From: Ceratotherium simum simum
Taxonomy: Eukaryota > Chordata > Mammalia > Perissodactyla > Rhinocerotidae
Assembly (NCBI RefSeq): GCF_000283155.1
Contig: NW_004454177.1
Coordinates: 29,963,013 to 30,027,012 of the forward strand
Reading direction: 5' to 3'
Length of the DNA: 64,000 nt
Of this stretch, positions 1 to 64,000 are shown one piece after another; within the stretch, counting starts at the first letter, position 1, and each line of letters begins with the position of its first letter. The position numbers and the translations under genes are program-made. A model generated the notes under the pieces. It saw only the letters and a program-made list of their open reading frames with translations. It searched no databases and was not told the origin of the DNA.

Positions 1-276
1 GTATGATTTCCTTCATTAAGTAGTAGATAATAACAACAATAAACAAACACATAGGGACAGAGATTGGATTGCTGGTTACCAGAGGGGAAGCGGGGAGGGA
101 GGAGGGTGAAAGGGATAATTCGGTACATGTGTGAGGTGATAGATCGTAATTAGTATTTGGGTGGTGAACATGATGTAATCTATGCAGAAATAGAAGAACA
201 ATGATGTACACCTGAAATTTTTACAATGTTATAAACCAATGTTGCTGCAATAAACAAAAAATTTTAAAAAAAAAAG
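1..276 (+). mobile_element. L1 3' end, continues beyond left edge
   Basis: This is the 3'UTR and A-rich tail of a LINE-1 of the type common in this window. It shares the order GGTTACCAGAGGGGAAG, GTGGTGAACATGATG and a CACCTGAAATTT-like segment with the tail at 38266-38487, and in reverse with 34071-34377 and 47757-47870. It ends in an A-rich run near 276. The 5' part lies outside the window, so its length is unknown. Confidence 0.85.
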
Positions 277-1450
277 AAATTAGTTTGAAATATTTGTCTG
301 GATGTGACTTCACAGTATATGATGCAACCGAGAATATATAAATTGAAACTCCTTGTCATTGTGTTTTTGATTTACAAATTCCATCATAGGATCCCTTGGT
401 CTGTGCCCAACACAACTTAACTACCTTGAGCTACTTATTCACTGGATTTCTTCTTCCTCCGCTATTTTGAACCTATAGAGTCTCTAAATGTTCAAATATT
501 TTTCACGATTTTGTCTCCTAATATAACCAGCTTCCTAACCTCTTTGTGGCATGAGCCTTCAAATGCCATGTCTCTTTCTAGTAGGAAGAAGAGAGAACTA
601 ATATTTTTCACTTGTTCAAAAACATTTCTTGAGCACCTACTGTGTGAGATACCATGATTACCTTATAGAACACTTAAAAGCATGCAAATTATTTTCAAAA
701 ACATTATATAATTCAATAGTAACATTTTAAAATTGAATATTTACTAATGAATAGAATCTTTTAATGTAACTTTATTACCATAATTAGTTTCAAAATTGAT
801 GCAGAGAAAAATAAATCTTGACAAACAATGACTAAAGTCTGCAAAAAGTGATAGTTAAAAATGAGCTCCTGAAACTGGATTCAGGCAAACAATCCTCAGA
901 GGTAGAAGGTGCAGCTGTGCGTTCATGCCTGAAATCACTACATCAGCTAATTTTAGACTGCACTTATCAGTAATGATGGTATCTCATTGTTCTCATTTTT
1001 TTAATTCTATATTATCCATGATTCCTGCTGTGACAGTTAAATTGTTCTCAAATTTACCATAGTCAAAAAAGTTTAAAATTACACATGTGTATAATTTTGT
1101 TTCTAGAACTTTGGAAAATTGATGATGGTGATGATGGAAAGCTTACTCCTGACTTTTGACAAATTTAGATTGGACCATGGCCAAAAAAGATTTTCAAATT
1201 GCATAACACCATTATTTTTTATGTATTCAAGGAAACAACTTTTATCACATTTCATGAAGTCCTCAATACACTGGGAATAAATATCGATTATTATTGTATA
1301 TTATTAATGCTACTATTACGATTATTTTTATGACTATTTTGAGACTGTTTTAATGAACATAGAATAGTAACCTAAAAGATTCAAATTTCCCAACTTGCGT
1401 GTTTCATCCAGATAGCTTAGCCAAGGACTAGTTTCACTCAATTTTATAAA
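277..1450. other. AT-rich stretch, no gene seen
   Basis: No reading frame or RNA gene stands out. A short segment near 620-660 has the 'gagcacctactgtgtga' wording typical of ancient L2/MIR ends, too short to classify firmly. Confidence 0.4.
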
Positions 1451-1454
1451 TGTT

Positions 1455-1605
1455 TGGTTAATTGTTGTTTTGCCCACCAGCCTGCATATTACTTGAGGGT
1501 AATATATGTGTTATTAGGTCTTGCATTCTCAGCATCCCAGTTCAGTGTCTGTTATACACCAGGTACCCAAAAAACATTTTTTGAGTGAATAAATGCTTCA
1601 GTATC
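1455..1605 (+). repeat. L2 3' end fragment
   Basis: The order 'cccaccagcctg...cattctcagcatcccagt...cagtgtctg...gtgaataaatgc' follows the conserved 3' end of LINE-2. The copy is diverged, as expected for an ancient mammalian repeat. Confidence 0.65.
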
Positions 1606-1799
1606 TTTCTTCTATAAACAAGTCTGTGATTAAATTCACCTTTAAAATCTCTAGAAAAATGACAAAGATATTTCCATATAATCATAATTTTACATGCAAA
1701 AAATGAGCTTAAAAAAACAGTTTTTATTATGTGGTTAAATTTCAGTTAATACGATATCTGCTCCCCCACACTAAAATTTAGGATGCATGAGAGCATATA

Positions 1800-1895
1800 C
1801 TTCTGTTTGTTTTATTTAATGCTCTATCCTTATTACCTAGGCATGCTTAGCATATAGTAGGAGCTTAATAAATATTTGTTGAATATATTAAGTGG
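1800..1895 (+). repeat. L2 3' end fragment
   Basis: The segment 'cttagcatatagtaggagcttaataaatatttgttgaat' has the characteristic L2 terminal wording in plus orientation. Confidence 0.65.
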
Positions 1896-2389
1896 TGAAT
1901 ATCAAGAGGATCATTATCTAGCTCTTTTAGACATGGCATCATTAGCAGATATTACCTATAAAATTCATTATTTCGATATTTATTAAAGACATGCCAAGTA
2001 CTTCACTAAATGGTAGGGATACATTTCTTTCTATCCAAAATTTCATTTCTATTTTTAAGGATCAAGAAACTCAGTTGTATTATCAGTGTTGGTCAAGTTT
2101 GGTGATAGAGTGACACAACTTAAGAGAAAAAATCAGTTGGTAAACAGAGGGTAAATTTTAATTTACAATAATGATATAATGTTAAGAAGAATTAAAGATT
2201 CATGTCAATTTCCCAGAAAATATTCTCTTTAGGGAAGTCTCCAACTTGATCTCTTTACCATAAGAAGCTTGTTTTCAAATCAGTGGAGTCAAAATGATCT
2301 TGTTGGCTATAACCAAGCTGTGCTAGACTGATGTACCTATCTTTTCTACAAGGGGAAAGGAGCAAGAGAAATGAGTTAGAATTTAAGTA

Positions 2390-2485
2390 TTCTTATGTGC
2401 CATACCTCATATCTTGTAACGCTTACAACAACTGTACAAAATAGGAATTATTATCCCTATTTTTACAACAAGGATATTGAAATCT
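2390..2485 (-). repeat. MIR fragment
   Basis: Antisense MIR core: a run about allele-like counts 'aggaattattatccctatttttaca' preceded by 'cttacaacaactgt'. Short and diverged. Confidence 0.5.
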
Positions 2486-2865
2486 GAATTTCATATTAAA
2501 GCTACTTTCCTGCAAAGATCTTGCTCTTTCCATGCCTTGCTGTTTCTATCCCCGAGGAGCTAGCATACTTAAATTGGCTCATTGAAGTAACTTTATTCCT
2601 GAACAGTGTTGGAGTCCCACTTTAGCCTTCATACTCTCTGGTCACTTTTTGAAAGCCATGCCCAAGTTGTACTTGAAATTTTCTAAGTCAGAAGATTTAG
2701 ATGATTTCTCAGGAAGAGTATAATAAAATGAAAACGTACATAGGAAAGATCTATTTGATATAGTCTTCTTGCTTCTGCATTTAGATTTTTTTAAACTTTC
2801 TGACGTCATGTAGTAGTTTTTCATTTCTAAATCTTTATTAGAATTTAGAATAATCCCAGGCACAG

Positions 2866-3110
2866 ATGTTCACAAAGTATTTATTTAGCGTATGCTATGT
2901 GCCAGGCATACTGTTAGGGTCTTTCACATGTATTGCCCACCCATTAAATTTTCACAATACTTGCATTTTACAGATGAATAAACTTAATCTCAAAAAGTTA
3001 AGTAACTTGTCCAAATTCACACAGCAGGTAGGAAATATGATCACAGATGACATCCAATTGATCTTGTTCTTTCTTCTGTCCTATGGTATTTGTCAGTAAA
3101 TATATACCTA
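2866..3110 (-). repeat. MIR SINE, antisense
   Basis: The stretch reads through the antisense MIR landmarks in order: 'tatgtgccaggcatactgt', 'cattttacagatgaataaac', 'aagtaacttgtccaaattcacacagc'. MIR is an ancient tRNA-derived mammalian SINE. A 77-residue frame across it is not a gene. Confidence 0.8.
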
Positions 3111-3184
3111 CTTTACTTTATTTGGGCTTATTTAATTGGTGAGAAATCAGAAATAATTAATGATATCTGAGAATTGTATTTATT

Positions 3185-3305
3185 ATGATTAAAGATATGC
3201 GAAGTATTTCTTATTTAATCTTCCCAATAATCCTTACAAATAGAGATAACTTTTTTTTCTCATGAAGAAAAGAGACTCAAAGAAATTAGACTATTTGACA
3301 AAGGG
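3185..3305 (-). repeat. MIR fragment, antisense
   Basis: Contains 'ttatttaatcttcccaataatcct' and 'agagactcaaagaaatta', matching the middle of antisense MIR, then becomes unrecognisable. Confidence 0.6.
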
Positions 3306-3309
3306 ATAG

Positions 3310-3855
3310 AGGACTAGACTTCAATATTGGTTCTGTTTGACTTCAAACCTTTTCTCTTTCCATAATATTAGTCTACTTTTGACACAAAGAGATAAACCAG
3401 GAAGGTGGTACAATAATTTAGATGTGAAAGAAAAGGTGGCTAGACTACACCAGTGGAGTTGGAAAGAGAGAATAAGGGAAGGTTGATGGCTTATCATGTA
3501 GGTTTTCTAAGAATGTTTCAGCACGACTCAAAGTAGAGTAAGGTTCAATATACCACAATGACTTCCCAGAAGTCTATAATGCAGTTTTATTCAAAAAATA
3601 GACTTGCTAATTGTTCTAATTCCACTTTCTTTTCTTCTTAAAGCTAGAATTGGCCTTTGACTCGTCGAATATTATATGTTCTAAGCTAAATTGATTTTGC
3701 ACTAAAACTAATCATATCTTCCCCAGTCTAAATTATATTAATGGTTTCTCATCATATAAATTTGGAAATCTTACCAGGATAGAAAGTCCTGTATAAATTC
3801 TGACCCCTGAGAACCTCTTGTTTCTCATTACACTAGAACATATACCATCACTTTA
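3310..3855. other. No gene or named repeat seen
   Basis: AT-rich sequence without a credible reading frame; I could not assign a repeat family. Confidence 0.35.
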
Positions 3856-3859
3856 GCTA

Positions 3860-4110
3860 TATTGCAAAAATATATGTCACATTCCTGCCTCTGTGACTTC
3901 ACATGGGGTTTTCCTTCTATCTGAAATGCTATTCCTCTTTCTTCTAACTCCACAATAAATTTTCTTCTAACTCTTTCTTCTAGCCAATATCTAGCTAGCT
4001 AGCTCAAGAGTCGCCATTCTCCAGAAATCCTTCCTGACTCTAGAGTGTGATTTCAGTGCGTGTACCCTGTGCTCCCAAAACAGTATGATTATGAGACTAT
4101 CTAACACTCC
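3860..4110 (+). repeat. L2 element, left part
   Basis: Plus-strand L2 wording: 'ctggaatgct'-like text near 3920, 'ccttcctgactct' near 4030 and 'gtaccctgtgctccc' near 4060. It is cut at 4110 by an LTR insertion and resumes after 4602, so the LTR is younger than this L2. Confidence 0.65.
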
Positions 4111-4602
4111 ATTGTTGAATTAATTTTCTACACTGCATGATAAATTACCACAAACTTTTCAGCTTAAAACAACGTGCATTTATCCAACAGTTTCTGTGGG
4201 TCAGGGCTCTGGGCACAGCTAAGCGGGGTGCCTATGCAAGGATACAATCAAAGTGTCAATAAGGGCTGGGTTCTCATCAGCAGGCTCAATGGGGAAAGAT
4301 CTACTTCCAAGATGGCTCAATTGGTTGGTATAATTCATTTCCTTGTGGTGGTACAATTCATGGTTGCTTGCTTCTTCAAAGACAGCAAGGGGAACAAGGT
4401 TCTAGAGCAAGTCTACTAGCAAAAAGTCTTATATAACGTAATGTAATCACAGATGTCACATCCTATCATATTTGCCATATTTTATTGCTTAAAAGCAATC
4501 CACAGGCCTTGCCCACACTCAAAGAGAGAGTATATACAAGGGCGTGAACACCAAGATGTGGATATCATGGGAGTCACCTTAAAGTTTGTCTACCACAATT
4601 GT
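4111..4602 (-). mobile_element. Solo LTR (MaLR/MLT1-like) with 5-bp target duplication
   Basis: The element is 4116-4597 (482 bp). It begins with TG and ends with CA, and is flanked by the direct repeat ATTGT at 4111-4115 and 4598-4602. A 5-bp duplication is typical of ERVL/MaLR integration. The text 'taaattaccacaaac...cttaaaacaac' resembles the antisense form of MaLR-type LTRs such as the one at 56039-56430, hence the minus strand. The subfamily is uncertain. An 81-residue frame at 4174-4419 lies inside it and is not a gene. Confidence 0.7.
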
Positions 4603-4730
4603 CATCACTGATGTATAAACCTGTTTCCTCAACTAGGCCAGAAGCAACTCAATGGCAAGCAGCATGTCTTATCTGACTTTGTGTGCCCAGTATCTAGCAC
4701 TCTATATTTGGTTTATGACACATTTAAAAT
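4603..4730 (+). repeat. L2 element, right part
   Basis: Resumes the L2 interrupted at 4110: 'ctgtttcctcaactaggcc...tcaatggcaagcagcatgtctta...tgtgcccagtatctagcac' follows the L2 3' end. Confidence 0.6.
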
Positions 4731-5714
4731 TTGATTCACTAACTGTTGCTAGGAACAAAAATACTGGGGCTATACAAATAAAAGGCAATTCATTTTCCAT
4801 AAAAATAATCAAAAACTGTAGCATCTAAAAACCAATGAATATAAAATTATGTTAATAAATAGTAAAATATCATAGATAATAGGAACCCTTTACCCTCATT
4901 CCTTGATTATCACTATGATGATGTTGTTATATCTGGGGTTTTTAGAAATGGAATATCAATGTGATACATAAACTAAGATGGCAGCAACACTATGCATACT
5001 CATTGACTGTTTAAAAAGGAAAAGAGATACTATGGATTTATTACCAGAGATTAGCTACCTATAGAATATTTAGTTGCCGTAGCAATTTAGTTAATTAACA
5101 GGCTTGGTTTGTATTACATAACTGCTAAAGGAGACTCACATATCTGGGAACACAGAAGTGTAAAATTGTGCTCTGAGACTGTCCTGTATGCTCCAGAGAA
5201 AGAAACATTATTTTGCAGATCCCTCTATGATAATTTACCTAATTAAAAGTTGTGTTGTGGATTTCAAATACGTCTACACTTCAGACAAAAATGATACCTT
5301 TTGAAAGAACAGAGGGTCTGCATTCTGAATTTGCACTGACAGTATAATAAAGAGGTTCAGGTTTTAAATGTAGTTACAAAGAAATAATGTTAATAGAGTA
5401 GATGCAGTCAACACAAGTAATTAATTTCCTTGATTTGTCATAAAAATTTGCACAATGGCAGCTGTGAGGTCAGCTGACTTAACTCTATTGCCAGGCAGCA
5501 GAACTGAATGTACCTTGGCTCCAAGGATTTCATTTACAGCTGATGAAATCACTTGAAAAAATTTTCACAGAGCTGAAAGTATCAAATAATTCACAAGAGC
5601 TTTGTTGTATAGAAGACACTTCTTGAAAAATCAATAGTAGCAATTTTATTGTTAATATCCCAGTCATTTTTATTAATGAGTACTTATTGAATCATGTCTT
5701 GTGTTAAGCAGTAG
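4731..5714. other. No gene or named repeat seen
   Basis: AT-rich sequence with no supported coding frame. Confidence 0.35.
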
Positions 5715-5960
5715 ATACTTAGTATTTACTGAATATCAGGTACAAAATGAAGTGTTTTAATGTTACATTAATTTTCACAATATCCCTAGCAGGTAGACTT
5801 CTATTATCATGCCCATTTGGCAGATAAGAAACTCTAGGCTTACAAAGGTTAAATGACTTGTTGAGGGCACTACATCTCCTAAGTAATGGAACCAGGATCT
5901 GAACCCTGGTCCTCTGGATACAGAGCTCATGTTTATAAATATTAAGCAGGAATGCCTTGC
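5715..5960 (-). repeat. MIR SINE, antisense
   Basis: Antisense MIR landmarks appear in order: 'ttcacaatatccctagcaggtag', 'gcccatttggcagataagaaac', 'aatgacttgttgagggca' and 'ccaggatctgaaccctggtc', which is the tRNA-like head region. One of the better preserved MIRs here. Confidence 0.8.
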
Positions 5961-6565
5961 CACAAATGACGCATCATGGAACTAACAAATTCTAGTGTCA
6001 TTGCTTTGGGCTCTTTGAAGGCAGCTTTCCTGACTTTTAGCTTTGGCTTCCTGCCCTTTGTTTCTCCATTTTTTCAATGACTATGTAAACCCCTAATTCT
6101 GATATTAAGTCCTTCATACTTGGAGTAAATACGGTGTCTTCTGTTTTCCTTACTGAACACTGATTAAGAAGTTTAATCAAGAAACACACCCCAGAACCTT
6201 TGAAATGAAGAGCACAATGGTCCTATCCAGATTTCCAACTCATCCTGGAGGACTTAGGGATCTCTGATTGAATCAGCATTTAATACTCAAATAGCCAACT
6301 ACATAACTACATGGGCAATGAAAAATATGAGTCAGAGTTGGAAAAAACAGCTGAAAAATGTAAATGATTACTTCATTCATTTTAAATTTATTTTGTGACA
6401 AGTCTTTCATGCCTTAACTCTAAGGATATTCCACACATCATGACACATAGTTGGAAGAGGTATTTGGAGGTAGGAACTGTGTCTTGTCCCACAAAATTCA
6501 CTATCAAGATAACTAATGCATAGATAGGCAAATCTGGCCCTGCTGACAAGGTATAATCATGAGGA
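5961..6565. other. No gene or named repeat seen
   Basis: No supported reading frame and no repeat I can name. Confidence 0.35.
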
Positions 6566-6677
6566 ATATGAGAGTGGTATGAGTAGAGGCAACAATGTAT
6601 CCTTGGTTAGCCATATGTGTCATATGAGAGTGGTATGAGTAGAGGCAATAATGTATCCTTGGTTAGCCATATGTGTC
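6566..6677. repeat. Two-copy 56-bp tandem duplication
   Basis: Unit 1 (6566-6621) and unit 2 (6622-6677) are adjacent, in the same orientation and differ at one base (aacaatg versus aataatg). Both start ATATGAGAGTGG and end ATATGTGTC. Confidence 0.9.
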
Positions 6678-6814
6678 AGTAGTTTCTAACTCATGATTTA
6701 GTATGTTAATGGTTAAAAATAATAAAATGTTTTCCAATATGTTCAGAAAGAATTGCTCTCCTCTCTGTCTACAACACAGTAATAAAAAAGAAGAAAAACC
6801 ACATCTTTTCATAA

Positions 6815-6955
6815 ATAACAATAGCATCCACTTACTGAACACTTACTTTGTACTGTACATACTGGGAGCTGATCATACATTATCTACTTTAGTCCTTATC
6901 ACTTCATTATAAGGTATTTTTTAAATCCAAATTTACAGATTAAATTTAGTAAATG
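6815..6955 (-). repeat. MIR fragment, antisense
   Basis: Contains 'acttactgaacacttactttgtactgt', 'tttagtccttatcacttcattat' and 'atttacagattaaat', matching antisense MIR in order. Confidence 0.65.
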
Positions 6956-7195
6956 TTGTGGCATTTTTGCTTACCAACCTACCAGCCTCCATTCTCCAGA
7001 GTGGCAGCAGCTGTTGGGACAGCAACCTGCATTCCTGGTGTATAGATCTGATAAGTCAATATAAACCTGGTTCTCAAATAACTGTGGTTATGTGTTTTGA
7101 CTTGTCTGGCTCAAAGGCAAGCTTTTATTTGCCCCCTTTGGAACTCTCTCATGGTTAGAGTGGCCTCTTGGGTAGTGTTTGTCAAAAGTATTTAA
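6956..7195. other. No gene or named repeat seen
   Basis: No supported coding frame; sequence becomes L1-like at about 7200. Confidence 0.35.
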
Positions 7196-7983
7196 AAATA
7201 TATACCACGACAACCACTGGGGCAAGGAATATCAGATGGTGGAAGCAACAGACTGACCTAAAATCCTAGGAATCATGTGGCTGAGAAAGAAGATACATGG
7301 GAGAATGAGGGCTTTGAAGGGCTTCTGCATCTGCTAGGGAACCAGAGGGCCACATGCATGCCTAGGGACAAATATATGCCCAGAAAATATCTGAGAGGAC
7401 CCTAGGCTTGCACCTCTGGTTGATCTTTGAGGACTAGACAAGCAGAAGGAAAAGGTAGAGTTGTAGTCATCCTGGCTAAACATTGAAAGAAAGCCATAGC
7501 TCTGAATGAATCTACAAAGAACAGGAGAGTAGTTTTTGCTTTGTTTTGTATATCTTTTTGGCTCCAGGAGTTGAAGGAAATCTCTGTCAGGTCATTGGCT
7601 GATTGCTCAGCTAATGGAATAGAGACTTCAGAGACCACACATGATAAGAAATACACTCTTTGCAAAAACTAGTTTGGAAAAGCCATTGAACAAATGTGTG
7701 ACTGCAGGCAACAAAAAAATAACAATGCAAACCCAGTGGGGATGGAGAAAGGAAGATCTGATTTTTAGAGTTATCACATTATAATATTGAAAATTTCCCA
7801 TTTGTAACAACAAAAAAATCTGAGACTAGGAAAGTAGAGCCCATTAACAGGAAAAAATAAATTGCAGATACCATCCTTGAGGAAGCCAGATGTTGGACTT
7901 AGCAGACAAAGATTTTAATCAACTGTCTTACATGTGCTCAAGGAATTAAAGGAAACAATGGGTAATGAATTGACGGAAAACAG

Positions 7984-8290
7984 GAAAATGATTGCAATAA
8001 TTTTATTGAGATCATAATGGTTTACAACAGTATGTAATTTCGTGTGTACATTATTGTTTATCAGTTTATAGATAGACTTCATTGTGCTCACCCCCAGTAG
8101 TCTAATTAGTGTCCATCACTGTACATACGTGTCCCTTTACCCCTTCCACTCACCCCCCAAATCTCTTCCCTCTCATAACCACTAATATCCTCTCTTTATC
8201 CATGTATTTGTTACCTTCCACATATGAGTGAAATCGTGCAGTATTTGTCTTTCTCTTTCTGGCTTATTTTGCTTAAAGAAAATGATTACA
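7984..8290 (-). mobile_element. Nested L1 3' end with target duplication
   Basis: 7997-8277 is the reverse complement of an equid-type L1 3' end, starting with a degenerate T-rich tail and 'ttattgagatcataatggtttacaac'. It is flanked by GAAAATGATTGCA (7984-7996) and GAAAATGATTACA (8278-8290), a 13-bp duplication with one mismatch. It therefore inserted into the surrounding older L1 as a short 5'-truncated copy of about 280 bp. Confidence 0.85.
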
Positions 8291-8334
8291 GAATAGACTA
8301 ATCTATAAAACTAATAGAGGATATCAATAAAGAA

Positions 8335-8673
8335 TTGGAAATTATAAAAAAAGAACCAAATAGATATTCTGGAGCTGAAAAGTACAAAGCTGAAATGAAA
8401 ATTTCACTAAATGAGTTCAACAGCAGATTTGAGCAGGCAAAAGAAAAAATCAGAAGACTCATTGAAGATCTGAAGATAGGCCAATTGAAATTATCCAGTC
8501 TGAAGAACAGAAAGCCAAAAGAATGGAAAAAAATTAACAGAGCCAAAGCAGCCTGTGAGACGCTATCATGCTTAACAACGGATGTATTATGGAAGTCCCA
8601 GAAGGAGAAAAGAGAGAGAAAGGAGCAGGAAGAATATTTGAAGAAGCAATGGTCAAAAATTTCCAAAATTTGA
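8335..8673 (+). pseudogene. L1 ORF1 remnant
   Basis: A 112-residue open frame, rich in Lys, Glu, Arg and Asn, reads like the coiled-coil N-terminal half of L1 ORF1 protein, the RNA-binding chaperone of the L1 particle. It includes the SRFEQAKEKIRRLIEDLK region. Its position after L1 5'UTR text supports this. The frame stops at 8673 and the RNA-binding C-terminal half is not intact. It starts only because a nested insertion ends just upstream. Not expected to make a working protein. Confidence 0.7.
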
Positions 8674-8816
8674 TAAAATAATGAACCTACATATCAAAGA
8701 AGCTCAAAAAATGCTCAGTAAGATAAACATATAGAGGTCCACACTGAGACACATAATAATCACACTTTTGAAAGATAAAAACAGAATCTTCAAAGCATCA
8801 AGAGAGACTCAGCTCA

Positions 8817-9068
8817 GGGGCTGGCCTGGTGGCATAGTGGTTAAGTTTGGCATACTCTGCTCTGGTGGCCGAGGTTTGCAGGTTTGGATCCCAGGCACGG
8901 ACCTACACCACTCATCAAGCCATGCTGTGGCAGCAACCCGCACACAAAATAGAGAAAGAGTGGCACAGATGTTAGATTAGGGCTAATCTTCCTCAAGCAA
9001 AAAAGAAAAATAGGAAGATTGGCAACAGATGTTAGTTCAGAGCCAATCTTCCTCACAAAAAAAGAAAT
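8817..9068 (+). mobile_element. ERE SINE (tRNA-derived, equid)
   Basis: The copy starts GGGGCTGGCCTGGTGGC, has a B-box-like GGTTTGGATCCC near 8880, and ends with two copies of the 'agatgttag...aatcttcctca' tail module followed by an A-rich run. It sits in the ORF1-to-ORF2 part of an older L1. Short purine repeats (AAGAGAGA) on both sides may be the target duplication, but low complexity makes this unsure. Confidence 0.9.
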
Positions 9069-9836
9069 AAGAGAGAGAGAGAGAAGCAGTTCATCACATA
9101 CAAAGGATCTTCAATAAGATTAACAGTCAATTTCTCAGTAGAGACCATGGAGGCCAGAAGGCAGTGGATGACATACTTAAAGAGCTGAAAACCAAAAACT
9201 ATCTATAAAGAATTATATGTCTAACAAAATTATTCTTCAAAAATGAAGGATAAATTAAGACATTCCCATATGCACAAAAACTCAGAGAGTTTGTTGCTAT
9301 TGTACTTGCTCTACAAGAAATGCTGAAGGTAGTCCTTCAAGATAAAATGAAAAAACTCTAGACAGTAACTCGAAGCCATATGAAGAAATAAATAATAACA
9401 GTAAAAGTAACTATATAGTTAAATATAAATCCAGTATTATCGTATTTTTGGTTTGTAACTCCTTTTTTTCTGTATAATTTAAAAGATAAATGCATAAAAT
9501 AATAATTATACCTCCATGTTAATAGGCACACAATGTACAAATACATAATTTGTGAGAGTAGCAATATAAGTGGAGGATACAGAATTGCATAGGAGCAGAA
9601 ATTTGTATGCCATTGAAGCTAAGTTGCTATCAATTCAAACTAGGTTTTTATACATTTAGGATGTTAACTGTAATACTCATGATAACCCCTAAGCAAACAA
9701 CTAAAAATATATAGAGAAAAGCAAATGAAGAGGAAATCAAAATGGTACACTAGAAAAAGTCAATTGAATATGCAAAAAGTATTAAAGGAAGAATTGAGGA
9801 ACAACAAAGATATAAAACATAAAGAAAACAACAAAA

Positions 9837-10027
9837 TGGCAGCAGCACGTCCTTTCTTAACAGTAATCACTATAAATATAAATGGATTAAACTCACCATT
9901 TAATGAATTAAAAGGAAGAAATAGGCAGAAGGCATTAAAACACAAAAAACATGTTCCAACTATATACTGTCTACAAGAGACTCACATAAGATCCAAAGAC
10001 ACAAATAGATTAAAAATGAAAGAATAG
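9837..10027 (+). pseudogene. L1 ORF2 endonuclease N-terminal remnant
   Basis: The frame encodes the start of the apurinic-type endonuclease domain of L1 ORF2. It includes TVITININGLNSP, with the conserved metal-site Asn, and YCLQETHI, with the catalytic Glu. The frame stops at 10027, well before the other catalytic residues, and the reverse transcriptase region is deleted. A clear pseudogene inside the 7200-11228 L1. Confidence 0.85.
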
Positions 10028-11228
10028 GAAGAGATATTTCACGCATATAGTAACAAAAAGAGAGTTGGGGTGTCTATACTACTATCAGATAAATAGAGTT
10101 TAAGTTAAAAAATTATTACAAGAGGCAAAGAAGGACATTACATTTACATAAATTGTCAGTCCATCAAGAATTTATAATGATTATAAACATACACTCAAAA
10201 ATAGATAAATTGAACTACAGTAAAATTAAGTACTTTTATGCATCAAAGGGCACTATCAAGAAAGTTAAAGACAACTACACAATAGGAGAAAATATTTGCA
10301 AATCATATATTTGATAAAGATCTAATATTCAGAATATATGAAGAATTCTTACAACTCAACAACAAAGGACCAACAACCCAATTAAAATACGACCAAAGGA
10401 CTTGAATGAGTTGAATAGATATTTTCTCCAAAGAAGATATGTCAAGAGCCAATAAGCAGATGAAAAGGTGCTCCACTTCATTAGCTAATAGACAAATGCA
10501 AATCAAAACCACAATGAAATAACTACACTAAGATAAATGAAAGAAACCACTAGGATAACTACAGAAAAAAAAGAAAAATAGCAAGGACATGGAAAAATTG
10601 GAACCCTCATATGTTGCTGGTGGAAATGTAATATGATGCAACCACTGTGGAAAACAGTTTGGCCATTCCTCTATAAGTCTAATGCAGAATTACCATATGT
10701 TCCAGTAATTCCACTCCTGGGTATATACCCCAAAGAATTGAAAACAGATGTTCAAACAAAAACTTGCATGTTCATAGCAGCACTATAGCCAAATCAAGAA
10801 AATCAAGTAAATGAACCAAATGTCCAACAACTGATGAATGGATAAACAAAGCATGGTATATTTGTATAATGGAATATCATTCAGCCATAAAAAGGAATGA
10901 AGTACTTTTGCATACTGCAACATGAGTGAACCTTGAAAACATTAGGCTAAGTGAAAGAAACCAGGCACAAAAGTCCACATGTTGTATGATTCCACTTATA
11001 TGAATATCCAGAATAGGCAAATCCATAGAGACAGAAAGCAGATTAGTAGTTTCCAGGGGCTGGGGGTAGAGGGTAATGGAGAAGATTGCTTAGTGTGCAT
11101 GGGGTTTCTTTTTAGGATGATTAAAATGTTCTGAAACCAGATAGTGGTGATGGTTGTATAACATTGTCAACATAGTAATGTCACTAAAGGTAAACTTATA
11201 TTATGTATATTTTACCACAATAAAAAAA

Positions 11229-11549
11229 TACTTTAAAGCAAGTTAGAAGAAAGAAAGGTATAAATAATTTGACAGTTTCTTGGAGGGAAATATTACTGAT
11301 TTAGAATAAGAATAAAAAACCAAGCCCGATTCCTTATTAGCTGCCACCAACTACTTACAGAATATTTTATGGGGGTTAAGTAAGACAAAAACATGGAAAA
11401 GTTGCCAGTGCAGAACTTGGCCAATAGCATGTTTTCCATATATATTGGTTGAATCTAAACTTCTCCTTTAGCTAAAGATACATATTTTGATGTTATTGCT
11501 TTTTGGGCCTTTTTGTATAATTATCCAGTTATTTAATAGAGTATATTAA
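11229..11549. other. No gene or named repeat seen
   Basis: AT-rich with no supported coding frame. Confidence 0.35.
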
Positions 11550-11800
11550 TTACATGTGCTGGAGTCACTGACATTCTCCAAGTTCAAATCTGTGTTCTTC
11601 TTATTCTGTAACCTTCAGAAATTTGCTTTACCTCTCTCTGCCTCAATTTCCTCATTTATAAAATAGAGATAATCATAGTACTTACCCCCGAGGAATGAGA
11701 ATTGTAGTAGAAACTGTATAACACATTTTTAACTTAATTCTAGGCTCTTAAATCAGCACTCAATAAATGTTTATTATTATTATTATTAATAGCAATTTTT
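11550..11800 (+). repeat. MIR SINE, sense
   Basis: Reads MIR in sense: 'agttcaaatctgtgttctt', 'ctctctgcctcaatttcctcatttataaaatagagataat' and 'cagcactcaataaatgt', ending in an ATT run. Confidence 0.8.
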
Positions 11801-12659
11801 CCTGTTATCACATCTCACTCCTGCTTTTTCATAAACACAGAGAAAGAAAATAATTCAAACTTTGAATGATAGAATAGATTTCTTTCAATTAAACTATTCA
11901 TTTCCTTCCTGACACCTATATCTTCCCCCTTTTTTACTCTTCTTTAGATTTACAATCTAGTAGTATATTTTATCCAGATTTTTATTTCCACTGTTCTTCA
12001 CGGCAATATCCATAATTGCCCTCTCTCAGGTTCATGTACCAAGGACCGTGCATTAACTCCATCTTGCTTGGCACAAGTTCGTAAATTTCTGCCTGTTTAC
12101 GAGAAAAGGTAAGACATGTTGAACTAATAGGCCTTTCAATCCTGAAGTCAATTCTATAGTTGTATTAAAATATGGTGAATAAAATAACTTTTGCGACGTT
12201 CAAAATTTTCTAGTTGGGGAAAAAAAAAAAAGACAATGATACTTCAGGTGACCAGAATAGCCTGCTTATATCATCTCTACCATTGTGGTGTCATGTAGAA
12301 CTAGATGATGACTCAGAACAATTTGTTCCAGAAAGGTATGAGCACAAATCCTCAGGTTGTTGAAAAGCAATTTCTCAATAGGCCAACCAGGAAAATCACT
12401 CAATAATGTTCAGGAACTTGTTGAAATCTGTTCCCTCACTAGATTCCTTGCTGAGATATATATTTAGAAAGTCCTAAGAAAACAAAACGCTTCTCAGTAC
12501 ATACCCAGAGAAGGACCACAACAGAAATATAAAACTTGAGCATGTTCCAGACACATAAAGTTGAATATTCAGTAGTTACAAAATATATTCTTGAATTTTA
12601 CTCTAAGTAATGACGAAAAAAAAAACTAAACTGTTTATAATTGTTTAAAAAAATAGGGG
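11801..12659. other. No gene or named repeat seen
   Basis: No supported coding frame; one A-rich run near 12221. I cannot assign a family. Confidence 0.35.
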
Positions 12660-12850
12660 CATGAGAATAAAATACAAAGTAGTATGGGAAAAACTGATAC
12701 ATATAAATCTGCCACATATTTCCTCAGAGTATCACCAAAAATGGCTAATAATTTAAGAAAAATATAAACCCTCAATAATATTCAAAGGAAAATAAATTAA
12801 AGCAACAATGAAATACCATTTTCAATGCGAATTACTGGCTATGATTTTTA
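12660..12850 (+). repeat. Possible L1 fragment
   Basis: A-rich sequence with L1-like wording ('caacaatgaaataccattttc' near 12806). Too short and diverged for a firm call. Confidence 0.35.
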
Positions 12851-12854
12851 AATG

Positions 12855-13290
12855 ATATTATGGAGACTTTCCAAGTATACTAAAAATAGACAAAATATCC
12901 TGAACCCACATGCAGCCATTACCCAGCTTCAGGAATTATCAACTCATTCACATTCTTGTTTCATATCTACTTCCATCATCTTATATCTTTCTTATTTTAT
13001 TGAAGCAAATTCCAGCCTTCAGATCATTTTATTAAAATTATTTTATTATGTATCTCTAAAAGATATGATCTATTTTTTAAGCTTAAATGCAAGGCCATTA
13101 TCTAACCTAAAATTAACAATAATTATGTAATATCATCAAATAACCAGTCATGTTCAAATTTCCAACTATCTCAGGAATGTTTTTATTTTTCAATTGTGTT
13201 TGTGTGAATCAGGATCCAAATAAGGTCCACACATTACAATTGGCTGATTTGTCTTCCAAGTATTAAAATCTATAGGCTCCTTCTCCATTT
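12855..13290 (-). mobile_element. Old L1M 3'UTR remnant, antisense
   Basis: Text such as 'ttattttattgaagcaaattccag', 'atcatcaaataaccagtc' and 'ttgtcttccaagtat' matches the antisense 3'UTR of old L1M families. Confidence 0.55.
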
Positions 13291-13349
13291 GTTTTATTTC
13301 TTGAATTTATTTGTTGATGCAAGGATATAAAACTCCATGTGCTGAGTAA

Positions 13350-13465
13350 ACTGTAAGAGTGCAAGGATTTTTACGTGTTTTGTTCTCTCTTCAATCTCCA
13401 TTTTAGAAGATCCCTGGAACATAGTAAATAATAAATATATGTTGAATAGAATTGAGACATCCAAT
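13350..13465 (+). repeat. L2 3' end fragment
   Basis: The segment 'gtgttttgttctctc...ccctggaacatagtaaataataaatatatgttgaatagaa' matches the L2 3' end in sense. Confidence 0.55.
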
Positions 13466-13523
13466 CCTAAACTTTGTTCATGGGGATATAAATTGTTCAT
13501 ATGTTAACACTCAGTGAAAGAGA

Positions 13524-13548
13524 AAAAATAAATAAATAAATAAATGTA
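13524..13548. repeat. (AAAT)n microsatellite
   Basis: Short run of AAAT units within AT-rich sequence. Confidence 0.8.
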
Positions 13549-13974
13549 AAATCTCATTTTGTATTCTACTCATATTAGGATGACTATACGAGCTAAACTA
13601 TCCAGAAAATTCTAACGTTGTCATGTTGTCCAGTGGCTTCAGACCAGTTTAGTATATTTCATTATAAAAGTATCTCAGTTTATGAAAAATTCAAAAATAT
13701 GTGATTAAACAACATGCTGTTTAACAACCAATGTGTCAAAGAATAAATCAAAAGAGAAATAAAAAAAAAAATCTTGAGAGAAATGATTATAGAAACACAA
13801 CGTATAAATACTTATGGGATGCAATAAAAGCAGTTCTAAGAGGAAAGTTTATAGCAATAAACACCTATTTAAAAAAGAAAAAGATCTGAAACAACCTAAT
13901 TTTAAACATCAAGGAATAGAAAAAGAAGAACAACCTAAACTCAAAGTTATTGGAAGAAAATAATAAAGATCAGA

Positions 13975-15060
13975 GTGGAAATTAATGAAATAGAGACTAA
14001 AAATCCAATAGAAAAGATCAATGAAACTAAGAGCTGCTTTTTTGAAAATATAAACAAAATAGACAAACCTTTAGTTAAACTTAGGGAGAAAAAAAGTGAC
14101 AGGACTCAAACGTATAAAATTATAAATGAAAGAGGAGACATTACAACTGATACCGAAGGATCATAAGAGACTACCATGAACATTTATATGCCAACAAATT
14201 GGACAACCCAGAAGAAGTAGATAAATTCCTAGAAACATACAACCTATCAATACTGAATCATGAAGAAATAGAAAATATAAACAGAGCAATTACTCATAAA
14301 GATATTGAATCAGCAGTCAAAAACCTCCCATCAAGGAAAAGTTGAGGACCAGACAGCTTCACCTGTGAATGCTACCAAACTTTTAAAGAAGAACTAATAC
14401 CAGCCCTTCTCAAATTCTTCCAAAAAACAGAAGAGAAGGGAACACTTTCAAAACTCATTTTACAAGGATAGCTTACCAAAGCCAGACAAGGACACTACAA
14501 GAAAAGCAAATTACAGACAAATATTCCTGATGAACATAGATGCAAAATCTTCAACAAAATATTAGCAATACAATGCATTGAAAGGATCATACACCACGAT
14601 CAAGTGGGATTTATTCAAAGGACACAAGGATGTTTCAACATGCACAAATCAATAAAAGTGATACACCACATTAAAAAAATAAAGGATTAAAAATTATGTG
14701 ACCATCTTAATAGATGCAGAAAAAGCAAATGATGAAATTCAACATCCTTTCATGATAAAATCTCTCAACAGGCTGGGTATAGAGGGAACATACCTCAACA
14801 TAATAAAGACCATATAAGACAAGCCCACAGCTAACATTATACTCAATGATGCAATGCTGAAAGCTTTACATTTAAGATCAAGAACAAGACAAGCAGGCCC
14901 ACTCTCACCACTTTTATTCAATATGGTACGGGAAGAACTAGCCAGAGCAATTAGGCAAGAAAAAGAAAGAAAAGTCATCCAAATAGCGAAGGAAAAAGTA
15001 AAACTGTCTCTATTTGCAGATGACATGATATAATATTTAGAAAACCCTAAAGACTCCACA
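13975..15060 (+). pseudogene. L1 ORF2 reverse transcriptase remnant
   Basis: Frame pieces of L1 ORF2, the endonuclease/reverse transcriptase. 13975-14166 covers the linker text EIETKNPIEKINETKSCFF. 14500-14760 covers the RT fingers, with 'atagatgcagaaaaagca' encoding the first catalytic Asp box (IDAEKA). 15010-15024 encodes FADD. Several frameshifts and stops separate these pieces, so no functional product is possible. The enzyme normally makes L1 cDNA at a nicked genomic target. Confidence 0.8.
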
Positions 15061-15574
15061 AAAAAAAAAAAAACTGTTAGAATTAATGAATGATTTCAGT
15101 AAAGTTGCAGGATACAAAATCAATATACAAAAATAAGTTGCTTTCCTATATACCAACAACAAACTATCAGAAAGAAGAATTAAGAAAACAATCCCATTTA
15201 CAATAGCATCAAAGAGAATAAAATACTTAGGAATAAATTTAACCAAGGAGTTTTGTGATCAATACACTGAAAACTATAAGATATTGATGAAAGAAATTGA
15301 AGAAGACGCAAGAAAAATACGGAAAGATATTCTGTGTTCATGGATTGGAAGAATTAATATTGTTAAAATGTCCATACTACCCAAAGTGATGTACAGATTC
15401 AATGCCATCCATATAAAAATCCCAAAGACAGTTTCACAGAAATAGAAAAAACAATCCTAAAATTTGTATGGAAGCTCAAAAGACCCCAAATAGCCAAAGC
15501 AATTGAGAAAGAAGAGCAGAGCTGGAGGCATCCCAATTCCTGACTTCAAACTATATTACAAAGCTACAGTAATC

Positions 15575-15900
15575 AAAACAGTATGGTATTGGGCTGGCCC
15601 CATGGCTTAGCGGTTAAGTGCGCGTGCTCCGCTACTGGCGGCCCGAGTTTGGATCTCGGGCGTGCACCAATGCATCGCTTCTCCAGCCATGCTGAGGCCG
15701 CATCCCACATACAGCAACTAGAAGGATGTGCAACTATGACATACAACTATCTACTGGGGCTTTGGGGGAAAAAAAAGGAGGAGGATTGGCAATAGATGTT
15801 AGCTCAGAGCCGGTCTTCCTCAGCAAAAAGAGGAGGATTAGCGTGGATGTTAGCTCAGGGCTAATCTTCTTCACACACACAAAAAAAACAGTATGGTATT
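15575..15900 (+). mobile_element. ERE SINE with 16-bp perfect target duplication
   Basis: The SINE proper is 15591-15884. AAAACAGTATGGTATT occurs at 15575-15590 and again at 15885-15900, a perfect target duplication that splits the L1 ORF2 text (CAGTATGGTATTGGCAT...). An A-box-like TGGCTTAGCGG lies at 15603-15613. The head keeps many CpG sites (GCGCGTGCTCCG, GGCGGCCCGAG), so this is a fairly young copy. The tail module is partly duplicated, giving 294 bp. The 132-residue frame 15726-16124 runs from this SINE into the L1 and is not a gene. Confidence 0.95.
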
Positions 15901-17339
15901 GGCATAAAAACAGACACGTAGATCAATGGAACAGAATAGATCCCAGAAATAAACCAATGCATATGGTGTTAATTTTTCTTATGATAAAGGAGCCAAGAAT
16001 ATATAATGGGGTAAACATAGTCTCTTCAATAAATGGTGCTGGTAAACCTGGATGGGCACACGCCAAAGAATGGAACCGGTCCCCTCGCTTACACCATACA
16101 CAAAATCGACTCAAAATGGATTAAAGACTTGAACATAAAACCTGAAACCATAAAGCTTCTAGAAGACAACATAGTAGATAAACTCCTTGACATTGGTCTC
16201 AATAATGATTTTTGGATTTGACTCCAAAAGCAAAGGCAACAAAAGCACAAATAAACAAGTGGGACTCCGTCAAACTAAAAAGCTTCTGCATGGTAAAGGA
16301 AACCATCAACAAAATGAAAAGGCAACCTATGGAATGGAAGAAAATATTTGCAAACCTCATATCCAATAAGGGGTTAATATCCAAAACATACAAGGAACTC
16401 ATACAACTCAATAGCAAAAATGAAACCCAAATAAAAAATGGGCAAAGGACCTAAATAGACATTTTTCCAAAAAAGATATAAAAATGGCCCACAGGCACAT
16501 GAAAGGGCGCTAAACATCACTAATCATCTGGGAAATGCAAATCAAAACTATGATGAGATATCATGTCTAACCTATTAGGATGACTATTATCAAAAATACA
16601 AGAGATGACAAGTGCTGGCAATGATGTGGAGAAAATGGAACCCTTGTGAACTGTTGGTGGAAATGTAAACTGGTACAGCCACTATGGAAAACAGTATGTA
16701 GGTTCCCCAAGAAATTAAAAATAGAACTACTATATGATCCAGCAATCCCCCTTTTGGCTATATATCCAAAAAAAAACAAATCCATTATCTCAAAGAGATA
16801 TCTGTACTCCCATATTCACTGCAGCGTTAGTCAAAATAGCCAAGGTACGTGTGAAAACAACCTAAGTGTCCATTGATGGATGAATGGATAAAGAAAATGT
16901 GGGATATATATATATATATTATTTAGCCTTTTAAAAAAAGTCAAACTCATAAAAACAGAGAGTAGAAAATTGGTTGCCAGGTGCTGGGCATGGGAGAAGT
17001 AGGGAGAAGTTGATAAAAGGGTATAAACTTTCAGTTATGAGATGAAGAATGTCTGCAAATCTAATGTATAATATGGGGACTGTAGTTGATAACACTGTAT
17101 TTTATAATGGAAATTTGCTCATAAAGTAGAACAAATATTCTCACACGAAAAGTAAACATGTGAGGTGATAGATGTGTTAATTTATTCTACGGGAGGAATC
17201 CTTTCACAATGTATACTTAAATCATCACATTTTACACTTTAGATATCTTATAATTTTATTTGTCAATTATACCTCAAAGCTGAAAAAAATAAAATAAAGA
17301 TATCCCTAGTTTGGATGAAAATTGTAAACTCACCTTAAT

Positions 17340-17560
17340 TTTAGAAATAATAGCTATTATTCATTGAATACTTAGTGTCATTAGTGTCACTTATAAGTCT
17401 TGCATATACATGCTTTATATACATCGGTTTATTTAATTATCAAGACTACCTAAGGTTGGAATATTATTACCATCTCCATTGAAAAGATAGGAAAAAGAAG
17501 TTTAGAGAGGTTAAGTAACTTGTCCAAGATCATCAGATTAGCAAGTGTTCCTTTATGCAA
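17340..17560 (-). repeat. MIR SINE, antisense
   Basis: Landmarks in order: 'attattcattgaatacttagtg', 'tatttaattatcaagactacct', 'tattaccatctccattgaaaag' and 'ggttaagtaacttgtccaagatca'. Confidence 0.75.
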
Positions 17561-18235
17561 CAAAAAACTAGAAAAATATCAATCAAAATGTTAACTGGCT
17601 ATTTCTGATTTTTTGTTTCTTTATGCCTCTGTATTGTCTAAGTTTTTACAATAAGTAGATTATTCTTAGAATTGCAAAGATATATGGTGTCTCAAGAAGT
17701 TTTTCTCTCTGAATCACCGTTAGTAGTAAGTCAGGCTGAAAGCAATTGAAAACCAGTATAACTGTATCAGGTATGTAGGACTCATTGAAAAAAAAGAAAA
17801 AAAATATGACACAAAAATGAAAATGCTATTTTATATTTGTCTCAGTATGGCGGGATAGAAAAGACACTGAGGTAGGAGTCAGAAATAGACTTTGCTTCAC
17901 TTATTTCTGTGTAGGCTAGAAAAATAGAAGTCATGGGGAATAGTTTGTCCAAAGCCTTTCCAACCCATTCATAAGAAACCAACTGAATTGAGCACTCAAT
18001 AGTGGTATCTTAAAAGATGAATAGAGGTCAATTTATTTGTGTATTGTGAACAAAAAAATAATAATAAAGCATAGCCCTATTGCATGCTTTCCTAAACATT
18101 TGCCCTTGGGCTCAGCACATGTTGCTTTCAGATGTGGGCATTCTTCTTCACGATGAATGTATATGGAATGCAATATTAGCAACCGCTTCTGAACCAATGT
18201 TGTCTTGAGTACTGCTGGAACCACATTTTAAATGC
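17561..18235. other. No gene or named repeat seen
   Basis: No supported coding frame; I could not assign a repeat family. Confidence 0.35.
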
Positions 18236-19060
18236 TTTTTTTTTTTTGTCTTGTTTGTTTCTTTTTTGAAATACTTTTAAATGTGAATTATAAAACACAT
18301 GCAAAAATTTATACCATGCAAAAATGAATAGAACAAGTAATTATCACAAATTGAATATCCGTGTACCCACCACCTTGGACAAGAAATAAAGATTTGCCAT
18401 CACTCCAGCTAACTCCCTTGTTCTCAATCCAAATTACTACCCCTTGCATGCTCCAGAAGTAAGGATTATCTTTTTATGGTAAATCACTCCCTTAATTTTC
18501 TTGATAGTAGTACATTCATATCCTGAAGTTTTTCTCCTATATAATTATCTAGAAGCTTTGTTTTGCCTTTTACATTTAGATATAAAATCCCCCGGAATTA
18601 TTTTATTATATATACGGTTTTAATGTATGCTGTGAAGATGGGGTCGATTAAAAAAATATTCTGTTTTTAGGCTCTCCATTTCCATGTTATCAGTCAATTT
18701 GTCTATTTTTAGCCAATGCCACACTGTCTAAAAGTCTTTATGTAGTAGAGTGAGTTCTACCACTTCAATCTTCTTCAACAGTGTCTTGGTTATTCTATTC
18801 TTGAATTTCCATATAAACTGGAGAATCACCTTTCAGATTCTATTTTAAAAAATCTTTCTGTTGGACTTTGATTGATATTGTGTATAATTTATAGATAATT
18901 TTAAGGAGAATTGATGTATTTACAATATTGAGTCTTTCAATCCATGAATTGGTATCCCCCTCCATTTATCTGGGTCTTCCTTATTTTTTTATAAAAGAAT
19001 ATTGTATAGTTTTCTGTATAGAGATCTTTCATATCTTTGACTAATTTTCCCATGAATCTC
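18236..19060 (-). mobile_element. Old L1M remnant, antisense
   Basis: 18240-18480 resembles the antisense 3'UTR of old L1M ('aattatcacaaattgaatatccgtgtacccaccacc'). 18480-19060 resembles antisense ORF2 ('gagtctttcaatccatgaat', 'atttatctgggtcttccttatt'). Highly decayed, and cut at about 19060 by an ERVL-like element. Confidence 0.65.
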
Positions 19061-19062
19061 AG

Positions 19063-19524
19063 TCTGAGCTCCTACAGAAGCAGAACTTGAGACAAGGATT
19101 CAAGTTAAAAGAGTTTATTTTGGAGGAGATCCCAGAAAACACCAGTAGGAAACTGAAAGCGAGTTGGGTAAGGAAGTGAGCCAATAGTGGTTGTAACTAC
19201 AAGTTACAACTGGGGACAACTTTACTGGGACACAATATAAAATATGCCCCAAGGTTATCCCAATAGATGGAAGAGGAAGCTAGAGTATTTGTCCTTCAAT
19301 TATTCACTTTTGTCATTGATTGAGGGCTGCTTTCCAAATTATATACTTTCTGACAATTCTAGATCTCCCTGTACATCTGCCAAGCTTGCTCTTGAAGCCA
19401 ACCACCCCTGTACCCCCCAAAAAAGAACCATTAGGTAAGAGTTGCAGGAGACCATAGTACAGAGCTATTAGAATGTAGAAGTGAGTGTTCAGAAAACATG
19501 GCATGGCTACAGACAGTGTCTGCA
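19063..19524 (-). repeat. 3' LTR (MLT2-like) of ERVL relic
   Basis: On the minus strand this is the downstream LTR. It shares with 21183-21649 the 'gaagcagaac...gattcaagt' start, the 'ggaggagatcccagaaaacacc' segment and the 'gtctgca' end. The two LTRs have drifted far apart, which implies an old insertion. Confidence 0.65.
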
Positions 19525-19713
19525 ACAATCAAACTCTTGCTCCTTATTCTCCTCCTATTAGAGCTTGAAGAGCTGTACCATCATGGGATTGTCCAAGACA
19601 AATGGCACAAGTGATAGGACCACTTGTAACCAAAACCAATTGCGGGGTCCATTGGGGTCCACTCAAAATTGGCATCCTTCTGGGTAATCTGATAAGTGGG
19701 GCAAAGCAGTGTG

Positions 19714-20030
19714 TCATGTGTTGTCTCTGAAATCCAAAAGGTCAAGGAGACTCTTTGATGGGAGGTGCAATATGCAATAATTGTTATTTATTTTACTGGG
19801 CATGTCTAGGCATGCCTCAGACCAATGGACACCCAAAAGTTTTACCAATGTATCAAGCTTCTGAGTCTTCGTCGTGCTCATTCTATACCCTCTGGCACAC
19901 AAATATTTATCATAGTATCCAGACCAATTGCAATTTCCTGTTCACTAAATCTTTTTTACTTGATCATAGTGGGCCAGATGATCAAAGTCCCTTCAGATCA
20001 CGCTATGACACAGAGCTGAAGAGTTAACAT
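19714..20030 (-). pseudogene. ERVL pol (reverse transcriptase) remnant
   Basis: Translation of the minus strand at 19714-19902 and just upstream gives short stretches that look like the end of a retroviral reverse transcriptase and the start of the connection region. Stops and frameshifts interrupt them, and the active-site box is not recognisable. Position between two LTRs on the same strand supports this. Family assignment to ERVL is by general resemblance, not by alignment. Confidence 0.55.
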
Positions 20031-21182
20031 ACCCATATAACAAGACAATGATTAGTATCTTGCAATTCTTGCCAGTTGAATGTGAGCTATTTCTGAGCCT
20101 GTTTCGTGCCTTGACTTGGGAGTGGGAGAGGGTACAGTTTTGGAGCTTCTACTTGTTTTCTTACCATTATGGTTCTTAGTCCACAGGTCAGGGAATCAAC
20201 AGGATTAATTCTGCCAGCTGATTTATATTGTAATCCCAAATATGCACTGAAGGACCAAGAAAATGACCACAAGGTATATATGCAAAACCATTAACCCCAC
20301 TCTAATAGAAGGACCATGATAATGTCTTGGGTTTCCACGTATCCATGTCACATTAGCCCCAACAGCCTTCAAAATATCTGAGTATTCTTTTTTTCTCAGG
20401 ATACAGAATTCTGTTAAATAGTCATAGGTCACTTAAGGGGAAGAATTGGGGAAATTGCAAATAATTGAGGGAACTGTAAATATTTGCTGTGTCATTGATG
20501 GGCCCTTCTTCAAGAGGACCCACCTTCCCTTTCAAGTCATAGGTCCTGGGTCTCAGAAGTAGCTTAAATTTGGAAACAAGGCAGAGGCTCATAATTTTCC
20601 ATTGCAGTGGCTGGCACCAGTCTCCTACTCTTTAATATTTTGGTTATATATTTCAACCAATATCTTTATTAATTTCCCATCTATCTCACCCACAGAAATA
20701 CCATCATCTTTTAACAATTTCCACAGAACCTTTTGAGTCAAGACCCATGACTGACATTCCGGCCTTGCTGCAAAATATAGTAGTTATGTTTACTTTGCCT
20801 CCCACAATTTCATGCTTCTATTCCAAGATGCTGTCACCATTGACTCCATAACAACAATTCCTACTAATAACACTGGTCTACAGAGTACAGCCACTATAAA
20901 GTTTTCTAAGAATACCTCTACATCCTCACTAGGGGATAATTACTATTGCTTTATATCTGTCAAATGCTAGAGACACTACATAAGCCAATGTGTTTCCTGT
21001 CACCTATATGCTATCTCAATTTACTAAAGATAAGTATCTTAGTAATTATGATGCTACAGTAGACCAGAAATTCTTACCCCACTCACCACTAGCAATGGGT
21101 ACTTGTATTCATCGGGCCAATATGTGATCCAAATTCCAGCATTCTATGTAGAGGATCTGTTCATACAATGTCTGTTATTAAC
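20031..21182 (-). other. Remaining internal region of ERVL relic
   Basis: Lies between the pol-like remnant and the 5' LTR on the minus strand. Short broken frames only (for example 20223-20432). No intact gag or env; the ERVL class normally lacks env. Confidence 0.5.
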
Positions 21183-21649
21183 TGTCTTACTTTGGTTCCC
21201 CCAGAAACAGACCCCAAAACAAAGATTCAAGTGCAAGAATTTATTTAGGAGGAAATCCCAGGAATCTCGCTGAGGGGTAGGAATTGAGACAGGGAAAGAA
21301 GCCAATAAAGGATATATTATTAAGCAAGTTACCAATATGGGCCACTAGAACTTAATTCCACTAGTGAACTCTGGGAGACAATTTAGAATGCACTTCATGC
21401 TTATCTCAACCAAGAGTCAAAGAACCTGGGTTATTTATCCACCAAATATTCTAATCCATCAGTAGTTGAAGGCTTTTTCCAGAGCCATTAACTTTCTGGC
21501 ACTTCTGGCTATTCTGCCAGATGGACCATAATGCTTCTGCAGCCAGACAAAGGTCCTCAGTCAAGGAAATGCAGGTGTTACCAGTAAGCAACCTTCAGAG
21601 TATAGATATGGATGCACTGGTATAGGGCGGATGCCAACAAAGTCTGCCA
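21183..21649 (-). repeat. 5' LTR (MLT2-like) of ERVL relic
   Basis: 467 bp, beginning TGTCTTAC and ending in CA at 21648-21649 on the plus strand. Internal text such as 'ccactagaacttaattccactagtgaactctgggagacaa' is characteristic of MLT2-type LTRs. Confidence 0.7.
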
Positions 21650-21779
21650 TAATAAGTATAAATTATTATTAACTTTTTATTTTGAAATAATCTTAGACTC
21701 AAAGAATTTTTTTAATAGTAATAAAAAGTTTCACATATACTTCACTCACATTCCCCACATGTTAATAATGTACCAAATT

Positions 21780-21842
21780 GGCTTTTTTATGAGAGAGAGT
21801 GAAAGACAGAGATAGAGAGAAAGATGGAGAGAGAGAGAGACC
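21780..21842. repeat. GA-rich simple repeat
   Basis: Imperfect (GA)n, with GAGAGAGA runs at both ends. Confidence 0.8.
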
Positions 21843-22939
21843 AAAAGTCTGAAACCTTAAGTACAAGTTGCAGACATCAAGCCCTTTTTCTCCTAAATAT
21901 TTCAGTTCTAAGATAAGGACGTTCTCTTATATAACCACTGTACAATTGTCAAGTTAATGCAGTATAATTGATATAGTACAATTATCTACCCTATGGATTG
22001 TGTTCAGATTTTCACAATTCTCCCACCAATTTCTTTTTTAGCAAAAATAATAATCCAATTAAAATTGCATTTAATTGTTATAGCTCCTTAGTCTCCTTTA
22101 AGCTAGAAATATGTTCTAGACTTTGTTTTTCATGTCATAACCTTGACATTTTTGAAGAGTACATACATTTAATTCATAGAATGTCCCCCAATTTTACTCT
22201 GTCTGTAGTTTCCTCATGATTAGATTCGTCTTATAAATCTTTAGCAGGGATATCAACCACAGAAGTGATGTCATGCCCTCACCGCAACATATCAGGGGGC
22301 ATATGTTATCTATTTGTCCCATGACTAGTGATGCTAAACTTTGATCACTTGGTTAAGATGGTATCTGCCAGGTTTCCCCTTTTAACAGTACTATTTTTTC
22401 TTTTTAAAATTAATATGTATCCTGTTGGGATGTGCTTTTGAAACTATGTGAACATCCTGTTTATCATCAAACTTTCTCTAGTTAGCAAACACTTGCCTAT
22501 TACTACAATAGTGGTTGCCAAATGGTGACTTTTTAATCCCATCATTCTTTCTGCAATTAATAGTTGGCATTCTACCACAAGGAAAAGATTTCCTTTCTCT
22601 ACATTGAATTTATTTATACATTAATTTATATAAGTATGGATTTATGGATTCTAAATTTATTCTATGAGTTATGATCCATTAATATAACTATTTATTTTGA
22701 TGCTGAAACTGATCCAGATTTGATTAGTGGTAGCCCTTGCAAACTATCTTCTCTGCCTTTTGACATGCCCTCATAATTTTTCTAAATACTTCCTTACTTT
22801 CTGGTAGAGTAGGATGTTCCAGGTTCATTGTACACTCTCCTAGGCGCAGCCGTGAAATCAACCATATTTCCAACGAGCATGGATGCCTCAGAGAATGAAA
22901 CTTAGAATTCAAAATCTCACTTCTATGTATCTCTGTCTG

Positions 22940-22997
<58 letters not shown>

Positions 22998-23735
22998 CAA
23001 GCATGCATTCATACTGATACCTCAAATTTCAATTAAATATCACAAGGTTCATTCTAGCCCTCCCCTTTTTCATATTTGTAATTCCATTTTCTGACAGTGA
23101 GAAATCTGGCTCCTACTATCTAAAAATATTTGCTAAATCTTGGAATACACACTTACCTTGAGAATTGCTAACCCATACCTCCATGAAAAAAAGAAACCTA
23201 TTAATAAATTCAATAATGTTTACAGTTTGATTCATCTTTAGCTTAAAGGTATATAGTCAGAATACTGGTTCTAGAGTTACTTGGGGCAATTCTTTCTTCA
23301 TCCATTACAGGTGTGGCTAATTTATATATTCTAAATACAATATGAGTCATTTATTTCTGTTTGTAATCCCTTGTTGATTTAATTTCTTTAAAAAACATAA
23401 CTTGGCTCTACTAGTCAAAACTGTACAAAAAGTTTCACTTAGAGAAGTGAGTGACCACCCCCCCTACCCTTGCCCCTTCCCCTGTTCCTCTAGCCTTTCC
23501 AGCTCATTTCTACATACCTTCTATGGACAACCAATTTCATTAGTTTTTGACTTATCTTTTCTGTTTCTTTATGCACAAATGAACAAATATGTGTATATTT
23601 CCTTATTCTCACTTTTTTCTTATACTTTTCAGTTAACAATTTATTCTGAAAATTACTCTATATCAGTCAGCACTTTGCCTCATTGTATAATTTCCATTGT
23701 GATTTTTTTTAACCTTGGGTGTTTTAGCAGTTTAT
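21843..23735 (-). mobile_element. Old L1M 3'UTR region, antisense
   Basis: 22150-22560 follows the antisense 3'UTR of mid-age L1M families: 'gtttcctcatgattagattc', 'atcaaccacagaagtgatgtcatgccct', 'gatcacttggttaagatggtatctgccaggtttcccc' and 'gtggttgccaaatggtgact'. The flanks to about 21850 and 23735 are less certain but compatible. Contains a TATC microsatellite. Confidence 0.65.
22925..22997. repeat. (TATC)n microsatellite
   Basis: About 17 tetranucleotide units, nearly perfect after two CTGT variants at the left end. Long uninterrupted tetranucleotide runs are often length-polymorphic. Confidence 0.95.
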
Positions 23736-24578
23736 CACAATTTCAAAACATTGGGGATTTGGGATTTATTTTCTAGTTATCTTTTTGGTAATTGATTTCT
23801 AGCTTAATTACGTAGTAGTCATAGAATACAGATTCTGTGGGATTTTAATCCTCCGAAATTCATCAAGATTTTGTTTTGTTATAAAGCACATATGGTCAAT
23901 TTTGGAAATGCTCTGTGTGTAATCACAAATAATGTGAACTCTACAGTTGTTAGATATAATATTCCGTATATGTAAATTACACCTAATTTACTTATCGTGT
24001 TCTTCATATCTTTTTTATCTTTACTGAGTTTTGCCTGATTGTTCTGTCAATTAAAGAGGAAGGTATGAAAACCTCCCACTCTGATAGTGAATTGAGAGAG
24101 AGAGACTGTTACACATATTTAGAATTGATATATCTCCCTGGCAAATTGATGATTTCATTATTATGAAGCATCTCTGCAATCTCTATTGATGCTTTTGTAT
24201 TGAAGTCCTGTATTAATATAGCTACACTACTGGTTTTTTTGGTTAGCATTTGCATATTATACGTTTTGTCATCCTTTTACGTTTCAACCTTTGAACTTTG
24301 TGTTTAAAATATATTGCTATTAAGTAATACATAATTAGGTTTTTGTTTTTATCTAATATAAACTGATAGCTTCTTTTCTTTTAATTATAGCATTTATTCT
24401 GTTTATATTTGATGGGATTACTGATATATTTAATTTACCTCTCCCATTTTACTCAGTGCTGTCTCCTTGTTCTGTGTTCTCTATTTGTCTTCCTTTGGGT
24501 AGATTCTTTTTTTATTATTTCATTTTCTTCTTCTATTAGCTTGAAAAAATTCTTCTTTGAGTTGTTACTCTAAGGAAA

Positions 24579-24765
24579 GGTCAGTAAGCTTTTTCTGTGA
24601 AGGGCTAGATAGTAAATATTTTCGGGATTGCCAGCCACCTAAAGTCTCTGTCTCATCTTTTTTTTTGTTTTTAAAATTTTTATAACAGGTTAAAGTGTAA
24701 AAATCATTTGTGTGCCCACAAGCAGGGGGCTGGATTTAGTTTCCCAATCCTTGCTTTTTACAGAT
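24579..24765. mobile_element. hAT-Charlie-type MITE
   Basis: Text 'ggtcagtaagctttttctgtgaagggctagatagtaaatatttt' at one end and 'gggggctggatttagtttcccaatccttgc' at the other matches a common non-autonomous hAT family of mammals. It interrupts the antisense L1. The exact family name is uncertain. Confidence 0.55.
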
Positions 24766-25264
24766 TAAAACATGCATCCTTTATTTGTCAAAGCTTAATA
24801 TTAATCAGCACTTTTATCTTACAGACAATTCCGTTTATCCCACTCTGAATTATAAACCTTTCTTGTCCTTCGTTTTGATTCTACATACGTTTTAAACTTG
24901 CTCCAAATATTTATTCAGTCAATAATCACTTTGATTTAATGACATATTTAACTATTTTTATTGCTTTATTGCTTCATTCTTTCCTGTATTTATAACCTTC
25001 AGTTTGGGATCATTTTTCCTCTTGCTAAAGAAAACGCTTTATCAATCTTTAGGAATCATTTTGCTGGGTACAGATTTCTAGATTAGCAGTTATTTTCCTT
25101 TGGCTATTTAAAGAAATCATTCTAGTGTCTTGTGGCTTCCCTTGTTTTATTGAGAATCTGTCAATGCAATTGTTGCTCTTTTGAAAGTAATCTCTCTTTT
25201 TCTTGAGATTTCTTTTAAGATTTTATCTTTTACATTTGTTAAATCAGTTATATTATAATGTGAC

Positions 25265-26794
25265 TGTGTGGTTTTATTTTATTTTATGTTTAATTCTTTC
25301 TTTTGAGATAATTGAGACTCACGTAGTCATTAGAAATAATATCGAGAGACTCCATATCCCTTTCTCCCAGTTTCCTCCAATGGTAACAGCTTATATAACT
25401 ATAGAACAATATCACAACCAAGAAATTAACATTGATACAATCCATCCTACTTATTCAGATTTGACCAATTTCATATGCACCAACTTGTGTATGTGGATAT
25501 GTGTATTTAGTTTTATGCAATTTTATATTTGACCCCACCACAGTCAAAATACAGGACAGTTTCATGACCACAAGAGTCTCTTGAGTTACCCTTTTGTAAT
25601 TGGACTCACTTCTTCCCACCTCTACCCCTCCACCTCCAGTCCCTAACCCATTGTAATCACTAATTTGTTATCCATTTCTATAATTTTGTCATTTTAAGAA
25701 TGTTACATAGGTGGAATCATACAGTATGTAATTTGTTGGCTTTGGCTTTTTTCACTCAGGATTATTCCCTGGATATTCATCCAAGTTGTTGTGTATATCA
25801 ATTTTTTATTCAGTTTTATTGCTGAATAGTATTCTATAGTATGTATGTACTTATTCACTTATTGAAGGCTATCTGGATAGTTTCCAACCAGGGGCTTTAC
25901 AAATAATGCTGCTATGAACATTCTTGTATAGGTTTTCATGTGAACATAAGTTTTTATTTCTCTGGGATAAATGCCCAAGTGTGCAATTCTGAGTCATATG
26001 ATAACTGTATACTTAATTTTTTAAGAAACTGCCAAATATTTTCCAGAGTGACTTTACCATTTTATACTCCTACCAGCATTGTATGAGTGATCCAGTTTCT
26101 CCACATCCTCAACAGCATTTGAGGTTGTCACTATTTTTTGTTTTAGCCATACTGATAAGTGTGCAGTGATATTTCATTGCGGTTTTAATTTGAATTTCCC
26201 TAATGATTAGTAATGTTGAACATCTTTTCATGTGCCTGTTGGCCATTTCATTTCTCTTCAGTAAAATGTCTGTTCATATCTCCTGCTCATTTTCAAATTG
26301 CATTATTTGGGTTTTTACTGCTGAGTTTTGAGAGATTTTTGTATATTCTGGCTACTAATCCTTTGTCAGATATATGGTTCGCAAATATTGTCTCCTAGTT
26401 TGTAACTTGTCTTTTAATCCTCTTAACAGAGTCTTTGACAAAGTAAAAGTTCTTAATTTTGATGAGGTCCAATTTATCATTTTTCTTTCATCAGTTGTAC
26501 TGTTAGTGTCAAGTCTAAGAAATCTTTGTGTATTCCTAGATCCCAAAGATTGTCTTCTATGTTTTTTTCTAAAAAGTTTTACAATTTTATGTTTTTACAT
26601 TTACATCTGTGATCCATTTTCAGTTAATTTTTGTGTAAGATGTAAGATTTAGATTGATGTTCACTTTGGCCTATGATGTCCAATTGATCTAGTACCATTT
26701 GTTAAAAAGGCTATTTTTCTTCCAATTAATTGCTTTTGCATCTCGTGAAACTCAGTGGGGCATATTTGCATGAGTGTGGTTTCATTATTATTTA
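25265..26794 (-). mobile_element. Nested L1M with probable target duplication
   Basis: 25287-26771 is antisense L1: 3'UTR at the low end ('cccaccacagtcaaaatacaggaca'), then the end of ORF2 ('ttccagagtgactttaccattttatactcctaccagcattgtatgag', 'cttttcatgtgcctgttggccat'). Similar text flanks it: TGTGTGGTTTTATTTTATTT near 25265 and GAGTGTGGTTTCATTATTAT near 26772, a likely degraded target duplication. The outer L1 continues on both sides. Confidence 0.7.
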
Positions 26795-27365
26795 TTCTCT
26801 TTGGTGATCTTTAGATGTCTTTAATCTGCGGGTTGATGGTTTTCATCAGTTTTGGAAAAGTTTTTGCCATCATCTCATTTGTCTTTTTCTCACCTTTAGT
26901 GACTTCAATTACATGACTGATATTACATGACTGATAGAGTCCTCCTGTATTTTCTATGCCTCTTATGATCTCTTTTGTTTTTACCATCCTTCTGCCTCAT
27001 ACTATATTTTGAATATTTCTTTCTTGATCTATGTTTCAGCCAGTTCATAAATTCTCTCTTCAACTTTTCCTAGTCTGCTGTTAAGCCACCTATTGAGTTA
27101 CTAATTTTGATCATTGGATTTTTAAGTCCTAGAATTTCCATTTTCTAATGTAATATAACTTCCAATTCTCTGTTAAAATTCTCAATCTTCTCATTACTCT
27201 TCCTGGACTTTTAGTATAGTTATTCTAAATCGTGTAACTAATTTCCACAATATCTACAGGCCCTGTGTGTCTATTTCTTATGTATGATGTTTTTCTCAAT
27301 CATTTTGTTCAAGTTGTCATTAACGACTACTCATTTTCTTGTTAGCACTTCAGCTTTCAAACAGA

Positions 27366-27382
27366 TTAAAAAAAAAAAAAAA
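27366..27382. repeat. A-rich run
   Basis: A homopolymer-like A run at the edge of the old antisense L1; too isolated to call a retrotransposon tail with confidence. Confidence 0.5.
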
Positions 27383-27454
27383 GATTTTGTCTACCTCTTT
27401 TATTTGTCCTTAGTAGGAGGGCTGGTGCAAGTTATCTAGTCTGCCAGGAATATT

Positions 27455-28015
27455 TGTGGTAGATTTTATTTTCCAAAGATGACTGCAACAATATTTATTA
27501 CTCTAAGTACTCTTTAAGAAATGTGATACTCTCCCATCTAAGAGTGTAGTCTAATTTCTTTCTTGAATCTGGATGGGTTTATGACTTGCTTTTAACCAGC
27601 AAACTGTAAAAGCTACACTATGTGACTAGATCATAAAAGGCCATTCAAATTTTGCCTTGTTAGTTGGGACATTCACCTTCAGAGCCCTACACTGCTGTGT
27701 AAGAAGTTCAACTACCCTGAGGCCCACATGCTTCAAGGAAGCTCTGATGACATTTATATATTCAAGACAAGAACCCCAAGATGAGGTCTAAGTTGACCAG
27801 CCAGTGTCAACCACCAGACTTGCGAATGAACAAGCCTTCAGATTATTCCAGCCCCCAGACACCAAGTCACCCCTATCCCAGCCAAGGTTTAAGACATCGT
27901 GGAAGGGAGATAATCCATCCCTACACTGACCATTTCAAATTTCTGACCTACAGAATCCATGAGCATAATAAATGCAGCTAAGTTTATAGTGGTTTATTGC
28001 ACCACAATAACTGGA
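27455..28015 (+). mobile_element. MaLR (MLT1-like) LTR, sense
   Basis: Begins TGTGGTAGATTTTATTTTCC and ends near 'ggtttattgcaccacaataactggaa', with 'acagaatccatgagcataataaatg' shortly before the end, all characteristic of MLT1 LTRs. No clear target duplication. The frame at 27781-27981 is inside this LTR and is not a gene. Confidence 0.7.
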
Positions 28016-30004
28016 AAAGTTACCACCTGTAACAAGGGCTCCATTATAGTGTTTCTCTTCCATTTCAGTCATTTGAAACAGGGAGGGACCTGCCCCTCAG
28101 TCCTGTTGCCATTGAATTTGTAACTTCAGAAGGAATGGGGATAATGTATCTAATTGATTTATTTAACTCCTAAGGTTAACTCATTAATGAATGTCTTATT
28201 ACTATTGGTTCACATGGCAGTAACAACAATAGAAACTAAAATATTTTTTAGTAGTCAGCTGTTGCTAATGACTATAAAGTAGCTTTTTTTGCTTTCTTAT
28301 CACCCATGTGGTGCTCATCTCCCAATGTTAGCAATTAACAATAGAACTTTAACAAAACCCTTCCTTTTTCATTTCATTCTTTAATAACTGTTTGCCCTTG
28401 AATGCTTAAGCAATTTATATTGTTTTAATATCAATTTTTACATATATAAAAGAAGAAGAAGAATGTTTACCTCTTAATATATTGAGGGATTTAATTCAGG
28501 AAAGGTAAGTAAAAGAGCCTACTACAATATCCAACATGTTGAAAGTGCTCAAAATGTTAGTATGCTAATTGAATCTTAGTCTGAAATAACTAAGGCAGTG
28601 TCTGTATGATAAGAAAATAACTTCCCAATTTGATTTAAAGTTATCGGTCATATCAATGATTTTTCTTTCTAGTAAAAATACATATTAATTATTTGAATAT
28701 TTTGATTTTTTAAGCAGTGTATAAGATTTTTGGATCATATAGCATCAACAATTAGAAAGTAGTCACTACATGGGGAATATTATAAAGGAAAGTAATAAAA
28801 GCTGTCATAAGCGTTATAACTTACCGTGCTTACTGTTTATAGGCAAGAGAGACAATCCGTGCCTTGTGATTTTAGTGCGACATTCATACTCACTGTGAAA
28901 TCTATAGTAGTGCAGACTGACCCTAAAAATAGCAAGAAAGATGTAATGCAGTGCAACTCTAATATTTTAGTTAAAGGCATCCTTTAAATTGTCATTGTAT
29001 TCTGTGGGAGAGAGGGAGAAGAATCTCAAAAATTATCTTTAGTTAATGATTTGACTGGTACTGTTTGAGGATCAGACATATCTAGATTGGTAGGTAGAAA
29101 CAACAGGCTTACAGGGGCAGGGGGAGGAAACAACAATGAAGTTGGAGCTTGCTTAGAAAAAGAATGGCAAATTGAAAACTATCTTAAAGCATATGAAGAT
29201 TTATTATATAGAAAATGGTGGCCAGCTGTTCTCCATCCCTAATGAGATGCACCTCAGGAAATTGGCTTAAATTGCATTAGGAGGATTTAGGTTCCATATA
29301 AGAAGTGTTAGGCTTGAGAACGGAGGGAGATGAATGGTTCCTAAGGGGAATGTGGTCACCCCACCATTAGAGAAAGGTTCCGTATCTCAAAAAACCCATG
29401 ATCCCTCTGACTTGACAAAAATCCTCTTTTGGGGCTTCTCAGAGCCTACACGTGGAGGGTGGTCTACTAAACAAATACTTTCTTGATAAAGGATATGCCA
29501 AATCCACCTCCAGGCAAAAGAAAGAATTTCCTGAAAGGATGATTAAGCATTAGATTGGGTAATTTCAGGAAGTTCTGGTATCCCTTTCACAGTAGATTTT
29601 TAAGAACAGAATAGTTTTTCTGTCTGAAATGATTTACTTGACCCTCCTTAGAGAAACATCAATCACTGTGACGAGGAAAGTTTTCTCAATAAATTTTATG
29701 TAGAAATTTTTACCATCATTTGACATAGGAAAAATCAAGGTTCAATGACTTGACAATATTCAACTTGTATGCAGTGGAGCCAAAACTCAAACTCCAGGAA
29801 TTGAGGGATCCAGTGCTAAAACCACACTGTGAATCCAACTGCAGCCTTGCTCTTGGATACAGTCAGAGGGTCAGTTATCATCAAAACAGAATAAATAATC
29901 AGTTGGACTATATCAAAGAACTGACTTCACAAATAATCCAGTCAATTCTCTCAGAAGTCGGTAGACAGTTATCCTGACCTCTGAGATGTTAAACAACATT
30001 CATT
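28016..30004. other. No gene or named repeat seen
   Basis: Nearly 2 kb in which I can support neither a coding frame nor a repeat family. The short frame 29750-29977 has no recognisable domain and no visible gene context. Confidence 0.35.
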
Positions 30005-31090
30005 CATTTTTTTCATTTATTCAACACATATTTGTGGAGCATCTATTACGTACCAGTCCCTCCTCTAGGTACTGAGAACACAGCAGAGAACAAGGCCGAT
30101 AAGGTTCTTGCCTTCATAGATTTTATATTCCAAAGTCTAAATAGATAATAAAAAGTAACAACATTTATTGGCTATTTATATGTTTCAGACACTGTCCTAA
30201 GAACGTATTATCTTCATAGCAACTCAGTAAGTTAGTTACTATGATTACAAACATAACAGAGAAAGAAAATGCATCATGAGGAGGTTAAGTACCTTGGTCT
30301 AGGTAAGACAAATAAAAAGCGGCAAAACCAGGCTGCCTGGGTTCGGAATTCCTGCTTTTAGCTATTATCTCATACCAAAACTTTCAACTAATCTGAAGTG
30401 GTAAATTGTTCTGAAGATCCAACTGCCACCTGTCTCTTCATAAAATATAAATAAATAAAAAACAGGGCAAAAAGAAAAGAAAGAAAACCAATATTCTGGA
30501 AGGGTAGACGATGAAGGTGGTGTTAATTTTCAAATGTTTTGTCAGGAAATGCCTCTGATAAGATGCCATGTAAGCTGAAGATTGAGAGACAAGGAAAAGC
30601 TAGCCTTGGGAGGACCTTCCTGAGGAGCATTCAAGACAGAAGGAACAACAAACACCGAGGGCCTGAGGTGAGAGCAAGCTTGGTACATGCATAGAAAAAG
30701 AAAAAGCCAGAGTTGCTAAAGTAGTGATGGGGGACAATGGTATGCAATGACGTCAGAGAAAACGGCAGTGGCCAAATCATGTTAGGCCAAGGCGATGATT
30801 TTTTAATTTCTTCTGATTGAGATGCCAAGCCATTGGAGAGTTTTAAGCAGAGGCAAGGTAGGGATGAAATTGTCCAATTAAAATTTTAAAAGATAACTTA
30901 AGGTACTGTGTGGAAAATAATACCGCGAGGAGTAAAAATTCAGAGCAAGGAGACCAGGTAGGAGGCAACTGAAATTGTCCAGGTAAGAGATGATGATAAC
31001 AGACCACAATCTAACTAAAACCATAATTGTAGTGTATAGATTTAGAAATATACATTTTGAGATAGATGCTATCACTGTGAACAGCCAGTG
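30005..31090 (+). repeat. Ancient interspersed repeat, family unsure, split by a MIR
   Basis: 30005-30140 ('tgtggagcatctattacgtaccagtccctcctctaggtactgagaacacagcagagaacaa') and 30540-31010 ('agccattggagagttttaagcagaggcaaggtagggatg', 'aggtaagagatgatgat') read as pieces of one well-known ancient mammalian repeat in order. I cannot name the family safely. Confidence 0.55.
30150..30365 (-). repeat. MIR SINE, antisense
   Basis: Landmarks 'acaacatttattggctatttata', 'atcttcatagcaactcagtaagt', 'gaggttaagtaccttggtct' and 'caggctgcctgggttcgga' in antisense MIR order. Confidence 0.75.
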
Positions 31091-31329
31091 CACTGTAAGT
31101 GTAAGTCTCTCCTAAACTTAGGAAAAGTACTTTAACAAGTATCCAACCTCAAATTATCTTTCCAACATAACTTCACATGGAAAGGGAACTCTGAAATTGT
31201 CTTTTGTTCATTTGAGAGGGCTCTAAGTCTCTATACACTGATTTCCAGTGCCGTTTCTAATACAAAAAAGCAAAATATTTCTAGATATTTCACATCTCAA
31301 TCAAGTAAAACTAGATATTTCATCCTAAA

Positions 31330-31534
31330 ATGGCTCCCCAATGACCACCAAATAAATTCTAAACTTATTTAAAGTCCACTCCAAGCCAGTCCCAGTCTGC
31401 CCTTCCATTCTTACCCTCTGCTTCTCCACAACATAAACCTCATTGGTTTGAACCCCATTGATTGATTCATTATACACTACACATACCGTTACTTTACTGT
31501 TTTCTGAACCTTTACCATATGCTTATCCTTTGTT

Positions 31535-31568
<34 letters not shown>

Positions 31569-31800
31569 CACAACTATATATTTTAAATGCATAGTTTGTT
31601 TACAATGGGAATTCATAGAGGACTTACCTAAGTTGAGAGATACTTCTACACCTGGCAAAAATATTTCTCATCCTTCTACTTTCACTTCAAATTAACTGTT
31701 CAGTGAATCATTATCTGATTCTCATCAAGGAGAATTTTTATATCTAAATTCCTCACACGTAAAACAGTACTTGGCATCAGTAGTATTCAAAGAATAATTA
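31330..31800 (+). repeat. L2 fragments around a TA/CA microsatellite
   Basis: 31330-31480 ('aatggctccccaatgaccaccaaataaattctaaac', 'cagtctgcccttcc') matches L2 in sense, and 31600-31800 is compatible with its continuation. Confidence 0.55.
31534..31571. repeat. (TA)n(CA)n microsatellite
   Basis: About 11 TA units followed by about 6 CA units. Confidence 0.9.
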
Positions 31801-32393
31801 ATAGTGTTCAAAATTTTCCAGATTGGTTATATCTATATCTAGCTATTTATATAGTCATATAATAATATTTTTAAATTAATAAAATATTATTGAATCATTA
31901 ATACTGAAATCTAATAAAGCTGGCAAGAAAACGCAAATTATATTGTTGCAGAAAAAACTTTTGAACACTTTTGAAGGATAATCTTGGTAACATATATTAC
32001 GAATGGTAAAAATGGTCTTTTAGATGTAACAATTAGATTTTGAGAATTTATTCTATGAAAATAGTAAAAAAAAGTTATATGTAAAAGTATTCACTGCAAT
32101 TCTTGTTATAATAAATCAACAGAAGGTACTTTAATATGTATCAAAATGGCATCACTTAAATATATTTTCATACAAACTCAAAGAAATAATAGTAGAGCCA
32201 CTAAAAATGATAATTACAAAAACTAGCAATACAGAGAAATAGCCACATAAAGCTAACTTAAAATTAGGATATAAATGTTTATGTAAACTATGCTTTAAAT
32301 GATTAATTTTGTATACATATAAATGTGCTAGAAAGAAACACAAATTTATAATAACTGTTTAAAGTCGTGGAATAAGGATGATTATTATATAAT
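31801..32393. other. No gene or named repeat seen
   Basis: Very AT-rich; no supported coding frame. Confidence 0.35.
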
Positions 32394-32471
32394 AGAAGGA
32401 AGGAAGGAAGGAAGGAAGGAAAGAAAGAAGGAAGGAGGGAAAGAGGAAGGAGAGAAGGAGGGAAGGAAGAC
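32394..32471. repeat. (GGAA)n purine microsatellite
   Basis: Polypurine tract with a perfect GAAG core at the left and increasingly imperfect units to the right. All purine on one strand over about 78 bp. Confidence 0.9.
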
Positions 32472-32724
32472 GTTCATTTAAATTTCTCTTTGAATTTTCT
32501 ATGAAGTGATTATGACCTAGGAGTAATATACTTAAATAACTTATTTGTAATCACTATGGAATTCTTATAAATTTTGCAAAAATTATATACCAAATAAAAA
32601 TCAATTAAAATGTACCCCTCTCTCAGTACACAGAGGAATACCCCTCCTTATCTTTCCCCTTTCTAAGTAGGTGTCAATTGTTACATTTTTACGATATGAT
32701 AGAAATGTGATTGTAAAGAAAGAA

Positions 32725-32930
32725 ACTGACCACCTACTATGTGCCTGACAACAGATATCAGGTCTTCTAATATAAACACAGCTCAATGAGGCAGGTATAG
32801 CCATAACCATATTATTAATGATGAAACTGAAGCCCTGAGCATTGACTATCCTGAAATCACACAGCTGATAAGTAACAGAGTTGGAACTCAAATGTCAATA
32901 TGGAAATAAAATGCAATGCTCTTTCCATGG
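32725..32930 (-). repeat. MIR SINE, antisense
   Basis: Landmarks 'ccacctactatgtgcctgacaac', 'atgaggcaggtatagcc', 'aatgatgaaactgaagccctgag' and 'aaatcacacagctgataagtaacagagttgg'. Confidence 0.8.
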
Positions 32931-33540
32931 TAGCATAGCTACCTCTAAAATAGCAAGCACCGAAAGAATGAAAGATTCATAAAAGTCAGTGACACAAACC
33001 ATAAGGCAAAAAGCTAGTTACTGTTCACAAAATGAAAAAAAAGTGGAATATTTTTTAAATATGTCTAATATCCTTAGAAATATAAGAGATAAAAGAAAAA
33101 GAAGAAATGATCAAAATAGAAAGGGGATAGTTTTTCAACTATAACTGAAAACCTACCATTTATAGGACTGAGGAGCTGAAAATACTTATGTTTTATCATT
33201 TTTCTCTTATGTTTTATCAAAAAGTTAACAAATTACATAAGAATACTAGAGCACTTTGAGACAACTAATGCTATATGAAAGAAAATAAATGTATCATGTC
33301 ATTTATAGACCTAGTGACATGGTTCCTGTGCCAAGAAAAAGAGATGAAACATTTAATCAGAGCTCTGTCAGAAATAGCATTATGGGCAAATAGCTATTTG
33401 TGAGATTTTGTTTTCTATTGGCCAAAATTTAATTGATTTAAATTAATATTACATAAGGATTTGTTTAATATATTCTGTTTTCTTCCATTTTATAGTACAT
33501 AGGGCATTTGTAAATATTTATTTAAGTATTAGTAATTATT
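32931..33540. other. No gene or named repeat seen
   Basis: AT-rich with no supported coding frame. Confidence 0.35.
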
Positions 33541-33544
33541 TGTT

Positions 33545-33875
33545 TAACTTCCATTTTCTTCGCTGGCTGGGAAGACTCTAGAGGGCAGGGACTATATTTA
33601 TTTTGCTCACTGCTGTCCCCACTCTAGGAATGGTTACACTGTACACTTGGTAAATTTGTACTGATCAGGTGAACTAGGTACCATCACAGTAAAGAGAAAA
33701 ACAAAAAGATGTTGTATTTATTCATGCTGAATTTTGATTAGCTATTTATTTGTTTACCTCCCTCATTATACTGAAATTTTCTCAAGGGCATTGACCAATT
33801 TTAACTCATCTTTTTCCCAGAATATATGACTATAAATGGTATGTGGGCACTCAATAAATATCTATTCAAAAAATT
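33545..33875 (+). repeat. L2 3' end fragments (two)
   Basis: 33560-33660 has 'ctagagggcagggactatatttattttgctcactgctgt' and 33745-33875 has 'cctcattatactgaa...ggcactcaataaatatctattcaaa', both typical of L2 3' ends. Confidence 0.65.
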
Positions 33876-34070
33876 GGCCTGGGTGGGAGAACAAACAGTG
33901 CAGTTGCACAGGAGAGGACAGATGTGGAGAGGGCCGTGGAACCCAGTTTGGTGAGTGGATAATGGAAGTGAGGGAGAGAGAAGAGCCAAAGCTGATCCAG
34001 TTTCTGAGGATATGATATCTTACCTCCAGACGCTAACACTTTTGAAACACTGTACATCAAGCATAAGATA

Positions 34071-34715
34071 GGGTTTTTTTTTTGTTTTTTTTAAATTTTT
34101 TGTTTATTGCAGTAACATTGGTTTATAACATTGTAAAAGTTTCAGGTGTACATCATTATACTTCTATTTCTGCATAGATTACATCATGTTCACCACCAAA
34201 ATACTAATTACAACCCATCACCACACACATGTACCGAATTATCCCTTTCACCCTCCTCCCTCCCCCCTTCCCCTCTGGTAACCACCAATCCAATCTCTGT
34301 CCCTATGTATTTGTTTATTGTTGTTATTATCTACTAAATGAAGGAAATCATACGGTATTTGACCTTCATTCTACGAAGTTGATATTACCCTGATACCAAA
34401 ACCAGACAAGGACAACACAAAAAAAGAAAATTACAGGCCAATATCACTGATGAACATCGATGCAAAAATCCTCAACAAAATACTAGCAAATCGCATACAA
34501 CAATACATTAAGAAGATTATACACCATGATCAAGTGGGATTTATTCCAGGTATGCAGGGATGGTTTAACATTCGCAAATCAATCAAGGTAATACACCACA
34601 TTAATAAAATGAAGAACAAAAATCACATGATCATCTCAATAGATGCAGAGAAAGCATTTGACAAGATACAGCATCCATTTATGATAAAAACTCCGACATA
34701 TAGGGGTTGTTTTTA
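34071..34715 (-). mobile_element. L1 with inverted 5' part (twin-priming structure)
   Basis: 34071-34377 is the reverse complement of an L1 3' end, starting with a T-rich run (the antisense poly-A tail). At about 34378 the sequence switches to plus-strand L1 ORF2, encoding reverse transcriptase to about 34700. Two pieces of one L1 in opposite orientation, joined at a point, are what twin priming yields during target-primed reverse transcription. A clear target duplication was not found. Confidence 0.8.
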
Positions 34716-34716
34716 A
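34378..34716 (+). pseudogene. L1 ORF2 reverse transcriptase fragment (inverted segment)
   Basis: The 34450-34716 frame of 88 residues is a clean piece of L1 reverse transcriptase: [19 protein letters not shown] (first part just upstream), [20 protein letters not shown] and [16 protein letters not shown]. The IDAEKAFD box carries the first catalytic Asp. The FADD box is absent because the fragment ends before it. One of the least decayed ORF2 stretches here, so the insertion is relatively recent. Confidence 0.9.
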
Positions 34717-35284
34717 GTCGAAACAAGACACTAAAATAGTTATTGCAAAAAATAGACATTATGTAATATTATAGGGAGACCTTATGAAGAGGAAAAGATT
34801 TAGGAATTTATTAAATAGGATATAGTAAGTAATTTGAGAGGCTTATTGTTATGGTAATTATCTCTCTAGAGTTCCTGAAACACTATTTCATATAGTGTTT
34901 GATATATGTTTAATAGTGGTGGCTCTATTACTAAATTAACAGAAACTACTACTAAAATATTCTAGAGTTATTAGAGTACTATTAAAATATTCCACTACTA
35001 TTAAAATATCTCACAAATTCTAACATTGAAGTAACCAAAATACATTCACTGCCTACCATTGATATTGGAAAAAAGAAAAAAGAACAAACACAACCGCAAA
35101 CCTTAAGAGCATATATCCCATTGGAGGGGTTTTGATATATGGTAAACACAGCTATAAGAATCTGGGTTACCTTACTGACTGTTAATCAGATTAGTTCAGT
35201 GACAAAATTTTCAATTTCCTTCATTATATAAAAATCTATGTTAAGACTTTTATTCCATTCATCTCCAACATTTTAGGCTATTTA
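34717..35284. other. No gene or named repeat seen
   Basis: Includes a local variation on 'attaaaatattc' units at 34950-35010. No coding frame. Confidence 0.35.
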
Positions 35285-35466
35285 TATCAGATTAAAAGTT
35301 CTCATCACAGGAAAAAAAATTATAACTGTGAGGTGAGATGTTAACAAAACTTATTACAGTAATCATTTTCAATATATACATATATGAAATTGTTATGTGG
35401 TACACCTTAAACTGATACCATGTTATATGTCAATTATATCTCAATAAACTGGAAAAAAAAAAAAGT
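35285..35466 (+). mobile_element. Short L1 3' end
   Basis: 'tgttatgtggtacaccttaaactgat...atatgtcaattatatctcaataaactgg' followed by about 12 A is an L1MA/B-type 3' terminus in sense. Confidence 0.75.
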
Positions 35467-35539
35467 AACCCTACCTTTAATGAAGAAAATTCTTACAGTC
35501 CCAAATCAAGGCAAATCTTATATTAAAAATAAAAATTAA

Positions 35540-35740
35540 TATATAGTAGACATTTTTTCAATATTGTTGCATTTAACTCTCAGAAAACCTTAGGGAGATA
35601 GATATTATTTCCCTTTTATGGATCAAGAGCATGAAATACAGCAGCATCACAAAGGAAACAAGCAGCAGCGTTAGCATTTGTGCCAGTCTTGCCCAAATTC
35701 AAGGTCAGTGTTCTTTATACTACCACACCAGTTCTTCTCA
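35540..35740 (-). repeat. MIR fragment, antisense
   Basis: 'gcatttaactctcagaaaacctt', 'attatttcccttttatggatcaa' and 'cccaaattcaaggtcagtgttctttatacta' follow antisense MIR order. Confidence 0.65.
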
Positions 35741-36292
35741 TATGATATTTCATAATCTTTTATGAAATGGTATCTACCTCCATTGGTGAAGGGCTCTTCT
35801 AAGATGAAAAAATAAAAGGATTGGACAGCTGCGACAAAGTTGAGCTTCATTTTTGGCATGTCAGGTGATGAACTCATGCCTTAAAGAGTGATTGATTATA
35901 CTTACTCCAAAATATTAAGGATCCATAGTTGAGCTTCTGTCCTAAACCTTGACACCTGACCACAATTGAAATCGAGTATTCAGAAAGTCTGCAAACAGGA
36001 GCTTTCTTGGAGATTGTTGTCAGGGGCAATTAGTAAGCTATTAACAATACTCACAAGAAGAATCTCAACTGCTTCCATTTCTTGGATGGCATTGCATATT
36101 ACTGCTGTAGAAACACAGGGATTGATAAATCTCAGGGGTTAGCAGAGGAGAAAAGAATGAAAATATTTTCTCAAATCCTGATATTGGATGTTCCAAATCA
36201 ATATCAAACTAATACCAAGACAGAGAATATATTTTTAGCATTTGAGCTTCCCCTTCAATATTATCTCCTACGTTCCAAAGTCAGTTTTATTA
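35741..36292. other. No gene or named repeat seen
   Basis: No supported coding frame; the 76-residue frame at 36082-36312 has no recognisable domain and runs into the L1 at 36303. Confidence 0.35.
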
Positions 36293-36553
36293 AGAGTGGT
36301 TTAACAGTTTGAAACTGTCACTATTTGCAGATGACATGATTTTATATATAGAAACCCTAAAGAATCCACCAAAAAAATTTTAGAAGTAATGAACGAATAC
36401 AGTAAAGTTGCAGGATACAAAATCAACATACAAAAATCAGTTGCATTTCTATTCACTAACAACAAAGTAGCATAAAGAGAAATTAAGAACATAATCCCAT
36501 TTAAAATTGCAACAAAAAGAGTAAAATACCTAGGAATAAATTTAACCAAAGAG

Positions 36554-36946
36554 GTGAAAGATCTGTACACTGAAAATTCTAAAACATCATTGAAAGAAAT
36601 TGAAGAAGGCACAAAGAAATGGAAAGATATTCCATGTTCTTGGATTGGAAGAGTTAACATACTTAAAATGTCCATACTTCCTAAAGCAATCTACAGATTC
36701 ATTGCAATCCCTATCAAAGTTCCAACAACATTTTTCACAGAAGCAGAACAAAGAATCCTAAAATTTATATGGAACAACAAAAGACCCCGAATAGCTAAAG
36801 GAGTCCTGAGAAAAAAGAACAAAGCTGGAGGTATCACACTCCCTGATTTCAAAATATGCTACAAAGCTATAGTGACCAAAACAGCATGGTACTGGCACAA
36901 AAACAGACACACAGATAATGGAACAGAATCGAGAGCCCAGAAATAA
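36554..36946 (+). pseudogene. L1 ORF2 thumb-region remnant
   Basis: A 130-residue frame of L1 ORF2 after the reverse transcriptase active site, with [37 protein letters not shown] and [18 protein letters not shown]. These are hallmark L1 ORF2 segments. Further frames at 37268-37627 (partly from the ERE), 37739-37993 (which holds the Cys-rich C-terminal region [21 protein letters not shown]) and 37986-38261 are parts of the same gene, separated by frameshifts and the ERE. Not functional. Confidence 0.85.
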
Positions 36947-37116
36947 ACCCACACATCTATGGGCAGCTATTTTTCGACTAGGGAGCCAAGAACATACAAT
37001 GGAGAAAGGAAAGTCTCTTCAATAAATGGTGTTGGGAAAAGTGGACAGCCACATGTAAAAGAATAAAAGTAGACCATTATCTTACACCATACACAAAAAT
37101 TAATTCAAAATGGATT

Positions 37117-37330
37117 GAAGACTTGAGGGCCAGCCTGGTGGCACAGCAGTTATGTGTGCACGCTCCGCTGCAGTGGCCCGGGATTCGCAGGTTCAGATCC
37201 CGGGCGCACACCGATGCACCGCTTGTCAAACCGTGCTGTGGCGGCGTCCTATATAAAGTAGAGGAAGATGGGCATGGATGTTAGCCCAGGGCGAATCTTC
37301 CTCACAAAGAAAAAAAAAAAAGACTTAAAT
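37117..37330 (+). mobile_element. ERE SINE inside L1
   Basis: The SINE is 37127-37320 (194 bp). It begins GGGCCAGCCTGGTGGC, contains a B-box-like GGTTCAGATCC at 37190-37200 and ends in an A-run. 'GAAGACTTGA' before and 'AAAGACTTAA' after it form a slightly degraded target duplication, and L1 ORF2 text continues across it. CpG sites such as CGCTCCGCTG are retained. Confidence 0.92.
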
Positions 37331-38497
37331 GTAAGACCTGAAACCATAAAACTTCTAGAAGAAAACACAGGCAGTATGCTCTTCAACATCAGTCTTAGAA
37401 GCATATTTTCAAGTACCATGTCTGACCGGGCAAGAGAAACAATAGAAAATATAAACAAATGTGACTACTTAAAACTAAAACGCTTCTGCACAGCAAAGGA
37501 AAACAACAACAAAATGAAAAGACGACTTAACAATTGGGAGAAGATATTTGTAAACCATATATCTGTTAAGGGGTTAATATCCAAAATATATAAAGAACTC
37601 AAACATCTCAACAACAAAAAAAACTAACAACTCAGTTAAAAAATAGGCAAAAGATCTGACCAGACATTTCTCCAAAGAAGATATACAGATGGTCAACAGG
37701 CACATAATAGATGTTCAACATCATTATCTATCAGAGAAATGCAAATCAAAACCACAATGAGATATCACCTCACCCCCATCAGAATGGCTATAATTAACAA
37801 AACAGGAAATAACAAGTGTTTGAGAGGATGTGGAGAAAACGAACTCATACACTGCCAGTGGGAGTGCAAACCGGTGCAGCCACTATGGAAAACAGTATGG
37901 AGATTCCTCAAAAAATTAATAATAGAACTACCATACGATCCAGCTATTCCACTGCTGGGTATTTACCCAAACCATGAAAACCTGAATGAGTAAAGATACA
38001 TGCACCCCTATGTTCATTGCAGCATTATTCACAATAGCCAAGACTTGGAAGCAACCTAGGTGCCCATCAACGGACAAGTGGATAAAGAAGATGTGGTATA
38101 TATACACGATGGACTATTACTCAGCCATGAAAAACAACGAAATCTGGCCATTTTTGAGGCCAAGGTCTACATGGGTAGACCTTGAGGGTATTATGCTAAG
38201 TGAAATAAGTCAGAGAGAGAAAGTCAAATACTGTATGATCTCACTCATAAATAGACAATAAAAACAACAACAATCACATAGAGACGGAGACTGAATTGTT
38301 GGTTACCAGAGGGGAAGTGGGGAAAGAGGAGGGCAAAAGAGGTAATTAGGCACATGCGTGTGGTGATGGATTATAATTAGTCTTTGGGTGGTGAACATGA
38401 TTTAATCTACACAGAAATTGAAATATAATGATGAACACCTGAAATTTATATAATGTAAACCAATGTTACCTCAATATAAAAAAAAAAAGAGTGGTTT

Positions 38498-39077
38498 GAA
38501 TCATAGAAAAAAAGAAAATCCCAATGATATTGATCCTAGAACTCTCTGATTCCCTACCCGAGCTATTAGAAACACTTACAAAATTGAATAAGGGAATTAA
38601 TTATAGCCATTTGTTAATTTCACCTTCTCTTGAACCCAAAGATCCTTGAGAAATAAAACTCAGCCAGAGAAAGTCTGAAATGGCTCCTCCAGAGGTTTGC
38701 AAGAGGCACTATGTGTAGTTGGGCAAAGCATGGGTTCTAGATCTGGACTGCCTAGGTTCAGTTCCCAGCTCTATCACTCACCTGCTATGTGACAGAAGGC
38801 AAGTTATTCAATATCTCTGTGCCTCAGTTTCCTTATCTGTAAAGTGGGGTAACAATAGTTTTTATTTCATTGGATTGTTGTGAAAAAAGAATGAGTTAAT
38901 AAAAGTAGAGCACAAAACAGCATCCGCACTCAAGAACTTTAAAATCATTAGCTATTATTATCTAAAGAAAGAGACTTCTCAGCTTTTGTGTTCCCTCAGT
39001 ATCTCTTCCCAGTTGAATCTTATGAAAGATGTTAATATCTGTATGGTGCTGCTAATTCAAAATTTCATGAAGGACTA
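38498..39077 (+). repeat. MIR SINE, sense, in otherwise unassigned sequence
   Basis: 38700-38955 is a well-preserved sense MIR: 'agcatgggttctagatctggactgcctaggttcagttcccagctct', 'gtgcctcagtttccttatctgtaaa' and 'tggattgttgtgaaa'. The rest of the interval shows no gene. The block ends where the duplicated segment begins at 39078. Confidence 0.75.
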
Positions 39078-39249
39078 TATCCAAAAGATAAATTAAAAAG
39101 TTTAAGTGGAGGCAAGACGATCTGGCAATAGGAGATTTGGGTTCTATCCCTGACTCACTAAAGACTTGTTTGACATTACAAAATCAAAGCACATCTCTTG
39201 GGCTGTCTGTCTCATTAGTTAATTAACACTTTGGAATAGGTCAGCATAC

Positions 39250-40369
39250 CCCAAAGCATGTGCTATAAGAATTTGCAGTGATGATTATATTCTTTTGAAA
39301 TATTTTCATATGCGCTTTCATAACCTATAAATTTGTGTTACTGTGTACCATCCAACCCGTTGAGTCAATGTCCTTGGTCCCCCCAGGGTGAAAGTAAATT
39401 CTGCCTGGAACTAAGTGATCCTTCTTTAGGTTTGAATCACAAAATTGACTTCATTACTTTTTCCAAATCAATCTCAAGGCAATAGTATAGAGAATAAAGT
39501 TTTGTCCCAGGAGGAAAAGGATTTCTAAAATTCTAAGCTAATCTTACATATAACAACATCAATAAAAAAGTTCTTTATGGCTGTTGGAGTGACAAAAGGG
39601 AGAGAACTCAAGTAGGGGAAGCAAGACAAGAGATGCATGTGTCAGGACATCGACCTAGTTGGGGAGTGAGGATAGGCTACAGGCTTTGCTTGTCAGATAG
39701 TTTGAGGAAAAAGTTAAAAGCTTCCCTCATGCGCCAACCTGGGGATGAAGCTTCAGGGTAGATAACAGCAACAAGTATAGTTCAGCAAAAAGCAGTCCTG
39801 AGTTTACACTCCTTAACCACCTTCAATTCTGATCTAGTGTGAAAATGCCCCAGAATTTTCCATATGCCCAAGGAGGGTAAGGTGGGGCATATGTGAAAAG
39901 CAGCTGATTAAGGAACCAATGATCCTTCCGCAGAGTGACCATGGCGAGGGAAGAGATGACCCCTTGTAATGGAATAAATAGCCTTGCTTAGGGACTAAAT
40001 GCAAGACATGTCAATATATATGAGTGTGCAGCACTAGCAAGAGCTGAGGTAAAGTCAGTTAGCAAAAGAAGGCCAAATAGCTCAACCTGGGCCAAACAAT
40101 AAACTCGAAGGTCACCAGCCACACTCCAGGAAAACCCAGCACAAGGAACCAAGGGGCCAGAGCAGTCACCCCATAGCGGAGGCTGGCAAGAATTCAGAGG
40201 AAGGAGCACAGACCCCATTGCTCCAAGAGGTGACATAAGCAACCCTATCCTTACCCATACAGCCAGATGTCAATTTGAGATTGCATAAAATATCCTCCTT
40301 TTCTACAGATTCATAATTCGTATTAGCAAATTCAAGATTTTGAGATACCCTACAGCAGAAATCTGTTCA
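39250..40369. other. No gene seen (first duplicate copy)
   Basis: No supported coding frame. The 84-residue minus-strand frame 39988-40242 has no recognisable domain, and its exact duplicate at 44738-44992 follows from the DNA duplication, not from conservation. Confidence 0.4.
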
Positions 40370-40810
40370 GATGTTTTTGACTCCTGCTATAGTTTTGTCT
40401 GCTAACCCTACTTTCCCAGGCGTTACTTTTGGTTACAGATGTCTCCCCCAAGCCACAGGGGTGGGAATACGTATCTGTACTCCATGGCACAAGAATTGGT
40501 CTAGGAATGGTCCTGTGACTCAACCAGGGTCAATCAAATCCTTCAATAGCGTTTTCTATCTTGAAGTGGTGAGGAAGAGCCCTTTGTCTTCGCTGGTTGC
40601 AAACCCCAAAAATATCAATTTGGAGCTCACTGTAGCCATTGTGTGCAAGCTATCCTGAGACATTCTACAGAGAGAAGCAAAGACCAGAGAGAAAAAGCAA
40701 GTGAGCCAAGGTTTTAAGCCTGTGGTTGATCTCTTCCCTTCCTGGTTACAATAGTTTGAGTTGGAGTTTTTGTCACTTGCAAACAAAGGATCCAAACCAA
40801 GAGGCACTTA
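40370..40810 (+). repeat. Possible MaLR-like LTR (first duplicate copy)
   Basis: Text 'cctgtgactcaaccagggtcaatcaaatcc' followed later by 'tttgagttggagtttttgtcacttgcaaacaaaggatcc' resembles the 3' half of a MaLR-type LTR. Start uncertain. The duplicate is at 45120-45560. Confidence 0.4.
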
Positions 40811-41694
40811 GGTTTTTGTTTCGGTTTGGAAAAAAACTATTAAATCAAGTAATATACTAATGGAAATGCTGATTTTAACTATGTGACATCTAAATTTTTT
40901 TTTTTTAATTTCTATGATAGGAGCAAAAGCTAGTGCTTACAAGCACAGAAAGGTGATCTCCTGGCCAGAGTAAGAAATCCCCTTCACCAGTGACAGGCAT
41001 AGTGCTATTTGTCTTTAAAATGCTATATTAATGAGAAATTTGAATCCAGACATTTTTAAATCTCCATCATTGTCCTCCATTACTTCACCATTAATGGAAA
41101 TGGCAAAAAGCTCACTAAAAATTACTTCCAGAATACGAAATGGATATTATACTGTTTAAATGGATGTCATATAAAAATAATTTGCTTTAATCATAGCACA
41201 AACGATTGCTATGATGCCATATTCATTGTGAACCTTAGGGATTTCTTCATTTAGAGTAGAATAAATTTTGACTAGGCCTAAGTGCTTTTTGCAAAAAAAT
41301 AAATCCACATAACCCAGTACATTAAAAATACAACCAGGTGTGAGTGGCTTTAAAAAAATAAATTACGTCAAGAAATATTACCCAGCTGTGTTTCAGAATT
41401 TCAAGACATCTTAAGATATATTCAGGCATTAAGGGCTCAATAATACTCAAATTATGTTTTCCTGTGTCTTTTGTCCCTAATTTAAAACCTATTTACAAGA
41501 AAACTGAAGACAAGCATGCCTGGTTACATATATTTAATTTATTAAAAAAATCTTGCTTAGTAAAATTTTTGTATGATATCATGCAGCCTTTGATATGATC
41601 ATGGAATTTTTTCAAAAGTAATTTTTTTATCCATTAAAAAAATGTAAAACATGAACATCAGAGATTTAAATTCCATTCTTGTGGGCACCTAGTT

Positions 41695-41915
41695 TAGTGG
41701 AAAAGGCCGAAGCAAGGGAGTCTGATGAAACTCAGTTCAAACCTCAGTCTTGCCAATTGAGGGGTTATGGAACCTTAAGGAAGTTAATGAACTTCTCATA
41801 ATCTCATTAGCTGATCCGTAAAATGGATATTACAAGACCTACTACATAAGAGTGTCAAGCATATTAAATGTTGTTGTAAGTGAAACTGCCTAGTGCAAAC
41901 CAGGCACTCTTTCCT
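41695..41915 (+). repeat. MIR SINE, sense (first duplicate copy)
   Basis: 'agtttagtggaaaaggccgaagc', 'cagttcaaacctcagtcttgcc', 'aacttctcataatctcattagctgatccgtaaaatgg' and 'ccaggcactc' in sense MIR order. Duplicate at 46445-46665. Confidence 0.65.
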
Positions 41916-42404
41916 CAGGCTTCTACTATTGATCCAGGAATAATGAAGGAACACACTTTACCTTCTCAGGACAGTTTTATTTCTCAAATTCTAAGTGTTT
42001 TTTGTGTGTGTGTGTGTAGTATTTAAATTCACCTTAACACAATTATGAATTCCAAAACATGTAGGTAATTCTATCAAATCACAGATGTACAGCTAGCAAA
42101 TTCAGCAAATATTTAATGGGGTTCTGTTAGGATATCCTGTGGAGTAGGTGTCTACTGACAACAGAGCCAGTCACTGTGTCCTAGATAAGTCACTCTTATT
42201 GCAAGATATCCAGCAATTCTTGGCTATTTCCTAATATTTATGTATCTTCATAATATCATTCCAATAAATTCATTTTCTGCTTATATGAAGCAGAATTGGT
42301 GGTTTTGTTTGTGATTGGGGCCTCTAAGTAATTCAGAGATATTTTGGAGTAACAAAGTAAATTTAGAGAACTGAAAAGCAAGACATAAAGCTCTTTTGAG
42401 GTTT

Positions 42405-42970
42405 AGACAGAGATCAAGATGGCAGAGTAGAAAGATCCTCAGCTCACCTTCTTCCATGAATACACCAAAACTACAACTACATATAGAACAACTATCACTG
42501 AGAACGACCTGAAGACTAGCAGAACAGATTTTCCACAGCTAAGGATATGAAGAAAAAGCCACATTGAGATAGGTGGGACGAGTGGAGACATGGTCTAGAC
42601 AGGACCCACAACCCCAGCAGAGTGACCGACAAGCAGGAGGGTTATCACAACCGCAGAGGTCCTCCCAAACAAGCAAGGGGCCAGAGCTCCACATAGGGCT
42701 CCCCAACCTGGGGGATCTGCACTGGGAAAATGAGCCTCCATAATGTCTGGCTTTGAAAAACAGCGGGGCTTATGTCCAGCCAAGCTGGAGGGCTCTAGGA
42801 AACCGAGACTCCACTCTGAAAAGGCATATGCACAAATTCACTCGCTCCAGCTCCAGCACTGAGGCAGCAGTTTGAAAAGTGCCTGGATTATATGTGAAGG
42901 AGACTCATTGACTAATTTTAGAGCATGTGCCCGAGTCATGGGGATCTATTGGAACTTTCTCCCCGAACAA
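42405..42970 (+). mobile_element. L1 5'UTR fragment (first duplicate copy)
   Basis: 'agatcaagatggcagagtagaaagatcctcagctcacc' is the classic L1M 5' start, followed by 'ctggctttgaaaaacagcggggctta', 'ctctaggaaaccgagactccactctgaaaaggc' and 'cagcagtttgaaaagtgcctgg'. Duplicate at 47155-47720. Confidence 0.75.
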
Positions 42971-42974
42971 AAAT

Positions 42975-43630
42975 GGAGGCAGATGCCATTTCTTTTTTTA
43001 TTTTTAAATATGTAATTTTTAAAAATTATTTTATTGAGGCAATATTGGCTTATAACAATGTGTAAATCTCAGGTGTACATTATTATATTTCAGTTTCTGT
43101 GTAGACTGCATCATGTTCCCCAAAAATAGTCCAGTTTTTATCCATCACTGTAGACCTGTGCCCCTTTACTCCTTTTGCCCTCCCTCTCCCTCTTCCCCTC
43201 TGATAACCACAAATCTGTTATTCTTATCTGTGTGTTTATCTTCCACATATGAGTTAAATCATACCGTATTTGTCTTTGTCTGTCTGACATTTCGCTCAGT
43301 GTAATACCCTGAAGGTCCATCCATGTTGTCACAAATGGCACAATTTTATCTTTTTATGACTGAGTACTACTCCGTTCTGTATATACACCACATCTTCTTT
43401 ATCCATTCATCCGTTGATGGGCGCTTGGGTTGCTTCTACGTCTTGGCTATCGTGAATAATTCTGCAATGAACACAGGGGTGCAGAAATCTTTTTGAGTTC
43501 AAGTTCTTTAGATAAAAACCCAGTAGTGGAATAGCTGGATAATATGGTATTTTTAACTTTTTGAGAAATCTGCATACTATTTTCCATAGAGGCTGCACCA
43601 GTTTGCATTCCCACCAACAGTATATGAGGG
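42975..43630 (-). mobile_element. Antisense L1 3' end, cut by the gap (first duplicate copy)
   Basis: Starts in a T/A-rich tail, then 'ttattgaggcaatattggcttataac' and antisense ORF2 end ('ggctgcaccagtttgcattcccaccaac'). It stops at the N run. The intact version is at 47725-50240. Confidence 0.9.
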
Positions 43631-43730
43631 NNNNNNNNNNNNNNNNNNNNNNNNNNNNNNNNNNNNNNNNNNNNNNNNNNNNNNNNNNNNNNNNNNNNNN
43701 NNNNNNNNNNNNNNNNNNNNNNNNNNNNNN
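43631..43730. other. Assembly gap, exactly 100 N
   Basis: One hundred N, the usual placeholder for a gap of unknown length. The flanking sequence predicts that about 7,771 bases equivalent to 48381-56151 are missing here. Confidence 0.97.
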
Positions 43731-43827
43731 TAAAATGAATATGTTAAGGTGAGGCCCTAATCTAATCTGACTGATGCCTCATAAGAAGAGGAAGAAACAC
43801 CAGAGGCAAGCATACAAAGAGGAAATT
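43731..43827. other. Tail-to-head duplication junction
   Basis: 43731-43825 (95 bp) matches 56152-56246 base for base as far as I read. 43826-43827 (TT) belongs to neither partner. From 43828 the sequence matches 39078 onward. So the end of one unit is joined to the start of the next with two extra bases and no evident homology at the join. Confidence 0.9.
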
Positions 43828-43859
43828 TATCCAAAAGATAAATTAAAAAGTTTAAGTGG

Positions 43860-46800
43860 AGGCAAGACGATCTGGCAATAGGAGATTTGGGTTCTATCCC
43901 TGACTCACTAAAGACTTGTTTGACATTACAAAATCAAAGCACATCTCTTGGGCTGTCTGTCTCATTAGTTAATTAACACTTTGGAATAGGTCAGCATACC
44001 CCAAAGCATGTGCTATAAGAATTTGCAGTGATGATTATATTCTTTTGAAATATTTTCATATGCGCTTTCATAACCTATAAATTTGTGTTACTGTGTACCA
44101 TCCAACCCGTTGAGTCAATGTCCTTGGTCCCCCCAGGGTGAAAGTAAATTCTGCCTGGAACTAAGTGATCCTTCTTTAGGTTTGAATCACAAAATTGACT
44201 TCATTACTTTTTCCAAATCAATCTCAAGGCAATAGTATAGAGAATAAAGTTTTGTCCCAGGAGGAAAAGGATTTCTAAAATTCTAAGCTAATCTTACATA
44301 TAACAACATCAATAAAAAAGTTCTTTATGGCTGTTGGAGTGACAAAAGGGAGAGAACTCAAGTAGGGGAAGCAAGACAAGAGATGCATGTGTCAGGACAT
44401 CGACCTAGTTGGGGAGTGAGGATAGGCTACAGGCTTTGCTTGTCAGATAGTTTGAGGAAAAAGTTAAAAGCTTCCCTCATGCGCCAACCTGGGGATGAAG
44501 CTTCAGGGTAGATAACAGCAACAAGTATAGTTCAGCAAAAAGCAGTCCTGAGTTTACACTCCTTAACCACCTTCAATTCTGATCTAGTGTGAAAATGCCC
44601 CAGAATTTTCCATATGCCCAAGGAGGGTAAGGTGGGGCATATGTGAAAAGCAGCTGATTAAGGAACCAATGATCCTTCCGCAGAGTGACCATGGCGAGGG
44701 AAGAGATGACCCCTTGTAATGGAATAAATAGCCTTGCTTAGGGACTAAATGCAAGACATGTCAATATATATGAGTGTGCAGCACTAGCAAGAGCTGAGGT
44801 AAAGTCAGTTAGCAAAAGAAGGCCAAATAGCTCAACCTGGGCCAAACAATAAACTCGAAGGTCACCAGCCACACTCCAGGAAAACCCAGCACAAGGAACC
44901 AAGGGGCCAGAGCAGTCACCCCATAGCGGAGGCTGGCAAGAATTCAGAGGAAGGAGCACAGACCCCATTGCTCCAAGAGGTGACATAAGCAACCCTATCC
45001 TTACCCATACAGCCAGATGTCAATTTGAGATTGCATAAAATATCCTCCTTTTCTACAGATTCATAATTCGTATTAGCAAATTCAAGATTTTGAGATACCC
45101 TACAGCAGAAATCTGTTCAGATGTTTTTGACTCCTGCTATAGTTTTGTCTGCTAACCCTACTTTCCCAGGCGTTACTTTTGGTTACAGATGTCTCCCCCA
45201 AGCCACAGGGGTGGGAATACGTATCTGTACTCCATGGCACAAGAATTGGTCTAGGAATGGTCCTGTGACTCAACCAGGGTCAATCAAATCCTTCAATAGC
45301 GTTTTCTATCTTGAAGTGGTGAGGAAGAGCCCTTTGTCTTCGCTGGTTGCAAACCCCAAAAATATCAATTTGGAGCTCACTGTAGCCATTGTGTGCAAGC
45401 TATCCTGAGACATTCTACAGAGAGAAGCAAAGACCAGAGAGAAAAAGCAAGTGAGCCAAGGTTTTAAGCCTGTGGTTGATCTCTTCCCTTCCTGGTTACA
45501 ATAGTTTGAGTTGGAGTTTTTGTCACTTGCAAACAAAGGATCCAAACCAAGAGGCACTTAGGTTTTTGTTTCGGTTTGGAAAAAAACTATTAAATCAAGT
45601 AATATACTAATGGAAATGCTGATTTTAACTATGTGACATCTAAATTTTTTTTTTTTAATTTCTATGATAGGAGCAAAAGCTAGTGCTTACAAGCACAGAA
45701 AGGTGATCTCCTGGCCAGAGTAAGAAATCCCCTTCACCAGTGACAGGCATAGTGCTATTTGTCTTTAAAATGCTATATTAATGAGAAATTTGAATCCAGA
45801 CATTTTTAAATCTCCATCATTGTCCTCCATTACTTCACCATTAATGGAAATGGCAAAAAGCTCACTAAAAATTACTTCCAGAATACGAAATGGATATTAT
45901 ACTGTTTAAATGGATGTCATATAAAAATAATTTGCTTTAATCATAGCACAAACGATTGCTATGATGCCATATTCATTGTGAACCTTAGGGATTTCTTCAT
46001 TTAGAGTAGAATAAATTTTGACTAGGCCTAAGTGCTTTTTGCAAAAAAATAAATCCACATAACCCAGTACATTAAAAATACAACCAGGTGTGAGTGGCTT
46101 TAAAAAAATAAATTACGTCAAGAAATATTACCCAGCTGTGTTTCAGAATTTCAAGACATCTTAAGATATATTCAGGCATTAAGGGCTCAATAATACTCAA
46201 ATTATGTTTTCCTGTGTCTTTTGTCCCTAATTTAAAACCTATTTACAAGAAAACTGAAGACAAGCATGCCTGGTTACATATATTTAATTTATTAAAAAAA
46301 TCTTGCTTAGTAAAATTTTTGTATGATATCATGCAGCCTTTGATATGATCATGGAATTTTTTCAAAAGTAATTTTTTTATCCATTAAAAAAATGTAAAAC
46401 ATGAACATCAGAGATTTAAATTCCATTCTTGTGGGCACCTAGTTTAGTGGAAAAGGCCGAAGCAAGGGAGTCTGATGAAACTCAGTTCAAACCTCAGTCT
46501 TGCCAATTGAGGGGTTATGGAACCTTAAGGAAGTTAATGAACTTCTCATAATCTCATTAGCTGATCCGTAAAATGGATATTACAAGACCTACTACATAAG
46601 AGTGTCAAGCATATTAAATGTTGTTGTAAGTGAAACTGCCTAGTGCAAACCAGGCACTCTTTCCTCAGGCTTCTACTATTGATCCAGGAATAATGAAGGA
46701 ACACACTTTACCTTCTCAGGACAGTTTTATTTCTCAAATTCTAAGTGTTTTTTGTGTGTGTGTGTGTAGTATTTAAATTCACCTTAACACAATTATGAAT

Positions 46801-47154
46801 TCCAAAACATGTAGGTAATTCTATCAAATCACAGATGTACAGCTAGCAAATTCAGCAAATATTTAATGGGGTTCTGTTAGGATATCCTGTGGAGTAGGTG
46901 TCTACTGACAACAGAGCCAGTCACTGTGTCCTAGATAAGTCACTCTTATTGCAAGATATCCAGCAATTCTTGGCTATTTCCTAATATTTATGTATCTTCA
47001 TAATATCATTCCAATAAATTCATTTTCTGCTTATATGAAGCAGAATTGGTGGTTTTGTTTGTGATTGGGGCCTCTAAGTAATTCAGAGATATTTTGGAGT
47101 AACAAAGTAAATTTAGAGAACTGAAAAGCAAGACATAAAGCTCTTTTGAGGTTT
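43860..47154. repeat. Left part of second copy: MIR, LTR-like and unassigned sequence
   Basis: MIR-like text at 43865-44000, possible LTR at 45120-45560, MIR at 46445-46665, GT run at 46754-46767. No gene; the frames at 44738-44992, 45121-45408 and 45306-45557 are exact repeats of those in the first copy and show no domain. Confidence 0.7.
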
Positions 47155-47720
47155 AGACAGAGATCAAGATGGCAGAGTAGAAAGATCCTCAGCTCACCTT
47201 CTTCCATGAATACACCAAAACTACAACTACATATAGAACAACTATCACTGAGAACGACCTGAAGACTAGCAGAACAGATTTTCCACAGCTAAGGATATGA
47301 AGAAAAAGCCACATTGAGATAGGTGGGACGAGTGGAGACATGGTCTAGACAGGACCCACAACCCCAGCAGAGTGACCGACAAGCAGGAGGGTTATCACAA
47401 CCGCAGAGGTCCTCCCAAACAAGCAAGGGGCCAGAGCTCCACATAGGGCTCCCCAACCTGGGGGATCTGCACTGGGAAAATGAGCCTCCATAATGTCTGG
47501 CTTTGAAAAACAGCGGGGCTTATGTCCAGCCAAGCTGGAGGGCTCTAGGAAACCGAGACTCCACTCTGAAAAGGCATATGCACAAATTCACTCGCTCCAG
47601 CTCCAGCACTGAGGCAGCAGTTTGAAAAGTGCCTGGATTATATGTGAAGGAGACTCATTGACTAATTTTAGAGCATGTGCCCGAGTCATGGGGATCTATT
47701 GGAACTTTCTCCCCGAACAA
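47155..47720 (+). mobile_element. L1 5'UTR fragment (second copy)
   Basis: Same as 42405-42970. It is in the same orientation as the L1 at 50250-54853 and could be that element's 5' end, with the minus-strand L1 at 47725-50240 inserted between. That link is an inference. Confidence 0.7.
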
Positions 47721-48156
47721 AAATGGAGGCAGATGCCATTTCTTTTTTTATTTTTAAATATGTAATTTTTAAAAATTATTTTATTGAGGCAATATTGGCT
47801 TATAACAATGTGTAAATCTCAGGTGTACATTATTATATTTCAGTTTCTGTGTAGACTGCATCATGTTCCCCAAAAATAGTCCAGTTTTTATCCATCACTG
47901 TAGACCTGTGCCCCTTTACTCCTTTTGCCCTCCCTCTCCCTCTTCCCCTCTGATAACCACAAATCTGTTATTCTTATCTGTGTGTTTATCTTCCACATAT
48001 GAGTTAAATCATACCGTATTTGTCTTTGTCTGTCTGACATTTCGCTCAGTGTAATACCCTGAAGGTCCATCCATGTTGTCACAAATGGCACAATTTTATC
48101 TTTTTATGACTGAGTACTACTCCGTTCTGTATATACACCACATCTTCTTTATCCAT

Positions 48157-48486
48157 TCATCCGTTGATGGGCGCTTGGGTTGCTTCTACGTCTTGGCTAT
48201 CGTGAATAATTCTGCAATGAACACAGGGGTGCAGAAATCTTTTTGAGTTCAAGTTCTTTAGATAAAAACCCAGTAGTGGAATAGCTGGATAATATGGTAT
48301 TTTTAACTTTTTGAGAAATCTGCATACTATTTTCCATAGAGGCTGCACCAGTTTGCATTCCCACCAACAGTATATGAGGGCTCTCTTTTCTCCACATCCT
48401 CTCCAACACTTGTTATTTCTTGTCTTGTTAATTATAGCCATTCTGATGGGTGTGAGGTGATATCTCATTGTAGTTTTGATTTGCAT
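48157..48486 (-). pseudogene. L1 ORF2 C-terminal remnant
   Basis: A 109-residue minus-strand frame of the Cys-rich ORF2 C-terminus: [18 protein letters not shown], then NKCWRGCG and [16 protein letters not shown]. The Cys residues of this segment contribute to RNA binding in L1 ORF2. Broken from the upstream ORF2 frame by frameshifts. Confidence 0.85.
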
Positions 48487-49052
48487 TTCCTAAATAATTA
48501 GTGATGTTGAATGTCTTTTCATGTGCCAGTTGGCCATCTGTAAATCTTCTTTAGAAAACTGTCTGTTTATATCCTCTGCCCACTTTTTGATCGAGTTATT
48601 CATTTTTTTGTTGTTGAGTTGTATGAGTTCTTTTTATATTTTGGAAATTAAACCCCTGTTGGATAAACGATTTGCAAATATTTTCTCCCAGTTCGTGGAT
48701 TGTCTTTTCATTTTGGTGATGTGTGCAGAAGCTTTTTAGTCTGATGTAGTCCCAGTTTTTTTTTGTTTTTTTCTGTTGCCTGAGTAGATATGGTATTTAA
48801 AAAGATACTGCTAAGACCAATGTCAAAGAGCATACTGCCTATGTTTTCTTCTAGGAGTTTTAGGTCTTACATTCAAGTCTTTAATCCATTTTAAGTTAAT
48901 TTTTTTGTATCATGTAAGATAATGGTCTACTTTCATTCTTTTGCACATGACTGTCCAGTTTTCCTAACATGGTTTATTGAAGAGACTTTCATTTCTCTAT
49001 TGTATGTTCTTGGCTCCTTTGTCAAAGATTAGCTGTCCATAGATGTGTGGGT

Positions 49053-49574
49053 TTATTTCTGGGCTCTTGATTCTGTTCCAATGATCTGGTGTCTGTTTTT
49101 GTGCCAGTAGCATGCTGTTTTGGTTACTATAGCTTTGTATATTTTAAAATCAGGGAGTGTGATACCTCCAGCTTTGTTCTTTTTTCTCAGGATTGCTTTA
49201 GTTATTTGGGGTCTTTTGTTGTTCCATATAAATTTTAGGATTCTTTGGGCTATTTTCATTAGAAATGTCCTTGGGATTCTGATTGGGATTGCATTAAATC
49301 TGTAGATTTCCTTAGGTAATATGGACATTCTAAGTATGTTTGTTTTTCCAATCCATGAGGACAGAACTTCTTTCCATTTCTTTATATCTTCTTCAATTTC
49401 TTTCACTAATATCTTACAGTTTTCAGTGTATAGGTCTTTCACCTCCTTAGTTAAATTTATTCTTAGGTATTTTATTCTTTTTCTTGTCAGAGTAAATGGG
49501 ATTGTATTCCTGAGTTCTCTTTCTGCTAGTTTGTTGTTAGTGTATAGAAATACAATTAATCTTTCTATGTTCAT
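49053..49574 (-). pseudogene. L1 ORF2 remnant, longest reading frame in the window
   Basis: 173 residues on the minus strand covering the ORF2 thumb and beyond: [38 protein letters not shown] and [18 protein letters not shown]. The family protein is about 1,275 residues, so this is about one seventh. It lacks the endonuclease and active-site Asp boxes. Its length reflects the relative youth of this L1, not function. Confidence 0.9.
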
Positions 49575-50701
49575 TTTGTACCCTGCAACTTTACTGTATT
49601 CATTAACTATTTTAAATAGCTTTTGGTGGATTCCTTAGTGTTTTCTCTATATAGAATCATGTCATTGGCAAAGAGTGACAGTTACACTTCTTCCTTTCCA
49701 ATTTGGATACACCTTATTTTTTTTTCTTGCCTAATTGCTCTGGCTAGGACTTCAAATACTATGTTGAATAAAAGCAGCAAGAGTGGGCATCCTTATCTTC
49801 TTCCTGTTCTTAGAGGTTTCAATCTCTTTAGTGAAGTACTCCTTCTGTTCATTAATTTTATTCCTAAGCTCATTGAACTTCCTTCTGAGTTTTCTTATAA
49901 CTCATTCAGTTTCTTCATGACAGCTATTTTGAATTCTCTGTCAGTTAGATTGTAATCTTCTGTGCCTTCAAGTTTGGTTTCTGGAGGCTTACTGTTCTCT
50001 TCGTGTTCTGCCATGTTTCAGTGCCCTCCTTGTGCCACTTGTGCCACTGAGGTTTCTGCTGCCTTGCTGCTTATGATTTCACTGCAGTCTCCCATGTCAC
50101 CACCAGGGTCACTAGGCCACAAGCACTTCTGCTTCCAGCATATCTTAAGTCTCATGTTCCCCAAGTGGATCTACATGGGCTCCCCAGACTTGGGTGCTGC
50201 TGCCTCATGCACTACCTGCACTGCTGCCCCAGCATTGTCTGAGTTATTATGAAAGAAGAAAATCTCACTGTTAGTGGCAAACATATAGTAAAAGTAGTGA
50301 ATCAAACTTTGTACAGCTAGTTTTAAGGTTAAAAGACAAAAGTAGTAAAATCATCTACATCTATAATAATTAGTTAAGGGACACACAAAATTAAAAGATG
50401 CAAAATATGACATCAAAAATATAAAATGTGGGGGTTGGTGAGTGCAAATGGAGTGCATTTAGAATGTGGTTGAACTTAAGCAATCATCAACTTAAAATAG
50501 ACTTCTATATACAACGTTTGTTATATATGAAGCTCATGGTAACCATAAACCAAAAATCTGTAATAGATATGCACAAAAAAACAAAGAGAAAGGAATCTGA
50601 ACATAACACTAAAGAAAGTCATCAAGCCACAAGGGAAGAGAGCAAGAGAAGAAAAAAGGAATAGAGAAGAGCTACAAAAACAACCAGAAAACAATTAACA
50701 A

Positions 50702-51480
50702 AATGTCAATAAGTACATACCTATCAATAATTACTTTAAATGTAAATGGATTAAATTCCCCAATCAAAAGACATAGGGTGGCTGAGTGGATAAAAAAACA
50801 AGATATGCTGCCTACAATAGACTCATTTCAGATCTAAAGACACATACAGACTGAAAGTGAAGAGATGGAAAAAGACATTCCATGCAAATGGAAACAAGAA
50901 GAAAGCTGGGGTAGCCATACTTATATCAGACAAAATAGACTTTAAAACAAAGACTTTAACAAGAGACAACAAAGGGCCTTGCATAATGAAAAGGGGATCA
51001 ATCTAAGAAGAAGACATAACACTTGTATCTATGCATTCAACATAGGAACACTTATATACATAGCACTTACATACATGTTAGCAGACATAAAGGGAGAAAT
51101 TGACAGTAATCTAATAATAGGAGGGGACTTTAATACCCCACTTAAATCAATGGATAGAGTATCCAGACACAAAATTAGCAAGGAAACATTGGCCTTAAAT
51201 GACACATTAGACAAGAAGGATTAAATAGATATGTACAAAACACTCCATACAAAAACAGCAGAATACACATTCTTCTCAAGTGCACAAGGAACATTCCCCA
51301 GGCTATATCACATGTTAGGCAACAAAACAAGTCTCAATAAATTTAAGAAGATTGAAATGATATCAACCATCTTTTCCTACCACAATGGTATGAAACTAGA
51401 AATCAATTACAAGAAGAAAACTGCAAAAAACACAATCATGTGGAGGCCAAACAACATGCTACTAAGCAACCAGTGAGTCA
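50702..51480 (+). pseudogene. L1 ORF2 endonuclease remnant
   Basis: Reads MSISTYLSIITLNVNGLNSP at the start, then breaks. 50979-51224 holds LIIGGDFNTPL, with the conserved Asp-Phe-Asn metal and catalytic site. 51231-51476 holds AEYTFFSSAQGTFPRLYHMLGNKTS, where the usual Asp-His pair has become Tyr-His. In-frame stops at several points and loss of a catalytic Asp make it inactive. The family enzyme nicks target DNA at T/A-rich sites. Confidence 0.85.
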
Positions 51481-52213
51481 ATGAGGAAATCAAAGAGGAA
51501 ATAAAAAACTACCTTGGAACAAATGAAAACAGAAACACAACTTTCCAAAATCTATGGGATACAACAAAAGCAGTTCTAAGTTTATAATGATATAGGCCTA
51601 CCTCAGAAAACAAGAAAAATGCCAAATAACCTAAAAAATATAAATCTAACCTTACACCTAAAGGAACACCTAAAAAAAGAATAACAAACATAGCCCAAAG
51701 TGAGTAGATGGAAAAAGGAAATAATAAAGAACAGAGTAAAAATAAATAATACAGAGACTAAAAAACAATAGAAAAGATCAATGAAACTAAGAGCTGGTTC
51801 TTTGCAAAGATAAACCAAATTGATAAAATCTTTAGCCAGACTCATCAAGAAAAAAAGAGAGAGAACCCAAATAAATAAAATCAGAAATGAAAGAGGAGAA
51901 GTTACAATCGACACCACAGAAATACAAACGATCATAACAGATTACTATGAACAATTATACACCAACAAATGGGACAACCTAGCAGAAATGGATAAATTCT
52001 TAGAAACATACAATCTTTGAAGACTGAATCAGGAAGAAATAGAAAATCTAAACACACTGATTACTAGTATATGAAATTGAATCAGTAATCAAAAAACTCC
52101 CAACAAACAAAAGTCCAGGATCAGATAGCTTCACAGGTAAATTCTACCAAACATTTAAAGAAGAGTTAGTACCCATCCTTCTCAAACTATTCCAAAAAAT
52201 TAAAGAGGAAGGA

Positions 52214-53510
52214 ATGCTTCTGAACTCCTTCTACAAAGCCAGCATTACCCTGATAACAAATCTGGACAAAAAGAAAATTATAAAAAGGCCAATATCCCTG
52301 ATGAACATAGATGCAAAAACCCTTGACAAAATGTTAGCAAACCAAATTCAACAATACATTAAAAGAACCATATACCACAACCAAGTAGGATTTATTGCAG
52401 GGATGCAAAGATGGTTCAATATCCACAAATCAATCAATGTGATTCACCACATTAACAAAATAAAGGACAAAAATCATATGATCATCTCAATAGATGCAGA
52501 AAAAGCTTTTGACAAAGTTCAACATCTATTTAGATAAAAACTCTCAACAAAGGAGTATAAAGAGAATATACCTCAACATAATAAAGGCCATATATGGCAA
52601 ACCCACAGCTAACATCATACTCAATGGTAAAAAACTGAAAGCATTTCCTCTAAGATGAGGAACAAGACAAGGATGCCCACTCTTGCCACTTTTATTCAAC
52701 ATAGGATTGGAAGTCCTAGCCACAACAATCAGACAAGAAAAAGAAGTAAAAGGCATGCAAATAGGAAAGGAATAATTAAAACTGTGTCTATTTGCAGATG
52801 ACATGATATGATATTATATAGAGAAAACCCTAAAGACTCCACACACACACACAGAAAAAAACCTGTTAGAATTAATGAATGACTTCAGAAAATTGCAGGA
52901 TACAAAATCAATATACAAAAAAAGTAAGTTGCTTTTCTATACACTAATAACAAATAATCAGAAAGAGAGATTAATAAAACCATCCCATTTACAATTACAT
53001 CAAAAAGAATAAAATACCAGGAACAAATTTAGCCAAGGAGATGAAAGACCTGCACTCCGAAAACTATAAGACATTGATGAAAGAAATTAAAGATGACACA
53101 AATAAATGGAAAGATATATCATGCTCATGGATTGGAAGAATTAATATCATTAAAATGTCCATACTACCCAAAGCAAGCTACGGATTCAATGCAATCTCTA
53201 TGAAAATACCAATGGCATTTTTCACAGAACTAGAACAAAGAATCCTAAAATTTGTACGGAACCACCAAAGATCCCAATAGCCAAAGCAATCTTGAGAAAG
53301 AATAATAAAGCTGGAGGTATCACACTCCCTGATTTGAAACTATATTACAAAGCTATAGTAATCAAAACACTATGGTGCTGGCATGAAAACAGACACATAG
53401 ATCAATGGAATAGAATAGAAAGCCCAGAAATAAACCTATGCATAAATGGTCAATTAATCTATGACAAAGGAGGCAAGAATACAATGGGGAAAAGACAGTC
53501 TCTTCAATAA
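52214..53510 (+). pseudogene. L1 ORF2 reverse transcriptase remnant
   Basis: 52214-52537 encodes the fingers and first Asp box ([33 protein letters not shown]). 52788-52802 encodes FADD. 53041-53280 ([20 protein letters not shown]) and 53292-53510 ([19 protein letters not shown]) cover the thumb. At least four frameshifts or stops separate them. Confidence 0.88.
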
Positions 53511-54853
53511 ATGATGTTGGGAAAACTGGACAGCTCTGTGCAAAAGAATGAAACTGGACCACTTTCTTACACCTTATACAAAAATAAACTCAAAATGGAT
53601 TAAAGACTTAAATGTAAGACATGAAGCCATAAAACTCTTAGAAGAAAATATAGGCAATAAGCTCTTTGATGTCAGTCTTAGCAATATTTTTTGGATCTGT
53701 CTCCTCAGGCAAAGGCAACCAAAGCAAAAATAAACAAGTGAGACTGTATCAAGCTCAAAAGCTTTTTCATAGCAAAGGAAACCATCAACAAAATGAAAAG
53801 GCAACCTACTGAATGGGAGAAGATATTTGCAAATCATACATCTGAATAGGTGTTAATATCCAAAATATATAAAGAATTCATATAATTCAATAGCAAAAAA
53901 AAACCAAATAATCTGATAAAATATGGGCAAAGGACATAAATAGACATTCTTCCAAAGAAGACATACAGATGGCCAACACATATATGAAAAGATGCTCAAC
54001 ATCAATAATCATCAGGGAAATGCAAATCAAAACCACAGTGATATATCACCTCACACCTGTCAGAATGGCTAATACCAAAAAGACAATAAACAACAAGTGC
54101 TGGTGAGGATGTGGAGGAAAGGTAACAATTGGACACTATTGGTATAGACACTATGGAAAATTGTTTGAAATTTCCTCAAAAAATTAAAACTAGAACTACC
54201 ATACAATTCAGCGGTTTCACTTCTGGTATTTACTGTAAGAAAACAAAAACACTAATTTGAAAAGATGTATACACCCCTATGTTCATTGCAGCATTATCTA
54301 CAATAGCCAAGATAAGGAAGCTACCTAAGTGTCCATCAATAGACAAATGGATAAAAGATGCAGTATATATACACAATGGAATATTACTCAGCCATGAAAA
54401 AGAATGAAATCTTGGCATTTGCAACAACATGGATGGACATAGAGGGTACTATGCTGAGTGAAATAAGTCATTCAGAGAAAGACAAATACCATACAATTTC
54501 AGTTATATGTGAAATTTAAAAAACAATACAAACAAAACAAAACAGAAGCAGACTTATAGATACAGGAAACAAACTGGTGCTTACCCGAGAAGGGAGGGAT
54601 TGGGGGATGGGTGAAATAGGTGACAGGGATTAAGAGGTACAAACTTCCAGTCATAAAATAAATAAATCACAGGGATGTAATGTACAGCATAGGGAATGTA
54701 GTCAATAATATTGTAATAACTTTATATAGAGACAGATGGTTACTAGACTTGTCATGGTGATCGTTTCGTAAAGTACATAAATATCAAATCACTATGTTGT
54801 ACACCTGAAACTAATATAATATTGTAGGTCAAGTGTACTTCAGTCAAAAAAAT

Positions 54854-56033
54854 AGCTCTATGAAATTTTGAGAAGAGCACTCAGGTAAAAAGTCAGACGA
54901 GTATAAACTTTAAGGATAGATAGGACTTAAGTGGATGTGAGCGAAAATTGTCTCATTTAATAGAAGAGGGAATCCAGATCTAGAGGGTTGGATTAAATTA
55001 CAGAATCTCAATGACTCTCTAATAATGGAGCAGATGATTTTCAGATAAATAAATAAATGGACAGACAGAGAGAGAGGGAGAGATAACAAATGAAAGAATA
55101 CAAAATGAGAAAAAATATACTCATTTAGCAACTTGAGTTTCCTCAAAGGGAAAAATCATCTTTCTGAGGAAATATGTACATAACCTGTCTAGGTGGGGAG
55201 AGAAGATGAAATCCCCAGAATCATACTGAATTTAAAAAATGGTTATTGCTAAGTTGTTCTGTTTGATAAAAGGGTGTGAATTTTGAAATTCATAGGTGAA
55301 ATCCTATGTGATTCTCTTTTTGGAGAGCGAGGAATCAGGGAGGCTGGTATTGCACGGTGGGATGGGGAGAACGGGGAGGAATTCCTCAGAAAGCCAGACA
55401 CAGAGGAAAATGGAGCAAGGTCATGTCAAATAGGGATATTTCAAACTAAATGCCATGCGCTGTGCAGTTTGAGCCCACTCTAGAGCCTTCACAGCTTCAG
55501 TCTCAACTTCCAAAAACATAAAAACCTTGAACGGGATAGATTTCTTATAGATACTCCCAGGTTATGGGGCTGTGTTCTGTTCTCCGGTTGATGAGAGTCC
55601 AGAAAAGTGTCAGGCCATGTAGACTAGAGAACAGCCCAGTGTTACAGAGTAAACATCCAATTAACTTTTGTTAAAGTAAAAGAGGATAAATATATAATAA
55701 GTTTAAAATTTAATACATCTCTAGTGTTTTAACTCATAAATTGACTTGTCAAGGAATATCAGGCTTTGGGACTGGTTGATGTAATTTAATATGGGCTTAA
55801 CTAAGAAAAATTCGCAAAGATCATACGTATCCCTTGTCTTATAATTATATAGTACCCACAGACTTTGATGGCTCAGAAGTTTTGGCGATTTCAAGGCTAA
55901 AGATTTAAAACATGTTTGACTATTATGCCTCAGCACTAATATATTTATCACTGTCGTAGGATGATAGAAATCAGTTAGCACAACCTTCATTTTATAGCCT
56001 TGAAGTGTTTAGACTTATGACCTTCTGAGGTTC
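54854..56033. other. No gene or named repeat seen
   Basis: No supported coding frame. A short AAAT/GACA/GAGA simple stretch lies at 55046-55085. The frames 55283-55483 and 55721-55990 have no recognisable domain. Confidence 0.35.
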
Positions 56034-56435
56034 CATTTTGTTATGAGCTGAATTGTATCCCCTAAAATTCATTTGTCGAAGTCCCAACCTCCAGTACCTC
56101 ACAATGTAACTGTATTTGGAGATAAAGAAGTCTTTAAAGTAGTGATTAAGTTAAAATGAATATGTTAAGGTGAGGCCCTAATCTAATCTGACTGATGCCT
56201 CATAAGAAGAGGAAGAAACACCAGAGGCAAGCATACAAAGAGGAAAGGCCGTGTGAGGACACAGCCAGAAGGCAGCCATCTGCAAGCCAAAGAGAGAGAA
56301 GAAAACTAACTTGCCTGCAACACCTTGATCTCGGACTTCTAGCCTCTAGAATTGTGAGAACGTACATTTCTGTTGTTTAAGCCACCCAGTCAGTGGTATT
56401 TTTTTATGGAAGCTCTAGCAAACTAATACACATTT
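56034..56435 (+). mobile_element. Solo MaLR (MLT1-like) LTR with 5-bp target duplication
   Basis: The LTR is 56039-56430 (392 bp). It starts TGTTATGAGCTGAATTG and ends AACTAATACA, with CATTT at 56034-56038 and 56431-56435. Internal text 'caacaccttgatctcggacttctagcct' and 'tttctgttgtttaagccacccagt' is characteristic of MaLR LTRs. The right breakpoint of the tandem duplication falls inside it at 56246. The 61-residue frame 56195-56380 is not a gene. Confidence 0.9.
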
Positions 56436-58984
56436 AATATTTGTATTCTGTCTTTTGAAATCTATACATAAGCTAGCTGAAAAAGCATCACAGTAATGCC
56501 AGTAGTGAGAATACAAAAGAAAAATAAGTAGAAGTGGAAACAGCTTCTAATAAGACTGGCGGTAACAGACCACTTAGGGAAATGGGAGATTAGAGAGTCA
56601 ATATCAAGATTAGTGATCTATGTGGGGCAGAGCAGGATGGGGCCAGAGGAGAGGTATGCCTGGGAGATGAAAGGATTCCATATACCTTATGGTTACCCTA
56701 AAAGATAGCATAGTGTTGCAATTAATACCTCAATCCTAAACAATGAGCATAATTAACATTACTTGTAAGGGCAGAAATTGGAGCTTTATCTTGCCTGTTA
56801 AAATAAAGATAATTTATAATAAGGTATAAATATGTACTCTGTGAGGATTGTTTAGTAAGAGTGTGTGATGTCTATGTTACAGTCAAATCAAAATTAGAAA
56901 TTAGGTATAATTATTGTTGCTATAATTGTTTCCTAATTAAAATTATCATTAAGCTAACATTGTTTCAAAATATACAGAAGCTGTGCAAATGAGGTTATAA
57001 ATAAGAGGACTACCATGGGCCTACGAGAGCCCTGGGATATTATAAAATTGATTCAAGCATTATACACTTGAAAATCTGTCATTTCATTATGGAATTAAGA
57101 AGAAAAATACATTTAGGCTATTTAATTCTCAACATGCATGGTTTTTATTTTCCAATATTCAATAACAATAAAATATCTTTAGTATGACAAATATTTTACA
57201 CAAATGAAAACACAATGTGATGAAATGGGATTTTATGCACTTTATGCAACGCAAGTGAAATATACAAATGAAGAAGAAAATTGGTGAGGTAAGAAAGGAG
57301 GGAAAAGAAGAGGAAAAAAACAGGAAATCCTCTTTTTTAAGGAGAACAAGAGATCATAATATCATTACATTTCTTTGATACTAACCCAGAGTGAAAAGAA
57401 GCAATGAAGTATCACCATCAATATACTACCAATCCTACAAGATTTTTATTTTTTTAAACAATTCTCAGCAGTTGAGGAGAGTATACAGATACTGATTTCC
57501 ATCTGGGGAGATACTATAAAATTAAATGGTATACAGGACAAGCTACATAATCTGCAGGACCCAGTGGAAAATAAAAATGCTGGGCCCCTTATTCAAAAAT
57601 GTTTAATAATTTCAGGATGGAAAACAGCTGAGCATGTTTAAATCAAGCATGAGGCCTTTCTAAGCAAGGGGTCCTGTGCAACCGCACAGGTCATGTACCC
57701 GAGAAGCCAGCCCTTATGATGAGTTTAGAAGTATGACTTATTAAGAATCAGGCATCCACGAATCTCATTTGGACCAAGGTGACAAGGATAGCCATTAAAT
57801 TCCAGGCCACAGTATATCAAGGGGCATACTGAAAATCCCATTATCATTTGTGAGCAGGGCCTTCTAGAGACATATATTCCGGGAAGGCCCTTGTTCTGTC
57901 CATAGAGGGAGTTAGCTGATGAACTTATGCCCAAATCCACTTCCCTGGTTACTGAAGTACAATGCCATTATCGTACAGAATGCCTTGACAAGTGCTGTCT
58001 CCTCTTTCGTTACAGAATTCTCTTGCTTCCAACATTTAATAAGTATTTTATGGAATTTGTCAGTCACTTAATTAAAGACCTACTTTCATTCTCTGGGTTG
58101 TGCTCCCTAACCTCCCTAACTCCTCCCTACCTTATTATTTTTTCTGAAAGAAGGAACTGAAAAGGACTTATCAAAATTCCTAGCAGAGATATTATGAAAA
58201 ACTTTCTAAAAAGTCTAATTTTAGCTTTAATTGTTGTCTAATATATGAGATATTACATGGAAGTCAGATTTCATTACAAAATAAAGATCAGATAAAACCA
58301 GATCTGACTCAAAAAGTCACATTCGCTATTCTTATACTGTAGAGATATCCCTGAAATTAAAAGGCCCTGAGGAAGCCAGTTTTGCAACAGTGCTTATGGA
58401 AACAACGTGGAAATAAATTACAAGGAAGTTTTTTCAAAACTGATGCTGAGTGAAACAAGTGTTGGAAGGAAACATACCTTACTATTCCCTCTGCTTGTAT
58501 CCGGATGGTAGGAGAATGACTGATCTGTTCGCCCTTCTTTTCTACTTACCCTATATCTTAAAAATTATTTTTAATGATTAATTTTATAATATAAAATAAG
58601 CATTGAGGGCACAAAAATGAAAATTTCAACTTCATTAAATGGAATTGGATTGATTGCGTGACTACTATTGAAGAAGCCGAGTATGGTTTCATTCTTTGAG
58701 GAGATCTTACCACTTGTGCTTGTAGATGGATGTAAGTGTAAGAATAAATTTATGTAAGTTAATCCCAGCTACGTCCTGGTGATTGCCTAACAAAAGAAAG
58801 GTAAAGTTGCATTGCGCTCTTGCACTGCTTGTTACACAGCACTGTCATTCTTTGTGTTTCAGTCACGAAGCGCAGCACCTAAGCACAATTGAGGTAGTGC
58901 CAAATAGACTGTTACGTGTGGTAAATAAGGATAATTATTACTATTCCTGATTTGTTTTCTTTCATTCTAAGGATAAAAGTGTCA
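56436..58984. other. No gene seen; one unclassified repeat-like segment
   Basis: About 2.5 kb with no supported coding frame. 57540-57720 ('gcaggacccagtggaaaataaaaatgctgggccc...gcaagggg tcctgtgcaacc') reads like an ancient interspersed repeat that I cannot name. The rest is AT-rich. Confidence 0.4.
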
Positions 58985-59289
58985 AGAGGTCAACAAAGAT
59001 GGCTCCTGAATTCCCCTCTGAATGTATAGCTACACGTGGAGAAATTCCTTCTGACAGAAATCCAGAAATTAGCTGAGTGACTCCTATACACATCAGGTAA
59101 ATGAGAAAATATCCACATCAAAATGGAAAGGAAAGGCTGAGACACACTCTCACCATAAACCCCACCGCCTGGTACAGCATCATGCAATCAAGAGGGAACT
59201 CTCAACTTCCGGCTTCCCCTGAGGAGCAAAGGGTTTACACTCCACATTAAGCACCGTGGTTTTTAAGACTCCCGCCCAAAAGATGGACC

Positions 59290-60147
59290 CCTAAAACATC
59301 TAGCTCTGACAGCCAACCAGGCTTGCCTCCATGAGATCCACAAGACTATAGGAAATTATTAACAGGCACGCAAGCACTTGCCAAGGTTATCCCCCCAGGA
59401 CTCAGTCCAGAGAGGGCAGGCAAAATCATCTTTCCTTGAAAGGGGTCCATCTGCATATTTTGAAAACTGCTGCCTGAGAGTCAGGCTTCTAATTTAGCTC
59501 ACATCTACAGGCAGGCTCTTAATACTCCCTGGGGAGGAGGAAACCAGTGGACACCTTCCCTGTCATCTCCCTGTAGAATGCTCCACATCACCAATATCTC
59601 CCTAGAAGGAGCTTGCACACATGTCTGTGACCAAGCTTTTGCATTCTTGCCCAAGGTACAAGTCCCCAGATCACCTGGCTCTGAAAGCCACCGGGGCTTC
59701 CATTCTCGGGTCCCAAAGACTGTAGCAAAGAAGTAGTCCTTGACTGGCTATCCACCCAGGGCTCAGCACAGAGGGAGCAGACGGAAATGTCCATCTACCA
59801 GTTTTCCCCTGAAAGGGGTCCATCTGTATACTTTAAAAGAGCTGCCCGAGGGTCAGGCTTCTAATTTAGCACACACCTATGGGCTGGCTACACTCCTCCC
59901 TGGAGATGGGGAAGACTGGCAGACATCTCCCCTGCCCTCTTCCTGTAGCCTGCTCCAAGTCATTAGTATCTCCCTGGAAGGAGCTTGTGTACATGTCTGC
60001 ATCCCACCTTTTGCAGATGCTGCGCAAGAGAAGGGTTCCTGGAGCACCTGGCTCTGATAGCCAATGGGGCTTCCATTCATGAGTCCCAAAAGACCACAAC
60101 ATTCAAAGAAGCAGTTCTTCATGGCCTCAAGGGCACTCCCCCAACAA

Positions 60148-60183
<36 letters not shown>

Positions 60184-60295
60184 CTCTACACCAAGGCCCA
60201 GCACAGAGCGGGCAGACAAAAATTTCCTACTTTCTCACTGGAAGGGGCTTAAAGTATATACTTTCCCAGCTGCTGACCGAGGGTTCAGTTTCCAA
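59290..60295 (+). repeat. Roughly 370-bp tandem units inside an L1 5'UTR
   Basis: Landmarks recur in the same order. 'ggggtccatctg' is at 59443 and 59815 (distance about 372), with a weaker third at about 60242 ('ggggcttaaagtatatac'). 'gtcaggcttctaatttag' occurs at about 59480 and 59852. 'ctggctctga' occurs at about 59679 and 60049. The third unit is enlarged by the CA repeat at 60150-60181. Confidence 0.8.
60150..60181. repeat. (CA)n microsatellite
   Basis: About 16 perfect CA units within the L1 5'UTR units; likely length-variable. Confidence 0.95.
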
Positions 60296-60482
60296 TCAAC
60301 ATTCATCTAGAGGTTGAATGTGATCCTTACCTTGGGACACTGACCAGTCTTGGCATACCCTCAATACCAGGAGCCACTAAGAACAAAGAAGGTGACTTAG
60401 ACAATCACAGAGTTTTGAGATACAACCAGGCACTCAGGTTGGGCTGGTTGATGAGGTTCATCTACACAAGATTGACAGTCAC

Positions 60483-61208
60483 ATGCAAAAGAAGGAAACT
60501 GGACACCTATCTTACACCACACACAAAAGTCAACTCAAATGGATTAAACCCTTGAACACAAGCCCTGAAATCATAAAACTCCTAGAACAAAACTTCAGGG
60601 GTAAGCACTTTGACATTGGTCTTGGTAAAACCTTTTTGTATTTGACACCAAAAGCAAAGGCAACAAAAGTTAAAATAAAATGGGACTACATCAAACTAAA
60701 AAGCTTCTGCTCATCAAAAGAAACTGTCAACAAAATGAAGACAAGCTATGGAATGGGAGAAAATATTTACAAGCCACATTTCTGATAAGGAGCTGATATC
60801 CAAAATATACAAGGAACTCATACAACTCAACAACAAAATAATAATAATAATAATCCAATTTAAATATATGCAGGGGACCTGAATAGACATTTTTCTAAAG
60901 AAGACATGCAATTGGCCTGCAGGTCTGTGAAAAGGTGTTCAGCATCACTAATCATCCAGGAAATGCAAATCAAAACCACAAGGAGATATTACCTCACACC
61001 TATTAGTATGTTTATTACCAAAAGACAAGAGATAACAAATGCTGGTGAAGATGTGGAGAAAAGAACAATTGTATACTATTGGTGGGAATACAAACTGGTA
61101 CAGCCACTATGGAAAACAGTATGGAGGTTCTGCAAGAGATTAAAGATAGAACTAGCATATGATCCAGCCATCCCTTCTGCATGGCAAAGGAAATCATCAA
61201 CAAAATGA
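60483..61208 (+). pseudogene. L1 ORF2 C-terminal remnant (outer element)
   Basis: 60483-60785 reads KETGHLSYTTHKSQLKWIKPLN and WDYIKLKSFCSSKETVNKMK, from the last third of L1 ORF2. 60906-61208 contains the weakly kept C-terminal segment [13 protein letters not shown] and then runs into the nested L1 at 61174. Frameshifted and not functional. Confidence 0.8.
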
Positions 61209-62152
61209 AAAGACAACCCACCAAATGGGAGAAAATATTTGCAAATCATGTATCTGACAAGGGGTTAATTTCCAAAATATGAACTCATACAACTCAACAA
61301 CAAAAAAATGAACAACCTGATCAAAAAATACACAGAGGATCTGAAAAGACTTTTTTCCAAAGGAGATATACAGATGGCCAACAGGCACACGAAAAGCTGT
61401 TAAGCATCACTAATTATTAGGGAAATGCAAATCAAAACTACAATGAGATATCACCTCACACCCATCAGAATGGCTATAATTAACAAGACAAGAAATAACA
61501 AGTGTTGGAGAGGATGTGGAGAGAAGGGAACCCTCATACACTGCTGGTGGGAATGCAAACTGGTGCAGCCTCTATGGAAAACAGTATGGAGATTTCTCAA
61601 AAAGTTAAAAATACCATATGATCCAGCTATTCCACTACTGGGTATTTATCCAAAGAACATGAAATCAATAATTCAAAAAGATTTCTGCACCACTGTGTTT
61701 ATTGCAGAATTATTCACAATAGCCAAGACATAGAAGCAACCCAAATGCCCATCAATGGATGAATGGATAAAGAAGATGTGGTGTATATATGCAATGGAAT
61801 ACTACTCAGCCATGAAAAAGACAAAATTGTGCCATTTGCAACAATATAGATGGATTTTGAGAGTATTATGCTAAGCAAAATAAATCAGACAAAGAAAGAC
61901 AAATACCGTGTGATTTCACTCATGTGGAAGATAAACACATAGATAAGGAGAGCAGATTGGTGATTACCAGAGGGGAAGGGGATGTGTGGAGGGTGAAAGG
62001 AATAAAGGGGCATATATGGTGACAGATAAAAACTAGACTGTTGGTGATAAGCATGATGAGGTCTACACAGAAACTGAAATATAATAATGTATACCTGAAT
62101 TTACACGATGCTATAAGCCAATATGATCTCAATAAAATAAAAAACAAAACAA
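61174..62152 (+). mobile_element. Nested 5'-truncated L1
   Basis: At 61174 the text jumps back to an earlier ORF2 position ('cttctgcatggcaaaggaaatcatcaac') and repeats the C-terminus and 3'UTR, ending in an A-rich tail at 62131-62152. The outer L1 resumes at 62153. CCATC occurs on both sides (61168-61172, 62153-62157), but about 40 bp of the outer L1 expected at the site is missing. 61425-61733 is the nested ORF2 C-terminus, with [20 protein letters not shown] intact. Confidence 0.85.
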
Positions 62153-62261
62153 CCATCTCAAAGAGATATCTATGCTTCCATGTTCATTGCAGCATTATTC
62201 ATAATAGCCAAGGTATGGAAACAACCTAAGTGTCTCTCAATGGATGAATGGATCAAGAAAA

Positions 62262-62310
62262 TGTTATATATATATATAACATATACATACACACCCACAC
62301 ACACACACAA
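62262..62310. repeat. TA/CA simple repeat
   Basis: Imperfect TATATA followed by CACACA inside the outer L1's ORF2 end, at a spot where L1 commonly has 'tatatacacaatgg'. Confidence 0.8.
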
Positions 62311-62934
62311 TGGGATACTATTCAGCTTTTAAAAAGAAGGAAGTCCTGTCATGGTTGAACCTGGAAGACATTATGCTAAGTGAAATAAGCCAGACAGAGA
62401 AAGACAAATGCTGCATGGTATCACTTATACATGGAATCTAAAAAGACAAAAATTGTAGAAAAACTCTCCTCTATACTCAGAAGAGTAGAAAGGTAGTTGC
62501 CAGGGAATGGGGGGGGTGAGGAAATTTGGGAGAGTTTGATAAAAGGGTATAAACTTTCAATTATGAGATGAATAAAGTCTGAGGATCTGATGTATAGCAT
62601 GGTGACTATAGTTGATTCATTATTGTATAATTGAAACTTGCTAAGAGAGTAGAACTTAAATGTTTTCAGAAAAAAAAAAAAAAACCCAAAGTTGAATATG
62701 TGAGGTGATGGATGTGTTATTTAACTCGAAGGGGGGAATCCTTTCACAATATATACGTATATCAAATCATCACTTTGTATACTTTAAATATCTTACAATT
62801 TATTTGTCAATTATATCTCAATAAAGCTAAAAAAATATATTTTTTGAATGATGCTACAAATAAATAAATACTCGTATACCTGCCCCGCCTACATACACAC
62901 ATTAATTTATTATGCCACCTTCAGGAAGCCAAGG

Positions 62935-63030
62935 TTAACGTGTCTTGTTCATTGTTATATTCTCAGAGCTTGTCATAGTGCTTAGCATATGATAAACGCT
63001 CATTAAGTACTTATTGAAATTTTTATGGTC
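62935..63030 (+). repeat. L2 3' end fragment
   Basis: 'tgttatattctcagagcttgtcatagtgcttagcatatgataaacgctcattaagtacttattgaa' follows the L2 3' terminus. Confidence 0.7.
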
Positions 63031-63267
63031 TTAGGTTATGGTATAATACAAGCTGAAATATAAAATGTGATGTTTTTAAAGCATGCAAAAAGTAAAATTG
63101 TGTTTGTCTTTTAAAAATTTACTAACCATCTAAACTACATGAAGAAAGAGAAACAAATCAAAAGTATGTTCTGTCATGTAGAACCTCTAAGGAGTTTGGT
63201 AACTGAAGGCACCAATTTCTTTGGAGGAGTTCTGAAGCATGACCTGCATATAAGGGAGAGATGGAGA

Positions 63268-63416
63268 TGAGATAAATGATGATGATGATGATGATGATGA
63301 AGATAGATAGATACATAGATGATGATGATGATAGATAGATAGATTAGATGATAGATTAGATAGATAGATAGATGATAGAGAGATAGATAGATAGATGATA
63401 GATCCATGATAGATAT
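63268..63416. repeat. Compound GATG/GATA microsatellite
   Basis: A (GAT)n block at 63275-63300 followed by interrupted (GATA)n and GATG units. The antisense frames show runs of His or Ser for this reason. Confidence 0.93.
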
Positions 63417-63459
63417 ACAAAAATGTTATTTTGTTATATATTTAATTCTATTTCTTTTT

Positions 63460-64000
63460 TTCACTCTAAGCACTATGATTTTAAGTTCCACACTATTGGA
63501 AATGTGTACATTTAATCTATTGTATCTAACTTCTGCATAATATTTCCTGTTGTGTAATTGATGTATTTTACTTATCCATCTCCACTTATGGATACTCACA
63601 TTACCCCCTTCTCTCCACCAATACAAATAAGTCTTCTATGAGCATGCATATATGTGCCCTCTTATCAATATGTTACTACTGCTGCCATTCCAATTACTAC
63701 TTTTCCTGGATCACATAGGTTAGTGTGCTTATCTTGACTGATTCCAGAATGACTACCCCAGTCGAAACTTCCACTAGCAGAGCATGACAGTTCCTGTATC
63801 CCCACAACCCTTCCAAGCATTTGGCATTATTCAGCTTTTTAATTTTTCTGGTCTAATACCGTAGTTATAAGTGATATCACATTGCAATTTTAAAATCTAA
63901 TTTCCCTAATTACTAATAATTTTGAGCATCTCTTTACTTATTAGATTTTTGGTTTTCTTATTAAATTATCTGATCCATATCACTTGCTCGTTCTCCTAAT
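63460..64000 (-). mobile_element. Old L1 remnant, antisense, reaches right edge
   Basis: 'gacttttcctgg'-type text followed by 'cttccactagcagagcatgacagttcctgtatccccacaaccc', 'gtgatatcacattgcaatttt' and 'tgagcatctctttacttatt' is the antisense end of ORF2/3'UTR of an old L1 family. Confidence 0.6.

What the first reader, a model, noticed from the sequence alone, without database searches (positions are those of the whole stretch)
39078..56246. Tandem duplication of a 12.4-kb unit, recovered from a 95-bp junction fragment
Seen directly: 39078-43630 equals 43828-48380, and the 95 bases between the N gap and the second copy (43731-43825) equal 56152-56246. An interspersed repeat cannot explain this, because the 95 bp ends at an arbitrary point inside an LTR and is joined to an arbitrary point in non-repeat DNA. 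A tail-to-head tandem duplication of 43828-56246 explains both facts at once. Whether it is fixed, polymorphic or an assembly product cannot be read from one sequence.
Basis: partly seen in the sequence, partly recalled or inferred. Interest (0 to 1): 0.75.

Follow-up and report, generated by a model that had tools for sequence, protein, structure and literature searches.

The report
Half-assembled tandem duplication, non-horse mammal
A draft mammalian genome shows a 4.5-kb stretch twice across a gap, most likely a partly assembled ordinary tandem duplication, although an assembly error cannot be excluded without the reads.

Summary
One tail-to-head duplication fits: unit 12,419 bp, 7,771 bp of the first copy unseen.

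Three corrections. (1) Not a horse: horse myoglobin matches at only 92% and 88% over exons 2 and 3. Scaffold sizes resemble the white rhinoceros draft CerSimSim1.0 (inference). (2) 95 bp equals K-1 for K=96, the ALLPATHS-LG default, so contig 2 probably starts at a graph branch. The junction k-mers were then in the reads, but nothing upstream of 95 bp is seen, so the unit length is inferred. (3) In such a graph the two copies may be one sequence written twice, so identity says little about age.

I put a real tandem duplication at about 0.6 and an overlapping-contig artefact with a spurious head at about 0.25. Only reads or newer assemblies can decide. Of 9 long ORFs, 7 were checked and one showed a reverse-transcriptase fragment. 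An ordinary kind of event; low interest.

The parts
39078..43630 (+). First 4553 bp of the duplicated stretch as written at the end of contig 1
   Evidence: Identical to 43828-48380, 0 of 4553 differ; the match stops at a sequence difference on its left
43631..43730 (.). 100-N gap between two contigs; would hide about 7,771 bp under the tandem reading
   Evidence: Only N run in the window; 7,771 = 48381 to 56151
43731..43825 (+). 95-bp head of contig 2, copy of the tail of the unit; length equals K-1 for K=96
   Evidence: Identical to 56152-56246; out-branch of the local K=96 graph, absent at K=97 (which restates the 95-bp length)
43826..43827 (+). TT at the junction, continuing neither parent sequence
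   Evidence: Side-by-side comparison of the three break sequences
43828..48380 (+). Second writing of the same 4553 bp
43828..56246 (+). Inferred duplicated unit, 12,419 bp, about half interspersed repeat
   Evidence: Boundaries; 53% of it matches other places in the 264-kb region
47744..49812 (.). LINE-1-like stretch in which contig 1 breaks off (equivalent of 48380)
   Evidence: Repeat-like by cross-match; 39 further scored genomic copies at 89-96% for 48261-48480. The name LINE-1 is recalled
52214..52537 (+). Fragment of a reverse transcriptase
   Evidence: Pfam RVT_1, E 1.1e-13, residues 19-104 of 107; assignment to LINE-1 is recalled
56152..56246 (+). Tail of the unit, inside an LTR-like interspersed repeat
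   Evidence: 37 further genomic matches at 79-91% among 40 scored; the family name (ERVL-MaLR type LTR) is recalled

Best explanation
The sequenced animal carries, on one or both chromosomes, a direct tail-to-head tandem duplication of about 12.4 kb (43828-56246) made by non-homologous joining or template switching. The short-read assembler folded the two copies into one loop. It wrote the loop's start twice: once after the left flank, as the end of contig 1, and once after the junction branch, as contig 2. It left a 100-N placeholder where about 7.8 kb of the first copy belongs. Shown: the matches, the TT, the absence of shared bases at the break, and the 95-bp head. Inferred: the assembler and its K, that the junction exists in the animal's DNA, that the unit is complete, and the mechanism.
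For: Both exact matches and their order follow from one event. The head of contig 2 is exactly 95 bp = K-1 for K=96: with the two contigs cut into K-mers, one out-branch (56152-56246) and one in-branch (39078-39172) appear at each of six K tested up to 96, and the out-branch is gone at 97, 100 and 110 (this restates the 95 bp and is not independent). ALLPATHS-LG by default builds its initial unipaths at k=96 (PMC5905499, passage). A predecessor program trusted a K-mer only when each base had enough good scores, default 4 (PMC2784318, passage). A junction path of 97 consecutive 96-mers therefore suggests several molecules rather than one chimera (inference). No shared bases plus a 2-bp insertion is a usual non-recurrent CNV junction (blunt ends, microhomology or small insertions; PMC3447954, passages). 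Short-read assemblies under-represent or collapse tandem repeats (PMC5518131, passages). The junction sequence matches in full only here among 40 scored hits. The two other exactly-100-N gaps in the 264 kb have no flanking duplication in the stretch held.
Against: 7,771 bp of the first copy is not in the assembly, and only 95 bp ties the tail to the head. Duplicates flanking a gap are a classic error: overlapping neighbour contigs judged mis-assembled were 13,159 of 13,571 in chimpanzee, 5,698 of 5,947 in chicken, 1,094 of 1,366 in cow and 8 of 22 in dog (PMC2864568, passages). The gap is written as 100 N instead of about 7.8 kb. No read depth was available, and the assembler is not documented in anything I read.
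Confidence: 0.6

Rival explanations
1. Assembly artefact: the genome has one copy. Contig 1 and contig 2 overlap by 4553 bp but were not merged because contig 2 carries a 97-bp spurious head from a rare chimeric or circularised library molecule that survived error correction. The scaffolder then placed them side by side with a minimum gap.
For: Gaps between duplicated pairs are a listed hallmark of false duplication (PMC9516828, passages), and overlapping contig ends are usually errors (PMC2864568, passages). 100 N is what overlapping contigs would receive if it is a placeholder (inference). Mate-pair circularisation makes exactly this tail-to-head geometry (recalled). Perfect identity is expected if both stretches are the same graph path.
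Against: False duplications in that study had median identity 98.1% and few exceeded 99.5%; here it is 100%. A random chimera would seldom land in direct orientation 12.4 kb away (inference). The head and what follows span 97 junction 96-mers, which one 101-base read cannot supply (read length recalled).
Confidence: 0.25
2. The junction is real but not a simple tandem copy: the head belongs to another allele or a dispersed copy in which a piece ending at 56246 is joined to 39078, with unknown sequence further upstream.
For: If 95 bp = K-1, nothing upstream of the branch is seen.
Against: Needs an extra event; no further exact copy of the 95-mer or of 39078-39240 outside this locus among the 40 scored hits.
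Confidence: 0.1
3. Somatic or extrachromosomal circle of 43828-56246 in the sampled cells, giving the same junction without a germline duplication.
For: Circle and tandem junctions are indistinguishable at this length (established knowledge; sequence).
Against: Would need to be abundant enough to pass a k-mer filter (inference); nothing found points to it.
Confidence: 0.05

Closest known systems
Non-recurrent tandem duplication CNV (direct, tail-to-head)
   Same: Direct orientation, unrelated sequence at the two breakpoints, no shared bases, 2-bp insertion at the junction
   Different: First copy incomplete; no depth; only 95 bp seen on the tail side
False segmental duplication from overlapping contigs (DOC class of Kelley and Salzberg 2010, PMC2864568)
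   Same: Neighbouring contigs that share sequence at their ends, separated by a gap
   Different: 100% identity, and a 97-bp head at contig 2 that does not fit contig 1's left flank
Collapsed repeat loop in a K=96 de Bruijn graph (ALLPATHS-LG)
   Same: 95-bp start overlap = K-1; one out-branch and one in-branch
   Different: That this assembly was made with ALLPATHS-LG is inferred, not read from a record; contig 1's end is not accounted for

Membership tests
Tandem duplication CNV | Novel junction joining the unit's tail to its head in direct orientation | tested here: met
   56246 + TT + 39078 at 43825-43828; 95 bp only on the tail side
Tandem duplication CNV | Two full copies present side by side | tested here: inconclusive
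   4553 of 12,419 bp of the first copy plus its last 95 bp are written; 7,771 bp would lie in the gap
Tandem duplication CNV | Raised read depth and reads or pairs across the junction | not testable with these tools
   No reads held
Tandem duplication CNV, non-homologous class | No extended homology between the two breakpoints; blunt, microhomology or small insertion | tested here: met
   No shared bases; TT inserted
False duplication (overlapping contigs) | Contig ends overlap across a gap | tested here: met
   Last 4553 bp of contig 1 recur in contig 2
False duplication (haplotype type) | Copies differ by allelic divergence (median identity 98.1%) | tested here: not met
   0 of 4553 differ (yardstick)
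False duplication (overlapping contigs) | Contig 2 begins inside contig 1's sequence, without a foreign head | tested here: not met
   97-bp head does not match contig 1's left flank
K=96 graph loop | Contig 2 starts exactly K-1 = 95 bases before divergence | tested here: met
   K from PMC5905499; a single instance
K=96 graph loop | Contig 1 also ends at a K=96 branch | tested here: inconclusive
   Longest exact run back from the break is 13 among 13 other copies (12 of the 38 genomic copies listed plus the one at 61431-61650). The list held the best 40 of 4549 candidates and did not even list the 120 exact bases at contig 1's own end, so a shorter exact match can be missed
Equus genome (finding's premise) | Exons identical or near-identical to horse myoglobin | tested here: not met
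   92% over residues 29-106, 88% over 103-153; the third row, 72% over 1-39, holds a stop and probably runs into an intron
White rhinoceros assembly CerSimSim1.0 | Species-specific sequence | not tested
   Beta-globin query was sent eight times and never answered

The most novel reading that the evidence does not exclude
A recent, still segregating 12.4-kb tandem duplication, private to the sequenced animal or its population and made by non-homologous joining between an LTR and other DNA. The same signature (a contig starting exactly K-1 bases before a novel junction, beside a gap, with a duplicated contig end) could be mined in other drafts made with K=96 to find heterozygous tandem duplications without reads.
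Probability: 0.3. Interest if true: 0.3.

Novelty: new member of a known kind. Interest (0 to 1): 0.17.

Why it matters
Locally it matters little: about half of the unit is interspersed repeat and the ORFs checked show only a reverse-transcriptase fragment. Its use is methodological. A 95-bp head read as K-1 would tell graph junctions from plain contig overlap and let old short-read drafts be screened for tandem duplications. It also warns that 'identical' duplicates in a de Bruijn assembly say little about age.

Tried and rejected
Interspersed-repeat explanation of the 95 bp: rejected, the 37 other scored matches are at most 91% identical. Haplotype-split false duplication: disfavoured by 100% identity. 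The break does fall on a base where this L1 copy has C and, of 13 other copies, 12 have T and 1 has G (my notebook entry says 11, a miscount). Genes: 7 of the 9 ORFs of at least 90 aa were scanned against Pfam and one matched, a reverse-transcriptase fragment. The other two, not scanned, are the duplicate of the first (45121-45408) and 49623-49955. Split exons were not sought. Rfam and tRNA scans of the window: nothing at the thresholds used. Copy number of other parts of the unit in the genome (54600-56151, 54900-56151 and 45000-47000), a globin family search and a beta-globin species test were sent but did not complete. Paper searches for the assembler of CerSimSim1.0 found none stating it in what I saw (listings; passages).
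Full report
What is there. The window is C22:29963013-30027012 of a 2.451-Gb assembly in 339 contigs. Direct comparison confirms every coordinate of the finding: 39078-43630 and 43828-48380 are identical over 4553 bases, 43731-43825 and 56152-56246 over 95 bases. On the sides that face the gap (43631-43730, the window's only N run) both matches are cut off by the gap; on the other sides they stop at a sequence difference. At the junction lie two bases, TT, that continue neither parent. The arithmetic of one tail-to-head duplication is exact: unit 43828-56246 = 12,419 bp, of which the first copy shows 4553 bp and its last 95 bp, so 7,771 bp would be missing in the gap. There are no shared bases between the sequence beyond either breakpoint and the junction.

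More than chance. In 264 kb around the locus the exact direct repeats of 60 bp or more are 4553, 125, 95, 93, 74, 65 and 63 bp long. A 95-bp exact repeat is therefore not remarkable by length alone. But among the 40 scored genome matches of the first 260 bases of contig 2 (209 candidates), the three at 100% are parts of this locus and the other 37 are partial and 79-91% identical. That search skips very common words and scores only the best candidates.

Not a horse. A horse, donkey or zebra should be near 100% (recalled). Repeats in the window look like perissodactyl SINEs (recalled). Contig lengths seen (79.7, 63.2, 30.3, 28.5, 24.2, 22.3, 19.0 Mb and others) fit a scaffold N50 near 26-28 Mb (my interpolation). 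The southern white rhinoceros draft GCA_000283155.1 (CerSimSim1.0) has 57,823 contigs with contig N50 93 kb (PMC13296254, passages) and 3087 scaffolds (PMC12107126, passages). Its scaffold N50 of about 26 Mb and its assembly with ALLPATHS-LG are recalled. A southern white rhinoceros sequence is credited to Di Palma et al. 2012 (PMC4125168, passage). The 339 contigs held here are fewer than 3087 scaffolds; a size filter would explain that, but I could not check. The identification as rhinoceros is therefore an inference; 'not Equus' is the tested part. The beta-globin test meant to settle it did not complete.

What the 95 bp means. ALLPATHS-LG with default settings builds initial unipaths at k-mer size 96 (PMC5905499, passage). 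Neighbouring edges of a K=96 graph share K-1 = 95 bases (established). I cut 36001-43630 and 43731-60000 into K-mers: at the six K tested up to 96 there is one out-branch and one in-branch; at K=96 they are the 95-mers 56152-56246 and 39078-39172, and at 97, 100 and 110 the out-branch is gone. This restates the 95-bp length in graph terms; it is one instance, and the independent check, a peak at 95 over many contig starts, could not be run. If right, contig 2 begins at the vertex where one path goes to the right flank and the other to TT-39078. This supports a junction present in the reads' k-mers, because the path from one vertex to the other is 192 bases, or 97 consecutive 96-mers. In a predecessor program a K-mer is trusted only if each base has enough good scores, default 4 of at least 25 (PMC2784318, passage); that ALLPATHS-LG is comparably strict is inference.

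Why identity says little. In such a graph both writings of 39078-43630 may be the same edge. If the copies are real and faithfully written, 0 differences in 4553 bp gives an upper limit of about 3/4553 per site, which at the 2.2e-8 per generation and 25 years used for white rhinoceros (PMC13296254, figure text) is about 370,000 years; but differences could have been lost by the assembler.

Against. Overlapping ends of neighbouring contigs are usually errors: 13,159 of 13,571 in chimpanzee, 5,698 of 5,947 in chicken, 1,094 of 1,366 in cow, 8 of 22 in dog (PMC2864568, passages), and gaps between copies are a listed hallmark (PMC9516828, passages). Median identity there was 98.1% and few exceeded 99.5%, unlike this case. 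The 100-N gap is far below 7.8 kb; but mate pairs from the left flank that truly land in copy 1 would be read as landing in contig 2, giving a negative gap and a placeholder (inference), so gap size does not separate the readings. Contig 1 breaks in a LINE-1-like repeat, at a base where this copy has C while of 13 other copies examined 12 have T and 1 has G. No examined copy matches more than 13 bases back from the break, so the graph reading does not yet explain that end. The list behind this held the best 40 of 4549 candidates and missed even the 120 exact bases at contig 1's own end, so a shorter exact match elsewhere is not excluded.

Surroundings. Of three exactly-100-N gaps in 264 kb, only this one has flanking duplication in the stretch held; the other two sit at a poly-T and a TA repeat, as in short-read assemblies. 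About 53% of the unit matches other places in the region; 7 of the 9 ORFs of at least 90 aa were scanned against Pfam and one gave a reverse-transcriptase fragment. Split exons were not sought.

Mechanism. Breakpoints in an LTR-like repeat on one side and unrelated DNA on the other, no shared bases, and a 2-bp insertion point to non-homologous joining or replication template switching rather than recombination between repeats; such junctions are usual for non-recurrent CNVs (PMC3447954, passages). Short-read assemblies tend to lose or collapse tandem repeats (PMC5518131, passages).

Verdict. Observation confirmed; interpretation partly supported; a real tandem duplication is more likely than an artefact (about 0.6 against 0.25, my judgement), but neither is shown. 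Ordinary kind, low interest.

Noticed in passing
48261-48480 and 61431-61650 (minus strand): Two inverted LINE-1-like pieces in the same window are 96% identical (9 mismatches in 220 bases), closer to each other than to the 38 other scored genomic copies (at most 91%).
   Followed up: partly
6566-6678: A 56-bp unit twice in tandem at 98% match.
   Followed up: no
L009 (C22:30032714-30032900): A 62-bp unit repeated exactly about three times, in SINE-like sequence (SINE recalled).
   Followed up: no
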